From Galdieria sulphuraria (Eukaryota; Rhodophyta; Bangiophyceae; Galdieriales; Galdieriaceae), in assembly GCF_000341285.1 (NCBI RefSeq), contig NW_005178453.1, forward strand, positions 120,948 through 184,947: DNA of 64,000 nucleotides. The letters run 5' to 3'. A program made the translations under genes and the position numbers. Numbering within the stretch: the stretch's first letter is position 1; the number at the start of each line of letters is the position of its first letter. This document shows, piece after piece, positions 1-64,000 of this stretch. The notes below the pieces were generated by a model that saw only the letters and a list, made by a program, of their open reading frames with translations, was not told where the DNA came from and searched no databases.

Positions 1-1256
1 TCATCACTGATACAACTCTCCTCATTCTCCACTTTCGAAGGGTCTACACGTTGCTTAGAGTCAACAATGCCATCACGAGACGATTTACTACTCAAAATGG
101 AAATGACCTGTTCCTTTTCAGATGCCCAAGTTGATTGTTGATTGTTGGAAGGATTGGTTTGCAACAAATCTGCAGTACTATTTGATGATTTTTCTTCACT
201 TGAAAAACTTAAATGATTCGACAAGTATGATGGTTCCATTTGAAACATGCTACGACCAAACGTTTCCACCCATTGTACAACCTCCTTCAAGAGTGGACGA
301 AACATATGCAAAATGGTATCCATGGTCGTGTCTAGATTCATAAGAACTTCAGGTTTTATGTTTAACTCAACAAATTGATCCCTTTCAAGATCCAAAAAAT
401 GAGCAAACTGCTGAATTCGATGTTTCAATTCTTTTGGACAAACTGTATCATCTTCAATCATAGGAACTACGCCTTTTAAAAAGCGAAAGGGTATCTTGTA
501 TTTGTTCTTCAAGGCAATAAAAAAGGCCTGCGTTGAATTGGCAACTTCGAGAGAAGGATTTGAAGGTAGCACACGTTTAGAAGGACCAAGCATCTCAGAC
601 TTTGTTCTGTAAATAGTTGGATTCAATCCCGACTTGTCTCGTTCCTCATTTCGGAGAGAAACAACACTATTACAATCTGAAGAAGCCGTCGACATAATTC
701 CTGAAGACTCAACGCTGCCATTATGATGCAAAGGAGATAGCATCAAGTTTCCGGTATCCAGCTTCCAACTTTTTTGTTCTGTGCGAGGATTTGAAAGTAA
801 CAACTTACCATTTCTATCTCTTTTGTTTGTCTTCAGGCTTCCGCTCATCGATTCCGAGGTTCCCCCTTGACTCTTCTTTGGTTCTACTGATCCAACGCTA
901 TTGTTCTCGAAAGACTTGTTGCTTGCTTTTTCTGCTTGCCTTGAAAGTTCTGACAGTAGCTGACTATACTGACGATAAGATTTAGAGTGCAAAAAGGCAT
1001 TATTTTCTTCTGCACGGACGATCCTTTCTATATACTAGCCACTGTTAACGAAGCAAGGTTAATCTTTCAATCTATGACTTACTGCACGGCTTTCTCTATT
1101 GAACAATTTGGAAAATATGCCAATCAATTGCTCAATAAAGAATTCTCTAGTGCTTCGTTCAAGTGGCCAAGAAGGTTGTAACGTGGAAGTCTCTCCGAAC
1201 ATACAAACTCCCGAAACCCAAAGCTCCCTCCTTCTTCTGTTGCCCTTAGCGCCCAA
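1..1256 (-). CDS. KIX-domain protein, possibly Mediator subunit 15-like (3' end outside window)
   Basis: The reading frame runs off the left edge, so the C-terminus is missing. I place the start at ATG 1256 and splice 1083..1256 to 1..1034, removing a 48-base GTAAGT...TAG intron that would otherwise introduce a stop. Residues about 30-100 then read as a three-helix segment with charged and aromatic spacing like KIX domains of MED15 and CBP/p300: a conserved Glu-Glu pair, then a Ser-x-Ser-Tyr-x-x-Tyr stretch. The rest is polar and Ser-rich, with one more ordered helical block around 420-600 in DNA coordinates. KIX domains bind transactivation peptides, so a nuclear coactivator role is inferred. 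The assignment rests on pattern only; it could be an unrelated helical protein. There is no neighbour upstream within 800 bases. Confidence 0.45.
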
Positions 1257-2093
1257 AAATTTCTCAAATCAACGTCAACGTTGTCCTTTCATAAGCAAGC
1301 TGTGTCTTGTAACTCCAGAGACTGACATAAAGAGGATAGATATTTAACTAGTACACAAAAACAAGTGCATCTTTATCTATGATGCAAAGTTGAGCGAAGC
1401 TATAAGACTTGGAACTCGAGACCTGTCTATGTATAATTTTGCCGCATGAAATAATGCAAATTTTATGACTTTTCTAGACGTTGAAATCGACAGGAGGAAT
1501 GGTCAGAAATGGACCTCTTGCTAAATTTGGTTCATTCAAAAAAATCGCACACGTAACCTCAATTTTCTGAGGGAAATTATTCATAACCATATTTTTTGTC
1601 TGGTTTCTGTGGAAGAACAATTTTTGTGTGTTTCCTGTTTTTTACTTTTGGGTCAACTTGAACTATCACTTTCTTGTACAAACGTGGTTGAAGCCCTAGC
1701 AAGAACAGTAAGGCAAGAGGCGTCTGTGACTACGTATAACCTGGAGTCTGCTCTCGAAGTCTACAAGTCATCTTCAAAGGTTGGGGCTATTCATAACCTT
1801 GTTGGGTTAACCAATCGTTGTCGTTTAACAAAACAAGTATTTATTACTACTGTCTTGCCCTGAGTGCGCAGTGAAAGGTGTTTGTTAACTTTGGCTTCCA
1901 CGCTCTACGAAACGACATTTTTCTTTTGATTTTGCAAAATCCCATTGGTCCCCATTTTTGTTGTTGTTGGGATTGTCAACGCATCATCAAGCATTTTTCT
2001 CTCTTCAAAAGCCAAATTGACAAGGAAGGCTATCTGATTACTACTTTGCTCCTTTGAAAGTTTGTTTGAACATTCTATCTAAATATTGCTACT
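1257..2093. other. Intergenic region between divergent genes, no gene seen
   Basis: About 840 bases separate the start of the KIX-like gene (minus) from the start of the hypothetical gene at 2094 (plus). Short frames of up to 84 codons exist at 1609-1863, but they lack splice context and family resemblance. I read this as a shared upstream region; I recognise no specific promoter element in it. Confidence 0.5.
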
Positions 2094-2981
2094 ATGCACC
2101 CTGGTATTGATTCCATGTCATCGAATATCAATTGCGAGAATAACCCTTTTTCTTTTTATGGCAACCCACACAAGAGTGTAATTATACATGGAAAAGAAGG
2201 TACTGAGCTCTTGAAAGAGAAGGGAGAAGATTGTAAGACTTTCGAAAACAGTCAACAATATTTTTTGTGGTGCTGTGTACAACAACAAATATATCATTAT
2301 CAACTATTATCTACAGCCTTTGCATCTTATGGTTTTGAACCGCCAAGGATACCTGGAGCATTTCCTCACCACATTCCTCCTATCTTTAATGGTTCGATGA
2401 AATGTCTTAGAGATAGGGAAGTTTTCAATCAAAGCGGTTTTCTTTATGTGAATGTATCTCCTGATACTTATCAGGAAACTAGACAAGAAGCTCCAGTGGA
2501 ACAGAGAAATCAATGGAGCGAGAAATCCAAGACCACCTCGAAAAAGTCGATATGTAAAGTACTTTTTGAATGTACCAATTCATCTTTATTGGAAAATGCT
2601 GAAAATAGATCCATCTTTTCAAAACAGGGAAGTGGATCTCATGTGGGAGAAAATTCAAAGAATCCTTCTGAAGATAGTGGCCAATCAGGGAGACTTTCAC
2701 AGAATGCTACTGCGGAACACAATGTTTTAGAGAAACATTTACAAGAAGAATATCAAATGGCGAAGAACACTGTGAATGAATCATTTGACTCATTGAAGGA
2801 ATGTAGCGCTGCATCAGTTATCAAAGGGTCGTATTTGTTATCTCAAGTTGTTCATATTCCGGAAGACGCAATAGAGCCTGAAATACCTCCCGATTTACAA
2901 GGACCTGGTGGACATGTCTTTTTACGCATGTTAAGTAGGTCTTGGAGACAATATAAACGCGCACTTGAACACAATGAATGA
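2094..2981 (+). CDS. Hypothetical protein, 295 aa
   Basis: An uninterrupted frame of 295 codons starts at the first ATG after a pyrimidine-rich leader. I do not recognise the family. The N-terminal third (to about residue 120) is rich in His, Pro and aromatic residues. The middle (about 130-230) is polar, rich in Ser, Glu, Asn and Lys, and probably disordered. The last 60 residues look more ordered, with a short Pro-rich acidic stretch (about 255-270) followed by an Arg-rich amphipathic end. There is no signal peptide or membrane segment. It runs convergently toward the ABC transporter gene, whose stop lies 229 bases away. The length and single frame support a real gene, but no function can be given. 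Confidence 0.6.
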   Translation: MHPGIDSMSSNINCENNPFSFYGNPHKSVIIHGKEGTELLKEKGEDCKTFENSQQYFLWCCVQQQIYHYQLLSTAFASYGFEPPRIPGAFPHHIPPIFNGSMKCLRDREVFNQSGFLYVNVSPDTYQETRQEAPVEQRNQWSEKSKTTSKKSICKVLFECTNSSLLENAENRSIFSKQGSGSHVGENSKNPSEDSGQSGRLSQNATAEHNVLEKHLQEEYQMAKNTVNESFDSLKECSAASVIKGSYLLSQVVHIPEDAIEPEIPPDLQGPGGHVFLRMLSRSWRQYKRALEHNE

Positions 2982-3209
2982 ATGAGAAAGAACTATGAAA
3001 AGATTCAGAAAAGGTGAGAAATAGAAAGTGCACATATACACTGCATTGCGTTCTTTGAGTCAGGTCTATAGTTTATTTCTTTCGAGAAAATATTAAAATA
3101 TTGTTAGTCTTTTCCATATTCAAAAAGGGTAGCGACTTGTAGACTTTTCATATATCCGAAAGAGTCAAAATCTTGTCATGAACGGCTTTCAATTCCTCGT
3201 CATGACTTA

Positions 3210-4991
3210 CTATTCTTCAACATCAGTATCCAATCCTTTTTTTGGCAATTTCAGTGTCTTACCTGTAATAAATCCAATACCTCGGAACTTTAATACTTCA
3301 TATATTGCTTGTTTTGACTCGGTATCAAGATGACAAATAGCTTCATCCATTACTATCCAACTTGGTTTGTGATAGAGCGCCCTTGCTAAGCAAAGTTTTT
3401 GTTTTTCTCCAGCTGACAGCAACAAAGCCAAGTCCGTTTGAGAATCCAATCCACCTGTTCTATGCTGTAGATTGGATAGACCTACATATTTTAAGAGACT
3501 GGATAATTCTAATTCTTCTTCCTTTTGGGAGTTTTTTGATTTCGGATAACAAAGTTGCTCACGTAATGAACAATTGGGAGGCAAATAAGGATATTCTGGA
3601 AGGAAGTAAATTCCATGATAAGATACTTCGCTCAAGGCAGGTCGAAAAATTCTTCCTCTTAAGGGTGTCCATAAACCACGAAGACAACGAATAATGCAAG
3701 TTTTCCCTATACCTGAAGGTCCACATATCAACAATGACTCTGCTTTGGCAACTTGGAAGGATAAAGATGACAACAAAACTCTATCATCTAAAGTTTTCAC
3801 TACCATATCACATACTTCAATGCGATCCCTATGCAATTCAATACATGACTCCATCGAAGTATGGGTCAAAGTTTTCAGTTTATCCAATAACTGCGCTACC
3901 CGAGTACAAACTGGTACCAAGCTACTTAAGTTTGTTCCTCTTTGAATCAAAGTCGTAAAGCCATATAATAACGATATAAATATACCACTTGTTTGCGCAA
4001 TCCATTCTGCCTTGGCAGAATCCTTCTCAAGGCTCCAGTATGACCCTTGCAATAACACAATGCCTATGGTTATATACATGATAAGATTGGTCAGGTATCC
4101 ATAACCAACTTGAACACTATTCAATCCCAATTGTCTGAAAATAATACGATACCGATTATCGACTACCGATTCCAGAGCTTCTTGTAGCCTTTGCTTTTCA
4201 AAGTTGCCATCACCTTGAAACAAGATATACTCTGCATTTCTTCTCAAATCAATATGGAGGAAGCGAAACCAAGCTTGAAATACTTCTTGTTGAAATATCC
4301 AAGGTGATACAACATTGACTAGCAATGTTTCTACCGCGCCAATCAAAGTCGACCACGCATATGCAATGGCAATTCCTACAAGTCCACAACGAACCAAAGT
4401 CTGAAAAGAGTACCATAGTATATTGAGTACTGCTTCTATTAGACCACTGGAACCCAACTGACCACCAAGAGTCTGATAAAACAACTCAAAAAGTTGTTCG
4501 ATATCAGAAACAATTCTTTGATCTGGATTATCTGGAAAGTCCTTGCAATTCTGAAGAAGATAAAAGGAAAAGCTGGACAAGTATATGGACTGTATGTATT
4601 CTGTCACAGCCTTTCTAGCTCTGTTGCTCAGTACAGCTTGACAAGCTGCTCTAGATATACGAATACAGGTTATCAATATGCACCAAAACAGAAGAGTCCA
4701 CAATTCACGAACAAAATTTTCCTTGTCTCCTTCCAACAAATATTGATATATTTTTCCAGGAATCAAGATAATCTGGTAACTACACAAAAGACTAATGACG
4801 ATAAGTACACTCCACAATCCTAATAAATATCTATCCTTTTTGGAAACTTGAGAAAGTATAAATATTGTATACAAGTTGCGCAAAAATTGAAAACTAAAAG
4901 TAGCTTCCTTATGATATTTTCCTTCCCTATACCAGTTGATCATAGACGTTGTCTCACTTCTCGATGATAACGGTTGATAAGAGAAAGACAT
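3210..4991 (-). CDS. ABC half-transporter, subfamily D (ABCD4-like)
   Basis: A single-exon protein of 593 aa with a membrane domain (about 50-375) fused to one nucleotide-binding domain (about 395-580), the half-transporter layout of ABCD proteins that work as dimers. The membrane part carries Asn-Pro-Asp-Gln-Arg-Ile (NPDQRI) followed by an acidic helix, a hallmark of ABCD1-4. The ATPase part shows Walker A GPSGIGKT near residue 425, signature LLSAGEKQ and Walker B with MDEA. In other organisms ABCD1-3 import acyl-CoA into peroxisomes and ABCD4 acts in lysosomal cobalamin export; the short N-terminus without an obvious peroxisomal motif fits ABCD4 best. Substrate and membrane are inferred. 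Its start lies 56 bases from the divergent SDA1 start. Confidence 0.85.
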   Translation of the reverse strand: MSFSYQPLSSRSETTSMINWYREGKYHKEATFSFQFLRNLYTIFILSQVSKKDRYLLGLWSVLIVISLLCSYQIILIPGKIYQYLLEGDKENFVRELWTLLFWCILITCIRISRAACQAVLSNRARKAVTEYIQSIYLSSFSFYLLQNCKDFPDNPDQRIVSDIEQLFELFYQTLGGQLGSSGLIEAVLNILWYSFQTLVRCGLVGIAIAYAWSTLIGAVETLLVNVVSPWIFQQEVFQAWFRFLHIDLRRNAEYILFQGDGNFEKQRLQEALESVVDNRYRIIFRQLGLNSVQVGYGYLTNLIMYITIGIVLLQGSYWSLEKDSAKAEWIAQTSGIFISLLYGFTTLIQRGTNLSSLVPVCTRVAQLLDKLKTLTHTSMESCIELHRDRIEVCDMVVKTLDDRVLLSSLSFQVAKAESLLICGPSGIGKTCIIRCLRGLWTPLRGRIFRPALSEVSYHGIYFLPEYPYLPPNCSLREQLCYPKSKNSQKEEELELSSLLKYVGLSNLQHRTGGLDSQTDLALLLSAGEKQKLCLARALYHKPSWIVMDEAICHLDTESKQAIYEVLKFRGIGFITGKTLKLPKKGLDTDVEE

Positions 4992-5047
4992 TTAGAGGAA
5001 ATGGTTTTTGATCGATAGTTGATGAGACCCATTTAATAATAATAATA
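4992..5047. promoter_or_regulatory. 56-bp divergent promoter region, ABC transporter / SDA1
   Basis: Only 56 bases lie between the two divergent start codons, so the 5' untranslated leaders and core promoters must share or overlap this stretch or extend into the neighbouring coding sequence. It ends with four consecutive AAT triplets just before the SDA1 ATG. I see no clear TATA box. Confidence 0.5.
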
Positions 5048-7003
5048 ATGAACTCTGAACTGCAACAGTTGTGTCACTATTGTAAGGTTGACTTTAAAGC
5101 ATATGAAAAAGATATAGAAGCACAGTTGCAACTTTTAGAGTCGCTTTTGCAACTCACACTTGCAAATAGCGCTAGTCGTACCGAACAAATATCTTCGTTG
5201 CTGATTTTTGTCACTAGTATTGCAAACAGCGTCGCCCAGTTTCAGGTTACTCAACAAATACTGCAGGATGTGGTGCAAATTTTGCAAAGGCACGGAGAAG
5301 TATTGGATCCTGGATTGAGGTTTCAGTTAGTGCGGACACTTGCCACGCTTTCAAAAAGTTCGGCTTATGATATCTCCAACTTGTTGCCTTGTTACTTTCA
5401 GTTATTTCATTGTTCGGACAAACAACTTAGGAAGTATCTCTTTCAAGTGACTATAAAGGCTGTGGAAAGGGAAATGAAAGGAGGTTCAAAACTTGGTTCC
5501 CAATGCAAGTCTGTTCTGTATCAATATCTACAAGACAGTCATGAAAAGGTTGCCCAGAAAACGTTATTGTTATTAGTGAGACTTTATGCAGAAGGTATTC
5601 TTTCAGATGCTTCAACTTGCAATGTCATGTCCTCTTGTTGTTTTCATGAGAATACCAAAATGAAAGCGATTGCTATTCATTTCTTTTTACAGGAACGTTT
5701 TGAAGAGGATGATGACTCTGACAGTTCTTATTCTAGTTCTGATGAAGAAGAGAAACACTTGAATGAAGTGCACGCTGTAGTTTCTCAAAAGACAAGAGAG
5801 TTGTGGAACAATTATAAATTGACTAGTAAGAAGAATTTAAGAAAAAGAAGGCAGTTGGAACGGAAAATTTCAAGAATATGTAAAAGCGAACGGCGAAGGA
5901 GGCGAAAGCATCAATTGGATCCCAAAGTTGAACCTCCCGTCTCTCTTTTGTTTCAACCGGAAGAATTTGCAGAAAAGCTTTTTGTAGAGTTGAAGAAAAA
6001 GAATCAACGTTTTCAGTTGCGACTTGCCATTATCCAACTGATAGCTCGAGTTGTCGGTTTTCATCTATTAGATATTCCTCCATTTATTCATTATCTACTG
6101 AAATATCTTCGTCCACATCAAGAAGGAGTTACCAAAATATTAGTTATTTTATTACAAGCCATTCATGAATATACTCCATTGGAAACTATTGAAATGGTGA
6201 TTCGATACATTGCAGATCACTTTGTGATACCTCAAATGTCAGCCGATACTTGTGCTGTAGGTTTGAATTCCATTCGTTTATTATGTGAGAAACAACCGAA
6301 TGCCATCGATACTGCACTTTTGGAGGACCTTATTCAATACAAAACTTCAAAGGATAAGAGTGTTATGATGGCTGCAAGGTCTCTTCTTTCTGTCTATCGA
6401 AAATTATGTCCTGGTTTGCTTGCCAAGTCGGAACGTGGAAAACTTGGAAATATTCGAGCAATGAAAGAAAAGAGAGCTCTCGCTTCCGAGTCTTCATCTT
6501 TGATTGCTGTCTCTTCTGAGGAAGATGATGAAACATGCTCTCAAAGTTGGGATAGTTCTGATAGTTGTTATGAAGAAAGTGATTCCTCTCTAGAAACAGA
6601 CTCTTTTATAGAAGAAACGAATAGCCAGTATTCTACTCAAGACAATGCTTATGATAGCAATCTGTTCACTCAGCGCATTTTAAGTGATAATGACTTTGTG
6701 AGACTGAAACAGTTAGGAATGGGAACCATTGCTATAGATGAGAATGCCTTAAAAGCGATATCTGTGGCTGACATTGAAACTTTTCAGACCAAAAGGAGAA
6801 GAAGTAAGGAGGAGAGAATAGCGGCTGTAAAACAAGGTCGTAATGATCGACAAAAATATGGAAAAGGTTCCAAACAAAAGTTCAAGACCGGTCCAACCAC
6901 CAATCGAGCCAAGCAGAAACGTCAAGTTACTGGAATAATTCAACAAAGAAGAAGAAAACAATTTATGCAATCATTAAAACAACGCACAAAAAGGAGAAAA
7001 TAA
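5048..7003 (+). CDS. SDA1: SDA1 homologue, 60S ribosome biogenesis protein
   Basis: A 651-aa single-exon frame that matches SDA1/SDAD1 in layout. The N-terminal half is an alpha-helical repeat domain (about 1-215) containing the family block around His-Gly-Glu-Val-Leu-Asp-Pro. An acidic Ser/Asp/Glu stretch follows (about 219-235), then a basic region, a second helical domain (about 295-480), another acidic segment (about 495-545), and a very Lys/Arg-rich tail (from about 580) typical of nucleolar proteins. Yeast SDA1 is needed for assembly and export of pre-60S particles; the same role is inferred here. It is convergent with PABPN1, with 106 bases between stops. Confidence 0.92.
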   Translation: MNSELQQLCHYCKVDFKAYEKDIEAQLQLLESLLQLTLANSASRTEQISSLLIFVTSIANSVAQFQVTQQILQDVVQILQRHGEVLDPGLRFQLVRTLATLSKSSAYDISNLLPCYFQLFHCSDKQLRKYLFQVTIKAVEREMKGGSKLGSQCKSVLYQYLQDSHEKVAQKTLLLLVRLYAEGILSDASTCNVMSSCCFHENTKMKAIAIHFFLQERFEEDDDSDSSYSSSDEEEKHLNEVHAVVSQKTRELWNNYKLTSKKNLRKRRQLERKISRICKSERRRRRKHQLDPKVEPPVSLLFQPEEFAEKLFVELKKKNQRFQLRLAIIQLIARVVGFHLLDIPPFIHYLLKYLRPHQEGVTKILVILLQAIHEYTPLETIEMVIRYIADHFVIPQMSADTCAVGLNSIRLLCEKQPNAIDTALLEDLIQYKTSKDKSVMMAARSLLSVYRKLCPGLLAKSERGKLGNIRAMKEKRALASESSSLIAVSSEEDDETCSQSWDSSDSCYEESDSSLETDSFIEETNSQYSTQDNAYDSNLFTQRILSDNDFVRLKQLGMGTIAIDENALKAISVADIETFQTKRRRSKEERIAAVKQGRNDRQKYGKGSKQKFKTGPTTNRAKQKRQVTGIIQQRRRKQFMQSLKQRTKRRK

Positions 7004-7109
7004 CTCTCTTTTCTATTTCGGAGAGTTTTACAGTTTTTATTTCTTTTATTTTCACAATTCGTTTCTCCAAAACAAGTCGATGTATAGAAATGGACAACTT
7101 TGCAAAGAT

Positions 7110-7814
7110 CTAATAAGGTGTCATTCGACCTCGCCCTCGAAAGCCATGATAACCTCGTCCACGAAATCCTCCTCTTAGACCTCCTCTTCCACGAAATCCT
7201 ATACCTCGAGGAAATCCTCTTCCTCTCCCTCTATCCGTAGTACTAATTCCTGGAACATTGGTTCGTTTGATTGAAACTTTCAAGTTACGACCTCGAAAAA
7301 GAGATTCATTCAAGATAACCGCATTATTCGCTCCTTCTTCTGTCGCAAATTCTATGTATGCAAAACCCTTTGGATGTCCAGTAAATTTATCGCATAATAT
7401 AGTCACTCGATTGATAGTTCCACATTCCTTAAAGTGGGCTTGAAGCTCTTCTGGAGTTGAACCATAATCAACCTAAACAAATAACTCTAAAACAAAACTA
7501 AGAGCTTCGGTCAAAGAAGACTTACATTGCCCACATATACTGAGCGTCGGTCTACCTCTTCCGAAGAAGGAACTTCAGAGGCACTTTGTTCTTGAACTTC
7601 TTTTAGTCGATTCGCTTCTTCTTCCATTTCTTGTAATCTCTTTTTCATGGCCTCCAATTCCTAAATCAAAAAATAGGTCAACCACGTCTTCCTCTGCTCA
7701 CAACACTCGACATACCGCATCGACATCTGCCTCGTCTAAATACGTAGCTTCTTGTGTAGCAGCGTCGAATTTTTCTACGTTATTCTCTGTTCCGTTTGCT
7801 TTGGAAACTTCCAT
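7110..7814 (-). CDS. PABPN1: Nuclear poly(A)-binding protein, PABPN1-like
   Basis: Three exons join in phase: 7716..7814, 7526..7660 and 7110..7472, with introns of 55 and 53 bases. The product has an acidic N-terminus, a coiled-coil segment rich in Glu/Lys (Met-Lys-Lys-Arg-Leu-Gln-Glu-Met), a single RRM with RNP2 VYVGNV and RNP1 KGFAYIEF, and a C-terminal tail of Arg-Gly/Phe repeats. This order is diagnostic for PABPN1, which binds nascent poly(A) tails and controls their length in the nucleus. I chose ATG 7814; an in-frame ATG at 7910 would add 32 residues and would leave only 16 bases after the TAF9 stop. The Arg-Gly tail is a likely arginine-methylation target. Confidence 0.88.
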
Positions 7815-7926
7815 ATTAGACCCAAATATTTTATTGTCTAAAACTGAATACTTTTCAACGACGATCACAAAGTGCGGGTCTTCCAATGAAAGAATTTTCC
7901 CCCTCAACAAGAATGAAGTTTAGTAT

Positions 7927-8569
7927 TCAAGTATTCATAGTATTGGATTCTTCTTCATTTGGTTGTAAAGATGACTCTCCTATACTAATGTTGCCAGTAG
8001 CTTCAGACAGCTCTTGAGAAGCCACACTTTCAGTAGTCTATGTGAAAAACTTCACTTTTTGTTTCCTAAATAAAAATGACAAATACCGTTTTTCTTTTCA
8101 ACTGATAGTTTCTTGTTGTAAGCTGGAACTCTTTTGGCGGTAATTGAATACCAACATAAGTATCCACAACTGGAAGAGGAACTGCATTTCTTTCTCGACA
8201 TAGCTGTAATAGTACATCTCTTGAAGGAGGTTGTGTGAAAGACTTGGAAAGTAATGAAGATATTGCCAGTTTCACATCATCTTGTCTAATGTCTTCTCTC
8301 TCTGCATACTGGGCAAAAGTTTTCGACAATTCCAATACTTCACCAATATATTCTGGTATAAAGTTGCGTTAGTGGTATAAGGAGCAGAAGCTGTTCAACG
8401 CACTATATACAAACTCCACAAGTTGCGCCACCACACGGGTATCAAAGGATTCTACACCAACAGCCTTTAATATATTTGCAATTACTCGTGCGTCTTCAGG
8501 TTCTGGTAAAACTTCGTCTGTCAATTGACTATTATGCTCTTCGTCGTTGAAGTTCTTCATGAGTAACAT
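7927..8569 (-). CDS. TAF9: Transcription initiation factor TFIID subunit 9 (TAF9)
   Basis: Three exons, 8405..8569, 8087..8352 and 7927..8037, with introns of 51 and 49 bases in matching phase, give about 180 aa. The N-terminal two thirds form a histone-fold of the TAF9 type: helices around Pro-Glu-Asp-Ala-Arg-Val-Ile, a Val-Glu-Phe-Val-Tyr turn, then Asp-Asp-Val-Lys-Leu-Ala-Ile. The conserved block after the fold, with Pro-Pro-Ser-Arg-Asp and a Leu-Pro-Pro-Lys motif near Tyr-Gln-Leu-Lys, is TAF9-specific. TAF9 pairs with TAF6 in TFIID and SAGA. The tail is short, acidic and Ser-rich. It lies upstream of PABPN1 on the same strand at very close spacing. Confidence 0.9.
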
Positions 8570-8784
8570 TTAACCATTGATCGCTATAGACTAACCCAAT
8601 TTATGAAAAGTTGATATTTTTCCTTTATATTATTATTTCTACATTGTTTAGTTACTCGATAAAACAATGCCAATGAAATATTGTTATCATTGTTGGAACA
8701 AAGGAAGTTTCAAGAATGTTCCGTGTAATAATGTTCATCACAATGTACGTAAATGGATAATTCTCTTTTCATATAGATATATAT

Positions 8785-9416
8785 ATGAATAACTGGTCTA
8801 CATACACTCCCAACTATCAAACATTGCCTCAAAAGCGTAAAAGAACGAATGAGTGTTTACTAGGTAAGTTGGAGACGATAGATGCAACATCAACTCACGA
8901 CTCGTATTCAAAGATAACTCGGAAGAATTGGAACACAAAAGATGCCATACTGGAACAGATTCTGTTGTTGAGTTGCACAAAGAATATATAGACTTACAAG
9001 ACAATATGAGTGAAACTTGTTCCAGCCAAGGTTTAGTTTCTGATGAAAGTGTTGGGTCTTCAAAAGACCCCTTTCCAGTGATTCATATGTTGCTATCCAG
9101 AGATAAGAATAGGGATAATTACACTCTCACAGTAACAGATACGCAACTTGCTAATCTTAATCCTCTCAAAGAACTTTATTTTTCAACTAACAATCAACTC
9201 CTATGTGATGAACAACAGAGATCTACACACGGTCACACACTAAAGACCGCAGAATGGCATATTTATGAAAACACTCCAACCTATGAAATCGTACCTTATA
9301 CTGCTGAAAATGATATCAAAAGAAATCCTTTTTGGTTACAGTCTTATTCGGAAGAAAATGATAATTACACGACGAGTCATACTTCTTCAACTAAAGATGC
9401 GATGGAATTGGAATAA
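8785..9416 (+). CDS. Hypothetical protein with possible nuclear localisation signal
   Basis: Two exons, 8785..8863 and 8914..9416, join through a GTAAGT...CAAAG intron of 50 bases in matching phase, giving about 193 aa. I recognise no domain. The N-terminus has a Pro-Gln-Lys-Arg-Lys-Arg cluster near residue 16 that could direct nuclear import. The remainder is polar, rich in Thr, Asn, Glu and Tyr, without membrane segments. It ends only 44 bases before the HSF start on the same strand, so the two may share transcription; a link in function is speculation. An alternative reading is that this is a long leader frame of the HSF transcript. Confidence 0.5.
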
Positions 9417-9460
9417 GAAATGTTCAATTGATCAACGAAAGCCTCCACTTGAGAAAAGTG

Positions 9461-11130
9461 ATGAATGATACTTATGAGTCAGGAGAACAACTTGACAACA
9501 ATACCTGTACTCCTTTCATTCGCAAGTTGGTCGAATTTATAGAAGAACCTTCTACTAATCACATTGTTTCCTGGAGTCCCAACGGGAAGAGTTTTGTTGT
9601 TTGGGATCCTGGACAATTTTCGACGTAAGTGTGAAGATGAAAACTTGGAATATGTTGGTAAAGCTTTCCATCTAGTGTTATACTACCCAACTATTTCAAA
9701 CATGGAAACTTATCAAGCTTTGTTCGTCAACTGAACCAATATGGCTTTCACAAGTGTAGTCAGAAACGGTACAGGCTGAGTTTGCGAGTGATTAAATAGT
9801 TGTTTACGATATTATTTTATAGTTATGAGTTCTCACACGAGCTGTTTCAACGTGACCAACCAGAATTGTGGGTTGGCATTCAACGCAATCGACCTGTTGG
9901 AGTTGTGAAGGACAAACGCTTTGTAAAGAGTCCTAACCTTATATGTTATAACCCAGTATTTGGTTTGCCTTTTGTTCCTGAAGAGTATCTTCTTTCAGAC
10001 TTGGGGGAAATTCTCTATCGAAAAAACGAGAGTTTAAAGGAAACAGTTGCTCGACAACAAGAAGAGAACGAAATTCTAAAGAAGCGTTTACGGGAGTATG
10101 AAGCAGAACTGGTTTCACTTCAAGCCCAATTTATTTCAAAGTTTGGTAGTATGGTAGTTTCTAGGAATCAAAGAGGTGAGAACTTTGCAAGAGGAAGATA
10201 TGGTAGGTAGTATCTTTGTTCCTTTAGTCTGTTGTTCTAAAGAAGCTTTGAAAAATGGAAGATGAGGATGAAGAGAATGAAACAACAGCACCTAATGAGA
10301 ATTTACAGACTATTGAAAACATCAAAACTACTTTGGGTTGTTTTCAAAGCGAGGAAGATTCGTTTGATGAGAGTTCGAAGAGAGACTTCCAGAGTTTTGG
10401 AACTGCAAGGAAGAGCAATTTTGCATATCTTTTATCACAAAATTTAGATGAAGAAGATTCCGTCAAGTTTTCATCGAGTGGCAATTTTCATAAGTTGAGA
10501 GTATCTGGTCATAACGTCTCAGAAGGCTATGCTCTAGGGGAGCAGCAAGGGAATATGAATATGGATAATCCAAGTGCTGAATTCTCATATCCAAGAGCGT
10601 TTCCTTTTCAAGAGTCTTTTAACCAAGATAGCAGTTCTTTAAAGAATCTTATGGAAAGTTTGCATCAGGAAACCAAAGCAGTTCTTGGAAAACATGAACG
10701 GTTTGAAAGTGGTTCCTCATCTATGTTATATTTTCCAAAATTGTTGAGAACTGATGAACATCATGAAGTTGTTAGTGATTCCTTACCAGAAGTTGTAACA
10801 GGTAAGGAAGAAGAGTTACGAGAAGACGCATTGTTTCCAAATTCTCATTTGGCGACAACTTCAGACAACAATGCCATTTTGAGTTCGCATAACGAGTATG
10901 GACAATTGAATACAGAAATATCCAACTCATTTGATTTTCCAAGAGATTCAGAAGAGAACTCGCAAGGAAAAATTATTTCTTCGCAAGATTGGCCATTATT
11001 AGAGAAAAGTATGGATGAACTTTCTGCCAATTTATCTTCGATGTCGTTTTCTGCAACTTTAGCTGCGACTATGCAACAAATAGAAGATGAACAATATCAT
11101 GAAAAAGAAAAAACTACTTTTCAAGAGTAG
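9461..11130 (+). CDS. HSF: Heat shock transcription factor
   Basis: Four exons, 9461..9624, 9676..9768, 9823..10202 and 10262..11130, join in phase to 501 aa. The HSF-type winged-helix DNA-binding domain covers about residues 15-110: FIRKLVEF, the [14 protein letters not shown] strand, and the recognition helix around [14 protein letters not shown], then the wing. Two introns interrupt the domain. An oligomerisation coiled coil with heptad Leu/Ile (about 165-200) follows. The long acidic Ser/Glu-rich C-terminus is a plausible activation region. HSF trimers bind nGAAn elements upstream of chaperone genes. The stop is 35 bases from the convergent helicase stop. The third intron begins with a weak GTAGGT donor and is the least certain junction. 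Confidence 0.93.
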
Positions 11131-11165
11131 AATGTAAACACTTAACTCAGGGTATGGTATATAGT

Positions 11166-14100
11166 TTAGTCAAGTTCTAAAGAATATGTAATATCATCAC
11201 AAACTGGAAAATGATTCATGAAAGCCATTGCTCTTCGTGCACAAAGGCGAAATTCTTCTGAAATGATTCCCAAACTTGCAGGAAGTCGTGGAATCTGTCT
11301 TAGAATATCCAAAACTCTTCTGAGATTTCTGCAAATATCACCTTCATCCAAACTTGTACCTGAAACCAGTCTAGACCAATTGGCTTCTTTCGCCCAAGTT
11401 TCTGCTATACCTGACCAGCCAGGTTCCATACGAGTGAAGCAGACAATACCATGTTGATTTTGAATACTCACAACTTGATCATAATATACTTGTAACTGTT
11501 CTAATAATGTCAAGGTTATGGAAGAAGCTTCCCAATTGATCACTGCGTCCTCTCTTATAGGATCACCTATTACTGTGGCGACAACTCCTATCAAATGATG
11601 TGGTTCATAGGTTTGTACTTGCCCACCTAGATAGCCCAGCACAATAGATAGCCATACTTCATTTTCTCCTCGAATAGCAACACATAATCTACCAAGAGCT
11701 GTCACCCGATACCAAGTCTCTTCTGTTGTGAATCTAATATTTTCAATAAAGCTCAAAGTATTCAATGTTTTCAATAGAGACTGCACATAATCCCAAGACT
11801 TTGTCATCTGGTCATCATAGCTTGAAGTTGACTTGTCCAATTCTTCTATCGATGATGATGATAATAATGTTCCGTATGGGAAGCATCAGTAAACAACCAT
11901 TCTTCTGGTGATTTCTTCTTCAGCCACTTGTTTACTTTATCATACAAACGTAATAGTTCTTTGCGATTCTTCAAATGATGTACTGGACTTTGTTCCAATT
12001 GCGTTAGGATATGTAATACTTTCCTTCTTTGCGATAAAAGTTTTGGGTCTCTTTCTTTCATGTTTTCTAATAGATAGCATTCTTTGGGAATGTTGACTAA
12101 CATACTTGCAGTCCTTTCGGTTCCAATGCAAAAAGTATTATCGCAAGTCACCTTATCCTGCTGTCTCTGTTTGTTATATTCTTCCATAAGATATTCTATC
12201 CTATCAGGTTGCAAAACAAAAGGGGAATCATTTGGTGATACAGCTAGGATTTGTGAACAAGTTACGACACGAAAATGATTTCTTTCCGTAAAACAAAGAT
12301 AAAGTTCATTATCTTTGAATGGATAGGATTTCAAAAGCCAAGCAACTTGTCGCTCTTTGTCAACGTCTTCAACTATCATCGTCTCGTTCTGTTCATAATG
12401 CATGTTCTCTAAAATATTTGATGAGCTATCGTCATCTATCCATAGCACAACTCCAACATTCGCATATAACAAACATTCCTCGACAAGTTGACGTTGCATT
12501 TCTATCCATTGCTTTGTGAGATATCTCAAAGTCCTTCTTTCCATCTTCAGCTTTTGTTGCAATCTACGATATCTTTTCCATTCTTCCAGTACGATATTGT
12601 TTTCTGTCAAAGTCTTCATCGCACTATTGTATTTTTGCAACTCATTTTCCTTTTCTTGTTCTTGTCTTTTTCTTTCATATGCAAATAGAAAGTTACCAAA
12701 TGACTTGCCTAAAAAGTCTTTCACTTGTTGTGGTGATTTGCCATCTTGTAATAGATTAAGAACCAAGCCATAAGTTGGCAAAAATTTCGAAGTAATTGCC
12801 TCTACATTGCCAGTTACAAGCTGAAAGACATGTTTAGGATGAGTATCAGGAGATTGCAAAACGACACAGAAACCTTGCGAATCCTTTCCTCTACGACCAG
12901 CTCTTCCAGCCATTTGTTGAAAAGAACTCGTACTTAATCTCTCCATTCCATTATCACCACGTTTGAACAGTGCACTGATTACCGTTGTTCTTGCTGGCAT
13001 ATTCATACCAGCTGCAAGAGTCTCTGTTGCAAATATCACCTTAATAAGTCCCTCTATAAACAATTCTTCTACAAAGTTCTTCCAAACAGGAAGCAATCCT
13101 GCATGATGAACACTAATTCCTAACTGCAATAACTTCAAACGATCTTCTTGTTGTGCAGCTATTTCAGGAAAATGATCAATAAACTGAAAAATTCTACTCT
13201 GCAATACTTGTTGTTCTCTTTTGGTTACTAAATGCGACCTCAGCTTGTCTCCAAGTTCCTCTGCAGCTCTATCACAACCCGCTCTACTAAATACAAATAG
13301 AATACATGGCAACATTTTACGTCGAAACAAAATGCGAACCAAAAAACCAACACTAGGAGATTGCAATGAGCGCAAAGTAGAACGATTTCTTCTCCGTTTG
13401 TTTTTATCCACCTGATAATGCTGTTTGTAGTCAAATAACAAAGTTTTTGATAATGCAGAACAAGCATTTTCATCTTTTTTGGACGTATGAAGCAAGTCAT
13501 GTAGACCCTTGTGATTACAAAACTGAAAATGAAGAGGTACAGGTCGAACATGAGTTTCATGAAGTGAAGTTTTTCTGTGTACATTACTTAACCAATCCTT
13601 CAACTGAGCAGCATTTGACATAGTTGCTGATAATGCAACCAGAATAACCTCTTTGGGACTTGCAATGATTGCCTCTTCCCAAACAGTTCCTCTTTCCGGA
13701 TCATTCATAAAATGAAATTCATCAAATACAACTGCAAAGACGGAATCCGATATGCTTGTCGTATCAGCATATAACATATTACGATATATTTCTGTAGTTA
13801 ATACCAAAATATCAGCATCTCTTTGAATAGTCACGTCGCCTGTAAGTAGTCCTACTCTGGAAACCCCAAAAACTCTTTGACAGTCACGAAACTTTTGATT
13901 GGAAAGTGCTTTCAAAGGTGTGGTATAAAAAATTCTTTTTCCAGCTGCCAAAGCCAAATATATAGCTGCTTCTGCAATAACTGTTTTACCTGAACCAGTA
14001 GGTGCAGCTACAAGTACATTCTCTCGTCTTCTAAGTGACTCTATTGCTGCTTGTTGAAAGTCATCAAGTTGGAAAGAAAAGTATTCCTCTACTTTGACCT

Positions 14101-14308
14101 TTTCAGTTGTTGTTACGAGACCAGAAGACTGTTCACAAAGTATTGCCACTCTTTGACCAATGTTTCGTTTTCCTAGTCGAAGTATCTTGGTTGACTGCCT
14201 ATTTAAAGCTATTCCGCAACCTCTACAACAAGGATAAACATAGAAACCTGTTGCAGCCTTATTATATGATTGCTGAGATAACAAAGTTGATAGAAAAACA
14301 AACAACAT
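11166..14308 (-). CDS. ISE2-type DExH-box RNA helicase with DSHCT domain (internal junction unresolved)
   Basis: The N-terminal frame (14308 down to 11846) has helicase motifs in order: Walker A APTGSGKT, TTPLKALSNQ, DEFH (motif II), SATM and QMAGRAGRRG. A second frame (about 11840 to 11166) carries the DSHCT C-terminal domain with GENEVWL and a DILRQIPRLP helix. Together they match ISE2, a plastid RNA helicase of the Ski2-like group. ATG 14308 is preferred over in-frame 14368, which overlaps RPL10A; the resulting leader is hydrophobic and basic, as expected for a transit peptide. The two frames are offset near 11830-11900 next to a GAT-type microsatellite. A 77-base intron (11821..11897) or a frameshift could join them; neither is proven. 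Confidence 0.85.
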
Positions 14309-14312
14309 TTTA

Positions 14313-14963
14313 CTAAAAAATTCTTTTGGGTTTGCCCATAGTGCTTTTGATGTGTAATGACTTGACATTTTGCCAATTCTTCTTCAACAAAGAAACCAAA
14401 AAGTTGATAGCGAGTGTGATATTAGCAACCAACTGATCTTCCGTCATTTGCACGTTACCAACTGCTACTCCCATACAAAGTACTTTCTTCAACTGGAATT
14501 TGATAGTAGCTTTGATTTCATTGACTTTTTCTTGCAAGTTATCTGAGTGCGAAATGGGTGTCGGAAACTTTCCTGCCTTATTCAACGCGGGACCTAATAT
14601 TCTCGGAAGTTGCTTAATAACAGAGTCTGAAGCTAGAAATGCGTCATATTTCTTAGCAAACTTTTTGATGGGTTTCTTCTGTTTGTTGAACTTCCTTAAA
14701 GCTTCCACATCATAAGCATCTATTCCAAGTTCCTGTGCTTGTTGAACATGAATAGCATCTCCCAATATAGCTACTTGTAACTTAGACTTTGGAATGTACG
14801 GAAGCTTTATGGAGCCACTAAAGCGCTTATCCTTTTTGGTATCATAGTTCTTAAGGCCTATCTGGAGTTCTACCGTCTCAACAAAGTTGCGCTTCTTTTC
14901 TTGTGACTCTCTTAAAATATCTGCTACTGCAGAGCGAACTGTTGCTGTCTGTAATTTGGACAT
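14313..14963 (-). CDS. RPL10A: 60S ribosomal protein L10a (uL1)
   Basis: A single-exon frame of 216 aa from ATG 14963, the normal length of eukaryotic uL1. Conserved features include the N-terminal Lys/Leu-rich helix, the block [13 protein letters not shown], and the central [15 protein letters not shown] segment that defines the L1 family, followed by the C-terminal Lys-rich strand. It forms the L1 stalk of the large subunit and binds 28S rRNA. The stop lies only 4 bases before the helicase ATG on the same strand. Upstream it is divergent from RPL31, which fits coordinated expression of two ribosomal proteins. Confidence 0.96.
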
Positions 14964-15169
14964 TTGAAACAAAAGAAGAAATGGTCACCTTCACAACAAA
15001 ACACTGTCTTTTGTGTTGGCTCTTTCGGCAATAGCCTTCCAATTCCTCTTTCAATGGAAAATGATTTTCACTGCAAAAGGAAATGATCGGCGTCGAGCGC
15101 TTTTCTTATTTCATTCTACAGAAATTGTGATTGATTGATTTTGACTGACTGGTTTTGTTAACGAGAATC
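14964..15169. promoter_or_regulatory. Shared divergent promoter of RPL10A and RPL31
   Basis: The 206 bases between the two ribosomal-protein start codons must contain both promoters. The sequence has pyrimidine-rich patches and repeated TTGATTGATT/TTGACTGACT near the RPL31 side. No known element is recognised with confidence. Shared regulation of the two genes is inferred from the layout. Confidence 0.5.
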
Positions 15170-15647
15170 ATGGTAGGAAACTTCAACAACAAACTTTGAC
15201 GTGATATGGTTTGACATAGTTTTTTTTCAGGCAAAGGATAAGAAAAGTTCGAAACAGACGATGATGGAAAGTGCCACTCGTGAATACACGATCAATTTGC
15301 ACAAGCGGTTACACGGCTGTGTGTGGAAGAGACGTGCACCTCGAGCCATCAAAGAAATTAGGAAATTTGCTCAGAAAGCTATGGGAACGGAAGACGTGCG
15401 AGTCGATACGAGACTTAATAGGGAAATTTGGAAACAAGGCATTCGAAACGTACCTTTTCGTTTGAGAGTTAGGCTTGAAAGGTAAGTCCTTCAGATCGCA
15501 CTTGTGTCACAATACAGTCTCAGTCGTATTCTTTATGCAAGAATATCTAACGACGATGAAGACGCACCTCATCCCTTTTATACTGTAGTATCTTTTGTTC
15601 CTGTAACGTCCTTCAAAGGTTTACAAACTGTGAATGTTCCCAAGTAA
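15170..15647 (+). CDS. RPL31: 60S ribosomal protein L31 (eL31)
   Basis: Three exons, 15170..15172, 15231..15481 and 15542..15647, encode 119 aa. Exon 1 is the ATG alone, a common arrangement for ribosomal-protein genes, followed by a 58-base intron ending in a T-rich tract. The protein shows eL31 landmarks: [40 protein letters not shown] and the C-terminal [16 protein letters not shown] chose the acceptor at 15541 because it keeps the same spacing as other eL31 proteins between the RVRL strand and the acidic Asn-Asp-Asp-Glu-Asp segment; nearer acceptors at 15517 and 15522 would add residues. It sits near the peptide exit tunnel of the large subunit. Confidence 0.94.
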
Positions 15648-15737
15648 AGTTGACAAGTTTATTCCAGTCTTTTATAGAGCTGTTGAAATTATTAAGTAGT
15701 TGTTTCAGATTTTTTATTTCAAATAGTCATCTTCACA

Positions 15738-17063
15738 ATGTCATCCTTACGTCATATGAGAGGAGTCTTTGGACAGTTTGTGAGAAACAACTTTGCCATA
15801 AAACAAGATCAATTGCTCTCAAACAGCAATCGTTTTCGTGGAAACTTTATACTGCCTTCGAGAGGTGTACAGATTTACAAAGGTTCCGGTAAAGATTGGC
15901 TCCCAACCTTACACGTCGCAGTTACAGGAGCAGCAGGGCAAATCGCCTATTCTTTATTGCCAAGAGTTGCCAAGTAAGTATTCTTATAAAAGTTTGAAAG
16001 TAGTGGTTGATAAATATAGTGGAGAGATGTTAGGCGAAGACCAACCGATAGTTCTTCACCTATTGGAGGTCCCCCAGGCTCTTAGTAAACTAGAAGGTGT
16101 CGTTATGGAACTACAAGACTGTGCTTTTCCTTTGGTTCAAGGAATCATAGCAACAGATGACTTGCGGAAAGGTTTTGCTGACGTTTCTGTTGCTTTATTA
16201 GTTGGTGCCAAGCCACGTTCTCAAGGAATGGAACGTAAAGATCTCCTTTCCACCAATGCAAGTATTTTTGCTCAACAAGGGAAAGCCTTGAATGAAGGAA
16301 ATGCAGATAGTAACTGAAAATATTCGTGGTCACGAAGATCGCTATGACCAAGTACTCAGATGCTGTAGATATGTGCAGCCAACGCACCTCGTTTCAATCC
16401 AGAACGTTTTATGTCTATGACTCGTTTAGATCAAAACAGGACTCAGTATATGCTTGCAGAGAAAGCAGGCTGCAAGATTCCGGAAGTAGATCGTGTGGTA
16501 GTTTGGGGTAATCACAGTTCAACGCAATATCCAGATATCACTCATGCCAGAATCAAGGGAGAATCTGCCAGGAAGGTTATCAATGATGAGAAGTGGATTC
16601 GGGAAGTGATGATTCCTAAGGTACAGCAAAGAGGAGCTGAAGTTATTAAAGCTCGAGGTGCATCTTCTGCAGCTTCCGCAGCAGCAGCAGTTGTTGATCA
16701 TATGAGAGACTATTGGCATGGAGTTGGTGATCGTTGGTGTTCTGTAGGAATTCCTAGCGATGGAACTTATGGCATTGATGAAGGACTTTGGTATTCTGTA
16801 CCTGTGATGTGTCCTGGTGGACATTACCGAAGGATCTTGAACCTTCCAATTGAAGAGTTTTCTGCTTCTATGATGGAAAAAAGTCGAAAGGAGTTGGTTG
16901 AAGAAAGAGATGCTGTTCGTCATTTGATTCCAAAAGAATTTGGAGAAAAGTTGGTAAGTTGCAATATTTTGGTCTTAATGATATGATTTGGTTGATTTCA
17001 TTTTAGTATACCACAAAGAAGAATGCAGCCACTAGTGCTGGAAAGAAAGCTGCTTCTAAATAA
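15738..17063 (+). CDS. Malate dehydrogenase, MDH1 type, with N-terminal extension; frame disrupted
   Basis: Exon 1 (15738..15973) encodes an N-terminal extension of about 55 residues, consistent with an organellar transit peptide, then the Rossmann start [15 protein letters not shown]. Exon 2 from 16020 continues with [10 protein letters not shown] and GMERKDLL. After the disrupted part, [10 protein letters not shown], the substrate-binding TRLDQNR block, and the catalytic WGNHSST histidine are present; a last exon (17007..17063) gives a Lys/Ala tail. Between about 16285 and 16385, where the GNPANTN cofactor loop is expected, no frame is open, yet the bases still align with that segment through several small indels. 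It may be a recent pseudogene or a sequence error. The enzyme interconverts malate and oxaloacetate. Confidence 0.8.
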
Positions 17064-17140
17064 AGTCTTTGAATAAAGAATTATATTTTTTTCTTTTTGA
17101 ATCCATCTGAAATAAATTCCGTTGGTGTTTTATAAAAGTG

Positions 17141-17174
<34 letters not shown>
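17141..17174. repeat. (AT)n microsatellite
   Basis: An imperfect AT dinucleotide tract of about 34 bases lies between the convergent stops of the malate dehydrogenase and methyltransferase genes. It abuts the methyltransferase stop codon. Confidence 0.9.
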
Positions 17175-17972
17175 TCATTTGGAAACGATATTCAAGGAAA
17201 CTGTTCCAAGCAAAGTATATTTCTGATAAATAGTGTAAAGACGGTGTAGTTTCAACAAGTCTTGCAGAGGCAAACTCCAATCACAGCCTTTGGACAACTT
17301 GGCAACTAAACTTCCTGTCCACCGTTGATATTCTTGAACCAACCCATAAGGGCTTAAACTATGCTCCAACAATAATATCGTTCCACCTTTCTTACAAACT
17401 CTTCTTATTTCCTTCAATGCCAAGTGTGGATTGTCAAAAACACAAAGACCAAAGGTATCCACCACATGATCGAAAGAATTGTCAGGAAAAGGTAGATGAA
17501 TAGCAGAAGCTTCTATCAGTTCCCAATCAACGTCAGTATATGTCGATAAGGAATTCAACTTGTTTCTAGCTTGCTCCAACATATTGGCGCTGGTGTCAAC
17601 TCCTCGAAACTGCTTCACAAGTTGCCAAGGATATAACTCCAAGTTGAGGCCAGTACCAACCGCCACTTCTAAGACATTTCCACCAGTAATATATGTCAGT
17701 AGTTCCTTTCGTAATAGATCAAGTTGAAACAATCTATTCCAAGCACTTGTCTCTAATTTATCATAATTCTTAGCATAACTATCATAACATACTTCTGCTA
17801 GTAGTGGTCTTGCCATACAAAGGTTCAAGATGGATAGAGAATATACACATTGCCTTGTAAAATTTCTTCTTGAAACTGTCATATGTAAAAATAAAAACCT
17901 TTTTCTGTTTGTTGGATTGACATGACAACGAATACAAACCGAACAACTACGTATAAATGCAAGTCTTTTCAT
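17175..17972 (-). CDS. SAM-dependent class I methyltransferase, probably organellar (OMS1/METTL7/UbiE-like)
   Basis: A single-exon frame of 265 aa. Motif I reads VLEVAVGTGLN near residue 100, preceded by a YDSYAKNYD element found in UbiE/COQ5-like and OMS1-like enzymes. Later blocks include an acidic Asp in GVDTSANML (motif II), LPFPDNSFDHVV and a Gly-Gly turn before the LLLEHS strand. The first 50 residues are rich in Arg, Ser, Cys and hydrophobic residues and lack acids, as in a mitochondrial or plastid presequence. The substrate cannot be told from sequence. Internal ATGs near residues 31 and 53 are alternative starts. Its start codon is only 19 bases from the divergent NDUFS6 start. Confidence 0.8.
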   Translation of the reverse strand: MKRLAFIRSCSVCIRCHVNPTNRKRFLFLHMTVSRRNFTRQCVYSLSILNLCMARPLLAEVCYDSYAKNYDKLETSAWNRLFQLDLLRKELLTYITGGNVLEVAVGTGLNLELYPWQLVKQFRGVDTSANMLEQARNKLNSLSTYTDVDWELIEASAIHLPFPDNSFDHVVDTFGLCVFDNPHLALKEIRRVCKKGGTILLLEHSLSPYGLVQEYQRWTGSLVAKLSKGCDWSLPLQDLLKLHRLYTIYQKYTLLGTVSLNIVSK

Positions 17973-17991
17973 TATTATTCTTCGGTAAAAG
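17973..17991. promoter_or_regulatory. 19-bp gap between two divergent start codons
   Basis: The methyltransferase and NDUFS6 initiation codons face away from each other across 19 bases. A core promoter cannot fit here unless it overlaps coding sequence, so the transcripts probably overlap at their 5' ends or one ATG is misassigned. Confidence 0.5.
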
Positions 17992-18405
17992 ATGCGATTG
18001 ATTCGACCTACAGCAAGGTTGTTGTTATGGCAAGCATATCGTTCTAAATATGAGAGCTTTCATACTACAACATTTCACAAAAGAGTAGAAACAGAAGAAG
18101 AAAAAGAACTTTCTGGTATAAAAACAAAACGTTTACATCAACCTCTTGGTGTTTATCCGGAAGGAACCAGCCTTGAAGAAGTGAGAGAAAAGTGGCAAAG
18201 TGACGCTATGGAACTCATATCCAAAGTACCTCCGATTGTAGTTGATGGTTATGTTGCAGCTTGTAATGGAGGTGGTGGTCCACTGGGGCACCCAATAGAG
18301 TATATTCGTTTGGAAGCTCCTTACCCTGCTACTTGCAAATATTGTGGGTTGCGATATATCAACAAACACACCTTTGAAAAATGGAAAAAAGAAAATGAAA
18401 GTTGA
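17992..18405 (+). CDS. NDUFS6: NADH dehydrogenase (complex I) iron-sulfur protein 6, 13-kDa zinc subunit
   Basis: A 137-aa frame with a mitochondrial-type N-terminus (basic, Leu/Arg-rich, no acids for 25 residues) and the zf-CHCC domain at the C-terminus. The zinc ligands appear as Cys in ACNGGGGPLGHP, its His, and the pair in CKYCGLRY. This is the diagnostic signature of NDUFS6, a peripheral-arm subunit needed for complex I assembly in the mitochondrial inner membrane. Length is normal for the family. It is convergent with MSH2, 65 bases between stops. The divergent neighbour may also be mitochondrial, so co-expression is plausible. Confidence 0.92.
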   Translation: MRLIRPTARLLLWQAYRSKYESFHTTTFHKRVETEEEKELSGIKTKRLHQPLGVYPEGTSLEEVREKWQSDAMELISKVPPIVVDGYVAACNGGGGPLGHPIEYIRLEAPYPATCKYCGLRYINKHTFEKWKKENES

Positions 18406-18470
18406 TGAGTAAATAAAATAACGACTGTTCACAACAAAATATGTCTTTTTACAAACGTGTATTATATACA

Positions 18471-21400
18471 TCAAAGAATACTTTGAATATACTTATTCGA
18501 AGACCGTCTTGCAACTTCCTTTAGGTTATCGATTGCTTCCTTCTTCTGGCTTTCAGTTTGAGAGGAGGATTGAATATACTGGACTTTGGCAAGAAACCAT
18601 TTCATGAAGTGGTAGGCTTCCTTCTTTTCTGATGAGCATGTTTTGTTACCGGAATCCTCTTCTCCTATTCCATATTTTTCTAATCTATCGACAGTATCTT
18701 TAGCATCTTGGAGGACCGAAGCAGGAAATCTTGCTAATTCTGCAACATGTATTCCAAAACTCTTATCACAGATACCTGCCTCGACTTTGTATAAAAATTG
18801 CAACTTTTGCGTTTCAGGATCAGGTTCAGCCGACATATGTACATTTTGTACCTACGTTAAAGTTATAGAAAATCTTTTTCAAAAGCAAGCATATTACATA
18901 CCACTCCTTGAGGAAATGTATCGGCAAGAAACGCCAACTCATGAAAATGTGTCGCAAACATACAGGGGCATCCTATGTGCTGCACAATATATTCTGCAAT
19001 ACTGTATGCTAATCCAAAACCTTCTTCAGTACAAGTGCCTCTTCCAAGCTCATCAACAATGATCAAGGAAGATGGAGAGGCCAATCGAAGAATAGATGAA
19101 GTTTCCAACATTTCCGCCATGAAGGTCGATACTCCAAACATTTGATAGTCGGTCGAACCAATTCGACACAAAATTCGATCCGTCAACGCAATTCTTGCGC
19201 TCTTTGCTGGTACGAAACAACCAATATGAGCCATCAAAGTGATGACTCCTACAGTTCTAATATATGTGCTTTTTCCACCCATGTTTGGACCTGTAACGAC
19301 TATAAAAACTTGACCAAGTCTATCATCTGAATCAGAAACATTTTCAAGAAAGCAATCATTAGCTATGAATTGCTTTCCTTCCAAATTTTCTTCCACCTAT
19401 TCAAAATGATATGCAACCAAAAGGAGCCTTGAAACCATGAAATACTTACGATGGGATGGCGAGCTTGAATCAAACAAATGCCAGTTCTAGGTTGATCGAT
19501 GGATGGTCTACAATAAGGTTCAGGTGCATCCACTGCTACTATAGCAAAAGTTGAAAGGACATCAAGTTCTGCCAATACTAAACTAGCTTCCTATCAAAGT
19601 ACTCAACTCACAGGGCTCCTTGAACAACACCGAGTTCAAAAATACCTCAAAGACAGAAATGTACGACGCAACAACTTGAATAATTTTGTTCTCCATTTCT
19701 TCTTGCTTTTTATCATATTCCGTACAAATACAGAAATATCTCTCACTCAACCGATTCAAAGCTTTTGTTACAAACCTATTTTTCAAAGATGACAGTCAAT
19801 ACAACTCTGATAAAACTCTCGATAAATGGTGGATGTCTCACCTTATTCCGTCTTTGCGTGTTTCTAAAATAACATAATGTGGATTGCCTCGAACCAAACG
19901 TTCATCCTTCCTCGATAGTCGGAAAAAGAAACCAGCGCTTTCTTTTCTTTCCAATTTTAATTTGTCAGTCTTCAAATTCAGATGTGAACAAACATCTTCG
20001 TGGACAACAGCAATCTCAGCAAGTATTTCGTCTTTGACTCTCATCATTTCAGATAAGTTCTCATCGATCCGTGCACTAACAACGTATTCATTGTTTTGCA
20101 CCAAATCTAAGTCAATAGTAGCTTCGATCAATTCCTATATATTAGCTAGTGACATTTCATTCAAAGGAAAGTACAAGATTACTTCAAACCGATCCAGCTC
20201 AGTATGTAAGGAAATCAGTCGTTGCCAGTATGGTTTCAAAGGACTACTATCGTCCGCCATAGTGTACTGAGAAAAGCAATCCAGAAGAAGAGGCAAACGA
20301 ATGGATAGTTGATAAAGACAAATCACGTGCCGTAAGGTGACATTTTTCAACTTTTGAAATCTTCTACAAAGTCGAGCAAGGTCAGGTACAAACTTCAAAT
20401 GTCCTAGAAATACTTTGTCGCTGCTCATTTCAAAAATATTCTAAAAATACTTACTGTCACGAAATTCAGTACGAAAAATTGCATTTTCAATAAAAGTTTC
20501 GACCACATTCTGCCTTTTTTCAATTTCTTCGATATTTTGCAAAGGCATCAATAACCATTTCTTCAACAACCTGGAACCCATAACTGTTTTCGTCTTGTTT
20601 AAAATTCCATAAAGTGAGTCTTTCCTTTTGACTGAAGAAGCAACGCGCTCTAGTTCTCTATTATTAAGAGGTAAAAGATCTAATCCTCGAATGCAGGCCG
20701 CATCCAGTCTCAAGTATTGTGACATTTCTAATGGTTTAAGAAGAAAACGAGGCTTGCTCAAATGTTCATCATTTGACTCTATAAGATCTGGAACCAATCC
20801 ACAACATTTCAAAAGCACAGCCAATGCTTGCAATACAAGAGTCTGTTCCAAGGTGCTCGGTGGAATCGATGCATCTCCTAGTAACTAAGCTAAGTCCTAC
20901 ACAAAGACCGATCTTTTAAAGAACAATGTTCCGAACCTAGAACCTTGGTAAGATCCCGAACTACGAGAGAAGACTCAAACTCTTTGCGATCCTGTGGAGT
21001 CATTAAAAAATTTAATCTGGCTGTCATATCCCGAAATTTTCGCAGTTCTTTCTCTTGAAGATCGGCAGGGCAGTAAAAAATCTATCATTACATAAGAGAG
21101 AGTGATCGACAAGAATGAAAACAAACCAACCTCTTTGGCTTGCAAGCTTACAAGGATACTTTCGCACAGAGCAAATGTTTCGTCTTCACAGAATTCTCCA
21201 GTTAGAAAAGAACTGTCTCCGATTTCATAAAATGCAACACCTAATCTGAGTTGACCATCTTCTTGTGCAAATCTTACAGCAACAGAGCTTCCCAAGGTCT
21301 GCGAATTATTGCTACTAGAATTCACAGAGAAAGCATCTACATTGTTCAAAATATTGTCATCTAAACCAAAGTATTCTTCTAAACTGCTTGCATTTGCTGG

Positions 21401-21824
21401 AGAGCCTTCCAGAAGTTTAACGTAATCGCACTTTCCAGTTTTCGATTTCGACCATACTTGTACTCTCACTCCTACTTCAAAAAGAGCCAAATAAACAAAT
21501 TCTTGAGTTTTTCGGTAGTTCAAAACAACAAAAGGTATTTCATTGTTTCCAAAACTTTCAACAGTCCTCTCTCCAACAATTCCAAGGTTTGTAACTAGAA
21601 CCACACCATGAGATATTACAAGGAAAGTCAAATTTGCCTTTATTTCAAAAACAAGCACAACTGAAGCACTACAAGTAGTTGATCAGGTAAGAAAACAAAA
21701 TAGAAAAACAGACAGCTCACTTTGCGTGGTCTTCATATAGAGTCTCTACAAAACGTGTCAAAGTCTCCACTTCGGATATGGAGCCTAATAGCTGTCGTAA
21801 GGTGCCAGAAGAATATTCTTCCAT
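18471..21824 (-). CDS. MSH2: DNA mismatch repair protein MSH2, 10 exons
   Basis: I assembled ten exons by GT-AG sites and phase: 21721..21824, 21131..21668, 20944..21081, 20455..20884, 20183..20403, 19842..20134, 19646..19775, 19450..19590, 18902..19396 and 18471..18851, giving 956 aa. The order matches MSH2: mismatch-recognition and connector domains, the lever/clamp region ([28 protein letters not shown]), then the ATPase with [10 protein letters not shown] (Walker A), [19 protein letters not shown] (Walker B) and ATHFHEL. The C-terminal [15 protein letters not shown] helix-turn-helix is present. MSH2 pairs with MSH6 or MSH3 to recognise mispairs. All nine introns are 48-66 bases. A LINE-like insertion or other oddity is absent. 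Confidence 0.95.
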
Positions 21825-22100
21825 GAAATAAAAAAATGGCGCCAAAACAAAAAAAAATGTGTGAGGATGTTTCAAGTATTTGTTGTTTTATTTCGATGTC
21901 AACATTTCAAATATACCGTTTAGCATTTCCGTAATGGAAATAAAAAAGGATTTTGCTCTATAAAGAGTTGATAAATCTTGTTTACTGTAGAAAGCATCTC
22001 AAATATTGAAACAGCCTTCAGCGAAGAGTAGGATAAATGGTAGAAATCCTTGGCCTTGGTTTTGGGGCTTGTCGACGTCTCATTCAAGGACCAAAACAGC

Positions 22101-23759
22101 ATGACCAAGCAGACAACCTGTTTTGTGCCTTCTTCCTTGAGTTGGAGCTATCAAACGTCGTCTATAAAAACATGGCGTACTTCTTCTTTTGTAAAGGTTG
22201 TATATGGACGACCTATACAGGGCTATTACAGAACGAGTCGAGCTTTTACAAAGATGGTTTCCAATTTAGGTGAAACAGTAGAGCATCAAGGAAGCTCAAA
22301 GTTGCCATCCGTCGTTTCTTTTGAACGATTTTCAGAAAACGGTCACAAGGAAAATGGTAAAAGTGAAGATTCGGTACCAGAACTTGCCTCTAATAAGGTT
22401 TGTTCGAAAAACATGAGTGTTCTGTCGAGCAAGTCAAGTTCTAAACAGTCGAATGATGTCAGAAACAAGGATGACTCGAGTTACCTTTCAGATGGTTGGT
22501 GTTTTGGTAAGGACAGTGTAGTTGCAGCCATAGAAGCATTGCGAAGAGGCGAGTTTATACTAGTGACGGACGACGAGAATCGAGAGAACGAGGGAGATTT
22601 GATAATGGCTGCAGAAAAGGTAACCAGTGAATCCATTGCCTTCATGGTTCGGCATACAAGCGGAGTACTTTGTGTTTCTTTGGAACCTAGTCGAGTTGAA
22701 CAGCTTGATTTACAGCCTATGGTTCCTTTGAATACTGACCCCAAAGGAACAGCATTTACTGTATCGGTCGATTACAAGCATGGCACTAGTACTGGTATAT
22801 CTGCTGTAGATAGAGCGAAGACTATTCGAGCTCTTGCCAATCCCAGCGTGAATGGCAAGGATTTTCAACGACCTGGTCATGTCTTTCCACTAAGATACAA
22901 GGAAGGTGGTGTTCTAAAGAGAGCTGGTCATACGGAGGCTGCTGTTGATTTTGCTCGGATTGCTGGACTTTATCCTGCTGGAGTACTGGCAGAAGTTGTG
23001 AATGATAAGGATGGCTCTATGGCTAGATTGCCTGATCTTCTGGAGTTTTGTAAAGAGCATAATATTGTTTTAACTTCCATTGCGGATCTGATTAGGTGGA
23101 GAAGAGAGACTGAGAAGCTTGTTTTTAGAATAGGAGAGACCCCTGCAAAGCTTCCTACTGTCTATGGAGTTTTTGATACTTACTGTTTTAGATCTGTATT
23201 GGACGATGTAGAGCACATTGCTTTGGTCATGGGTGGTCCATTTCATAGTGATAGTATTACCAACGAAAGTTCCCTAAAAGGCCAAGTTCCAGTTCTTGTC
23301 CGAGTTCATTCTGAATGTTGCACAGGAGACGTTTTTGGTTCACTTCGATGTGACTGTGGAGTTCAACTACAAGCAGCTATGAAGGCAGTGGCAGAAGAAG
23401 GCAGAGGAGTTATTCTTTATTTAAGAGGCCAGGAAGGTCGTGGAATAGGACTAGGTCACAAACTTCGAGCGTATGTCTTGCAGGATCGAGGCCGAGATAC
23501 CGTTGATGCCAACAAGGACTTGGGTTTTCCTGTTGATTCTAGAGAATATGGAATTGGTGCTCAAATATTAGTGGACTTGGGTGTAAGGAATATACGTCTT
23601 ATGACAAATAACCCTGCCAAATATACTGGTTTACGAGGCTATGGCATACAGATATCTGAACGTGTTCCAATAGTCACCAAGGCTACTGAGGAAAACAAAG
23701 CATATTTAAGAGCCAAGAAACTAAGGATGGGTCATTGGATACCAGATGGTTTTGATTAG
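22101..23759 (+). CDS. RIBBA: RibBA: 3,4-dihydroxy-2-butanone-4-phosphate synthase / GTP cyclohydrolase II
   Basis: A single-exon bifunctional enzyme of 552 aa from ATG 22101; earlier in-frame codons are not ATG. Residues 1-130 are Ser/Thr/Lys-rich, a plastid transit peptide plus linker. The RibB half has the metal-binding [11 protein letters not shown] motif and a conserved RPGHVFPL block. The RibA half has the zinc site [20 protein letters not shown], then [13 protein letters not shown]. The fusion makes the first committed compounds of both branches of riboflavin synthesis, as in plants and many bacteria. Both catalytic sets look complete. Confidence 0.95.
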
Positions 23760-23836
23760 TTGCAAGAAATAATTGTATAGTTTTATTAGAACATTGAGAG
23801 ATATTTTGGTAAAGATCCATTTTTAGTGGACAGACT

Positions 23837-25359
23837 TTGAAAATGCCTGAATGGGTTCGTGTTGGAGATGATGTTGGTGCAGTTATAATAGAACTCGGCA
23901 CTTGGTACTTTCGTATTGGCTATGCAGGAGACGACTCTCCAAAGCTACTTATTCGCAACTTGTATGGTGTGAATAACAAAGGAAGTGTGGAGCAATTGTC
24001 TTGCAAAAGACTTAGAAAGGGAGGCAGTTTATTGGAAGAACAAGTAGTCAGTACGGATACGATTGCGTCAGCACAAGAACATAGTGTCACACCGAGTAAT
24101 ACGTTGGACGCTATGAATGAAACTAGAGTACAGGAAGAAGGTTTACAAGTCTCGGAACCAAAAAAGACAAGTTACTTTACCCCTTCTTTTGAAAGTCCGT
24201 ATTTATTTTTTTGCGATCAATGTCCCTTTGATTGGCAATTTTATGAAAAAGATTGGTCCTTGTCAGAGTTGTTGAAAAAAGATGGTACTCTGAGTGACTG
24301 GCAAGCTTTTTGTTGTCTTTTAAAGCAAGCTCTTACTTTTCTTTGCGTCAAACCGGAGGATAGTGCTTGTATGTTTGTTGAAAGTGAAAGAGGTCTACAG
24401 CGGGAGACCTATTTACAGCTATCGAAGATAGTTTTTCAAGGTTTGAAAGGTTCTTGAGCTTGAAAAAAAATTGGAAACTTATGTGAGCAAATCTAGAATT
24501 GTCCATGCGTGCCACTTTTATTCTTAATCATGCTACAGCAGCAACTTTTGCGTCGGCAAGAACCACTGCCCTAGTTGTCTGTGTAGGCCACAAAGGCACA
24601 AGTGTAGTTCCTGTTGTAGAAGGTTTTTCATTGAATCGAGCTACAGTGAAAAGCAATTTAGGAGGAGAGTTTCTTACGAGAATTTTATGGAAATATTTTA
24701 ATGAATATTCAGAAGTTATTGATAAGGAAAAGATAAAGCCTCATGGAAACCTCGACTTGGAAAGCCTCAAAATACAACGCCTTGTGGAAGATATAAAGCA
24801 ATCCGTTTGTGGCTTATGGAATAAGAAAGAAGATATTGTAAATAGTCATGGAGTACCCGTAGAAATATTTCAATATGAATCAGCAAAAGGACAGTTCTTT
24901 CGAATTTCTCGTGAACTTTCATGGAAAATACCTTTTGTTGTTTTTCAGCCTTCTTCATTGAATGAACCACCTCTTAACGGTCTATGTGTGGACTTTGTTA
25001 ACGAAGACGGAAGTATTGAGAACATATACCAGACAGATGGTATATGCGACATGGTTCTAAATGCTTTGCGGAAGTGTGATCCTGATGTTCGCAGGGATCT
25101 TATTGGAAACATCCTTCTCATAGGATGCAGTACTTTATTTCCAGGTTTTACCAAATGCTTTGAAGATTTGTTATTGGAAAAAATGTCGCCTATGTACCGT
25201 GTAAGAACAATTTCAGTTATGTTACCGGAAGAGAGGGTATTTGCGTCATGGATTGGTGGTTCCATTGTAGCTTCCTCAGTTACTTTTCAGCAGTTTTGGT
25301 TTTCTCGAGAAGAGTTTATGAGAAGTGGACCTGAACTGATCTTGGATAAACTTATCTAA
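23837..25359 (+). CDS. Actin-related protein, ARP4/BAF53-like
   Basis: Two exons, 23837..24440 and 24497..25359 (56-base intron, phase matched), encode 488 aa. The N-terminus GAVIIELGTWYFRIGYAGDD aligns with the first phosphate loop of actins and matches ARP4-type proteins. An insertion rich in Ser/Thr/Glu (about 55-110) replaces subdomain-2 sequence. The second phosphate-loop region, LVVCVGHKGT, departs from canonical DSGDGVTH, as is usual for nuclear ARPs. The C-terminus retains an actin-like GGSIVASS segment. ARP4 is shared by chromatin remodelling and histone acetyltransferase complexes such as NuA4 and INO80. It is tandem to RibBA, 77 bases downstream. Confidence 0.78.
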
Positions 25360-25777
25360 TGTGTTTTAAATTTATAGAAGAGGGTTTATTATCCTGGAAA
25401 GTTTCGTTGTCATTATTTTGGATTTATCACATAAATATCGACTTCTCGTGAGAGGAGGATATAGAATACGAAAAAATAGCGAATTTGTTTTCAAACTTAA
25501 GTTGTTTCATTGAAAAGAAATCTCTTTTATGGCAGTTGAAATGGCGTTGAAAACAATAGCACACTAATATATCGAGGAAAGTTATAAGTTGCAAGTAAAC
25601 TCCTCAACACCAAAATTATTCGTTTGTTCTATTTTCTATCCCCCAATAAGTTTCTTTTTTTGATATTTTTCGATAAAACTATCTTCTACTGTGCTACCAA
25701 AGCTAAACCACTATCAAACATGTCCATTCTTTAGAGTTCTTTGGGCAATAGCAGGGACGATAAGATCATCGTCAATA
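25360..25777. other. Intergenic region, no gene seen
   Basis: About 420 AT-rich bases precede the next ATG. An in-frame upstream extension exists from 25691, but the Met-Gly-Cys start at 25778 is preferred. No RNA gene or repeat was recognised. Confidence 0.5.
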
Positions 25778-26374
25778 ATGGGGTGCGCAATATCCAGAGA
25801 AGTGCAAACAGTCAGAAAGAAGCAGAGACCGCATTCTAGCGACCTACAAATTCAAAGTGTAAAGAGCGCTTCAAAGGATGTGGCGTCCAATATACTCGAA
25901 CAAAACTTTACAACAAAGTACAAGTCCACTGAAATAACAAAAAGGTCAGATTCACAAGGAACGACCGTTGAGGATGACCAAGTTTCAATGGATGGTGCTT
26001 CCAATCCAAATAGAACCTTATCGAAACGAATATCTGACAAGGTAGAGTATTTTGAGCAGTTGACTCGTAGAATTTCGGAAGAACCCACGTTGAGAAAGAG
26101 AAATTCTGCCTACTCCAAGTGGAAGATAGAAGAGTTACCTCAAAGAAACCCAACGGCTCCAATAGACTGGGAACACGTACCCAAAGAAAGGCTTGTGACT
26201 ATCGAACGTGGTGATTCTGCTTCAATAGGCCAAGTTTTTGCTGAGGATGCAAGAATCTGTCAACGTGTTACTTCTTGGAGAGATGTTATACAGCAGCTTC
26301 GCGATGAACATTTTCGAGAAAATTATTCATTAGACAAGTCTTTGAAAAGACGTTCTTCCAAGCTAGGAGCTTAA
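25778..26374 (+). CDS. Putative N-myristoylated/palmitoylated protein of unknown function
   Basis: I choose ATG 25778 because it gives an N-terminus of Met-Gly-Cys-Ala-Ile-Ser followed by basic residues. This is the classic pattern for N-myristoylation at Gly2 and palmitoylation at Cys3. The 198-aa protein is highly charged, rich in Lys, Arg, Ser and Glu, with no membrane span. There is an amphipathic stretch near residue 85-105 (YFEQLTRRISEE) and a C-terminal helix ending in Arg-Arg-Ser-Ser-Lys. A peripheral membrane scaffold or regulator is a reasonable guess. No family was recognised, and the upstream in-frame ATG at 25691 remains possible. Confidence 0.6.
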   Translation: MGCAISREVQTVRKKQRPHSSDLQIQSVKSASKDVASNILEQNFTTKYKSTEITKRSDSQGTTVEDDQVSMDGASNPNRTLSKRISDKVEYFEQLTRRISEEPTLRKRNSAYSKWKIEELPQRNPTAPIDWEHVPKERLVTIERGDSASIGQVFAEDARICQRVTSWRDVIQQLRDEHFRENYSLDKSLKRRSSKLGA

Positions 26375-26519
26375 ATTATTATCGAACAAAGATGAGTTGT
26401 TCACAGGAAAGTGCAAATAAGTTATCAAAAGACAAAGGAAACCCATTTGACTGTAGCCGATTAAAGCAATTCTTTTTTGAAAATGCTTGTTTGTATGGCG
26501 CCATTTTACAGTGAATGAA

Positions 26520-28767
26520 ATGAAGCGCATTTTAAATGTTGCAGAAAAACCTTCTGCTGCAAGAGAACTATCTCATGCTCTTGCAAAGAAAGAAAACATT
26601 AAAGTGTCTGTGTTTCTTTCAACTGCAATGTGTTGTTTATTAAATGAAGCACATAATAGGCGGGAAATAGGTTCTCGACTAAAAGTATATGAATTTGAAC
26701 TTGACTTGGACCATGAAAAGGTAACCATGGTTTTCAGTAATGTTGCGGGTCATATCAAAGCACTGGATTTTCATGAAAACTATCGAGGTTGGGACTCTTG
26801 CGAACAGGTACAAAAAGTATCCTGAAAGAGGTTCGGGTCACTTCTCAAAGCACTTCTCAGGTAGCACTTTTAGACCCATCCAAGACTCCTATCAAAGAGT
26901 ATGTACCCGAGGATAAGAAATTTCTAGAAAATAATTTAAAGAATGAGGCACGATCCTGTTGCAAACTTTTTTTGTGGTTGGACTGTGACTCAGAAGGAGA
27001 GAAGATTGCATACGAAGTCCTAGACATTTGCCAACAAGTAAATATGTCTTTTAGAATACCAGATAACGTAAAGAGGGCTCGTTTCTCTGCAATTACACCT
27101 CAAGACGCTCGAAACGCTCTTCAAAATCTAACTTCACTTCACTATCCAACTGTTTCTATGGTATCCACCAGACAGGTAAGTTTTATCATCTTTTACAAAA
27201 GAAATAACATCATCTCCGTTTAGGAAATTGATCTTCGAGCTGGTGCTGCCTTTACGAGATTCTTAACCAAATTCATTCAGAATGAGTTTCGTGTCCCATT
27301 GAAGGGAGACAAAAAAGCGATACTGAGCTATGGTGTGTTTGTTTTTAATTACCTGATAGTATCACCATTTTACTCATTTTAAGGTCCCTGTCAATTTCCA
27401 ACTCTTGGTCTCGTGGTGGATCGTTTACTTACTATTCGAGCTTTTCAACCTCGCTTGTTTTATTACTTGGAACTGACCATAAGTTGTGAAAGTTCTGATG
27501 GAGACAAACTTGTTCTTATCTGGGAACGAAAGCATTTATTCGATCGGTAATGAAATGAGACGAAAATATATCCAACTGGAACTTATGCAACTTAGTTATT
27601 GCTGTGCTTTGCTATATGAGCTTTGTTATTCTTCCTTGTTGAGGAGCAATTTTCAAATAGCAATAGCAGATATAAAGAAGGTAAGGAAATCGCGAAGACG
27701 ACCTCTTCCGTTGGACACTGTTGAACTGCAACGTCTTGCTTCTCGTGTCTTTTTCTTTTCATCTGATACAACCATGCAAGCGGCAGAACGCTTATATTCA
27801 GAAGGATATATTTCTTACCCTAGAACCGAGACCAATATTTTTCCATCCACTATAAATCTATCTAAATTGGTTTTGTTACAGCAAAATGATCAAAAATGGG
27901 GAGGCTTTGTTCAAAAGATAATGGAACACTGGATTCATTACAGTCCAAGACAAGGTACAAAAGATGACAAGGCACATCCTCCCATACATCCTACCAAACC
28001 AGCTCCTAGAGAAGGGTTCAAAGATAAAGAATGCGATGCAATATATGAACTTGTGACGAGACGCTTCTTGGCTTGTTGTTCAATTGATGCGAAGGGCTAT
28101 GAAACAGTTGTTACAGTAAATGTCGGGTTTGAAAGGTAAATTTTAATTTTACGATTTATTTGTTTACGATGCAAAATTACAAATTAGTTTCCACATTCAC
28201 GGTCTGTCTATTGAAGAAGCAGGCTATCTAGAAGTATATCCATATGATCACTGGTCAGAACGAGTTTTACCAACTGAGTTGGAAAAAGGTACAACTATAC
28301 GTGTGGTCTCCTTGATGCTGAAGGAAGGCTCCACTAGTGCTCCAAAGCCTTTATCGGAGAGTGATTTACTTGGGCTAATGGACAAGTATGGAATAGGAAC
28401 AGATGCTACGATGGCAGAACATATTCGAAAGATACAACATAGAGAGTATGTTACAAAGCAAGGCAATCTCTTTTATCCGATGGCTCTAGGACTTGCTCTT
28501 GTGGAAGCCTTTGAAGCATGTGAAGCCTATTTAGCCAGGCCGACTTGTCGTTCAGAGCAAGTAATGTAGCATATCGCAATATTTTGGCAAGATATTTTAT
28601 GGAAATCTTTGTAGGAAAAAGATTTGAGACAAATAGGTCAAGGTATTCGAGATGCATCCGACGTACTATACACTGCACTTTCTGCATTCACTGGCAATTT
28701 ACAAAAACTCTCAACTTCTACAAATATTCTACGTCGAGTGTTTTCTTCTCATTTTGACTCCAATTGA
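26520..28767 (+). CDS. TOP3: DNA topoisomerase III (type IA), TOP3-alpha-like without C-terminal zinc fingers
   Basis: Seven exons, 26520..26807, 26861..27175, 27224..27332, 27384..27546, 27596..28135, 28188..28560 and 28615..28767, give about 646 aa. The Toprim domain starts with NVAEKPSAA and has the acidic triad in WLDCDSEGEK. ELDLR-type EIDLRAGAAFTR follows. The catalytic tyrosine lies in GYISYPRTETNIF. Later AHPPIHPT and GIGTDATMAEHI blocks are conserved. TOP3 works with BLM/RecQ and RMI1 to dissolve double Holliday junctions. The protein stops soon after the core, as in yeast TOP3, and lacks the zinc fingers of animal TOP3A. A 48-base segment within exon 1 (near 26610-26660) could be another in-frame intron. 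Confidence 0.93.
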
Positions 28768-29700
28768 ATGCCTTTTCATCATATCAAACGTTTCAATGTA
28801 CAAGGATACATGTTTACTGACGTCTGAATTTCCTTGCATAATACGTTCGACTTTGTAAGAGATGAAGAGAATGTGCATTTCATCTTAAAGTTGGCTATTT
28901 CTTAGCTGGTCGAATGAATTTGCAGTCCAGTGACGCAAAACTTTGGAGTTTCATCTAAAATGCTACAAGTGAATAATACTTTTTTGTACTAGTTGTATCC
29001 GGACAGGTTAGGCGTAAATGAATTGATTGAAGGTAAGCAATTGTTCCACAAGTTTACTTTCTCTTCTTGAAATAAGTTGTGCTTTTGTACCGTTTGAATT
29101 CCAGTTCCATGATATGCTTCTGCCCTTACGAATAAGAAATGGCATAATCTTTCAATGATGTTCATAGCATCATCTGGACACATAAATATCAAAATCCGTC
29201 ATTATTTTTTATCTTTCGGAAGCTTCGCTTTTTTCATTTTTATAAGAACATTTGAATGGGTGAGTATATAGAAGCCACTCATTCACAGCACATTTCGAAT
29301 GTACATTCTTTGGTCTCTTTGAGGCACATTTAATAGTTGAAGTTCATATTTCCCAAGTCACTTTACACAGGAAATCCTTGTTTGTATGTGCTGGTCATCT
29401 GTCGATGTTCACATTCTAGTATGTGTCTCTTCAATTATTGTCACTTAAAAGCAATTCACAAGGAACCAAGTGCTCTTTGAGGTTGGCATATGAAATCACA
29501 ATTAGAAACCATCTTTCAATTTTGAATGTGCCACTAGTGATAGATGGTGATGGCTTCCTAGTTGTACACTGTTGTAGGTACTATTTGTGTATTTGCTAAT
29601 TTTTTACAAGAATCACCAAAAAGAACAAGTCACCGAAATCGAGCCTTCTTTATTTTGATACCATACGGAGAAAAGCAAAGACGTTAGTGACTTGTGGAAC
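28768..29700. other. Intergenic region of about 930 bases, no gene seen
   Basis: No frame with family resemblance or convincing splice structure was found on either strand between TOP3 and UNC50. Short frames near 28989-29192 and 29613-29819 on the minus strand are not supported; the latter overlaps UNC50 exon 1 as a shadow. Confidence 0.5.
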
Positions 29701-30582
29701 ATGAGTGTGTCAGAATACTCAAGACGCGTTTTCCGTCTGGGAGAACTTGATTTTGAATATGCTTTTTGGCAAGTTTTGCACTTGTGTTTATCACCTTCAA
29801 GGGTATACAGAAACACCAAATATCATAAACAGACTAAAAATCAGTGGGCCCGCGATGGTTTGACGTAGCTGTTACTTATCAAGCTTTATTGAACTGAAAT
29901 ATGTTTAGATCCTGCGTTTCTTCTTATATTAATATATCTAATTGTGCTTATTGACCTTGCTTATCTCGTTTGCTTCCAAATCCGTGGCATCTCACTACTT
30001 GGGTACATTGTGAAAGACGTTACCTTGTTTATATGTATTGGTTGCCTGGTAACTTTGGTTTTTTGGTTTTTTTGCAACCGTTTTCTTAGAATGTCAGGAA
30101 TGGTAAGCAAAATTGTCTATTTGTCGTTTGCATCGTTTTTTAGCAGTCAGTATTATTTCAGGCAGTGGAGTCTCGAGTTGAATGGCTATATGCATTTGAT
30201 GTTCATTGCAATAGTTTTCTCTTATTTGCTTTGATTAATTATGTAGCTCGCTATTTTCTTTTACCCGTAATATATGACAAAGGTGGCATATTTCTTGCGT
30301 TGTATGTTGTGTTCCTAACTTCACGATATAATAGGCTCAGTTTCCTTGTTTTTCTCCAATTTCATCTATTTTGCATCAGTTTGCTATTATATATATATTA
30401 CCTTTTTGGGTTATGATATATTACCTTTCTTAAGACGTACCCACTATTTACTTTATCTAGTATTACCGGTAAGAGCATTCGTTGCCACTGCATATAGAAG
30501 ATATGAAGATTTTTTCCTTAAGAGTGCAGTTTTGCTTCTTTCTCTGTGTTTTGCTGGAGTTGAACTTTGGAAACCACTATAG
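29701..30582 (+). CDS. UNC50: UNC-50 family Golgi membrane protein
   Basis: Four exons, 29701..29857, 29909..30102, 30162..30282 and 30335..30582, join in phase to 239 aa. The N-terminal cytosolic part has LDFEYAFWQV, SPSRVYRNTKYHKQTKNQW and ARDDPAFL, the signature of UNC-50. Then follow about five hydrophobic helices, the VEWLYAFDVHCNSF block and YYIYITFLGYDILPFL. The family resides in the Golgi; in worms it supports trafficking of acetylcholine receptors, and yeast Gmh1 interacts with Arf-GEFs. The third intron, with a weak GTGGCA donor but a CTAAC branch-like motif, is needed to keep the frame and gives the right family spacing. Confidence 0.9.
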
Positions 30583-30827
30583 CCTCACTTGAATGTTCTC
30601 ATAAGGTGCTGCTTAGGCATCGGATCGTATTGTAATATATCGACATAAAAATCCGAATCTTTATTTTGTAAAATATGCGCACCCTCGTGTGGACTGTTCT
30701 CGATGATTCACTTGCGGAACGGGGAAAGTACGTCAAGTAAAAATTGGGTTTTTGGGTTGGGAGACGCCGTGTCGGCTGTGTCTGTCGTACTTCTCGTAGC
30801 CCTTATTCAACTCTGTTTGTTACATTT

Positions 30828-32096
30828 ATGGAAGTTGCCGTTCAGAAAGCGATAAATTCTCGCTCGAGGAACGAAGTAAAAGAGTTATATTTGGATAACC
30901 AGTGTAGAACCTCGAAACCAGCGGGTCTTGAAGATTTGTCGTCTTTGACCTTTCTTTCGCTGAATAATATAGGATTGGCATCCTTGGAAGGCTTACCGAG
31001 GCTACCAAAGCTCACTACTTTAGAGACTTCAGATAACGTAATATCAACAGGTCTGTCGGTACTTGCGAACGCAACACCTCGTTTGGAAGTTCTTAAACTA
31101 GGGGGGAACCGTTTGGCTAACTTTAAAGATTTGGAGTCACTCTCTCGCCTAAAGAATCTAAGAGTTTTGGATCTTTATGGAAATCCTGTCACACGTTCTT
31201 CGGAGTATCGGGAGAAGGTCTTTGCTATGATTCCTTCACTGGAAATTTTAGATGGCGCGGACAAGGAAGGAAACGAAGTTGGTACGGAAGAAGAAGACGA
31301 AGAAGAGGAGGTGTTTACGGAAAACGATGTTGGAAGTGTGGAAGATGACGACTATGATCAAATTGACTCGGTATTATCGAAGCCTTACGGACGAATCACT
31401 CGGGAGGGTGAAGTCTCTGAAGATGAAAGCTCAGAGAATGTCGAAGAGAACTCTGAGTTGGAAGAAACGGAGGACAATTATGCAAAGCCTAAGAAGGATA
31501 CAGGACAAGCAAGTAAAGTTTCAGTGAAAAGTAAAAAGAACAAGTCACAGAACGGTAACGAAGAAGCCTTTGGTTTAAATGGAAAACGTTCGGAGGGCAA
31601 GTTTAATCACGCAGCTGCGAAAAAGAATGCTAAAGGAACTCACAATGATGATAATGGTGAGGAAGAGGACGATAACGAAGACAGAGAAGATGACAATGAT
31701 GAAGACGAAGCGAGTGATGAGGAAGGAGAACTTGGAGGTTCTTTCGGTGGTGACGACGATGATGGTGATGATGACGACGACGACGATGATGATGATGATG
31801 ACGAAGACTTGGATGATAATGATGAAATTGATTGGGACTCTCAAGAGGACGAAGAAGAATTGAATGATGACGAGGAAGATGAAGAAGACGAGGATGAAGA
31901 CGAAGATGAGGATGATTATGGTGAAGAAGACGACGATGAAGAAGAGCCAATCATGTCCAAAAAAAGACGAGCTACGGAATCCGTAAAACAAAAAGCCAAA
32001 ACTATAGCAAAGGGTCGTGGAGGTGGTGGTCTTCGTGCGGCAGCAAACAAGAGGCGTCGTTCTGGAGAAGAATCTAGCGAGGAAGACGACGAATAA
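30828..32096 (+). CDS. Acidic leucine-rich nuclear phosphoprotein, ANP32-like
   Basis: A single-exon frame; ATG 30828 (MEVAVQKAI) fits ANP32 proteins better than the upstream in-frame ATG at 30744. It encodes about 422 aa. Residues 1-150 form leucine-rich repeats (LTFLSLNNIGL, LEVLKLGGNRL, LRVLDLYGNPV) with an LRRcap-like end (MIPSLEILDGADKEG). The rest is an extremely acidic Asp/Glu tail, including a run coded by GAT/GAC repeats (about 31750-31815), closing with a basic nuclear localisation segment. ANP32 proteins act as histone chaperones and phosphatase inhibitors. The tail is about twice as long as in animal homologues, and its microsatellite coding is likely length-variable. Confidence 0.87.
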   Translation: MEVAVQKAINSRSRNEVKELYLDNQCRTSKPAGLEDLSSLTFLSLNNIGLASLEGLPRLPKLTTLETSDNVISTGLSVLANATPRLEVLKLGGNRLANFKDLESLSRLKNLRVLDLYGNPVTRSSEYREKVFAMIPSLEILDGADKEGNEVGTEEEDEEEEVFTENDVGSVEDDDYDQIDSVLSKPYGRITREGEVSEDESSENVEENSELEETEDNYAKPKKDTGQASKVSVKSKKNKSQNGNEEAFGLNGKRSEGKFNHAAAKKNAKGTHNDDNGEEEDDNEDREDDNDEDEASDEEGELGGSFGGDDDDGDDDDDDDDDDDDEDLDDNDEIDWDSQEDEEELNDDEEDEEDEDEDEDEDDYGEEDDDEEEPIMSKKRRATESVKQKAKTIAKGRGGGGLRAAANKRRRSGEESSEEDDE

Positions 32097-32826
32097 ATTG
32101 CTAGAAACTAAGCGAGACTTGATTCAGAAGTGCTTTGTAATGATATATTTGTCAACGTTGTGAAGAGCAAATTCTGGTAGAAGAGCTGTATGAGCAATGT
32201 GGATTCTTTGTTTGGAAATTTCATTTTTTTGTATAAAACATTGCTCTTGTAGAAATATCTCTTTGGAAGTTTTATACTTGGATGCCTAATCATTTTATAA
32301 GGTAAAATTCTTCTTACGCATTCTATTTCATTTTTACTATCCATATCTGATTTCTTTGTCACAACCAACGTACAGATGACGAACTGTGTACTCATGGAAA
32401 TAGAACAAATGAAAACCCAGTCGAATGGAAGAGACAAAATTTGTTGGACTCAGCAATGACTGCAACCGAAACTTCCCCTTTAAGGTATGGGTGGATAAAT
32501 CCTATTCCGATCTTTTGTATTTTCTTTTTCAATAAGCAGCAACATGACGTAAACTGAAAAAGACTGCGAATGAACCTTTTCTCTGACAAGGACGGAAACA
32601 GTATCTCACAAGGTTTCCTGCTTTCCTGGTGTAGAAAGGTGGTACATACCTCTCGTCTCCTTAGTGCCAAAAAGATCCCTCACTCTATCCAAGTATTGTT
32701 CTGTTTCTATCAAAAGGCTACGTATGATTGGAATCCCAATTGTGACTGTTATCTTCCTAAAGTTCGATCTCCATCCAAATCATATTGTTTATATCTCTCT
32801 AATCTCGTTTTGGTTGTTGGTATCCT
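32097..32826. other. Intergenic region of about 730 bases, no gene seen
   Basis: This holds the 3' flank of the ANP32-like gene and the upstream region of LHCR. Frames of up to 109 codons occur on both strands, but none has a recognisable domain. A short upstream exon of LHCR cannot be excluded. Confidence 0.45.
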
Positions 32827-33721
32827 ATGATGTCACTTGCATTTGGCTATATTCCGTTTTTGTCCACATTTTGTCAAAACCATGTTCTTTATCACTATAG
32901 AAGAGGACAAGGTTCTCTGTTAAAGCTTCGTTGCAGTATAGAAACTCAGCGTATGAGTAAAGCTATTCCCTTCTTTCCAAAGCCTGCCAGATTGGATGAA
33001 AGTATGCCAGGTTATGCTGGGTATGTATGGATATAGAGCTTGTGTATCCAGTAGAGAATTCATTTCATTTGACTAGTTTCGATCCTTTAGGGTTTAGTGA
33101 CAAGTTTGACGTCAAGTTCTTACAGGAAGCAGAAATAAAACACTGTCGTATTTGTAGTACGTAGCCACACGATTGCACAAAACTGAAGTCACTTTTCGTT
33201 ATTTTCACTTATATAGTGTTGGCTGCTTTGGGTTGGGTTGTTCCTGAGTTTTGGCATCTTCCTTCAGAAGTGTTTTCGAATACCAGTCCTTTAGCTGCGT
33301 TGGGACAAGGTTTCTTATGGATGTTCCTTGCTCTTTTTTTCATTGAACTCAATTGTTTATTTCTTTTTCTTTTCCATAGTACCCAAGTTGGGCCTTATCC
33401 AGATTCTTTTATTAGTGTTAGCACTGGAAGCAATATCGCTTGATAAGATAACCTTCCATCCAGAAAAGGAACCTGGTGACTTTGGTACAAAAAATATCAG
33501 ACAAAGTTGATAATATCTTACTCCCTTTTCTAGGTTTTGATCCGCTAGGCCTAGGCAAAGGAAATGCAAAAAAGTGGATGCAGACTGCAGAACTGAAGAA
33601 TGGAAGATTGGCAATGATTGCTATGGGAGCTTTCTTTCATCAAAATTTATTAACTAATCAAGGAATATTTGAGCAACTTAGAACACACAACTTTTTTCCA
33701 ACGACATTTCCTTTGCATTGA
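32827..33721 (+). CDS. Red-algal light-harvesting chlorophyll-binding protein (LHCR)
   Basis: Five exons, 32827..33020, 33077..33156, 33217..33309, 33380..33484 and 33534..33721, join in phase to 219 aa. The first 45 residues resemble a plastid transit peptide with an early Phe. The mature part starts near [14 protein letters not shown], then [11 protein letters not shown], helix 1 with [15 protein letters not shown], a middle membrane helix, [10 protein letters not shown] and helix 3 with [13 protein letters not shown]. The Glu and Arg that ligate chlorophyll and pair between helices 1 and 3 are present. LHCR proteins form the photosystem I antenna of red algae. One oddity is Cys where helix 1 normally has Gly (Lys-His-Gly-Arg). 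Confidence 0.93.
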
Positions 33722-33838
33722 GTTTTATTTGTTGGTTGATATATTTGGGGGAGGGGGTTATTTGAGTTGAATATTTTCTAAAAAACTTCAAAAGAAAATC
33801 ATTTGAATATACTTTCTTGTTTTATTATACTCGATGCT

Positions 33839-34541
33839 TTATGGATCTTCGCACCACGCATTCTCTCTTCGTACCTCTTCCTAACATTTGACATCAACTA
33901 ACTTTAGATACATAATCAACTTCAACTTACTTCTTCTTCCGGTGTAAAGTCATTAACGATATTAAACTCTTTTCTAATTTCTTCGGGTTTTTTACCTTTG
34001 ATCATATCTGCCACTCTCTTACAGGTTAAATCCAATAAGCTTTTAATATCTAAATAGTTTGCAGCCTATGACCACAGTTATCAAACTTGTTTCCATAAAT
34101 ATCCTCCGTAGCAGAAACAAGCTCACCAAAATCAAATGAAAAAGAGTTGGTTGATCGACATTTAAAAACTCTCTATCCCAGCGCTCAATATCCTCTTCGG
34201 ATTGCGGGATAGTTTTCAATAACGAGTGATATCTACAATATTCAACGACCTAAAAGTAGAAACAAGAAGAAAAAAAAAAAATTAAAAACAATAAATAGAT
34301 AAAACTTCTTACAATACCTTTGCTAGAATTCTTCCTTCAACGTTGGGCAAAGGAATGCTCTCAGTATCCTCCGTGTCTAAAATAAGCGTCTTTCAATAAA
34401 AGCATAAAGTTTCATCTAAAGCTAGTTTTTACCCTCCAAGACATTCTTTATTGTTTCAGAAAGTGATATGATGCTTGTCTCGACTTCAAAAATTTCATTA
34501 TCACTACTTACAAGTTTGACAGTTTTACTATTGTTGTTCAT
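33839..34541 (-). CDS. SKP1: SKP1, SCF ubiquitin ligase adaptor
   Basis: Five exons, 34433..34541, 34318..34376, 34127..34249, 33931..34065 and 33839..33880, join in phase to 155 aa. None of the exons alone is long, so the gene is easily missed. The product matches SKP1 throughout: [14 protein letters not shown] at the start, [18 protein letters not shown], the [19 protein letters not shown] block, then [27 protein letters not shown] and a C-terminal [11 protein letters not shown]. It bridges cullin-1 and F-box proteins in SCF complexes. The second intron contains a long A/T homopolymer run. Confidence 0.95.
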
Positions 34542-34799
34542 CCACCTCAACTTAAAAAAAGACTCGTTGAGTTGTTATTTTGTCAACGACATTGCCATTC
34601 TGTTGTGCAAAGTGGAGTTTCAACAAGATGATACTCAAGTTGTCTTACTCGTGTTTTTATTTCAACGATTTCTTGTACTTGTTGGATTATCTAGATCATA
34701 TATAGCTATATCAAACTTTCATTATGAACATTTTACGAACTTTGAGCAACATTTGAAAGGAAACAGACAAGGCAAAAAGTTTGAGCACTTTAGATAACC

Positions 34800-35219
34800 T
34801 CAACTGCCTCGACGTTTGTGAATCTTTCGCTCTTTGTTGTTATCTTTCTTGGAAACTTTTCTTTTTTTCAAAAGCGTATTCTTATTCTTTCTCTGCTTGT
34901 TCCTTAAAGGCAACTGCTCCTTTGACAATTCTTCTTTTTCTTCTTTGTCAGATTTCTCAAAACGTTCCAGATTCTTGTTGATTGCTTCCGAGAGGTATCT
35001 TTCCCACCACAAGTCGTTCCAAACTGTTTTTTGCTCCGCTCCCAAACCAACTCGATCTTGTCGTTTGATTACTGATATAGGTTTCGACAGACCTTGTTCA
35101 AATTTACCAAGTTTCTGACCTTGTTGCCAACCACACTTGTAAAGCAACTTTGCACCAGGACCATATTGTTCATATTTGTCTTGTATAATGGTGGTGGTCG
35201 TCGTCCTACTTTCCCCCAT
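34800..35219 (-). CDS. G-patch domain protein, probably nucleolar
   Basis: A 139-aa frame with one G-patch at about residues 22-60: GAKLLYKCGWQQGQKLGK followed by Gly-Leu-Ser-Lys-Pro-Ile and VGLG. The rest is strongly basic (Lys/Arg-rich repeats of KKRKVSKK type from about 95), like GPATCH4 or PINX1 tails, which direct proteins to the nucleolus. G-patch proteins bind and stimulate DEAH-box helicases such as DHX15/Prp43 in ribosome biogenesis or splicing. Which subfamily applies is uncertain. The start codon is 20 bases from the divergent LanC-like gene. Confidence 0.82.
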   Translation of the reverse strand: MGESRTTTTTIIQDKYEQYGPGAKLLYKCGWQQGQKLGKFEQGLSKPISVIKRQDRVGLGAEQKTVWNDLWWERYLSEAINKNLERFEKSDKEEKEELSKEQLPLRNKQRKNKNTLLKKRKVSKKDNNKERKIHKRRGS

Positions 35220-35239
35220 CGAAGAAGGAATGGAATGGA
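35220..35239. promoter_or_regulatory. 20-bp gap between divergent start codons
   Basis: The G-patch and LanC-like gene starts are 20 bases apart and the gap carries repeated GGAATGGAATGG-like motifs that supply several overlapping ATGs. Only the ATG at 35240 opens the LanC-like frame. Confidence 0.5.
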
Positions 35240-36715
35240 ATGGAACGTCGATGTTTTTCTTCGCCAGTCGACGACTTTGAAGACTCTGAGTTTATCCATT
35301 TTATACTAAAGGGAGACTGGAAACAAGCTATTCAAACTAAATTCGGAAAACATACCTATGAGAGCATACAGGTACATTTTAAACACTTAGGAGTTGTTAG
35401 ACGACTGACGTGTTTGCTCTTAGAGTATTGCACAGATAGTTCAGCACCGAGTCAAGCCTGAAGACGCTAGAAAGGATCCAACGGTGTACACTGGTACAGC
35501 AGGAATTGCTTATTTTTTCTATAGGCTTGGTATTCATCCATTATTGGTATGCACCTAACTTTTTAGCTTGGAAAGAAGGCCGTAACTTTTTTTCTCTTTC
35601 ACTTTTTAAAAGGAACCAAACCAACGTCTAAATTATCTTGCTGTAGCCAAGAAATACAGCGATGCTTCAGTGAATATTGTAGAAAATAACACAAGAAGGC
35701 TGGGTAACAGTCTTATGTTAGGATCAACAGGAGTTTATTTGGTAGCCTTTCTAATATCCGACGCTATTTCAGACAATAAGGAACTCTGTCAACATTTTTA
35801 TAGCAAAGTGATATCCCTGACGGATTCATGGCTTACCACAGATTCAGAAGATGAATTTCTTTATGGAAAGGCAGGCTTCTTAACTGCACTGATGTTTTTC
35901 CATGGATATGATAAGAAATGGGAGATATGTGCTAGAAATATAGCAATGCAACTGTTTGAGAATGGTCGAAAAACAGCAAACTCGTCTAATTGGAGTAGAC
36001 ATTGTCCATTGCTTTACCAGTGGCACAACAAATTTTATCTTGGTGCAGCTCATGGTACTGCTGGTATTATTCATAGTTTGTTATTGTTGGTTTCAAGAGG
36101 CTTGAAAGATTTTCAATGTTTTCCGGAGAATGAACTAAAGGAGACCTGTGAATTTTTATATCGACAAAGATGTCCTCGGACGAACAACTACTTTTCTTCG
36201 TTGGATAGTAGACGTTCGGAACTTGTACAATGGTGTCATGGTGCTCCTGGCTTTGTATATTTATTTTGTAAGGCAGCGGAACATTTCTCTGATATCACAT
36301 ATTTGAAACACGCATTGGAAGCTTCCATACCAGTCTGGAATTGTGGCTTGTTATTGAAAGGCCCTGGTTTATGGTAAGTGACTAGACTTTTTTGAAAGTT
36401 TTGACGTTGAATATTGTGAATAGTCATGGTATTGCTGGAAATGCTTACTGTTTCCTTCGACTTTTTCGTTGTTTACAACAGTTTCCTTCTGATGCACAAA
36501 AGGAGAAGCTGTTGTTTCAATGCATTCAACGAGCCGCACAAATGGGTTCATTTCTCATCAATTATTCAACAAACTCTATTCCTTGTATTCATACGGAACG
36601 GGGAATGAGAACGCCTGATAGACCATTTTCATTATATGAGGGTATTAGTGGAACAGGCTGCTTTCTGTTGGACCTGCTGAATCCGTTTGACAGTCACTTT
36701 CCATTATTTGATTGA
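35240..36715 (+). CDS. LanC-like protein (LANCL family)
   Basis: Four exons, 35240..35371, 35424..35546, 35613..36373 and 36424..36715, join in phase to 435 aa. The LanC barrel motifs appear in order: YTGTAGIAYFFYRLG, MLGSTGVYLV, LYGKAGFL, GAAHGTAGIIHSLLL, WCHGAPGFVY and CHGIAGNAYCFLRL. The Cys of the WCHG motif and the Cys-His of CHG are the three zinc ligands of LanC enzymes. Eukaryotic LANCL proteins bind glutathione and add it to dehydroamino acids formed in damaged proteins; that role is inferred. It is one of the few genes here with a bacterial-type fold, but the family is widespread in eukaryotes. Confidence 0.9.
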
Positions 36716-36843
36716 GGAAACATGATGAGGGTGCGATATTTCAATCTCCTCCGAATGGAGATTATGAAACTGCAAATGATTCAGATTATTGTTGTTATTA
36801 TTGGGAAGTAGCACTGCTTTTGGTTAGTTTGTTTTGAGAGAAA

Positions 36844-37181
36844 ATGTCAAGCTGGAAGGAACGATGGGACTCTTGGATGGGTAGAAGTAGCAATGAATAT
36901 TCAAAGGGTGGAAACTCTTCCCCGGAAGGGGGTTCCTCACCCAGTCTTGGGAGTAGTCCTTCTAAAGTGAGTAAGAGTCCACGAACGCAAGAAATATGGA
37001 GCAAAACTGTTCATCCTTGGGGTCGTTCTTATAGTGGAAAGGTAGTTTTCTGTTTTGGTTTGTTAAAATGAACTAAAAAGCTTTTTGGTAGAATCGTTAC
37101 GATACAGTGAAAAAGGAAACAGAAAAGGAGCCAAGTATATTTGAAATCCACGACTTTGCCAAGAAACAAACCAACCAATAA
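36844..37181 (+). CDS. Hypothetical small protein, 95 aa
   Basis: Two exons, 36844..37041 and 37092..37181, are joined by a 50-base GTAGTT...GGTAG intron in phase. The protein is rich in Ser, Trp, Gly and Lys, with an N-terminal SSWKERWDSWMGR segment, a Ser/Pro/Gly-rich middle and a Lys/Glu-rich end. No membrane span or targeting signal is evident. I do not recognise it. Its position, 128 bases after the LanC-like gene and 103 before the RWP-RK gene on the same strand, and its clean intron make it a plausible real gene. Confidence 0.5.
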
Positions 37182-37284
37182 CGAGAGTTTAGTTGTATAT
37201 GATTGGACTGCATGTTTTTTAGTTGTATAAAGTGGTTTTTATTTGGAATTTGGTCCATTTTGAATTTCATTAGACAGCACAGAC

Positions 37285-38447
37285 ATGATGATGAGACTGC
37301 TTCTCAGTTGGTTGAAAGATGTCTCAAACCAATCACCAACGAAGGGTGAGGCCATAAGGCCACCAATAAATCACGACCCGGAGAAAATGCATTTCAAAAA
37401 ACTAACCTTCAAAAAGCAAATCATTTCACCTCTTCATCAAACCTTTCACATGAGACTTTGCCCTCATGTTGCCAGGATGAATCAGAGGTTTCAGAGAATA
37501 CCTTTTCGTACAAGAAATTCACATTTGTGTTGTTTATCGATGAGTATACTTCGGAAGCTATCGCCTCGTCTTTAACTTTGAAAGTTTTTGATCAATACGG
37601 ATACGAACTTTCAGAAGATACTGAAATGAAGAAAGAGAAGGGTGGTAGTTCTTATGAAAGACGCGATAAATTCTTCACCTTCGATTTGTATGAAAGAACT
37701 GTCAGTGTCCTATGCAAATTGGATTCTAAGAATTGCCATAACAGAATAGAAGACTTTTTCGTCTATATAGAGGTATCAGCAACGAAGGCCTCAAAGCCTG
37801 TTTTCTTTGCCAGTTGTGTTGTATTCGAGAATGACTATCGTCACGAACCAGTGCTTTTTCATGTAGAAGTGCCTTTTTTGACTAGTACTGAATCGCTTCC
37901 ATTGGTTATTGGCATCTTTCGAGCTATCATGGATAGCACTGTCGGACATCATGGTAGTTGGATTTATAAGAATGAAAGATGTTTGTTTCATGCATATGAA
38001 AGTATCATTGATGAGCGCATGAAAAGTGACAAGGAAGAGTTGACTACTCCAAATAAGGATCATTTTGTTTCTCAAAAGGACCTTTTGGATTCATACAAAG
38101 ATGTACGTGAAAAATTGGCACAAGTGAGGAAACGAATTATTGGCAAAAGCAAAAGAACTGTCTTCTATACCATCTTTAAAGAAGATTTGATTGATTTTTT
38201 TGTACGTCCTAGAGATGAAGTTGCACAAGAGTTGGGTATATGTGTAACGCTTCTTAAAAAGATTTGTCGCAAGAATGGAATCAAACAATGGCCGTATCGC
38301 AAACTGAAGAATGTGGATGCCAAGTTGAGCTCTTTACGTCGTCTCTTATCTACACCAGATTTGATTCCCAAAAATAGAAAAAAATTTCTTGAAGATTACG
38401 ATTTGTTATTGACTGAAAGAGAAAGGATTCTACATGGCCATGAATAA
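37285..38447 (+). CDS. RWP-RK domain transcription factor
   Basis: Two exons, 37285..37345 and 37417..38447; the 71-base intron holds a CTAAC branch-like motif and restores phase, giving 363 aa. The RWP-RK domain lies near residues 260-310: an amphipathic helix ending in FFVRPRDEVAQELGI, then LLKKICRKNGIKQWPYRKLK. The signature Arg-Trp-Pro is Gln-Trp-Pro here. The N-terminal half (about 55-210) has beta-rich sequence of unknown type. RWP-RK factors regulate nitrogen responses or gamete development in green plants and algae; the target here is unknown. A coiled segment rich in Leu/Arg/Glu follows the domain. Confidence 0.85.
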
Positions 38448-38481
38448 AGAAAAGTGACTGATTCCATCAACTCTCCAAGGG

Positions 38482-40879
38482 ATGTCTTGTCGATTTTGTT
38501 TGTTTGTCCATGTGTGGATACCGAAGTTTGATGCTCAGAAAACCGTGTTTGGTTTGAAAAAGGTTGCAAGACATTTTGTACTCTGTAAAAGACGGTTTCA
38601 AGTGACTCCTTCTTATTCAAGCAGAAAGATCATGACAGTTCATCAAACCAACGTCGCAAGTGTCCCTTTGATTCCTCGAAAGATCTTGTTTGATAACCCC
38701 AAACAAACAGCAGTAAAAGTATCTCCAGGTAAACTTGTAGAAAGTTGACTTGAGACATACAACTGAGGCTTTGTTTTAGATGGAAGTTTTCTAGCCTATC
38801 TAGCTCCAAGTGATCAAAACGTGCTGAACGTTTGGGTTTATCCTCGTGGGAGTGAGTTGAAGCGTATGGTGACTAGAGATACTTATCGTGGTATTCGATT
38901 TTTTCAATGGTCAGAAGATTCAAGGAGTATTTTGTATTTACAGGATAAGGATGGCGATGAAAACTTTCACTGTATGTGTATATTTCTCTTTCATCGTTCT
39001 TTTCTTATTTTGTAAGTTAGTATAGGCAGTTGATATTACTGAGGAAGGCTCTCCAAGTATAGACCTAACTCCTTTTGAAAATGTCAAGGTGGAGGGACTG
39101 ATGTCTTCCCCCAAGAGACCTAATGAGCTTCTCATTGGAATGAATCAACGAGACTCGTCTTGTTTTGATGTTCATCGTATTTTTCTAGATTCACGAGAGA
39201 TATGTTTTGATACTGAAAATCCTGGAGATGTTGTATCATGGACGTTGGATGAAAGTACCATGACAATATTGGGAGCTACTGCTACCCATCCAGAAGATGG
39301 AAGTACCATTCTTCGTATTCGTGATAGTCCTGAGGTACCTTGGAGAGAGCTGAAATACTTTCCATATGGTGAGGAAGGAGACATTGTGGATTTTAGTGCA
39401 GACCATGAGCATGTATATCTTCGAAGCTCTTTAGAAGCAGACAAGACACAACTAGTTTTAGCTAAGCGTTCCAACGGGGCCATTGTTCAAACGTTGGCTT
39501 TTTCTCATCAAGCCAACGTTGGTCGTGTTCTATTGCATCCTGATGATAAACGACTTCAAGTAAGCCTAAGCCTTGTTGATATTTTATAATAAGAGCCTTC
39601 TTTTATGAAACTTTACATAGGCCGTTTCTTTTACATTTGCCCGAAAGGAATGGAATTTTTTTGATGAATCCATGAAAGAAGACTTTCTTTTTATAGAACA
39701 AAAGTTTGGTGACGTTGATTTGGACTTTACAAGTCGTGACCATGCAGACTCTATATGGGTTTTATCAGTAATTCGTGACAGTCGTTCTGTTCAATATATT
39801 ATGTTTGATAGAAGATCAAGAACGATAACACCTTTATTCCATGAACGTCCCGAACTTGATGAATATATATTGAGTAAGATGGAGTCCATTATTGTAAGTG
39901 CAAGAGATGGAATGCAGTTGCAGTGTTATTTAACAAGACCTGTCTATGGAACTGCACCATTTCCTCTTGTTCTATTTGTACATGGTGGTCCTTGGGCAAG
40001 AGACTATTGGGGTTTCAATCCCATGTCACAATGGTTTAGCAATAGAGGATATGCTTGTCTTCAAGTCAACTATCGTGGTTCTGCAGGTTTCGTAAGTATA
40101 TTTTATTAATATTATTAAAGACTGGTTTTATTTGGTTAGGGTAAAAGTTATTTGAATGCAGGAGATAAACAATGGGGCATTGGCAATATGCAAAATGATT
40201 TAACGGATGCTGTCAAATGGGCTATAGAAAATAACATTACAGTTTGGAATCAAGTGGCTATTTATGGTGTAAGTCAGGTTGCTCATATTCTATTGGATAA
40301 TTGTATTCTTGAAATAGGGTTCTTATGGTGGATATGCTACATTGGCAGGTCTTGTGTTTACTCCAGAACTATATTGTTGTGGAGTTGATATCGTTGGACC
40401 CTCCAACTTGAAAACCTTGATAGACAGTGTTCCTGATTACTGGAAGCCTATGAAGAAGGAATTGTTATTGAGAATAGGGCCTGTAGATACAGATGAGGAA
40501 TTCAATCGAAAAATATCTCCTTTGTTTCATGTGGAGAACATCAAGGCACCACTTTTAATAGGACAAGGAGCAAACGATCCTAGAGTGAAGCAGCGCGAAA
40601 GTGATCAAATAGTAAAGGCAATGTTGGAAAGGAATATACCTGTTGAATATGTGCTGTATCCCGATGAAGGACACAGTAGTTTAGATATTGGCATTTTGTT
40701 CAATAGTTTTCAATTTCATTTCGTTTTGTGTAGGTTTTGCTAGACCACCTAATCGATTAGACTTTTTAGGAAGAGCAGAAATATTTTTGTCCAAATATAT
40801 TGGAGGTCGCTGTGAACCATATGAAAAAGTTGCCGAGAGTACCGCTTGTTTACCTATTCAAGAGGGTCTTCTCAAATAA
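38482..40879 (+). CDS. Prolyl oligopeptidase-family (S9) serine peptidase; one exon junction out of phase
   Basis: Seven exons: 38482..38728, 38780..38971, 39026..39559, 39621..40091, 40140..40268, 40318..40675 and 40734..40879. The N-terminal two thirds form a beta-propeller-like region with WSEDSRSILYLQDKDGDEN. The hydrolase part has VHGGPWARDYWG, the nucleophile in YGGSYGGYA (spliced), the Asp in GQGANDPRV and the His in DEGHS. These identify an S9C acyl-aminoacyl/dipeptidyl peptidase. A basic N-terminus of about 50 residues could be an organelle presequence. The junction between exons 2 and 3 leaves one extra base with all visible GT-AG choices; see findings. It follows the RWP-RK stop by 34 bases. 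Confidence 0.87.
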
Positions 40880-43260
40880 TGGGGTTTGTGGACTTAATAA
40901 AGTTACTTTTAGTGTTTGTTAGGATTCGTTTTGACTCGAGTCTAAAAAACTGCATTTTGAGAGAAAGAGAGTAGTTGGATTCCATTCTGGACCAAGTGAG
41001 CTGTTTTTGTACATAAAGAAGAGCCAGTGTTGTCAACGCTTTGAACTTGGCTCAAGTTTAGTACTGAAACTATTCCGTCTTTAATTTCCAACTAAGTCAT
41101 TGTTTTCGTTGGACAAGTGTACTTTTATTATCTACGTTTCTTTGTAAAGTTCTGAAATTCATTCTTTCATAACCGTCCATCGAGTTCTCTTGAGCACTGA
41201 GTTCCTGGTAGACTTTAGTGTTTTTTTGTGTACCATTTTTTCTATCTTTTTGAAGTCTACACACTTTATGCAACACTTATTGTTGCTTCAACTTGTGGTA
41301 TTATATGGAAATTTGAGATTTGCATTTTCGAGAAGAGAGCAAAGACAAAGGAGTTTAAGCTGTGGTTGAGTTGTAGCAGATCACTCCATTAGTTGCTCGC
41401 AAGTCCATTTAGTTTTATAATTGTTTCAGACCAATTTTGCATATTTATCAGCAGTTGAAATTCTTCTCATGTAGTGGTTTGTTGGGAATCAGTCTTTGGG
41501 TTAATATCTCCAAGACATTCTTCAAGAACAAGAAACCAGTCAGACTCACAGTTGATAGTATTGGTCAGTTCACAGAGTAACTTTCTGTATGTTAGATTTT
41601 TGTCCTTTGCAGCAGTTTTCAAGATGGAGAAGTCAGTCTGTACCTCCGCAACAATTTTTGGAGTGTAAGCAATATTCGCACATTTTGGACAACCGATTCA
41701 TTTCCCAGGATAGCATAGGAAAGTCTTGAGTCCTTCATTGCTCATTTTTAATGGATGTTTGTATTGTGATTGTCTTTGATCAATTCTCTATTGATTTGAA
41801 ATATTAATTATCGATAGGGCTCTAGGAAGACGACTCCAACGATGGCACTGAATGAGTGCGAGCTTACCATTTTTCATTTTTTTCTTCTCTTTTCTTTTGT
41901 TTGCACTGCTTTTGTTACCTTTTCAGTATAAGAGTCGCCTTTATAATGTTCTATATTGAAAATTTTTAAAGATCGCTGACTTTGCCCGATTGTTCAGTTC
42001 CTTGCTCTCGATCAAGTTCTCTCTCATTCCCGCATATTGCTTCTCTTTCTACGATGCAACTTTATTCAAATCATGTTATGTCCAACTTGTTCGATATGCC
42101 TCATCTACTTATCAAAATATCTAAACTTATTCTATTGGATTTTTAAAGTGTTTCGGCTCATCTTGCTAGAACCAATTATCATGTTTTATTCAGCAACCAG
42201 ATTCTCAAATTACGGTTGTCCTATGCGTTCTCTTCGAGTACGAAATGATAGCATGTGTTTAGCTTGTATGGTCTGACTCAATTTTTGTATTCTATCGACA
42301 AAGAATCAATCATTTCCTCCAGAACAACAAATTTTATTCTATCCTTTCTTTTTTCTCTGTTATAATAAATGAATAGGTTATTTCCAAGTCTAAGAAAGTA
42401 GAAATATGTGCCTGAGTTGTCTCCACCTTCAGCTGTGTTTTAAATTGTCATTCTCAAAACGTCCCATAAGATGACAGTGCATTAGATGTTCAACATTCTG
42501 TTCAGCAGACCAATTCTACTAGTTTCCCGTTTCTTTCCAATCTTGATCATAAAGCAATAACCTCGATCGATTATGAGTTGCCTCAACTTTCAATATTTGT
42601 AAATATCAAGCTGCATGTCGATTTGAAAAACGGTCAAAATAAAGGTGTCATCCTTTTATTGCAGAGTCATCTTTTTGCAACTTGCTTAATTATGATGTTT
42701 CCAAAAAATCTGTAAACAAACTAAGAAAGGACACCTGAATTGTTTCAAATGGAACAAGTAGCACTGAAACGTGTACGTCATTCTGTTATAGCTTTTTGAA
42801 CTCAGAACTTTGCTGCCATAGATTGCAAACCCAAATTTTCTAGACATTTCAGACCTGCTTATTTATTTGTCAATTTTATGCAACTGACTCTTTAAGAAAT
42901 ATAATTTCTTAGTCAGAATCAGCTTTTTGGTTTTCAGTAAACACTCAAGTCATAGTTTGTCTTAAGAGGAATAACAAGAGACTTGGATACGCTAACAATT
43001 TGAATTCGTATCTCGACTACAGTCGTGATGGATACAATAGCGACATCAAAAGGCAAACAGTTCTAACATGTTTCCAAAAAAAACAATTGTAATACTTATC
43101 GACAGTGGTGTATTAAGTTGGCTATGACCAAAGAGTAAATAGCAGAAACAAAACGTAGTATTAGGTGCTATGTAATCATAAAACACTGAATATTCTGAAT
43201 ACAATTTTCTTCAAACTATAGTTTTATTTTAGAAACACAATAATCCAGCCTTGAAAAAGT
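40880..43260. other. Gene-free region of about 2.4 kb containing the first copy of a dispersed repeat
   Basis: No supported gene is seen. The region begins with the 3' flank of the S9 peptidase gene and includes the direct repeat at about 41013-41828. The part from 41830 to 43260 is AT-rich with only short frames, the longest 79 codons at 42037-42276, and nothing recognisable. It lies downstream of the large NTPase gene on the minus strand. Confidence 0.55.
41013..41828. repeat. Dispersed direct repeat, copy 1 (about 0.8 kb)
   Basis: This segment aligns in the same orientation along its whole length with 53579-54414. By eye the two share long blocks such as TTGAACTTGG near the start, a 24-base identical block with core AAAGACAAAGGAGTTTAAGC, TTTCTATTATCTACGTTTC-like text, AGCATAGGAAAGTC and CAATTCTCTATTGAT near the end, with scattered small indels. 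Neither copy has a conserved long frame, so it is non-coding or very old. The boundaries are approximate. The nature is unknown: a solo terminal repeat, a non-autonomous element or a segmental duplication. Confidence 0.85.
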
Positions 43261-45951
43261 TTATCTTTCAACAAGATCCACGTTCATCGATTGTTGCTCA
43301 AGAAACTCATGTATTCCGTCAACTATCAATGGAATGTCCTGTGGAGCTATACCATAGCGAGATAAACGTGTGTCATTCAAGTAAGGAAAAGACAGTGGGC
43401 TAAACAATCGCAATTGATGAGCATAACGCTCAATTAAAGGAGCTTCCGTAAAATGACAATATTCTCTTAGAAAAGTATTCCAATCAAATGACGAAGACAA
43501 AGAACTCGATGCTGCAACCCTTTGTTCGCCTCGTGTATCTTCTTCTTCCACTTGCATAACATTCCAATTCATAACTGGGTTACCCCTCTCCATGGATTGA
43601 ATATTCCTCTCAGAAGACTGCTCAAATGGTGCACGACTCAACAGGTCTATCAATGAATTTTCCAACAGATTTGAAAGTGGTCTGAGTTGGTCCAACCATA
43701 ATGGATGGTCTCCAAAAACTCTATCTAGATCTTCACTAGCCTTGCAACCTAAAAAGGATTTGAGAGAGCTGGTAGAACATACTACAACTTGACAATGAGG
43801 AGGAATCCATAGCCATTCTTCCCTTGTATTCTGTGGTTTTGTCGCAGAATTGATAGGACTAGAGACAATATGATTGTTATGGTCTTCATAATAAATTCCA
43901 CTATCCAATACCCAATTTTGGGAATCACTCAGCTGTTTGGAAACTTCTGCAGTATACTTGTTGCTTACAATAAACTGAATTGCCATTATATTATGATTCT
44001 CCAAGTCCAATTGTGACGCAACTGGATGTAAAAATTTAGCACATTCTGCTTTAATCATAGAACGTCCAACACCAGGACTTGACATTTGATAACACTTCAA
44101 TGCAATCCCAATCAAATAGATCCTCCGTTTGTTCAAAATATCACTTGCACTGGTTTCAGTTTCCATGGATATTTGCTCTACAGAAGATGCATCTTGTCCA
44201 ATAAGAATAGAATTGTCGCTAGTTTGTGTTACTCGAATAAGAACATCAGGTCCACTGGAGTTTTGCCTTGTAGGAATAAATATTCCATCATTTGATAACC
44301 AAGTTTCAAACAACGGCTTCCAAGCACTCACATGATAAGTTTCTTCGCTGGCACTATGAATACCAACAACTGTGGAACTCAATGCTGGAACACACTTGAG
44401 AATAGGATCCTTTTCGAATTCTCCTAACACTCTCCGCCCAACTTTTATAGGAATATCTTCTACAAGACTATGCCGAAATAGACTCAATTCACCCAATCTG
44501 GAACAAAAACACCATCGAACATAAAGAATAAGAGTAAATATAATTTCAAACTTGAAACCACGACTAGAAGGTGAGTCAAAGCGACTAATGGATGAAAACA
44601 AACTACAAATAAAACGAATAGGAGGAACATCCCAGCATTCAATTTCGATATACTTTAAAGCAATCTTTGGAAAAACCAACTTGACAAATGTTTGTTCTAT
44701 TGGGTTGAAACTTGCTTCAATCTCTTCACCGTGTTCATTCTTAGAACAATTTTCGTAATAAAAACCAAAATGATTAGCAATATCCAGAACATATTTGGAA
44801 TCAAGTCCCATAGATACACCACCCAACAGAGTCTCTTCCATAGGAATACGAAATTCTAACATACTCGCGAGAAGCATAGCAGTGAAAGTAGTCATTGCCT
44901 CTGGTGTCCTATGAGAAGGTCTCACCGAAAGCGAAGAGTCAGGAGGAATTTGCTCTATTCTACTTTGGATTTCATCCTCTGAAGGATCAATGGATCTCGA
45001 AACAATTCTACAAGTCTCGCACAATTTCTTTAAAACATAAACAACGTAATAAGGAACACCACCAGTATAACTATGTATTTGTTTAAAGAACCAATCGTGT
45101 CCTTCTGGATGATTAGGAAAAAGAAGCTTTAGAATAGATTCATTATGATACGTCGTATTTTGTATAAAGAACTTGACAGTCTCTTCTGAAAAGGGATCCA
45201 AACGAAGAAAAGACAACCTTACTCGTGAAATACTGGCATCTCGTTGTCTTGTGATAATAGCATCTGATCTTCCTGCGACAACACAAATTACAAAAGGCCT
45301 GACTAACAAACTGGACAAGACTCTAAAAAAGGCACGATAAATGTTGTGCACCGGAGTTGGTCCATAACTGTATATCAAATCCTCAAACTTGGAGAATTCA
45401 AAACCTTCTAAAGCTCCAATTTCGTCAATGAATAGATATAAATAACGTTTTTGGGTAACTTGCAAGAGTTTCTGCAGCCATTCTTCGCAACTATTCATGC
45501 AATAAAGAACTTGAGATAGCAATTCTGAACCGTTTGGAAACTCAGCAAGTGCCTCCTCGCTTATCCACTTCAAAAGTGTCGTTCGAAAACTAGTTCCGTT
45601 TGGTACTTCAACAAGGTTCAACTTGACATATAAAGTTTCATTAAGCAAAGCGTCCAAAGCACGTTCGCCTACATTTTCACCCCTTGCAACGCCAGGAAAC
45701 ATATTGTTCATATTCAAATAACGCAACAAGCTGTCTTTGTTGGCCAAAAGAAAGGTTTGGAAATTCTCCCCAAAAGTGCTTTTACCACTCCCATACATTT
45801 GGGGTGCATAACACACGTTTGGTCGCTGACCTTGGATTACACCTTCTGAGTCCGAAGGATAAGTAGCTTCAAAAGCGTTTAGAACTTGTAATATTGCTGA
45901 TTCTCTATTGACGAGGGGATATTCTAAACCTGCAAGGTGGATTCTTCGCAT
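43261..45951 (-). CDS. Large STAND-like P-loop NTPase with possible nuclease-like and SAM-like domains (paralogue A)
   Basis: An intact single-exon frame of 896 aa. Walker A is YGSGKST (54-59), Walker B is YLFIDEIGAL (about 171-180), a sensor-like strand is VICVVAGRS (about 221-229), an Arg-containing SRVRLSFLRL follows, and a TGGVP motif lies at 296-300. This order is typical of STAND/ATPase_2 proteins. A second region around residue 565 reads SGPDVLIRV then ILIGIALKCYQ, a PD...K arrangement that may be a restriction-endonuclease-like core. The last 80 residues (about 815-885) resemble a SAM domain (FREYCHFTEAPLIERYAHQL; YGIAPQDIPLIVDGI). No signal peptide or membrane span is apparent. Function is unknown. 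It is the only intact member of the local tandem family. Confidence 0.8.
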   Translation of the reverse strand: MRRIHLAGLEYPLVNRESAILQVLNAFEATYPSDSEGVIQGQRPNVCYAPQMYGSGKSTFGENFQTFLLANKDSLLRYLNMNNMFPGVARGENVGERALDALLNETLYVKLNLVEVPNGTSFRTTLLKWISEEALAEFPNGSELLSQVLYCMNSCEEWLQKLLQVTQKRYLYLFIDEIGALEGFEFSKFEDLIYSYGPTPVHNIYRAFFRVLSSLLVRPFVICVVAGRSDAIITRQRDASISRVRLSFLRLDPFSEETVKFFIQNTTYHNESILKLLFPNHPEGHDWFFKQIHSYTGGVPYYVVYVLKKLCETCRIVSRSIDPSEDEIQSRIEQIPPDSSLSVRPSHRTPEAMTTFTAMLLASMLEFRIPMEETLLGGVSMGLDSKYVLDIANHFGFYYENCSKNEHGEEIEASFNPIEQTFVKLVFPKIALKYIEIECWDVPPIRFICSLFSSISRFDSPSSRGFKFEIIFTLILYVRWCFCSRLGELSLFRHSLVEDIPIKVGRRVLGEFEKDPILKCVPALSSTVVGIHSASEETYHVSAWKPLFETWLSNDGIFIPTRQNSSGPDVLIRVTQTSDNSILIGQDASSVEQISMETETSASDILNKRRIYLIGIALKCYQMSSPGVGRSMIKAECAKFLHPVASQLDLENHNIMAIQFIVSNKYTAEVSKQLSDSQNWVLDSGIYYEDHNNHIVSSPINSATKPQNTREEWLWIPPHCQVVVCSTSSLKSFLGCKASEDLDRVFGDHPLWLDQLRPLSNLLENSLIDLLSRAPFEQSSERNIQSMERGNPVMNWNVMQVEEEDTRGEQRVAASSSLSSSFDWNTFLREYCHFTEAPLIERYAHQLRLFSPLSFPYLNDTRLSRYGIAPQDIPLIVDGIHEFLEQQSMNVDLVER

Positions 45952-46145
45952 ACTTAGCTGCCCATGAAGTTGGACAATGAAAATCGTTTGCTACAAAATA
46001 AGACTACGACAGTTATGGTAATCTCCATTCATTTCAGAATCTTTTGATAAAGAAAGTTTAAGAAACTCCACATCCTTTACAAAATATTAAATTTCAAATA
46101 TTTCAATGATAACAAAGAAGCATTCACTAGAACAACAAGATATTC

Positions 46146-48268
46146 CTAAATATTTTTGGAAAGCAATAAAACTATTTTTTGTAGTGTTGAAATGCCAATA
46201 TTTCTCGAATGTGGATTATCCACAGCCTTGAAAGCGTTCCTTAAATTTGATAAAATGTCTTTGCCAATAAAGTTTTCTACATCGGCTTCAGAAAGAATAA
46301 CCAATTCACAGTTGTGAGGAATCACGAAATCTCCAACACTATCGCCAAAAGAATAACAACGACTAGAATGATTCAAGTCCTCAGATACGTTGGTCGCTAA
46401 CTGAGTACTCATAATAATCAACATACAATGCCAAGTAGGATGACTAGTCAATACTTGATCATGCACTGGTTTTAAAAACTTGTGAGCTTCTTCCAAAATT
46501 TCAATCCATCGAATACCATTACGACTCCATCGGCCTTTACAAGCAATACCCACTATCATCAAATTCTTCTCATTCGTTCTTCCATGCAACTTGAATAATA
46601 TATCTGGACTATGAGATGTTGAATGAAATGGAATACATATCTTTTCAAATTCTAACATTTCTTCCACTATCCTTTCCCATTCATCATTGCTTCCAAATGT
46701 CATTCTCTCTGTTCCTGATACAGCTCTGGTATAATGTATAGATTTCATATAATAAGCAGCAGATTCGGAAGAAAATTGTAAATTCATTTCATTCCAAACA
46801 CGAGACAATTGACCAAGAGTAGAAAACATTGAGCTGTTTGTAGGACGCCGAGAAAAATGTAAATAAAACAGTGTAGCAATAAGACCTTCCAAAATTCGAC
46901 ATTTCGACTCATAAAAGAATTCAACAAATTGAGACTTGAGAGTCTGTAAAAGTAACCATTCTAAACGATCATCCTTTAAGCCTTGGTCAATATATTCAAT
47001 CAGTAACTTGGGAATCAACACTTCATAGCGTTCGTTGCCGTCTGGTTCTATAACCAATCGACGATAGAGACACATATCTGTAACTAGATCAAACAAAAAC
47101 ACATCAGAAATTTGAGCTCATTTGCACAGTTTCATCAAAATCAAATCGAATACGATACAAAGATAATAACGTAAGCATTCTTAACAAGCGCTTACGCTGC
47201 TCACTGAGACTTATCAGAAGAGGTAAGAATGTCGCAACACAATAATTTGTTACTAGAAAGCTATTCATTATGATCAAGAAGGTTTCCTTAGATAATAAGA
47301 AATTGTTGTTGGATGATTTATACAGCAAAAGGTAACTGATTGCTCGAACAAGTAAACCAGGAACACCACCAGTCAATTCCAACAACAATTCTGCAAGTTC
47401 ACTAGTTGAGAAGTCTTTGTGACAAAGAATTTCTGAAACCTTTGGGCTCCCAGTGAATAAAAAGAAAGAACTTTTCTCCAAATGTTCCACGATACTATGT
47501 TTCTCAAGCGGCGCAAGAGGAATAAACACTAACTGAACTCTTGAGACTGAAGCTACGTAATTATATATATTTAAGTCTTCACTTTTCCCAACAACTATAA
47601 AAAACAAGTCGGGTTCTTTGCACAACTCACGAATAATATCGATAAAGTCGTCGTATGGTCGAACTCTACCGTCATGGGTTCTCTTGAAATGAAATTCGTC
47701 GAGACTTTCGTCAAGGACACCAACTTCGTCAAATGCCAACAAAAGAAATTGATCGGAAGGAATGCCCAAAGTCTTCCGTAGCTCCAGAATGAGAAAGCTT
47801 GGATAGGGAGGAAAGTGTCTGTAGGCTTCATCAGGCTTCATAAACGGTAGACCCATCTGATTACAAGCTGATCGGTACAATAAATAGTAGACTGCCCACT
47901 TTAGGTTGCGTTTTTCCTCGATGGGTCGAGTTGGCTTCAACTCCCTTAAATCCACAAAGAGCAACGAAGCCCTTTTCAGCTTCTCCAGGAAACCTCTTCG
48001 GTTGGCCTTCTCAGACTCACCAACGTAATCGAGACCTATCAGTGCACTTTCACCCATATTATACACCAGTTCCAAATAACTTTGTACGAATTTCGTCTTT
48101 CCACTTCCGAAGAGGTGGGGACCAAAGGGTATGACTGGTTTGAAAGGAATACCAAGTTTACGTAGAGTGTATAGCTGAAAACAACTGCTTTGTTACTACG
48201 CCAACATCTTGTTCTCGGTCTACTACAACCATGTCATATACGGTTTCTGGTTGAAACTCACTAGACAT
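46146..48268 (-). pseudogene. STAND-like NTPase paralogue B with two single-base frameshifts
   Basis: From ATG 48268 the frame reads VVVDREQD, then breaks at an AAAA/TTTT run (48178-48181). One base fewer would connect it to FGPHLFGSGKT (Walker A) and a 323-codon frame with LLLAFDEVGVLD (Walker B), FFIVVGKS, SRVQLVFIPLAPL and LTGGVPGLL. A second break near 47108-47113 (AAATTT) separates this from a 318-codon frame with SHSPDILFKL, IVGIACKGRW and a CELVILSEADV end. Both breaks behave like a single inserted base in a homopolymer. Either this is a recent pseudogene or the sequence has errors. It lacks the SAM-like tail of paralogue A. It lies 194 bases upstream of A. Confidence 0.75.
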
Positions 48269-48829
48269 ATCGTAAGCTATGAAGTAAACTATGCGACAGT
48301 AAAATACAACAATGGTCGATCAATCTTCTTCCAACAGTCCAATGCTCAAACTCTTGATTGCGACGAAAGTCTTTTGAAGCTTTGAACAAGTCTTGATAAG
48401 AACATGATTTGCCTTTTAGATAAAGACTATCTTTCTCATTTTTTTTGTAATAAAGAGTGGATATTGGTTTGTGTGCAATTGTATATAAAAACAACTTCTC
48501 TGAGCTATTAGAAAATAGACCAGCTGAGGAACTTTCAACTTAAGGCGAACTATAAATAAAGTCTTTGACGAATACAATACCTTGTATAAAACCCATTTGT
48601 CAACACTTTGGGACACTCTCCTGAGAAGTAACAAGAAGCAAACAAGACCTGTCAAACTGTGACAGTGACTTTTACAACAATAGGCTTATTTTGATTTTCG
48701 TGGTTAGTACCATATTAAGACAATAATCCTCAGAGTGAAAGCAAATAAGTTTTAACCGAGTTTCAAACATACAAAACAAGTTTATTTGCTCTTCAAAACA
48801 AATCACAAAGTGAAGGATTGAGTTAGAAT
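48269..48829. other. Spacer of about 560 bases between paralogues B and C
   Basis: AT-rich; only short frames of 77-79 codons on the minus strand, without resemblance to the neighbouring NTPases. It should contain the promoter of paralogue B and the 3' flank of C. Confidence 0.5.
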
Positions 48830-50944
48830 CTATTGCCAACTTAAGAAACTGTTACGGATTCTATCAAGTAAATCTAATCCAAAATCCCAAAAAGTAGGAT
48901 TATGAGAAACACCAAATACTCTTTCAAGTCCGCTCAATATTTCTTCGTCAATCAGCATTTGGACATCTCTTTCACAAAGAATAACAAGTTCACAATTATC
49001 AGGTACTTTGAACGAATCATTTCCAATAAACATTCCACTGGAGTAACAACGACTCTGATTACCCAACTCATTAGAAACATTCAAGGATAACTTTGTACTA
49101 ACGATAATAAGCATACAATGATGAGAATCCATTGCACTGGATAAGACTTGATCATAAACAGGATATAAAAATTTCTTGGCTTCATCTATAATATCTGACC
49201 AGCCAATTCCTTCCGACTTCCAACGTCCTTTACATGCAACTCCAACAGTAAGAACTTTGGGTTCCACAGGAGATTGTAATTGGAATATAATATCAGGACT
49301 ATGAGAAGTAGCGTCCAAAGGAATGTAAATAGTCTCTAAATAAAGTGTCTCTCGAATAATCTTATTCCATTCAGTATTGGCAAAAGTTCTTCGACTCTTG
49401 TTCGATTCACTTCTTGTTTCTCTAGAACTAACAACAGACTTGATATAGTGAATAGGTGATATTGTACTGATTGGAAGTTTCATTTGTTTCCATATCGGAG
49501 ACAATTGACACAACAATTCTCTCAACTCATTTCGATTCTTTGAAGACAACATCAAAACTAGTCGTAAAGCAACAATTCCTTCAAATACACGACACTTTGA
49601 ATAGAAGAAACAATCTACTGGTTCTACATCAAGTGATCCAAGAAGTATCTTTTCCAAAGAAGATATGGAAGGGTCCCTCTTGAAGATTCCAACAAATACT
49701 TTTGGAATCAGGACTTGAAAAGTATTCTGGTCAATAGGATATCGATATAGTCCCATTTCAGTGACTGCATCAAATAAAAAAGACTCCGAGGTCAATATGT
49801 CATCTACTTGAAACGGTATACGATAAAGAGCCATCATCAAAAGTATATCAAAAACACTTTTTCTATCCTCGTCCAAAATCAATATTCGTTCCACAAATGG
49901 TTCAGCACAAATTCTTCGGAAATCGTAGTCATTCATACACGTCAAACATTCTTCTTTCGATATGAAAGGCTTATTTCTCATTTCCACATAATTCAAAAGC
50001 ATATTCACAGCACGAGTCAACAAACCAGGAACTCCACCTGTACATTCCAATAACGAATCTGCCAATTCATTTACTGAAAATGAAGAACTACATAAGACAT
50101 TACAAACCGGAACTTGAGTAGGTGTCTCAAGAAGACTTTTTTGAAGGAACTCAACGATACTGGAAGCGTCCAAAGGTGATAAAGGGATAAAATGTAATAT
50201 AACTCTTGATAGCCCAAAAGCCACATCATTCTTAATACTTAAACCCTTGCTTTTCCCAACAACAATAAAAAACAAGTCGGGTTCTTCGCACAAATGACTA
50301 ATGATACCAAAAAAGTCATTGTACGGTCGAACCACACCTTTGTCATTCTTCTCCAGTTCAAAAAAAGTTGCCTTTGTATCAAACACACCAACTTCGTCAA
50401 ATGCCAACAAAAGATATTGATCGGAAGTAATGCCCAAAGTCTTCCGTAGCTCTGGAATTAGAAAGCTTGGATAGAGAGGAAAGTGTCTGTAGGCTTCATC
50501 AGGCTTCATAAACGGTAGACCCATCTGATTACAAGCTGATCGGTACAATAAATAGTATACTGCCCACTTTAGGTTGCGTTCTTTCGGTTCTGTGGGCTTC
50601 AACCCCCTTAAATCCACATAAAGCAATGAAGCCCTTTTCAGCTTCTACAAAAAGGTTCTGCTCGAAGGGTCCGAAGCAAAAGTCGACAGAAAATTTTCAC
50701 CAAACCTTTGCACCAACTCCAAATAGGTTCGGGCAAAGGTCGTTTTGCCCGAGCCAAAGAGATGGGGGGCAAATGGTATGGTCAAGCGATAGTTGCAACT
50801 ACTTGTTACACCCCTGAGTTGCTCTCGGCCGCTATGAAGATAATACAGTTCTTCTGTCACTCGAAAAACATCTCTTTCACGATCTACTACCACAACAGAC
50901 TCAAACTTGACAAAAGCTTCCCACTTTTCATCCAAACTCGCCAT
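48830..50944 (-). pseudogene. STAND-like NTPase paralogue C with one in-frame stop codon
   Basis: From ATG 50944 a frame with VVVVDRERDVF and FAPHLFGSGKTTF (Walker A) meets TAG at 50645-50647. The same frame then continues without interruption for about 604 codons to 48830. Paralogue B has Glu (GAG) at the aligned place, in FLEKLKRASLL versus FL-stop-KLKRASLL. The remaining frame has LLLAFDEVGVFD (Walker B), FFIVVGKS, SRVILHFIPLSPL, CTGGVPGLL, SHSPDIIFQL, VGVACKGRW and CELVILCERDV. So a single nonsense change, if real, removes most of the protein. Read-through or an error in the sequence would make it intact. It has no SAM-like tail. Confidence 0.75.
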
Positions 50945-51064
50945 CGCCAAAGAGAAATTAAACAATCTTCTGTTTATTTCGGAGTACAAAATATAAATAA
51001 ATGAACGATTAACTGTTTGTTTGTCGGTCACAACAACAACAAGGAAAATAGTAAAGGATACCAA

Positions 51065-52090
51065 TCCAACTTCTTCTCTTTATCAACTGATGACTATATC
51101 ATAACCTTTATGGCTTGGACTGAGATGATTTGAACTATGGAAGAACGATCAATATGGCTTTTTCAACTATCGATATTCTTATTCTCGTATGCCAATATAA
51201 TGGCAACTCTCATAGGGTACAAGAACGATTGGAAGGAAGCCAATGTTTATTTCACAAGTTTTTTATGCTCTTTGAGAGTATAAAGCTATTAAACATGGCC
51301 CATTTTCAAATAGATAAGAAAGTTTCTTTCAGAATTTTCGAGAGTAGTCATGAGAGTTCCGAGCAATATAGATTGTTCATGAAGAATTTGTTCCATAGAC
51401 GTCTCTCTCTAGATTTTCTGTATTTTATGGAATAGTTTTTACGTCACTTTTGCTTCATTTCGAAACACGGAACTAGAGTATGAACCAAGTCATTCTCTTT
51501 TGTAGTCTACCCAAAAGCTCCAGTTGAAATATATTATTTAGTAGAAATGCAGAAACCCGCAAGCACAACACTCCTTTATTCTCAGCAATCACCAAATTCC
51601 TTTCTTACGATATCATGACAACTAGCAGCTTATCACAAAAGCTACAAAAATTGATGATAGCAAAAGACAAACCAAAACAAACGTGCAAAGAAGGATCCAA
51701 AATATCTCGTGATTTTATCAAATCTCAGAAACAACATTGACTCACACAAGTGTATCATCAATACTCAATTTCTGTAAGAGTCAATAACTCCTGTTTCTTT
51801 CTCCTCTGAAATTACTCACAGACAATAGTAGCATTTGATACTGTGAATTCTGTTAAGAGGAGAAAAGATATTTTTCAAGAAATTCAATTCAATCGAATTG
51901 AGTCTATTCTAGCGACTCTCTTCTCGTATCTTGTCATTGCATAGCATTTGAATCATAGTTGAATTCCTTCTCCTCAATAGTCGACTATACATTTGAGGTG
52001 CTTTTGAAGGTAAACATGACCGTTTAGTTTAAAATGTTTTGCTGCATCCTCTTGTACGATAAACTTTGTAAAAACCACAACTTTTAAAGA
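51065..52090. other. Region without a supported gene, upstream of paralogue C
   Basis: The plus frame at 51130-51435 has no recognised family. On the minus strand near 51640-51720 a short stretch reads like a diverged version of the aromatic FFRVL-type segment of paralogue A, but it is too short to claim. Otherwise AT-rich non-coding sequence. Confidence 0.4.
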
Positions 52091-52099
52091 TATACAAGA

Positions 52100-52403
52100 A
52101 AGCAAACTATAAAAAGTACAAAGCTACTTTAGGAGCGAGATAACTCCAAGAGGGCTATTATCTCTTCCAATATAAAAAAAGGTAAAACTTTTAAAAGATC
52201 TGCAAATTCAAAGAACGATTTGTCCAGCTGCATTTGAGTCCTAATCTTCTTCCATTCTCAACCATCAGCTCATTGAATAAGTGAGTCACTATACAAAAGT
52301 TCATTCCGTTAGGCACTTGGAAGAAGACTCGTGCGAAATATAACCCGATAGGGACACTAATAGAGGCTTCCTTTTGGATATTAGTAACGAGAATCAAAGA
52401 CAA
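52100..52403 (-). pseudogene. Decayed fragment of an A-type NTPase
   Basis: Two frames on the minus strand align with residues about 100-185 of paralogue A. The first (52403 to 52191) has GLYFARVFFQVPNGMNF against TLYVKLNLVEVPNGTSF. The second, in another frame just downstream (about 52180-52115), has KFYLFFILEEIIALLEL against KRYLYLFIDEIGALEGF, which is the Walker B region. The frames are broken and neither end can be traced, so this is a relic of a fourth family member. The alignment was made by eye. Confidence 0.55.
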
Positions 52404-53033
52404 CTCAACGTTTCGTATAAAAAACGGGTCTAGTCAAATAGAAAAAGAAGAGAAACGCTACTAGAGACAAGTCAAACTACAAAAAAAAAAAAAGACGCTC
52501 AACTAGCAAACATACTCAACAGCGAATAAAAATGTCGTCAACTCGCAAACAATATTCAGCAGAATAAGATAAAACAATTTAACTGATTCCTTTGTTGAGT
52601 CAAATCTCAAATTTATATTGTGATTGTTATCCAAACCGGTAAAGGTCTTGTTCTTTTAAATATACTCGATAAATTTCGTCTATTAGTAAAAAAGAATATA
52701 AATGTAGAAATAATGGAAAAATAAGAATCTTTCATCTCTTCTTGGCAAAGTAAAAAAGAAAGGTGAATCTTGAAATATATGTGCAAGGAGAAGTAAAAGC
52801 GTCACCACTTTTACTGTTGTTATACCAGTCAAAACTCTGTACAAGTTGCTTATGAAGAGAACAAAGCGAGACCCTTGTAACTTTTGAGGCTCGATCCTCC
52901 TTGTCGTAAGTAGTTTATGTATTTGTACATAGACAAAAGAATTCAAACCTTTGGTCAGTTTTTTGTTGTAGCCTTGTCCTCTCTATACTTTCCAACTCTA
53001 GGGTTGAGTATATAATTATTTCTTCTTTGCAGT

Positions 53034-53423
53034 TCACAGTGGCATAAAGACTATTCCTTGAGCCTATTTTGCATAGAAGGAAAGGCTATAGTTCTTACAC
53101 AGAAAGCCAACAGAATTATTTCCATGAAACTGGAAAATGACCATTTTATACATTGTGAAGCAGTTTTCCAAGGTTTTGAGAGGCTAACAAAGGAAGATTC
53201 TGAGATCGAGAACGAGTCGAAAACTGGTTATAGCAAAACCCGTTTTTTGATTTGTTATCCAAGTAGGGTCACAGGAAGTCTGAAATTTACCTTAGAGACA
53301 AGTTTTGTCAAACTCAACTCTGTTAAAAGGTACAGTGTCGATAGTAAGTTGACAGGAACTTTGTTACAACACTATTTTTCTCCTTTCACAACATTACTCT
53401 GGTGTGAGATTGGTTGTATCTAG
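53034..53423 (+). CDS. Unrecognised frame, possible terminal exon
   Basis: A frame open from a TTTGCAG acceptor-like site at about 53033 to a stop at 53423; the first ATG in it is 53127. The translation is mixed hydrophobic and charged, without membrane helices or low complexity, and looks more protein-like than surrounding sequence. I recognise no domain and found no matching upstream exon. It lies between the NTPase relic and the second copy of the direct repeat. It may be a gene fragment. Confidence 0.25.
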   Translation, partial: SQWHKDYSLSLFCIEGKAIVLTQKANRIISMKLENDHFIHCEAVFQGFERLTKEDSEIENESKTGYSKTRFLICYPSRVTGSLKFTLETSFVKLNSVKRYSVDSKLTGTLLQHYFSPFTTLLWCEIGCI

Positions 53424-53578
53424 CACATTTATTATTAAAGTAGCTCTTTCCAAGTCTCCAAGTAAAATATTTTCTTTCATAAAACTCATTAGCCATGCAA
53501 GATACTATACCTCCAATGGAAAGGAGACAATACATAGCAATTCTTCTCGTCATAGTCCAACTGGAAATTACACAATAG

Positions 53579-54414
53579 TTTAAGAAGGGCCAGTGTTGTT
53601 AAGGCTTTGAACTTGGTCAAGTTTACTTCTGAAACTTTTCCGACTTTAATTTCCAACTCATTCGTTGTTTTAGTTGGACAAGTGGATTTCTATTATCTAC
53701 GTTTCTTTTTTAAGCCTTGCAGTTCATTCCTTTATAAAAATCCATCGAGTCGTCTTGAGCTCTGAGTTCCGGATAGACTGTAGTGTTTTTCTTTGGTTCG
53801 TACAACATTGACTATCTCTTTGACTTTTACATACCTTATGCAAGACTTGTTGTTATTTCATTTCTGGTCTTGTATGGAAATCTGTGAGCTGTATTGTCAA
53901 GAAAAGAGCAAAGACAAAGGAGTTTAAGCTTTTGTTGAGTTTCACTACATTACCCAATTAGTTGTCTCGCAAGTTCATTTAGATTTAGTTTTTACTGATA
54001 ACTGTTGCAGAGCATTTTTGTGTATGTATTAGCAGTTGACAGTCTAGTCTTGTAGTCGATTGTTGAGAATCAGTCTTGGGTTAATATTTCAAAGATGTTT
54101 TTCAAGAAACCAGTTAGACACTTAGTTGAGTGTTTTGGTCAGTATAAAGAGTTACTTTCCGTATGATAGTTTTCGTCTTCTATGTGACTTCTTTCAAGAT
54201 AGGAAACGTGGTCTGTAACTCTGCAACAGGTTTTATAGTGTAAACGATATTCGCACTCTTTGTAAAATTCATTCATTTTCCAGAATAGCATAGGAAAGTC
54301 TCGAGTCCATCATTGCATATTTTTAATGGCTGTTTGTGTTGTCGAGCGTTTATATCAATTCTCTATTGATACGAGTATATATTTTGAAATAATATGGATG
54401 GAGGGCTTTAGATA
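53579..54414. repeat. Dispersed direct repeat, copy 2 (about 0.8 kb)
   Basis: The second copy of the segment described at 41013-41828, same orientation, about 12.6 kb away, estimated by eye at roughly four-fifths identity with many one- to ten-base indels. It starts near GGGCCAGTGTTGTTAAGG and ends near GAGGGCTTTAGA. The two copies bracket the NTPase family. Confidence 0.85.
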
Positions 54415-56487
54415 ACGAAAAGCTGAATAAACTTGTATTTTGAAAGCAAGGGACAAGTTTTCAGTTCAAAATATACTCAACTTGTTGGGAACCATGAAAT
54501 AAAGCAAGCAAAAGGACACTGTTGAAAATCTTGGTTGTTTTCACCTGGGTAAAATGTTTTGACGATGGCGACTGTAGCTACTAGTCCGTTTTGAGAAACG
54601 CCTTTGTTTTTTTGAATAAGTGGGTTCACAGAGGGTGAAATATATCTAAAACGATATGTAAGTCGTAAGAGTGATAGTAGTGAAGCCAGTATTGCTGTTG
54701 TTTCTGAAAGGCATCTATTGCAAGTTGTCATTTGGTCCTTATATAGTTGAAAAGGAGGGTAACAGTAATAGCAAAGTATGAATGGGAAAAAAGGAGACTT
54801 GTGTGAAACAGTATTTGCCTTGTCAAGAGTGCTGCTGATCTGCTTTCACTTTCAACACACTGAAAGTCATGCTGTTGAAAGTAGTGGTAGTTGTAGCTGT
54901 CAAAAAGGTGAAAAGGAGAAACAACATTTTGTACAAACAGCTTGCGTTTGGATAGTATACAAAGCAGCTCTGAAAGAAACTCACGAAGGATGGGGAGAAC
55001 ACGAACAATATTACACGAGTGCACATATTGATATCATCGTGTCCGACTAGAGTTTTTGGTTCGACTCTGAAGATAAAGTCCAACTTCTGGTAAATAATTC
55101 CTAGAAAGCATACGCAGACGAACAAAGTGGTTTGCAAATACATTGACACGAACCATAAAACATTTTTCGACTATCACAGCAAAATCAAACCATTCGCCAC
55201 TACTTGAAATTCAACCAGAACAGCAACAACAACAAATATGAGCCAAAGCATAGTACAGTATAGCATAATCATCAATTAAACAAAGAGAATGATTCCTGCT
55301 TCTATCTACTACTGCCTTCGTCGTTGGATGACAGGAAGCGGAAAAGTGCCATTGATTTAGTTGAATTGGAAAAAGAAAAACAACAACAACAACAACAACT
55401 TAAGAAATAAGACATGTATTACTGTAGTAGTACATGGAATATTAATAATAGTTTTCGTCATAAAAGTACGAAAAAGAACGAATTTTGACCATACAGGAAA
55501 ATTGTATTGTCGACTCTACAAAAGAAAAAAGCATCATTTGCACACGTACAGACTACTCCTGCACATTAATATCAGTAGAACTACATACGGTCCTGATTTT
55601 GAACAACAAATAGAGTATCGAGTTACTTTACTCGTCGATTTTCGATTTTGCTTGTACATGTTTGAGACTAATCTTTATCTTTTGATTCTTGAAACGAACT
55701 TATTTCTTATCTCATGATAGTATGATGAAGCAACTAGTCGTCATTTCTTTTCCGAAAACGTCGAAGTAAAAACTTTTCAGAAGCTTTTTTCATTGGAAAT
55801 CTCAATCACAAAGAATCTCTTTGTCCCGTGATAGTTGCGTTGCATTTGGAGGGATAGGCAACTTCCAAATGATCAATTCGAGACAATTTCGTCAGTTGAA
55901 TCAAGTAATCTTTAACAAGTGAACTTGCAGCATCATGAAAGTGTACAACATACTGTTTTCTGTGATCTAGAATCTACTACTGATCTATCTGAACATACTG
56001 TAATGCTCTCATGTTAAAACCATCTTATGATTATTTGTGCCCCAAAACATTTCCACCTTACTTGTTCGACCCTAAGGCCAACTTCATATGAAGTTAGTCA
56101 TCTAGTCGATAAGGATAAGATAATATCTCTATTTCGTTTTTTCTCTTCTTTATCGGAGTAATTATAGAATGGTGAAGATCTTGTTCTTTAGAGTTGTAAT
56201 ATGTTCTTAAAAGAAAAGGGATGAAGACGATAAAAAGTAGTATTCAAAGACTGCAGGATGATGTAAATTCAAAGAAAGAATCAACTAGATTGCAGTCAAA
56301 GTTCTGTACAAACGATCTGCTGGGAATAGAAATTGAAATTGTCTAGTACTACCTACTGGTTGTTTTCCCTTATTCATAAGAATTGTTATAAAGGACAAAA
56401 ATTTATGTTTTATATAGTATATACTTTTCGAATTGCATAATATAGAAAGGTCATTTGAAAGAAATTCAAGGAAAAGAAGAAATGAAT

Positions 56488-56562
56488 GCTTCCCTGGTTT
56501 CACAAGGTTAGAATATCAGACCTATGATTTGCAGATTTTGAGGTTGATCCTCACAAAAAGCA
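56488..56562 (+). ncRNA. tRNA-like segment, probably a tRNA-derived repeat or tRNA pseudogene (copy 1)
   Basis: A 75-base stretch can be drawn as a degenerate cloverleaf. The outer five acceptor positions pair, a D-arm-like GTTT/GAAT flanks CACAAGGTTA, an anticodon-arm-like stem encloses CCTATGA, and a TGAGG/CCTCA stem resembles the T arm with a shortened loop (TTGAT). Box A-like TGGTTTCACAAGG and box B-like GAGGTTGATCC occur at suitable spacing. The acceptor stem is only partly paired, so a functional tRNA is unlikely. Confidence 0.3.
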
Positions 56563-59012
56563 AGCAAAATCAACTCTGTGATTTTTACACAAGTAGCAGC
56601 AAAACACAAACTAATAGTCATGTTCTAATTTCAGGATCCTTTCGTATATCCTTTGATGCTTGAACCCATTCGCAACCTTTGGTGGTTTTCATCCACCTCT
56701 TTATCTTGAACTATTACCACAATTGATGAAAGTCATAAATAACAATGTATTTATGCCATACCAATACCTTGTTTCTATTGATGTGTTGAATTTGAATCTT
56801 ATTTTAGTGTGATATCCGAAACAATTCTGGTTACAGCTGTATTGAAGTAAGCAGTAATCATTTGCTTTAGAGTACTACTCTGAATCTTACCACTTCCAGT
56901 GAAATCTCAACAGGATATGGCACAATTATTCTAGTCGATATTTAGGAAGAGGCCTGTTTGATTTCTTCCTTCTCAACGTATCTAGAAACTGGTTACTGTT
57001 TTATATTACTTGAATTGCATACTGAATTCAGTGATTTTATGTTCATTGGAAAGAAAGTAAGATATTTCTTGATACTACTAATTTAAAATGACTTTTTGTG
57101 TAAGAGTTGGTCATTTGTTGATTACTAGTCGAATATGTCATCAAGACGAAATTCTGTTTCATAAGTTAGTGAAATGTCCTCTATGGTTGATTCAATTTTT
57201 GAATTCTTAAAGATTATACTGAATTTATCGAACGAATTAGTCCATATCCCGAGAAAAACGATTTGCCATATAGTATTAATAGTAGTATTATTACTAAGGA
57301 TACAGAAGACTAGCGAAATGAAGACTTGGTTTGAAAAAAACTTGGTAGTAGCAGAATACCGAATTATTCCTCTCATTGCTTGCACTTGATTTGCGATACT
57401 GGATACGTTTTCGTTGATCGTTTCATCCTAGATAGTTTCATGAATCTACTCAAGCGATGAATCGCATTATACCTTTGCAGCGCCACTAATGTGTTACTCT
57501 TAGTTCATATGTTTTGATATGAACTAGTTGTTTGTTTTGATATAACTACGTTAACCTGTACTTGATTCAATTGATTACTACTTGTTTTAAAGTGCTTTCA
57601 GCTATATCATTTCGTTCGAACCAAGCATCACTGGGTACGCTATAGTCACTTCGCAGACAAGAGTCAGGAATCTGGTGTCAATTTTTTTCAAGTATTCGCG
57701 TCTAAATGCGTTGATTGTTAGAAACGTTCAAAGTTGGCTATTGAAATATAGCCCTAGTAATGAATGGAGTCAATGTGTTAGACAAGATAACGGCACAACT
57801 CGATGCATACAAAAGTTGAATCAACTTTTCCATTCAAAACCAATTGTTTGATAGTAAGACTAACATACGTTGTTATTTTTTAGGAGTATCTACGAGAGAG
57901 TTGGTTGAATTGTCATTATGTGGACATTGGTTTATCCAATAGAGTTTCTGTTAGATAGTGTTTGTACAAGATGGCTTTTTTAAGGTAGAATTGATACTTT
58001 ATTGACTACTAGTTGTCAAGTTGATGAAAACTTTGTACCTTTGCACTTGAAATCTTGCTGTTGTATGTACAGAGTCTTTATATTTGAAGCAGTGTTTTAT
58101 GTGGTCTTTAGGTACCCTGTATGCTTGATTCAGCGTCGAATTGTCCAAGATTATCTTGAATTGTCTAAAATAATCTAGTCCTTACTCTAAAAGGATGATT
58201 TGTAGACTATTATTTGGATTACTTAGAATCAAGTCGAAGATCAATTCATGTGAGAATCACTGGGTAAGAATCCGAATTGCGACAAAGCATCAATTTTCCC
58301 TTGATGTTTGTATGCTGTTTGACCAATCGGGCAGGTGGTCGACCACAATTCAATTCTATACATATGTGGATTGAATTTCATGTTGAATGACAATGTGTTT
58401 CTAGAATATTATGAGTATGTTACTATTGATGACCATAGATCAGTGAGCATCTACAACTCTTGTATCTGTACGGAATTCAATGAGACTTTGTTTGCATACA
58501 CTTATTCCTATCAGTATTGGTGAGAGCATTCTCCTTTTACTGCCTTGGCACCAAGCTCAACTTGCGTCGTAGAATCATTATTTTTTTGATAAAGGTATTG
58601 TGCTAAAAGTCTATTGCTTGTTTCTATTGACTGGTCGGAGAGTAGTCATCATATTGTTATCTTATCATTTCAAGAAAGTTGCAATTGCTGAACACTAAAA
58701 ACTGAACTTTAATTGAAATGAAGTATGACAGCGATAAACTATGCCATTCATAGACTACAGAATCATTGATTTAGAACAAGATTCAACTAGATTGTAGACG
58801 ATTGGTCACAAACGAGCTGCAAAAAGAAGCAACGTAACCTTGCTGATACAAGCTATTGAATCTCTTTCTTCATGTTTATATGTTATATAGTACAAGATAA
58901 AGAAAATGATTCCTTTCATTTCAACTTTTATACAACTCGCTAAACAAAAAATACACCAATTTGCTTTGGAAGAAAATGTATGATGAAAGACATAAAGTGA
59001 AAAAAGAAAGAA

Positions 59013-59090
59013 ATGGCTTCCTAGTTCAATAGACTACAGAGATAGTGTTATGAGCCAAAAGTCTTGACTTTGATTCTCATTAGAAACATC
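59013..59090 (+). ncRNA. tRNA-like segment, copy 2
   Basis: Resembles 56488-56562: GGCTTCCTAGTTCAATAGA at the start, TTATGAG in the anticodon position and CTTTGATTCTCA at the T-arm position. The sequence before both copies also shares short blocks such as TTCAACTAGATTG and TTATATAGTA at similar distances. It is more degenerate than copy 1. Confidence 0.25.
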
Positions 59091-61600
59091 AACGATATTC
59101 TGGTCGTCATTAGTAGAAAAAGTATTCCCTACTATTACCTCATACTGGTAACAGTAGAACGTTTATGATACTTTGTTTTGTTTATCCATTCTACTGATTT
59201 GCATGACGTGTATTTGAACACCATAAATTAAGAAATAGGCTGTTGAAACAAAATGGTTTGTTATTCCATGGCATCCCTAATCGTTACAAATTGCCCAATG
59301 CTTCAAAGAACTTATTCCTTTAGGCATTCTTTATCTTTTTCACACTCCCCTTATTCTTCTTTCTATTTTATTTTTCTTATTGAAAATGAATATCATACAA
59401 TTCTCACTGATAGAAGACAATCAAATTTCTTTTCAAAAAGTAACATTGTAGAATAAAGCAAGGAATATACAATCTCACTTGCAGAATCATTATTTGCATC
59501 TTTGTAGATATTATTCTCTATACAACTGTAACTTTCATTACTAGTTTGGAAAGTTTATACAACAACATTTATAGGAAGAACAATATCAAGTTTATGATTC
59601 AACTGGATCTCGATCCCATTATTCCATGAAGAAGGATCAGTCCTCATCATACTCGACGGGTGGTCTTTGGATTTGAACTAATCAATTCTTATGTCAATCA
59701 ACAACTTGACCGGAAAAAAGTTGCTTGTATTTATTTCCATTGCAATAATTATTGGGGTCTTGGTATAAACTGTTAGAAATGATTATAAAAGCAGACTTTA
59801 CTATTTGATTTGCACATTTGCCGACAACAATAACAGCAACTCTTAGAAGAGATAGGACAACACTTCCCACTACAGCACTGTTCTTGAAGAGTCGTGAACA
59901 TAGTATTTCATCTATAGTTCCTCATTTATTTAGAATTGTAATTGGTGTTATACGTCCACTCTCTTCCCTATATCGTAAATTCAATACATTCCTAAATTGT
60001 GGAACTGATATATTTTTCCATCTAATCGACAAGACTAGAGACAATAGGAATATGAGCTAGTGTCCAGGAATCAGTTTGAATTTAACTGATTTTAAAAGAT
60101 CATAGTTTTGGCTACGTTGAACCGAGTTTAAACTGTATTGAGTGGAGAAATAAGGGATTGTGCTAAATAGACTGATAATCAACCATCAAAAAAGTGAGCA
60201 GTTCAAGTGCTTTGCTTGAGAGAATCAGATCAATGTCGTCGGGTTAAGAGCAATTTATTGTTTCTTTAAGCACCTTTCATTCTCTTGTTCACGGAGCCCT
60301 ACCTATAGGATTGCACGAGTTCGTCATAAATAGAATAGTATTGGTAGTTATCATATCGTTTATGCCTAGTGACAAGCTCAATTTTAAGTTGCAGAGAGAG
60401 GGACTATAATCTATCCTGGCTACTTTTGTATTGAACTTGATGTCAAATAGAATGACTTGACCTTTTTCGTATGAATTCATATTCTTGTTATGAATACTGT
60501 ATTGAGGAGTACCTATCATATGCTTTTTCAATTTACCCTTAACCTTTTCCCACTGTTTATCATACACCTCATCCTGTAACTTAGTTTCATAAAAGCCTTG
60601 GTATCGGCGAAACTATCAAGTTTTATGGCTATGAATTGTACAGTTTTGATAGAACCCAGTTGTCACCAATCTGTTCCATCAAAGATTGATTTGATAGTGG
60701 GACATGCATAATGGCGCAGTTAACTACAGAATCGTAGGCATATGAGGCAATTCAACTGTATTGGAAGGAACTGTATGCTCGGCAACTTTAGAGATCATTC
60801 CTATTTTAAGTAGAAGAACGCAAACATCCGGTATCATGTTGTTTGAAAGATTTGAATCCACATAATAACTTGAGAAGATTGACGAAGAAGTACTTTGATC
60901 CTAACCTTTGATTGTTAGTACTTCAAGTCATGCTGAGACATATGGTTATGTCCGTTTACTTTTTTTGTTGAAAAAGTTGTCTCTTATCTTTGTTATGTCA
61001 AGCTATTACAAATTCAAGTTGATCATCTGGTACAGCTTTTACTAGGGCAAGGTGTCTTTCACAGCAGACTCTTTGTTATCTTTATGGATGAAGAATTAAG
61101 TTTGGCTTGTGTTGATTCACTAACTGATTGTTTGATCGAATGATTGATTGCTTTGTGTCATACTAGCCTATTTATCTATCAACTGACAAATAATTGCACT
61201 CGGATTTGTACAATTGACTGATTCCAGTATTTGAGGAATAGTAGTTGGTCAATTCTATTCAAAAAGGTGATTTAAGAATTCACTTTAGACAGATAGTTGA
61301 TTTGCGGGTCAAAGGCAAGTTATAACCATAGAAAAAGATATATACCAGCTAGTTGATACAAATAGGAGTAGTTTCATTGTTCATTCTCCAGTTAAATACG
61401 GACTGGATTGGACAGTGCTAATAGAATGAAATGGGTTGTTTGGACCACACTGGGTTGTCCGTCTATTATGAGAGTCTTTTAGCTCATCAAGATCCTTTAT
61501 CGTGGCACTATAAAACTCTCTGAGCCATAAGAAGAGTAGTTATACCCTAGACTTTGGTTCATATAGTATTTATATATTCTCGATAGTCTATTTAATACGA

Positions 61601-61858
61601 TTGCTTCACGATTGTATGGATTTATTGGAAGAATTTACCCAAGTAGACTTGGCGGACGAAATACCAGCGAGTACTAGTATTCTTTCATCTAAATACACAG
61701 AGGACAATCTAGTAGATAGTTTTCTTGACAAGAATCATAACGAGAGAAAATTCCCACATTCTTTCCTGATAGCTGCAAATCACTTTCAAATTCTAAACAG
61801 ATCGTTGATCGAAACTCGTTTGAGTCTGTTGTTTCCAGAATTGACCCAATGTTGAATC
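61601..61858 (+). other. Short unrecognised frame of 84 codons
   Basis: Begins at a TTG codon, with the first ATG at 61616. The translation is mixed polar/hydrophobic (DLLEEFTQVDLADE) and ends at TGA 61858. No start context, intron or family evidence; it may be a gene remnant. Confidence 0.15.
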
Positions 61859-61969
61859 ATATTGGTATACTGTAAAATGAAGATTTCGTTATTTCCATTG
61901 GGTCTGATTCTGCATAATATGTTGAGCACCAACATACACACTTTTTACTGATTTTTTCTGCTAATGGGA

Positions 61970-62200
61970 AAGATGGGCAATTTGGAAAGAGTGGCCGATT
62001 TGGAATGGGCCCGCGCAATTTTGATTTGAAAATTGTCATTATGGGTGTGGGGTGGGAAAGAATGGGCCCATTTGGAAATGGGAGAGAGTGGGGAAATTGC
62101 GATGGGGGAAAATGGGTGGGGAAAGGGTGTGAGGAAATTGGAGGGGGGGCCAACCAAAAGGCGATTGTGTTGATTTGGAAATTGCCATTATGGATGTTTG
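61970..62200. repeat. G-rich low-complexity patch with internal direct repeat
   Basis: Runs of GGG to GGGGGGG alternate with TTTGGAAAT-like text, and GGGCCC occurs twice. The patch is bracketed by two near-identical segments, GATTTGAAAATTGTCATTAT (62024) and GATTTGGAAATTGCCATTAT (62175), about 150 bases apart. Base composition differs sharply from the surrounding AT-rich DNA. Confidence 0.7.
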
Positions 62201-62484
62201 AAATTGAGGACAGTGTGTGTAAAAATCAATAAAGCCATTTGAAACAGTAAAAGATCATTCCAAGAAAGTTAACTTTGATTTCCACACTGATAACGAAACA
62301 TTAAGAGCCAATGCTTTAAAGACACATTCTATGCAAAAGAAGAGAAGAATGACAAAAAAAGGTTATTTTTTTACTCTTTTCAAAAGAACTTGTTTTGAAT
62401 AACCATAACAAAACAATACGTTTCAATTCAGCAAAATCACAGTCTGTAACATTTTTAGGTTCCACCTCAATATTGTTTGAAATG

Positions 62485-63600
62485 ACTCTTTAAAAATGGA
62501 CAAGTACCCTTGAGAGTAACGAGTTTGGAAAAACACAAGTGATATTGAGTTGAGTAGCCAGTTGAATGATATCATCGTTTGGTTTACCAAGACATTGAAA
62601 AAAGCTACAAGTAGTAAAAGTCAAAGAAAAGTTGTCCTTTTCGAAGCTCAAGTCTTTACGAAACCTTGAGACAAAGACACCCAAGAAACACAAGAAAAGA
62701 ACCATTGAAAACTTTTTGTTTACCTGTTGAAGCATAACCATACTTGAAGGATTGGAGTACAGTCTTATCCATAGCCAAGAACTGTGTTCTAGTCGTCAAC
62801 GACAAGGGCTTGATAAAGTCTGTACAAAAAAGTGCAGCAACTACAGCCTTGGAGATAGGTTTGGTTTTACTAGATTGTCTTCAAGTGATTCCTATAAAAG
62901 TATGTTTCACTCTCAAAGCACTGACCTTACATCGGGACAATATTCCCCTACCATTCCCTCAAATTATCCATACAATAAGCGTATTGTACCCCTACATTTG
63001 TGAGACTTTTCCTTTGAACAAGTCTCCACGGAATCACCTTTACATATTCCTAAACTCCTTGATATCTCCTTTTCTAAACTCAAATATCAATTCATGATGT
63101 TGGTTGACTATTCTCAATTACCAGATCCAAGAAATCACTTGCAACGAAAAAAAGTGAATTCGCTTTATGAAGCATTTTCTTCTTTGCAACTATTTCATGA
63201 AAAAGCCTTTACGATCAAATACAATAGAAGCTTCAATAACGTCTTTACATACCAACTCTCTGCAAATTTGTCAATCTTTGTTGGTTGCTTTTTGGATGAG
63301 GCAACAAGACTTGGCATTGGTTTCTCATAAGATTGCTATTACTGTAGAATTCCCTACCTTGTTGATTCTTACCCATCATCAAGTTAAACAACAGTCTTTT
63401 CCCATGTTTACCCAAAACCTTGATGACATTACATGCCCATTCTCTCCTATAGTTTGAGAGAGTGTTGTCATCCGTATCGGAGACTCGTTACCAATTGGTT
63501 GTGTCGAGTCTGTTGAAAGCAATACAGCTGGTTGAACATATTCTTGTAGCTTTTTTTTTTCCTTTTTTGGGAACTGACTGTTTCCTTGTAAAACCAATCA
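62485..63600 (-). pseudogene. Possible decayed or multi-exon gene of unknown function
   Basis: On the minus strand several adjoining pieces read like protein and are bounded by plausible splice sites. One piece (about 63465 to 63280) includes REWACNVIKVLGKHGKRLL and ends at a GTATGT donor; a 63-base intron leads to VAKKKMLHKANSLFFVA. A second stretch (about 62860-62735) reads KAVVAALFCTDFIKPLS, followed by a longer intron-like segment and a terminal frame to about 62490. In between, at least one stop (TGA near 62883) interrupts the frame. No family was recognised. It could be a real gene with missed exons or a relic. Confidence 0.25.
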
Positions 63601-63732
63601 ATCTCTCTGTCCTTTTTTTGGGAGAATAGATGAAATCCTTTTTTGGTTTCCTTTTCTGGTTCCCAAGGTAATATCAACACTCCACATAAATGGATATACA
63701 CCTCAAGCTGTTTTGTGAAGATATTTTGTGAT

Positions 63733-63930
63733 TCACTCAGTTTCTTGAAAACACAGAGACCAACATTCAAGACGTTGCAAAAAGATGCCGCGTAAAGCCA
63801 AAAACAACTTGTACATTTATTACCGATAACAATGGAGAGATTATCCTCAAAGGTCTAGCAGTAATCAAGGAGACTTATTCATTGTATAATACCCAACCTA
63901 ATGCTTTAGCTATGATCCCAGCTTTTTAAG
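63733..63930 (+). other. Short frame with weak resemblance to a LacI-type helix-turn-helix
   Basis: From an acceptor-like CACTCAG near 63729 a frame runs about 65 codons to TAA. It contains NIQDVAKRCRV, KTTCTFITDNN and QPNALAMI at roughly the spacing of the LacI-family DNA-binding domain (xIxDVAKxAGV...TV...N...PNALAR). The expected Ala-Gly in helix 1 and the sugar-binding domain are absent. Short, unanchored similarity of this kind can arise by chance. Confidence 0.2.
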
Positions 63931-64000
63931 AAGAGACGCAAACCAGGTTGGACATTGTACAAGAAACATTGATGGATCACCAAGAAACCGACTCTTTCAA

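What the first reader, a model, noticed from the sequence alone, without database searches (positions are those of the whole stretch)
43261..50944. Tandem family of STAND-like NTPases with a PD...K module
Three large minus-strand paralogues share GSGK(S/T), Walker B with DE(I/V)G, a VVxGxS sensor-like strand, an SRVxLxFxxLxPL segment and TGGVP, then a C-terminal part with SPDI-x-F/GPDVL followed by GxAxK and a CELVILxExDV-type end. The first set is the STAND/ATPase_2 pattern. The second looks like a divergent restriction-endonuclease-like core. NTPase plus nuclease-like architecture is known for Crinkler/RHS-type proteins, and an expanded archaeal-type ATPase family has been reported in Galdieria. 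Which group these belong to, and what they do, is open: genome defence, transposon-derived function or heat adaptation are all possible.
Basis: partly seen in the sequence, partly recalled or inferred. Interest (0 to 1): 0.85.

Follow-up and report, generated by a model that had tools for sequence, protein, structure and literature searches.

The report
Galdieria archaeal-type ATPase gene trio
Three neighbouring genes, probably from a heat-loving red alga, encode relatives of archaeal ATPases with a tail that may be a modified DNA-cutting domain; one gene is whole and two carry reading-frame damage.

Summary
The three minus-strand paralogues are real and carry the motifs named (two of them looser in A). 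They are not three intact proteins: A (43261-45951) is one open frame of 896 aa, C (48830-50944) has an in-frame TAG, and B (about 46146-48268) is broken at two places. The ATPase half is the firm result: profile-profile comparison matches it to archaeal ATPase_2 (PF01637) from the VDRE box and P-loop to TGG-P (97% probability, 212 columns); AAA_14, Cdc6, NB-ARC and NACHT sets score 25% or less. This fits the 'archaeal STAND ATPases' of Galdieria (211 copies, subtelomeric, origin disputed in print); the organism is inferred. The C-terminal half keeps PD, A-x-K and a helix glutamate in 3 of 3 copies, and its predicted elements partly suit a restriction-endonuclease-like fold. But models are poor, no fold match is significant, comparison with archaeal nuclease-like C-termini is near noise and out of register, and the acidic residue of (D/E)xK is alanine in all three. 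Nuclease activity is unproven. Crinkler/RHS found no sequence support. B and C show past purifying selection (dN/dS about 0.3-0.4) and a conversion-like tract. Verdict: members of a known, unexplained family.

The parts
43261..45951 (-). Gene A: intact frame, 896 aa, ATPase_2-type NTPase plus C-terminal PD...AxK...E region plus about 120 aa extra tail
   Evidence: hhalign of A alone to the 28-protein ATPase_2 set 88.5% over 216 columns
45778..45792 (-). A Walker A (GSGKS)
45415..45444 (-). A Walker B (YLYLFIDEIG)
45052..45066 (-). A TGGVP motif, aligned with the GG-P motif of archaeal ATPase_2
44230..44259 (-). A GPD strand (SSGPDVLIRV)
44095..44109 (-). A GIALK (AxK in place of D/ExK)
44029..44055 (-). 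A segment with the invariant Glu (IKAECAKFL)
46146..48268 (-). Gene B: disrupted paralogue; frame pieces 48268-48158, 48192-47104 and 47117-46146
48094..48108 (-). B Walker A (GSGKT)
47719..47745 (-). B Walker B (LLLAFDEVG)
47359..47373 (-). B TGGVP
46593..46616 (-). B SPD strand (SHSPDILF)
46536..46550 (-). B GIACK
46473..46499 (-). B segment with the invariant Glu (ILEEAHKFL)
48830..50944 (-). Gene C: paralogue of 704 codons with one in-frame TAG at codon 100
50645..50647 (-). In-frame TAG of C, next to the conversion-like tract
50741..50755 (-). C Walker A (GSGKT)
50387..50413 (-). C Walker B (LLLAFDEVG)
50027..50041 (-). C TGGVP
49283..49306 (-). C SPD strand (SHSPDIIF)
49229..49243 (-). 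C GVACK
49166..49192 (-). C helix with the invariant Glu (IIDEAKKFL)

Best explanation
These are members of the expanded archaeal-type (ATPase_2) NTPase family of the red alga Galdieria. Shown by comparison: an N-terminal P-loop NTPase of the ATPase_2 class. Inferred: a winged-helix-like middle and a C-terminal restriction-endonuclease-like domain in which the acidic residue of (D/E)xK is Ala, so that catalysis, if any, would use PD, the AxK lysine and a glutamate of the next helix. Most likely mechanism (inferred): the protein binds DNA through its middle and C-terminal parts, and ATP binding and hydrolysis switch that module between a resting and a DNA-engaging (possibly DNA-nicking) state, as proposed for other NTPase-REase proteins. 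Copies multiply and exchange sequence by duplication and gene conversion and also decay (B, C), as in a fast-evolving subtelomeric conflict or defence family rather than a housekeeping heat-tolerance enzyme.
For: NTPase class: hhalign with 28 ATPase_2 proteins 96.0-97.5% over 212-219 columns for three forms of the query, against 0.5-25.1% for AAA_14, Cdc6, NB-ARC and NACHT sets; 0 of 60 column shuffles of the N-terminal half reached its score with the 14-protein ATPase_2 set (shuffles were not run with the 28-protein set); C alone 91.0%, A alone 88.5%; ATPase_2 is the first or second Pfam hit of A and of C's N-terminal half, below threshold. Foldseek of the C model lists mostly AAA+/STAND-type ATPases. 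C-terminus: invariant E, P-D, A-x-K, E in 3 of 3; strand after PD, strand ending at AxK, helix with E, strand, helix, strand in both models; first PDB hit EndoMS and first viral hit RPB5, neither significant. Selection and conversion: dN/dS about 0.4 and 0.3, with one patch at dS 0.21. Family setting: passages of PMC6629376 Appendix 2 and PMC9812998.
Against: Mean pLDDT 50.6 for C, with block means of 23-45 over the Walker A region, and 43.1 for the C-terminal model; only two of the three strands expected before the helix are predicted. Foldseek hits of the C model have TM-scores of only 0.11-0.16 on the query. 0 of 417 PDB and 0 of 286 viral matches of the C-terminal model have E <= 0.001, and 15 of the 50 listed PDB hits are Ras-like GTPases against 9 with an REase-like domain. 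hhalign of the C-terminus: 0.8% and 1.8% with ATPase_2, 0.3% and 0.2% with DUF234, 0.7% with AAA_14; against C-terminal parts 1, 13 and 10 of 100 shuffles reach the observed scores; in the ATPase_2 alignment the AxK lysine and the PD aspartate do not fall on the ExK lysine and EID aspartate. B1 alone matches ATPase_2 at 5.1%, and B1, B2 and the part of C after the stop gave no ATPase_2 hit. The match of the combined profile uses C with its stop read as a residue. Species is inferred; no other Galdieria copies could be fetched; no telomere-like array is in the window.
Confidence: 0.45

Rival explanations
1. Pseudo-nuclease: the C-terminus has the REase-like fold but is catalytically dead (A in place of D/E) and serves only to bind DNA or protein under control of the ATPase.
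For: AxK in 3 of 3 copies.
Against: PD, K and a following helix Glu are all invariant although A and C share only about 22% identity; active enzymes with a displaced acidic residue are known (NgoMIV/Cfr10I type, recalled).
Confidence: 0.35
2. Heat-adaptation ATPase: stress-type STAND ATPase amplified for temperature tolerance, with a C-terminus unrelated to nucleases.
For: Proposed for the Galdieria family (Schonknecht et al. 2013, not read; as cited in passages of PMC6629376 and PMC9812998). The C-terminal fold is not established here.
Against: [quoted passage not shown] two of the three copies here are disrupted.
Confidence: 0.15
3. Crinkler-RHS (CR) type effector or transposon-derived protein: NTPase + HTH + REase.
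For: Same order of parts as described in the review PMC5289972 (passages), which also says that CR proteins occur in free-living eukaryotes.
Against: No RHSP or Crinkler family among Pfam hits at E up to 10; the NTPase matches archaeal ATPase_2. No CR alignment was at hand for a profile-profile test.
Confidence: 0.12
4. Relic cluster: the copies at this locus are on the way to loss and have no present function.
For: B broken at two places, C by a stop.
Against: A is open over 896 codons; dN/dS of about 0.3-0.4 between B and C shows long purifying selection.
Confidence: 0.15

Closest known systems
Galdieria 'archaeal STAND ATPase' family (211 copies in G. sulphuraria 074W)
   Same: Archaeal-type ATPase paralogues, no plain database hits, local duplication; GC of the window 37.0% beside 36.89% reported for 074W
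   Different: Domain make-up beyond the ATPase was not described in the passages read; this trio was not matched to named members
Archaeal ATPase_2 proteins (PF01637), some with a DUF234 (PF03008) C-terminus
   Same: NTPase matches from the VDRE box and Walker A to GG-P
   Different: The Galdieria proteins have a longer NTPase insert and are 704-896 codons long against 338-517 aa for the archaeal ones compared; AxK in place of ExK; C-terminal similarity not significant and out of register
Crinkler-RHS (CR) proteins
   Same: NTPase + HTH + REase order; large fast-evolving families (recalled)
   Different: No Pfam match; the ATPase half matches archaeal ATPase_2
REases with a displaced acidic residue (NgoMIV, Cfr10I; recalled)
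   Same: PD...xxK...E(helix) arrangement
   Different: No sequence or fold match to them was seen in the listed results

Membership tests
ATPase_2 (PF01637) | profile match over the ATPase domain | tested here: met
   hhalign 96.0-97.5% with 28 proteins against 25.1% or less for other P-loop sets; 0 of 60 shuffles with the 14-protein set. Plain HMMER stays below the gathering score (E 0.014-0.1) and is weak in the window-ORF control
ATPase_2 (PF01637) | Walker A, Walker B with acidic pair, GG-P after the sensor region | tested here: met
PD-(D/E)xK nuclease superfamily | alpha-beta-beta-beta-alpha-beta core | tested here: inconclusive
   both low-confidence models show two, not three, strands before the helix, then strand-helix-strand; no significant fold match
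PD-(D/E)xK nuclease superfamily | P-D and (D/E)xK residues | tested here: inconclusive
   PD and K invariant, D/E replaced by A in 3 of 3; E in the next helix invariant in 3 of 3
DUF234 (PF03008) | profile match | tested here: not met
   no Pfam hit; hhalign 0.3% and 0.2%; 13 of 100 shuffles reach the score
Crinkler-RHS | CR/RHSP profile match | tested here: not met
Galdieria archaeal STAND ATPase family | sequence match to the published members | not testable with these tools
   no eukaryote genome collection held; window genome not held
Galdieria archaeal STAND ATPase family | subtelomeric position | tested here: inconclusive
   no telomere-like array among 9 tandem-repeat rows; right flank with few recognisable genes

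The most novel reading that the evidence does not exclude
The large Galdieria family known only as heat-linked 'archaeal ATPases' is a eukaryotic radiation of archaeal ATPase-nuclease proteins with a rearranged active site (PD...AxK...E) that acts on DNA at chromosome ends, a red-algal counterpart of trypanosome RHS and Crinkler systems derived separately from archaea.
Probability: 0.2. Interest if true: 0.85.

Novelty: new member of a known kind. Interest (0 to 1): 0.5.

Why it matters
The Galdieria ATPase expansion has been given as a case of archaeal gene transfer linked to heat, yet later work reported no hits outside the species and no functional evidence, and doubted its origin (PMC6629376 passages). 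Profile-profile comparison here supports the archaeal ATPase_2 class for this trio. If the C-terminal half is a nuclease-like domain, the family would be better explained as a DNA-acting, conflict- or telomere-linked system, and that can be tested with one purified protein and a few point mutants.

Tried and rejected
Searches for relatives that gave nothing: viral contigs with A and with C after its stop, prokaryote genome contigs with the same part of C, plasmids by tblastn with A, PADLOC; NCBIfam gave three chance hits, E 0.045-0.22. Solved structures by sequence: hits only at E 1.2 or worse. A SAM-like reading of A's tail was considered by eye and got no Pfam hit at E up to 10 and only chance PDB hits, so it is not claimed. 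A DUF4143/AAA_14-type C-terminus was tested: 10 of 100 shuffles reach its score. I first read the ATPase_2 C-terminal alignment as putting AxK on ExK; a column check showed that it does not, so that argument was dropped and my odds lowered (best explanation 0.50 to 0.45, novel case 0.25 to 0.20, heat rival 0.12 to 0.15). An alignment of the C-terminal part that shifted A's first helix (A2) was replaced by A4. An intron across B's first break was rejected by eye because it would delete the conserved VDRE segment.
Full report
What is there. The window has 37.0% GC, no prokaryote genome is held for it, and ordinary genes lie to the left (SDA1, RWP-RK, RibBA-type, MutS, LanC-like and others). It is most likely a Galdieria chromosome; this is inferred from GC, gene content and the published family, not shown. 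Gene A is an uninterrupted 896-aa frame at 43261-45951. Gene C has 704 codons at 48830-50944 with one in-frame TAG at codon 100. Gene B lies between them and is broken: an ATG at 48268 opens a frame that stops at 48158, the conserved text continues in the frame 48192-47104, and then in 47117-46146. B's two large pieces share 57% and 44% aa identity with C; A and C share 22% over a 794-position alignment, E = 1.9e-16. tblastn with A, B and C against the 64 kb gave, beyond these genes, only matches with E of 0.45 or worse.

Motifs. Walker A (GSGK(S/T)), Walker B (..DE(I/V)G), V(V/A)GxS, SRVxLxFxxLxP and TGGVP are present in A, B and C. In the C-terminal alignment A4 the invariant columns of three rows include a Glu of the first predicted helix (E18), P113-D114, G131-x-A133-x-K135 and E151 in the helix that follows. 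The acidic residue expected before x-K is therefore Ala in 3 of 3.

NTPase class. Pfam gave ATPase_2 below threshold for A (E 0.1; 0.014 for its N-terminal half) and for C's N-terminal half (0.082, behind AAA_22 with 0.067); B's pieces and the part of C after the stop gave no hit. I collected DUF234 and ATPase_2 loci, NB-ARC, AAA_14, Cdc6 and NACHT. hhalign of the N-terminal half gave 97.4% with 28 ATPase_2 proteins (from 30 loci; 212 columns), 79.2% with a 14-protein subset, 30.5% with 35 DUF234-type proteins, 1.8% with 30 AAA_14, 2.2% with 29 Cdc6, 0.8% with 6 NB-ARC and 25.1% with 29 NACHT proteins over 40 columns only; the full alignment gave 97.5% with the 28 and at most 18.2% with the four control families, and A with C alone 96.0% and at most 5.4%. 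The NB-ARC set is small and most NACHT loci are below the family's cut-off, so these two are weak controls. With the 14-protein set 0 of 60 column shuffles reached the observed score (46.8 against at most 27.7), and the reversed template gave 0.1%. Single proteins against the 28: C 91.0%, A 88.5%, B1 5.1%. A plain HMM of the 28 against 306 window ORFs of 60 aa or more placed A, C and B1 second to fourth (E 0.038, 0.27, 0.34), behind the MutS ORF (0.035) and just ahead of the ABC-transporter ORF (0.36). So the class call rests on profile-profile comparison, which may be why published plain searches found nothing (my inference). C enters these profiles with its stop read as a residue.

C-terminal half. 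AlphaFold2 on C (4 rows) had mean pLDDT 50.6; the Walker A region had block means of 23-45, residues 551-670 of 60-86. There a strand follows PD, a second ends at AxK, then come a long helix that holds the invariant Glu, a strand, a helix and a strand. A model of the C-terminal part alone (3 rows) had mean pLDDT 43.1 and the same order. In both, only two of the three strands expected before the helix are predicted. Foldseek of the whole C model: 5 of 605 matches have E at or below 0.001 (two proteasome ATPases, an SCMC complex chain, ORC1, TnsC), with query TM-scores of 0.11-0.16 among the 50 listed. Foldseek of the C-terminal model: 0 of 417 at or below 0.001. The first is the nuclease EndoMS (E 0.052); among the 50 listed I count 9 entries whose proteins contain an REase-like domain (EndoMS, Nt.BspD6I, two MUS81-EME1, Cap4, Avs3, RPB5 and two RNA polymerase chains taken to be RPB5; assignments recalled, aligned domains not checked) and 15 Ras-like GTPases. 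Viral library: 0 of 286; the first is an RPB5 (E 0.023), and 3 of 50 listed are RPB5-type by name. hhalign of A4 with the C-terminal part of the 14 ATPase_2 proteins gives 21.0 (1.8%), reached by 1 of 100 shuffles; but a column check shows the AxK lysine on the Glu of ExK, two columns off, and the PD aspartate on a different Asp, four columns before the EID one. With DUF234 C-termini 13 of 100 and with AAA_14 C-termini 10 of 100 shuffles reach the observed scores. I read the nuclease-like fold as possible, not shown.

Evolution. NG86 estimates between C and B: dS 0.98 and dN 0.39 (354 codons), dS 1.81 and dN 0.55 (316 codons); dN/dS about 0.4 and 0.3. These genes were long under purifying selection, so their breaks look recent. 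One 60-codon stretch (aligned codons 80-140) has dS 0.21 against 0.5 to saturation in the other stretches, a conversion-like tract; in the DNA alignment the nearly identical stretch begins right after C's stop. A and C are near saturation (dS 2.1, dN 0.88).

Comparison with the literature. PMC6629376 (passages) reports 211 'archaeal STAND ATPases' in G. sulphuraria 074W, no hits outside the species, copies next to every telomere (unpublished data of its authors) and a patchy temperature response. PMC9812998 (passages) reports such ATPases as highly duplicated in Galdieria subtelomeres. PMC5289972 (passages) describes Crinkler-RHS proteins as NTPase + HTH + REase, the NTPase thought to regulate the nuclease. 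The 2013 paper and Zhang et al. 2016 were not read (for the latter). The listings showed no title or abstract start that joins the Galdieria family to a nuclease, and the two mentions of 'nuclease' in PMC6629376 concern other things; this covers the held library only.

Verdict.

Noticed in passing
window about 50380-50650 (C) and 47700-47990 (B): Stretch of unusually low divergence between B and C (60-codon dS 0.21 against 0.5 to saturation elsewhere; limits read), like a gene conversion tract; the stop codon of C lies at its edge.
   Followed up: partly
window 43264-43650: A has about 120 extra C-terminal residues absent from B and C; by eye SAM-like, but no Pfam hit and only chance PDB hits.
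   Followed up: partly
window 51100-64000: Right flank with few recognisable genes: 10 of the 52 listed ORFs were scanned and gave one weak Pfam match (RabGAP-TBC, E 0.0098, window 63004-63330) and chance hits; compatible with a subtelomere, but no telomere array.
   Followed up: partly
window 35610-36377: LanC-like gene (PF05147, E 6.3e-37) near an RWP-RK gene; ordinary.
   Followed up: no
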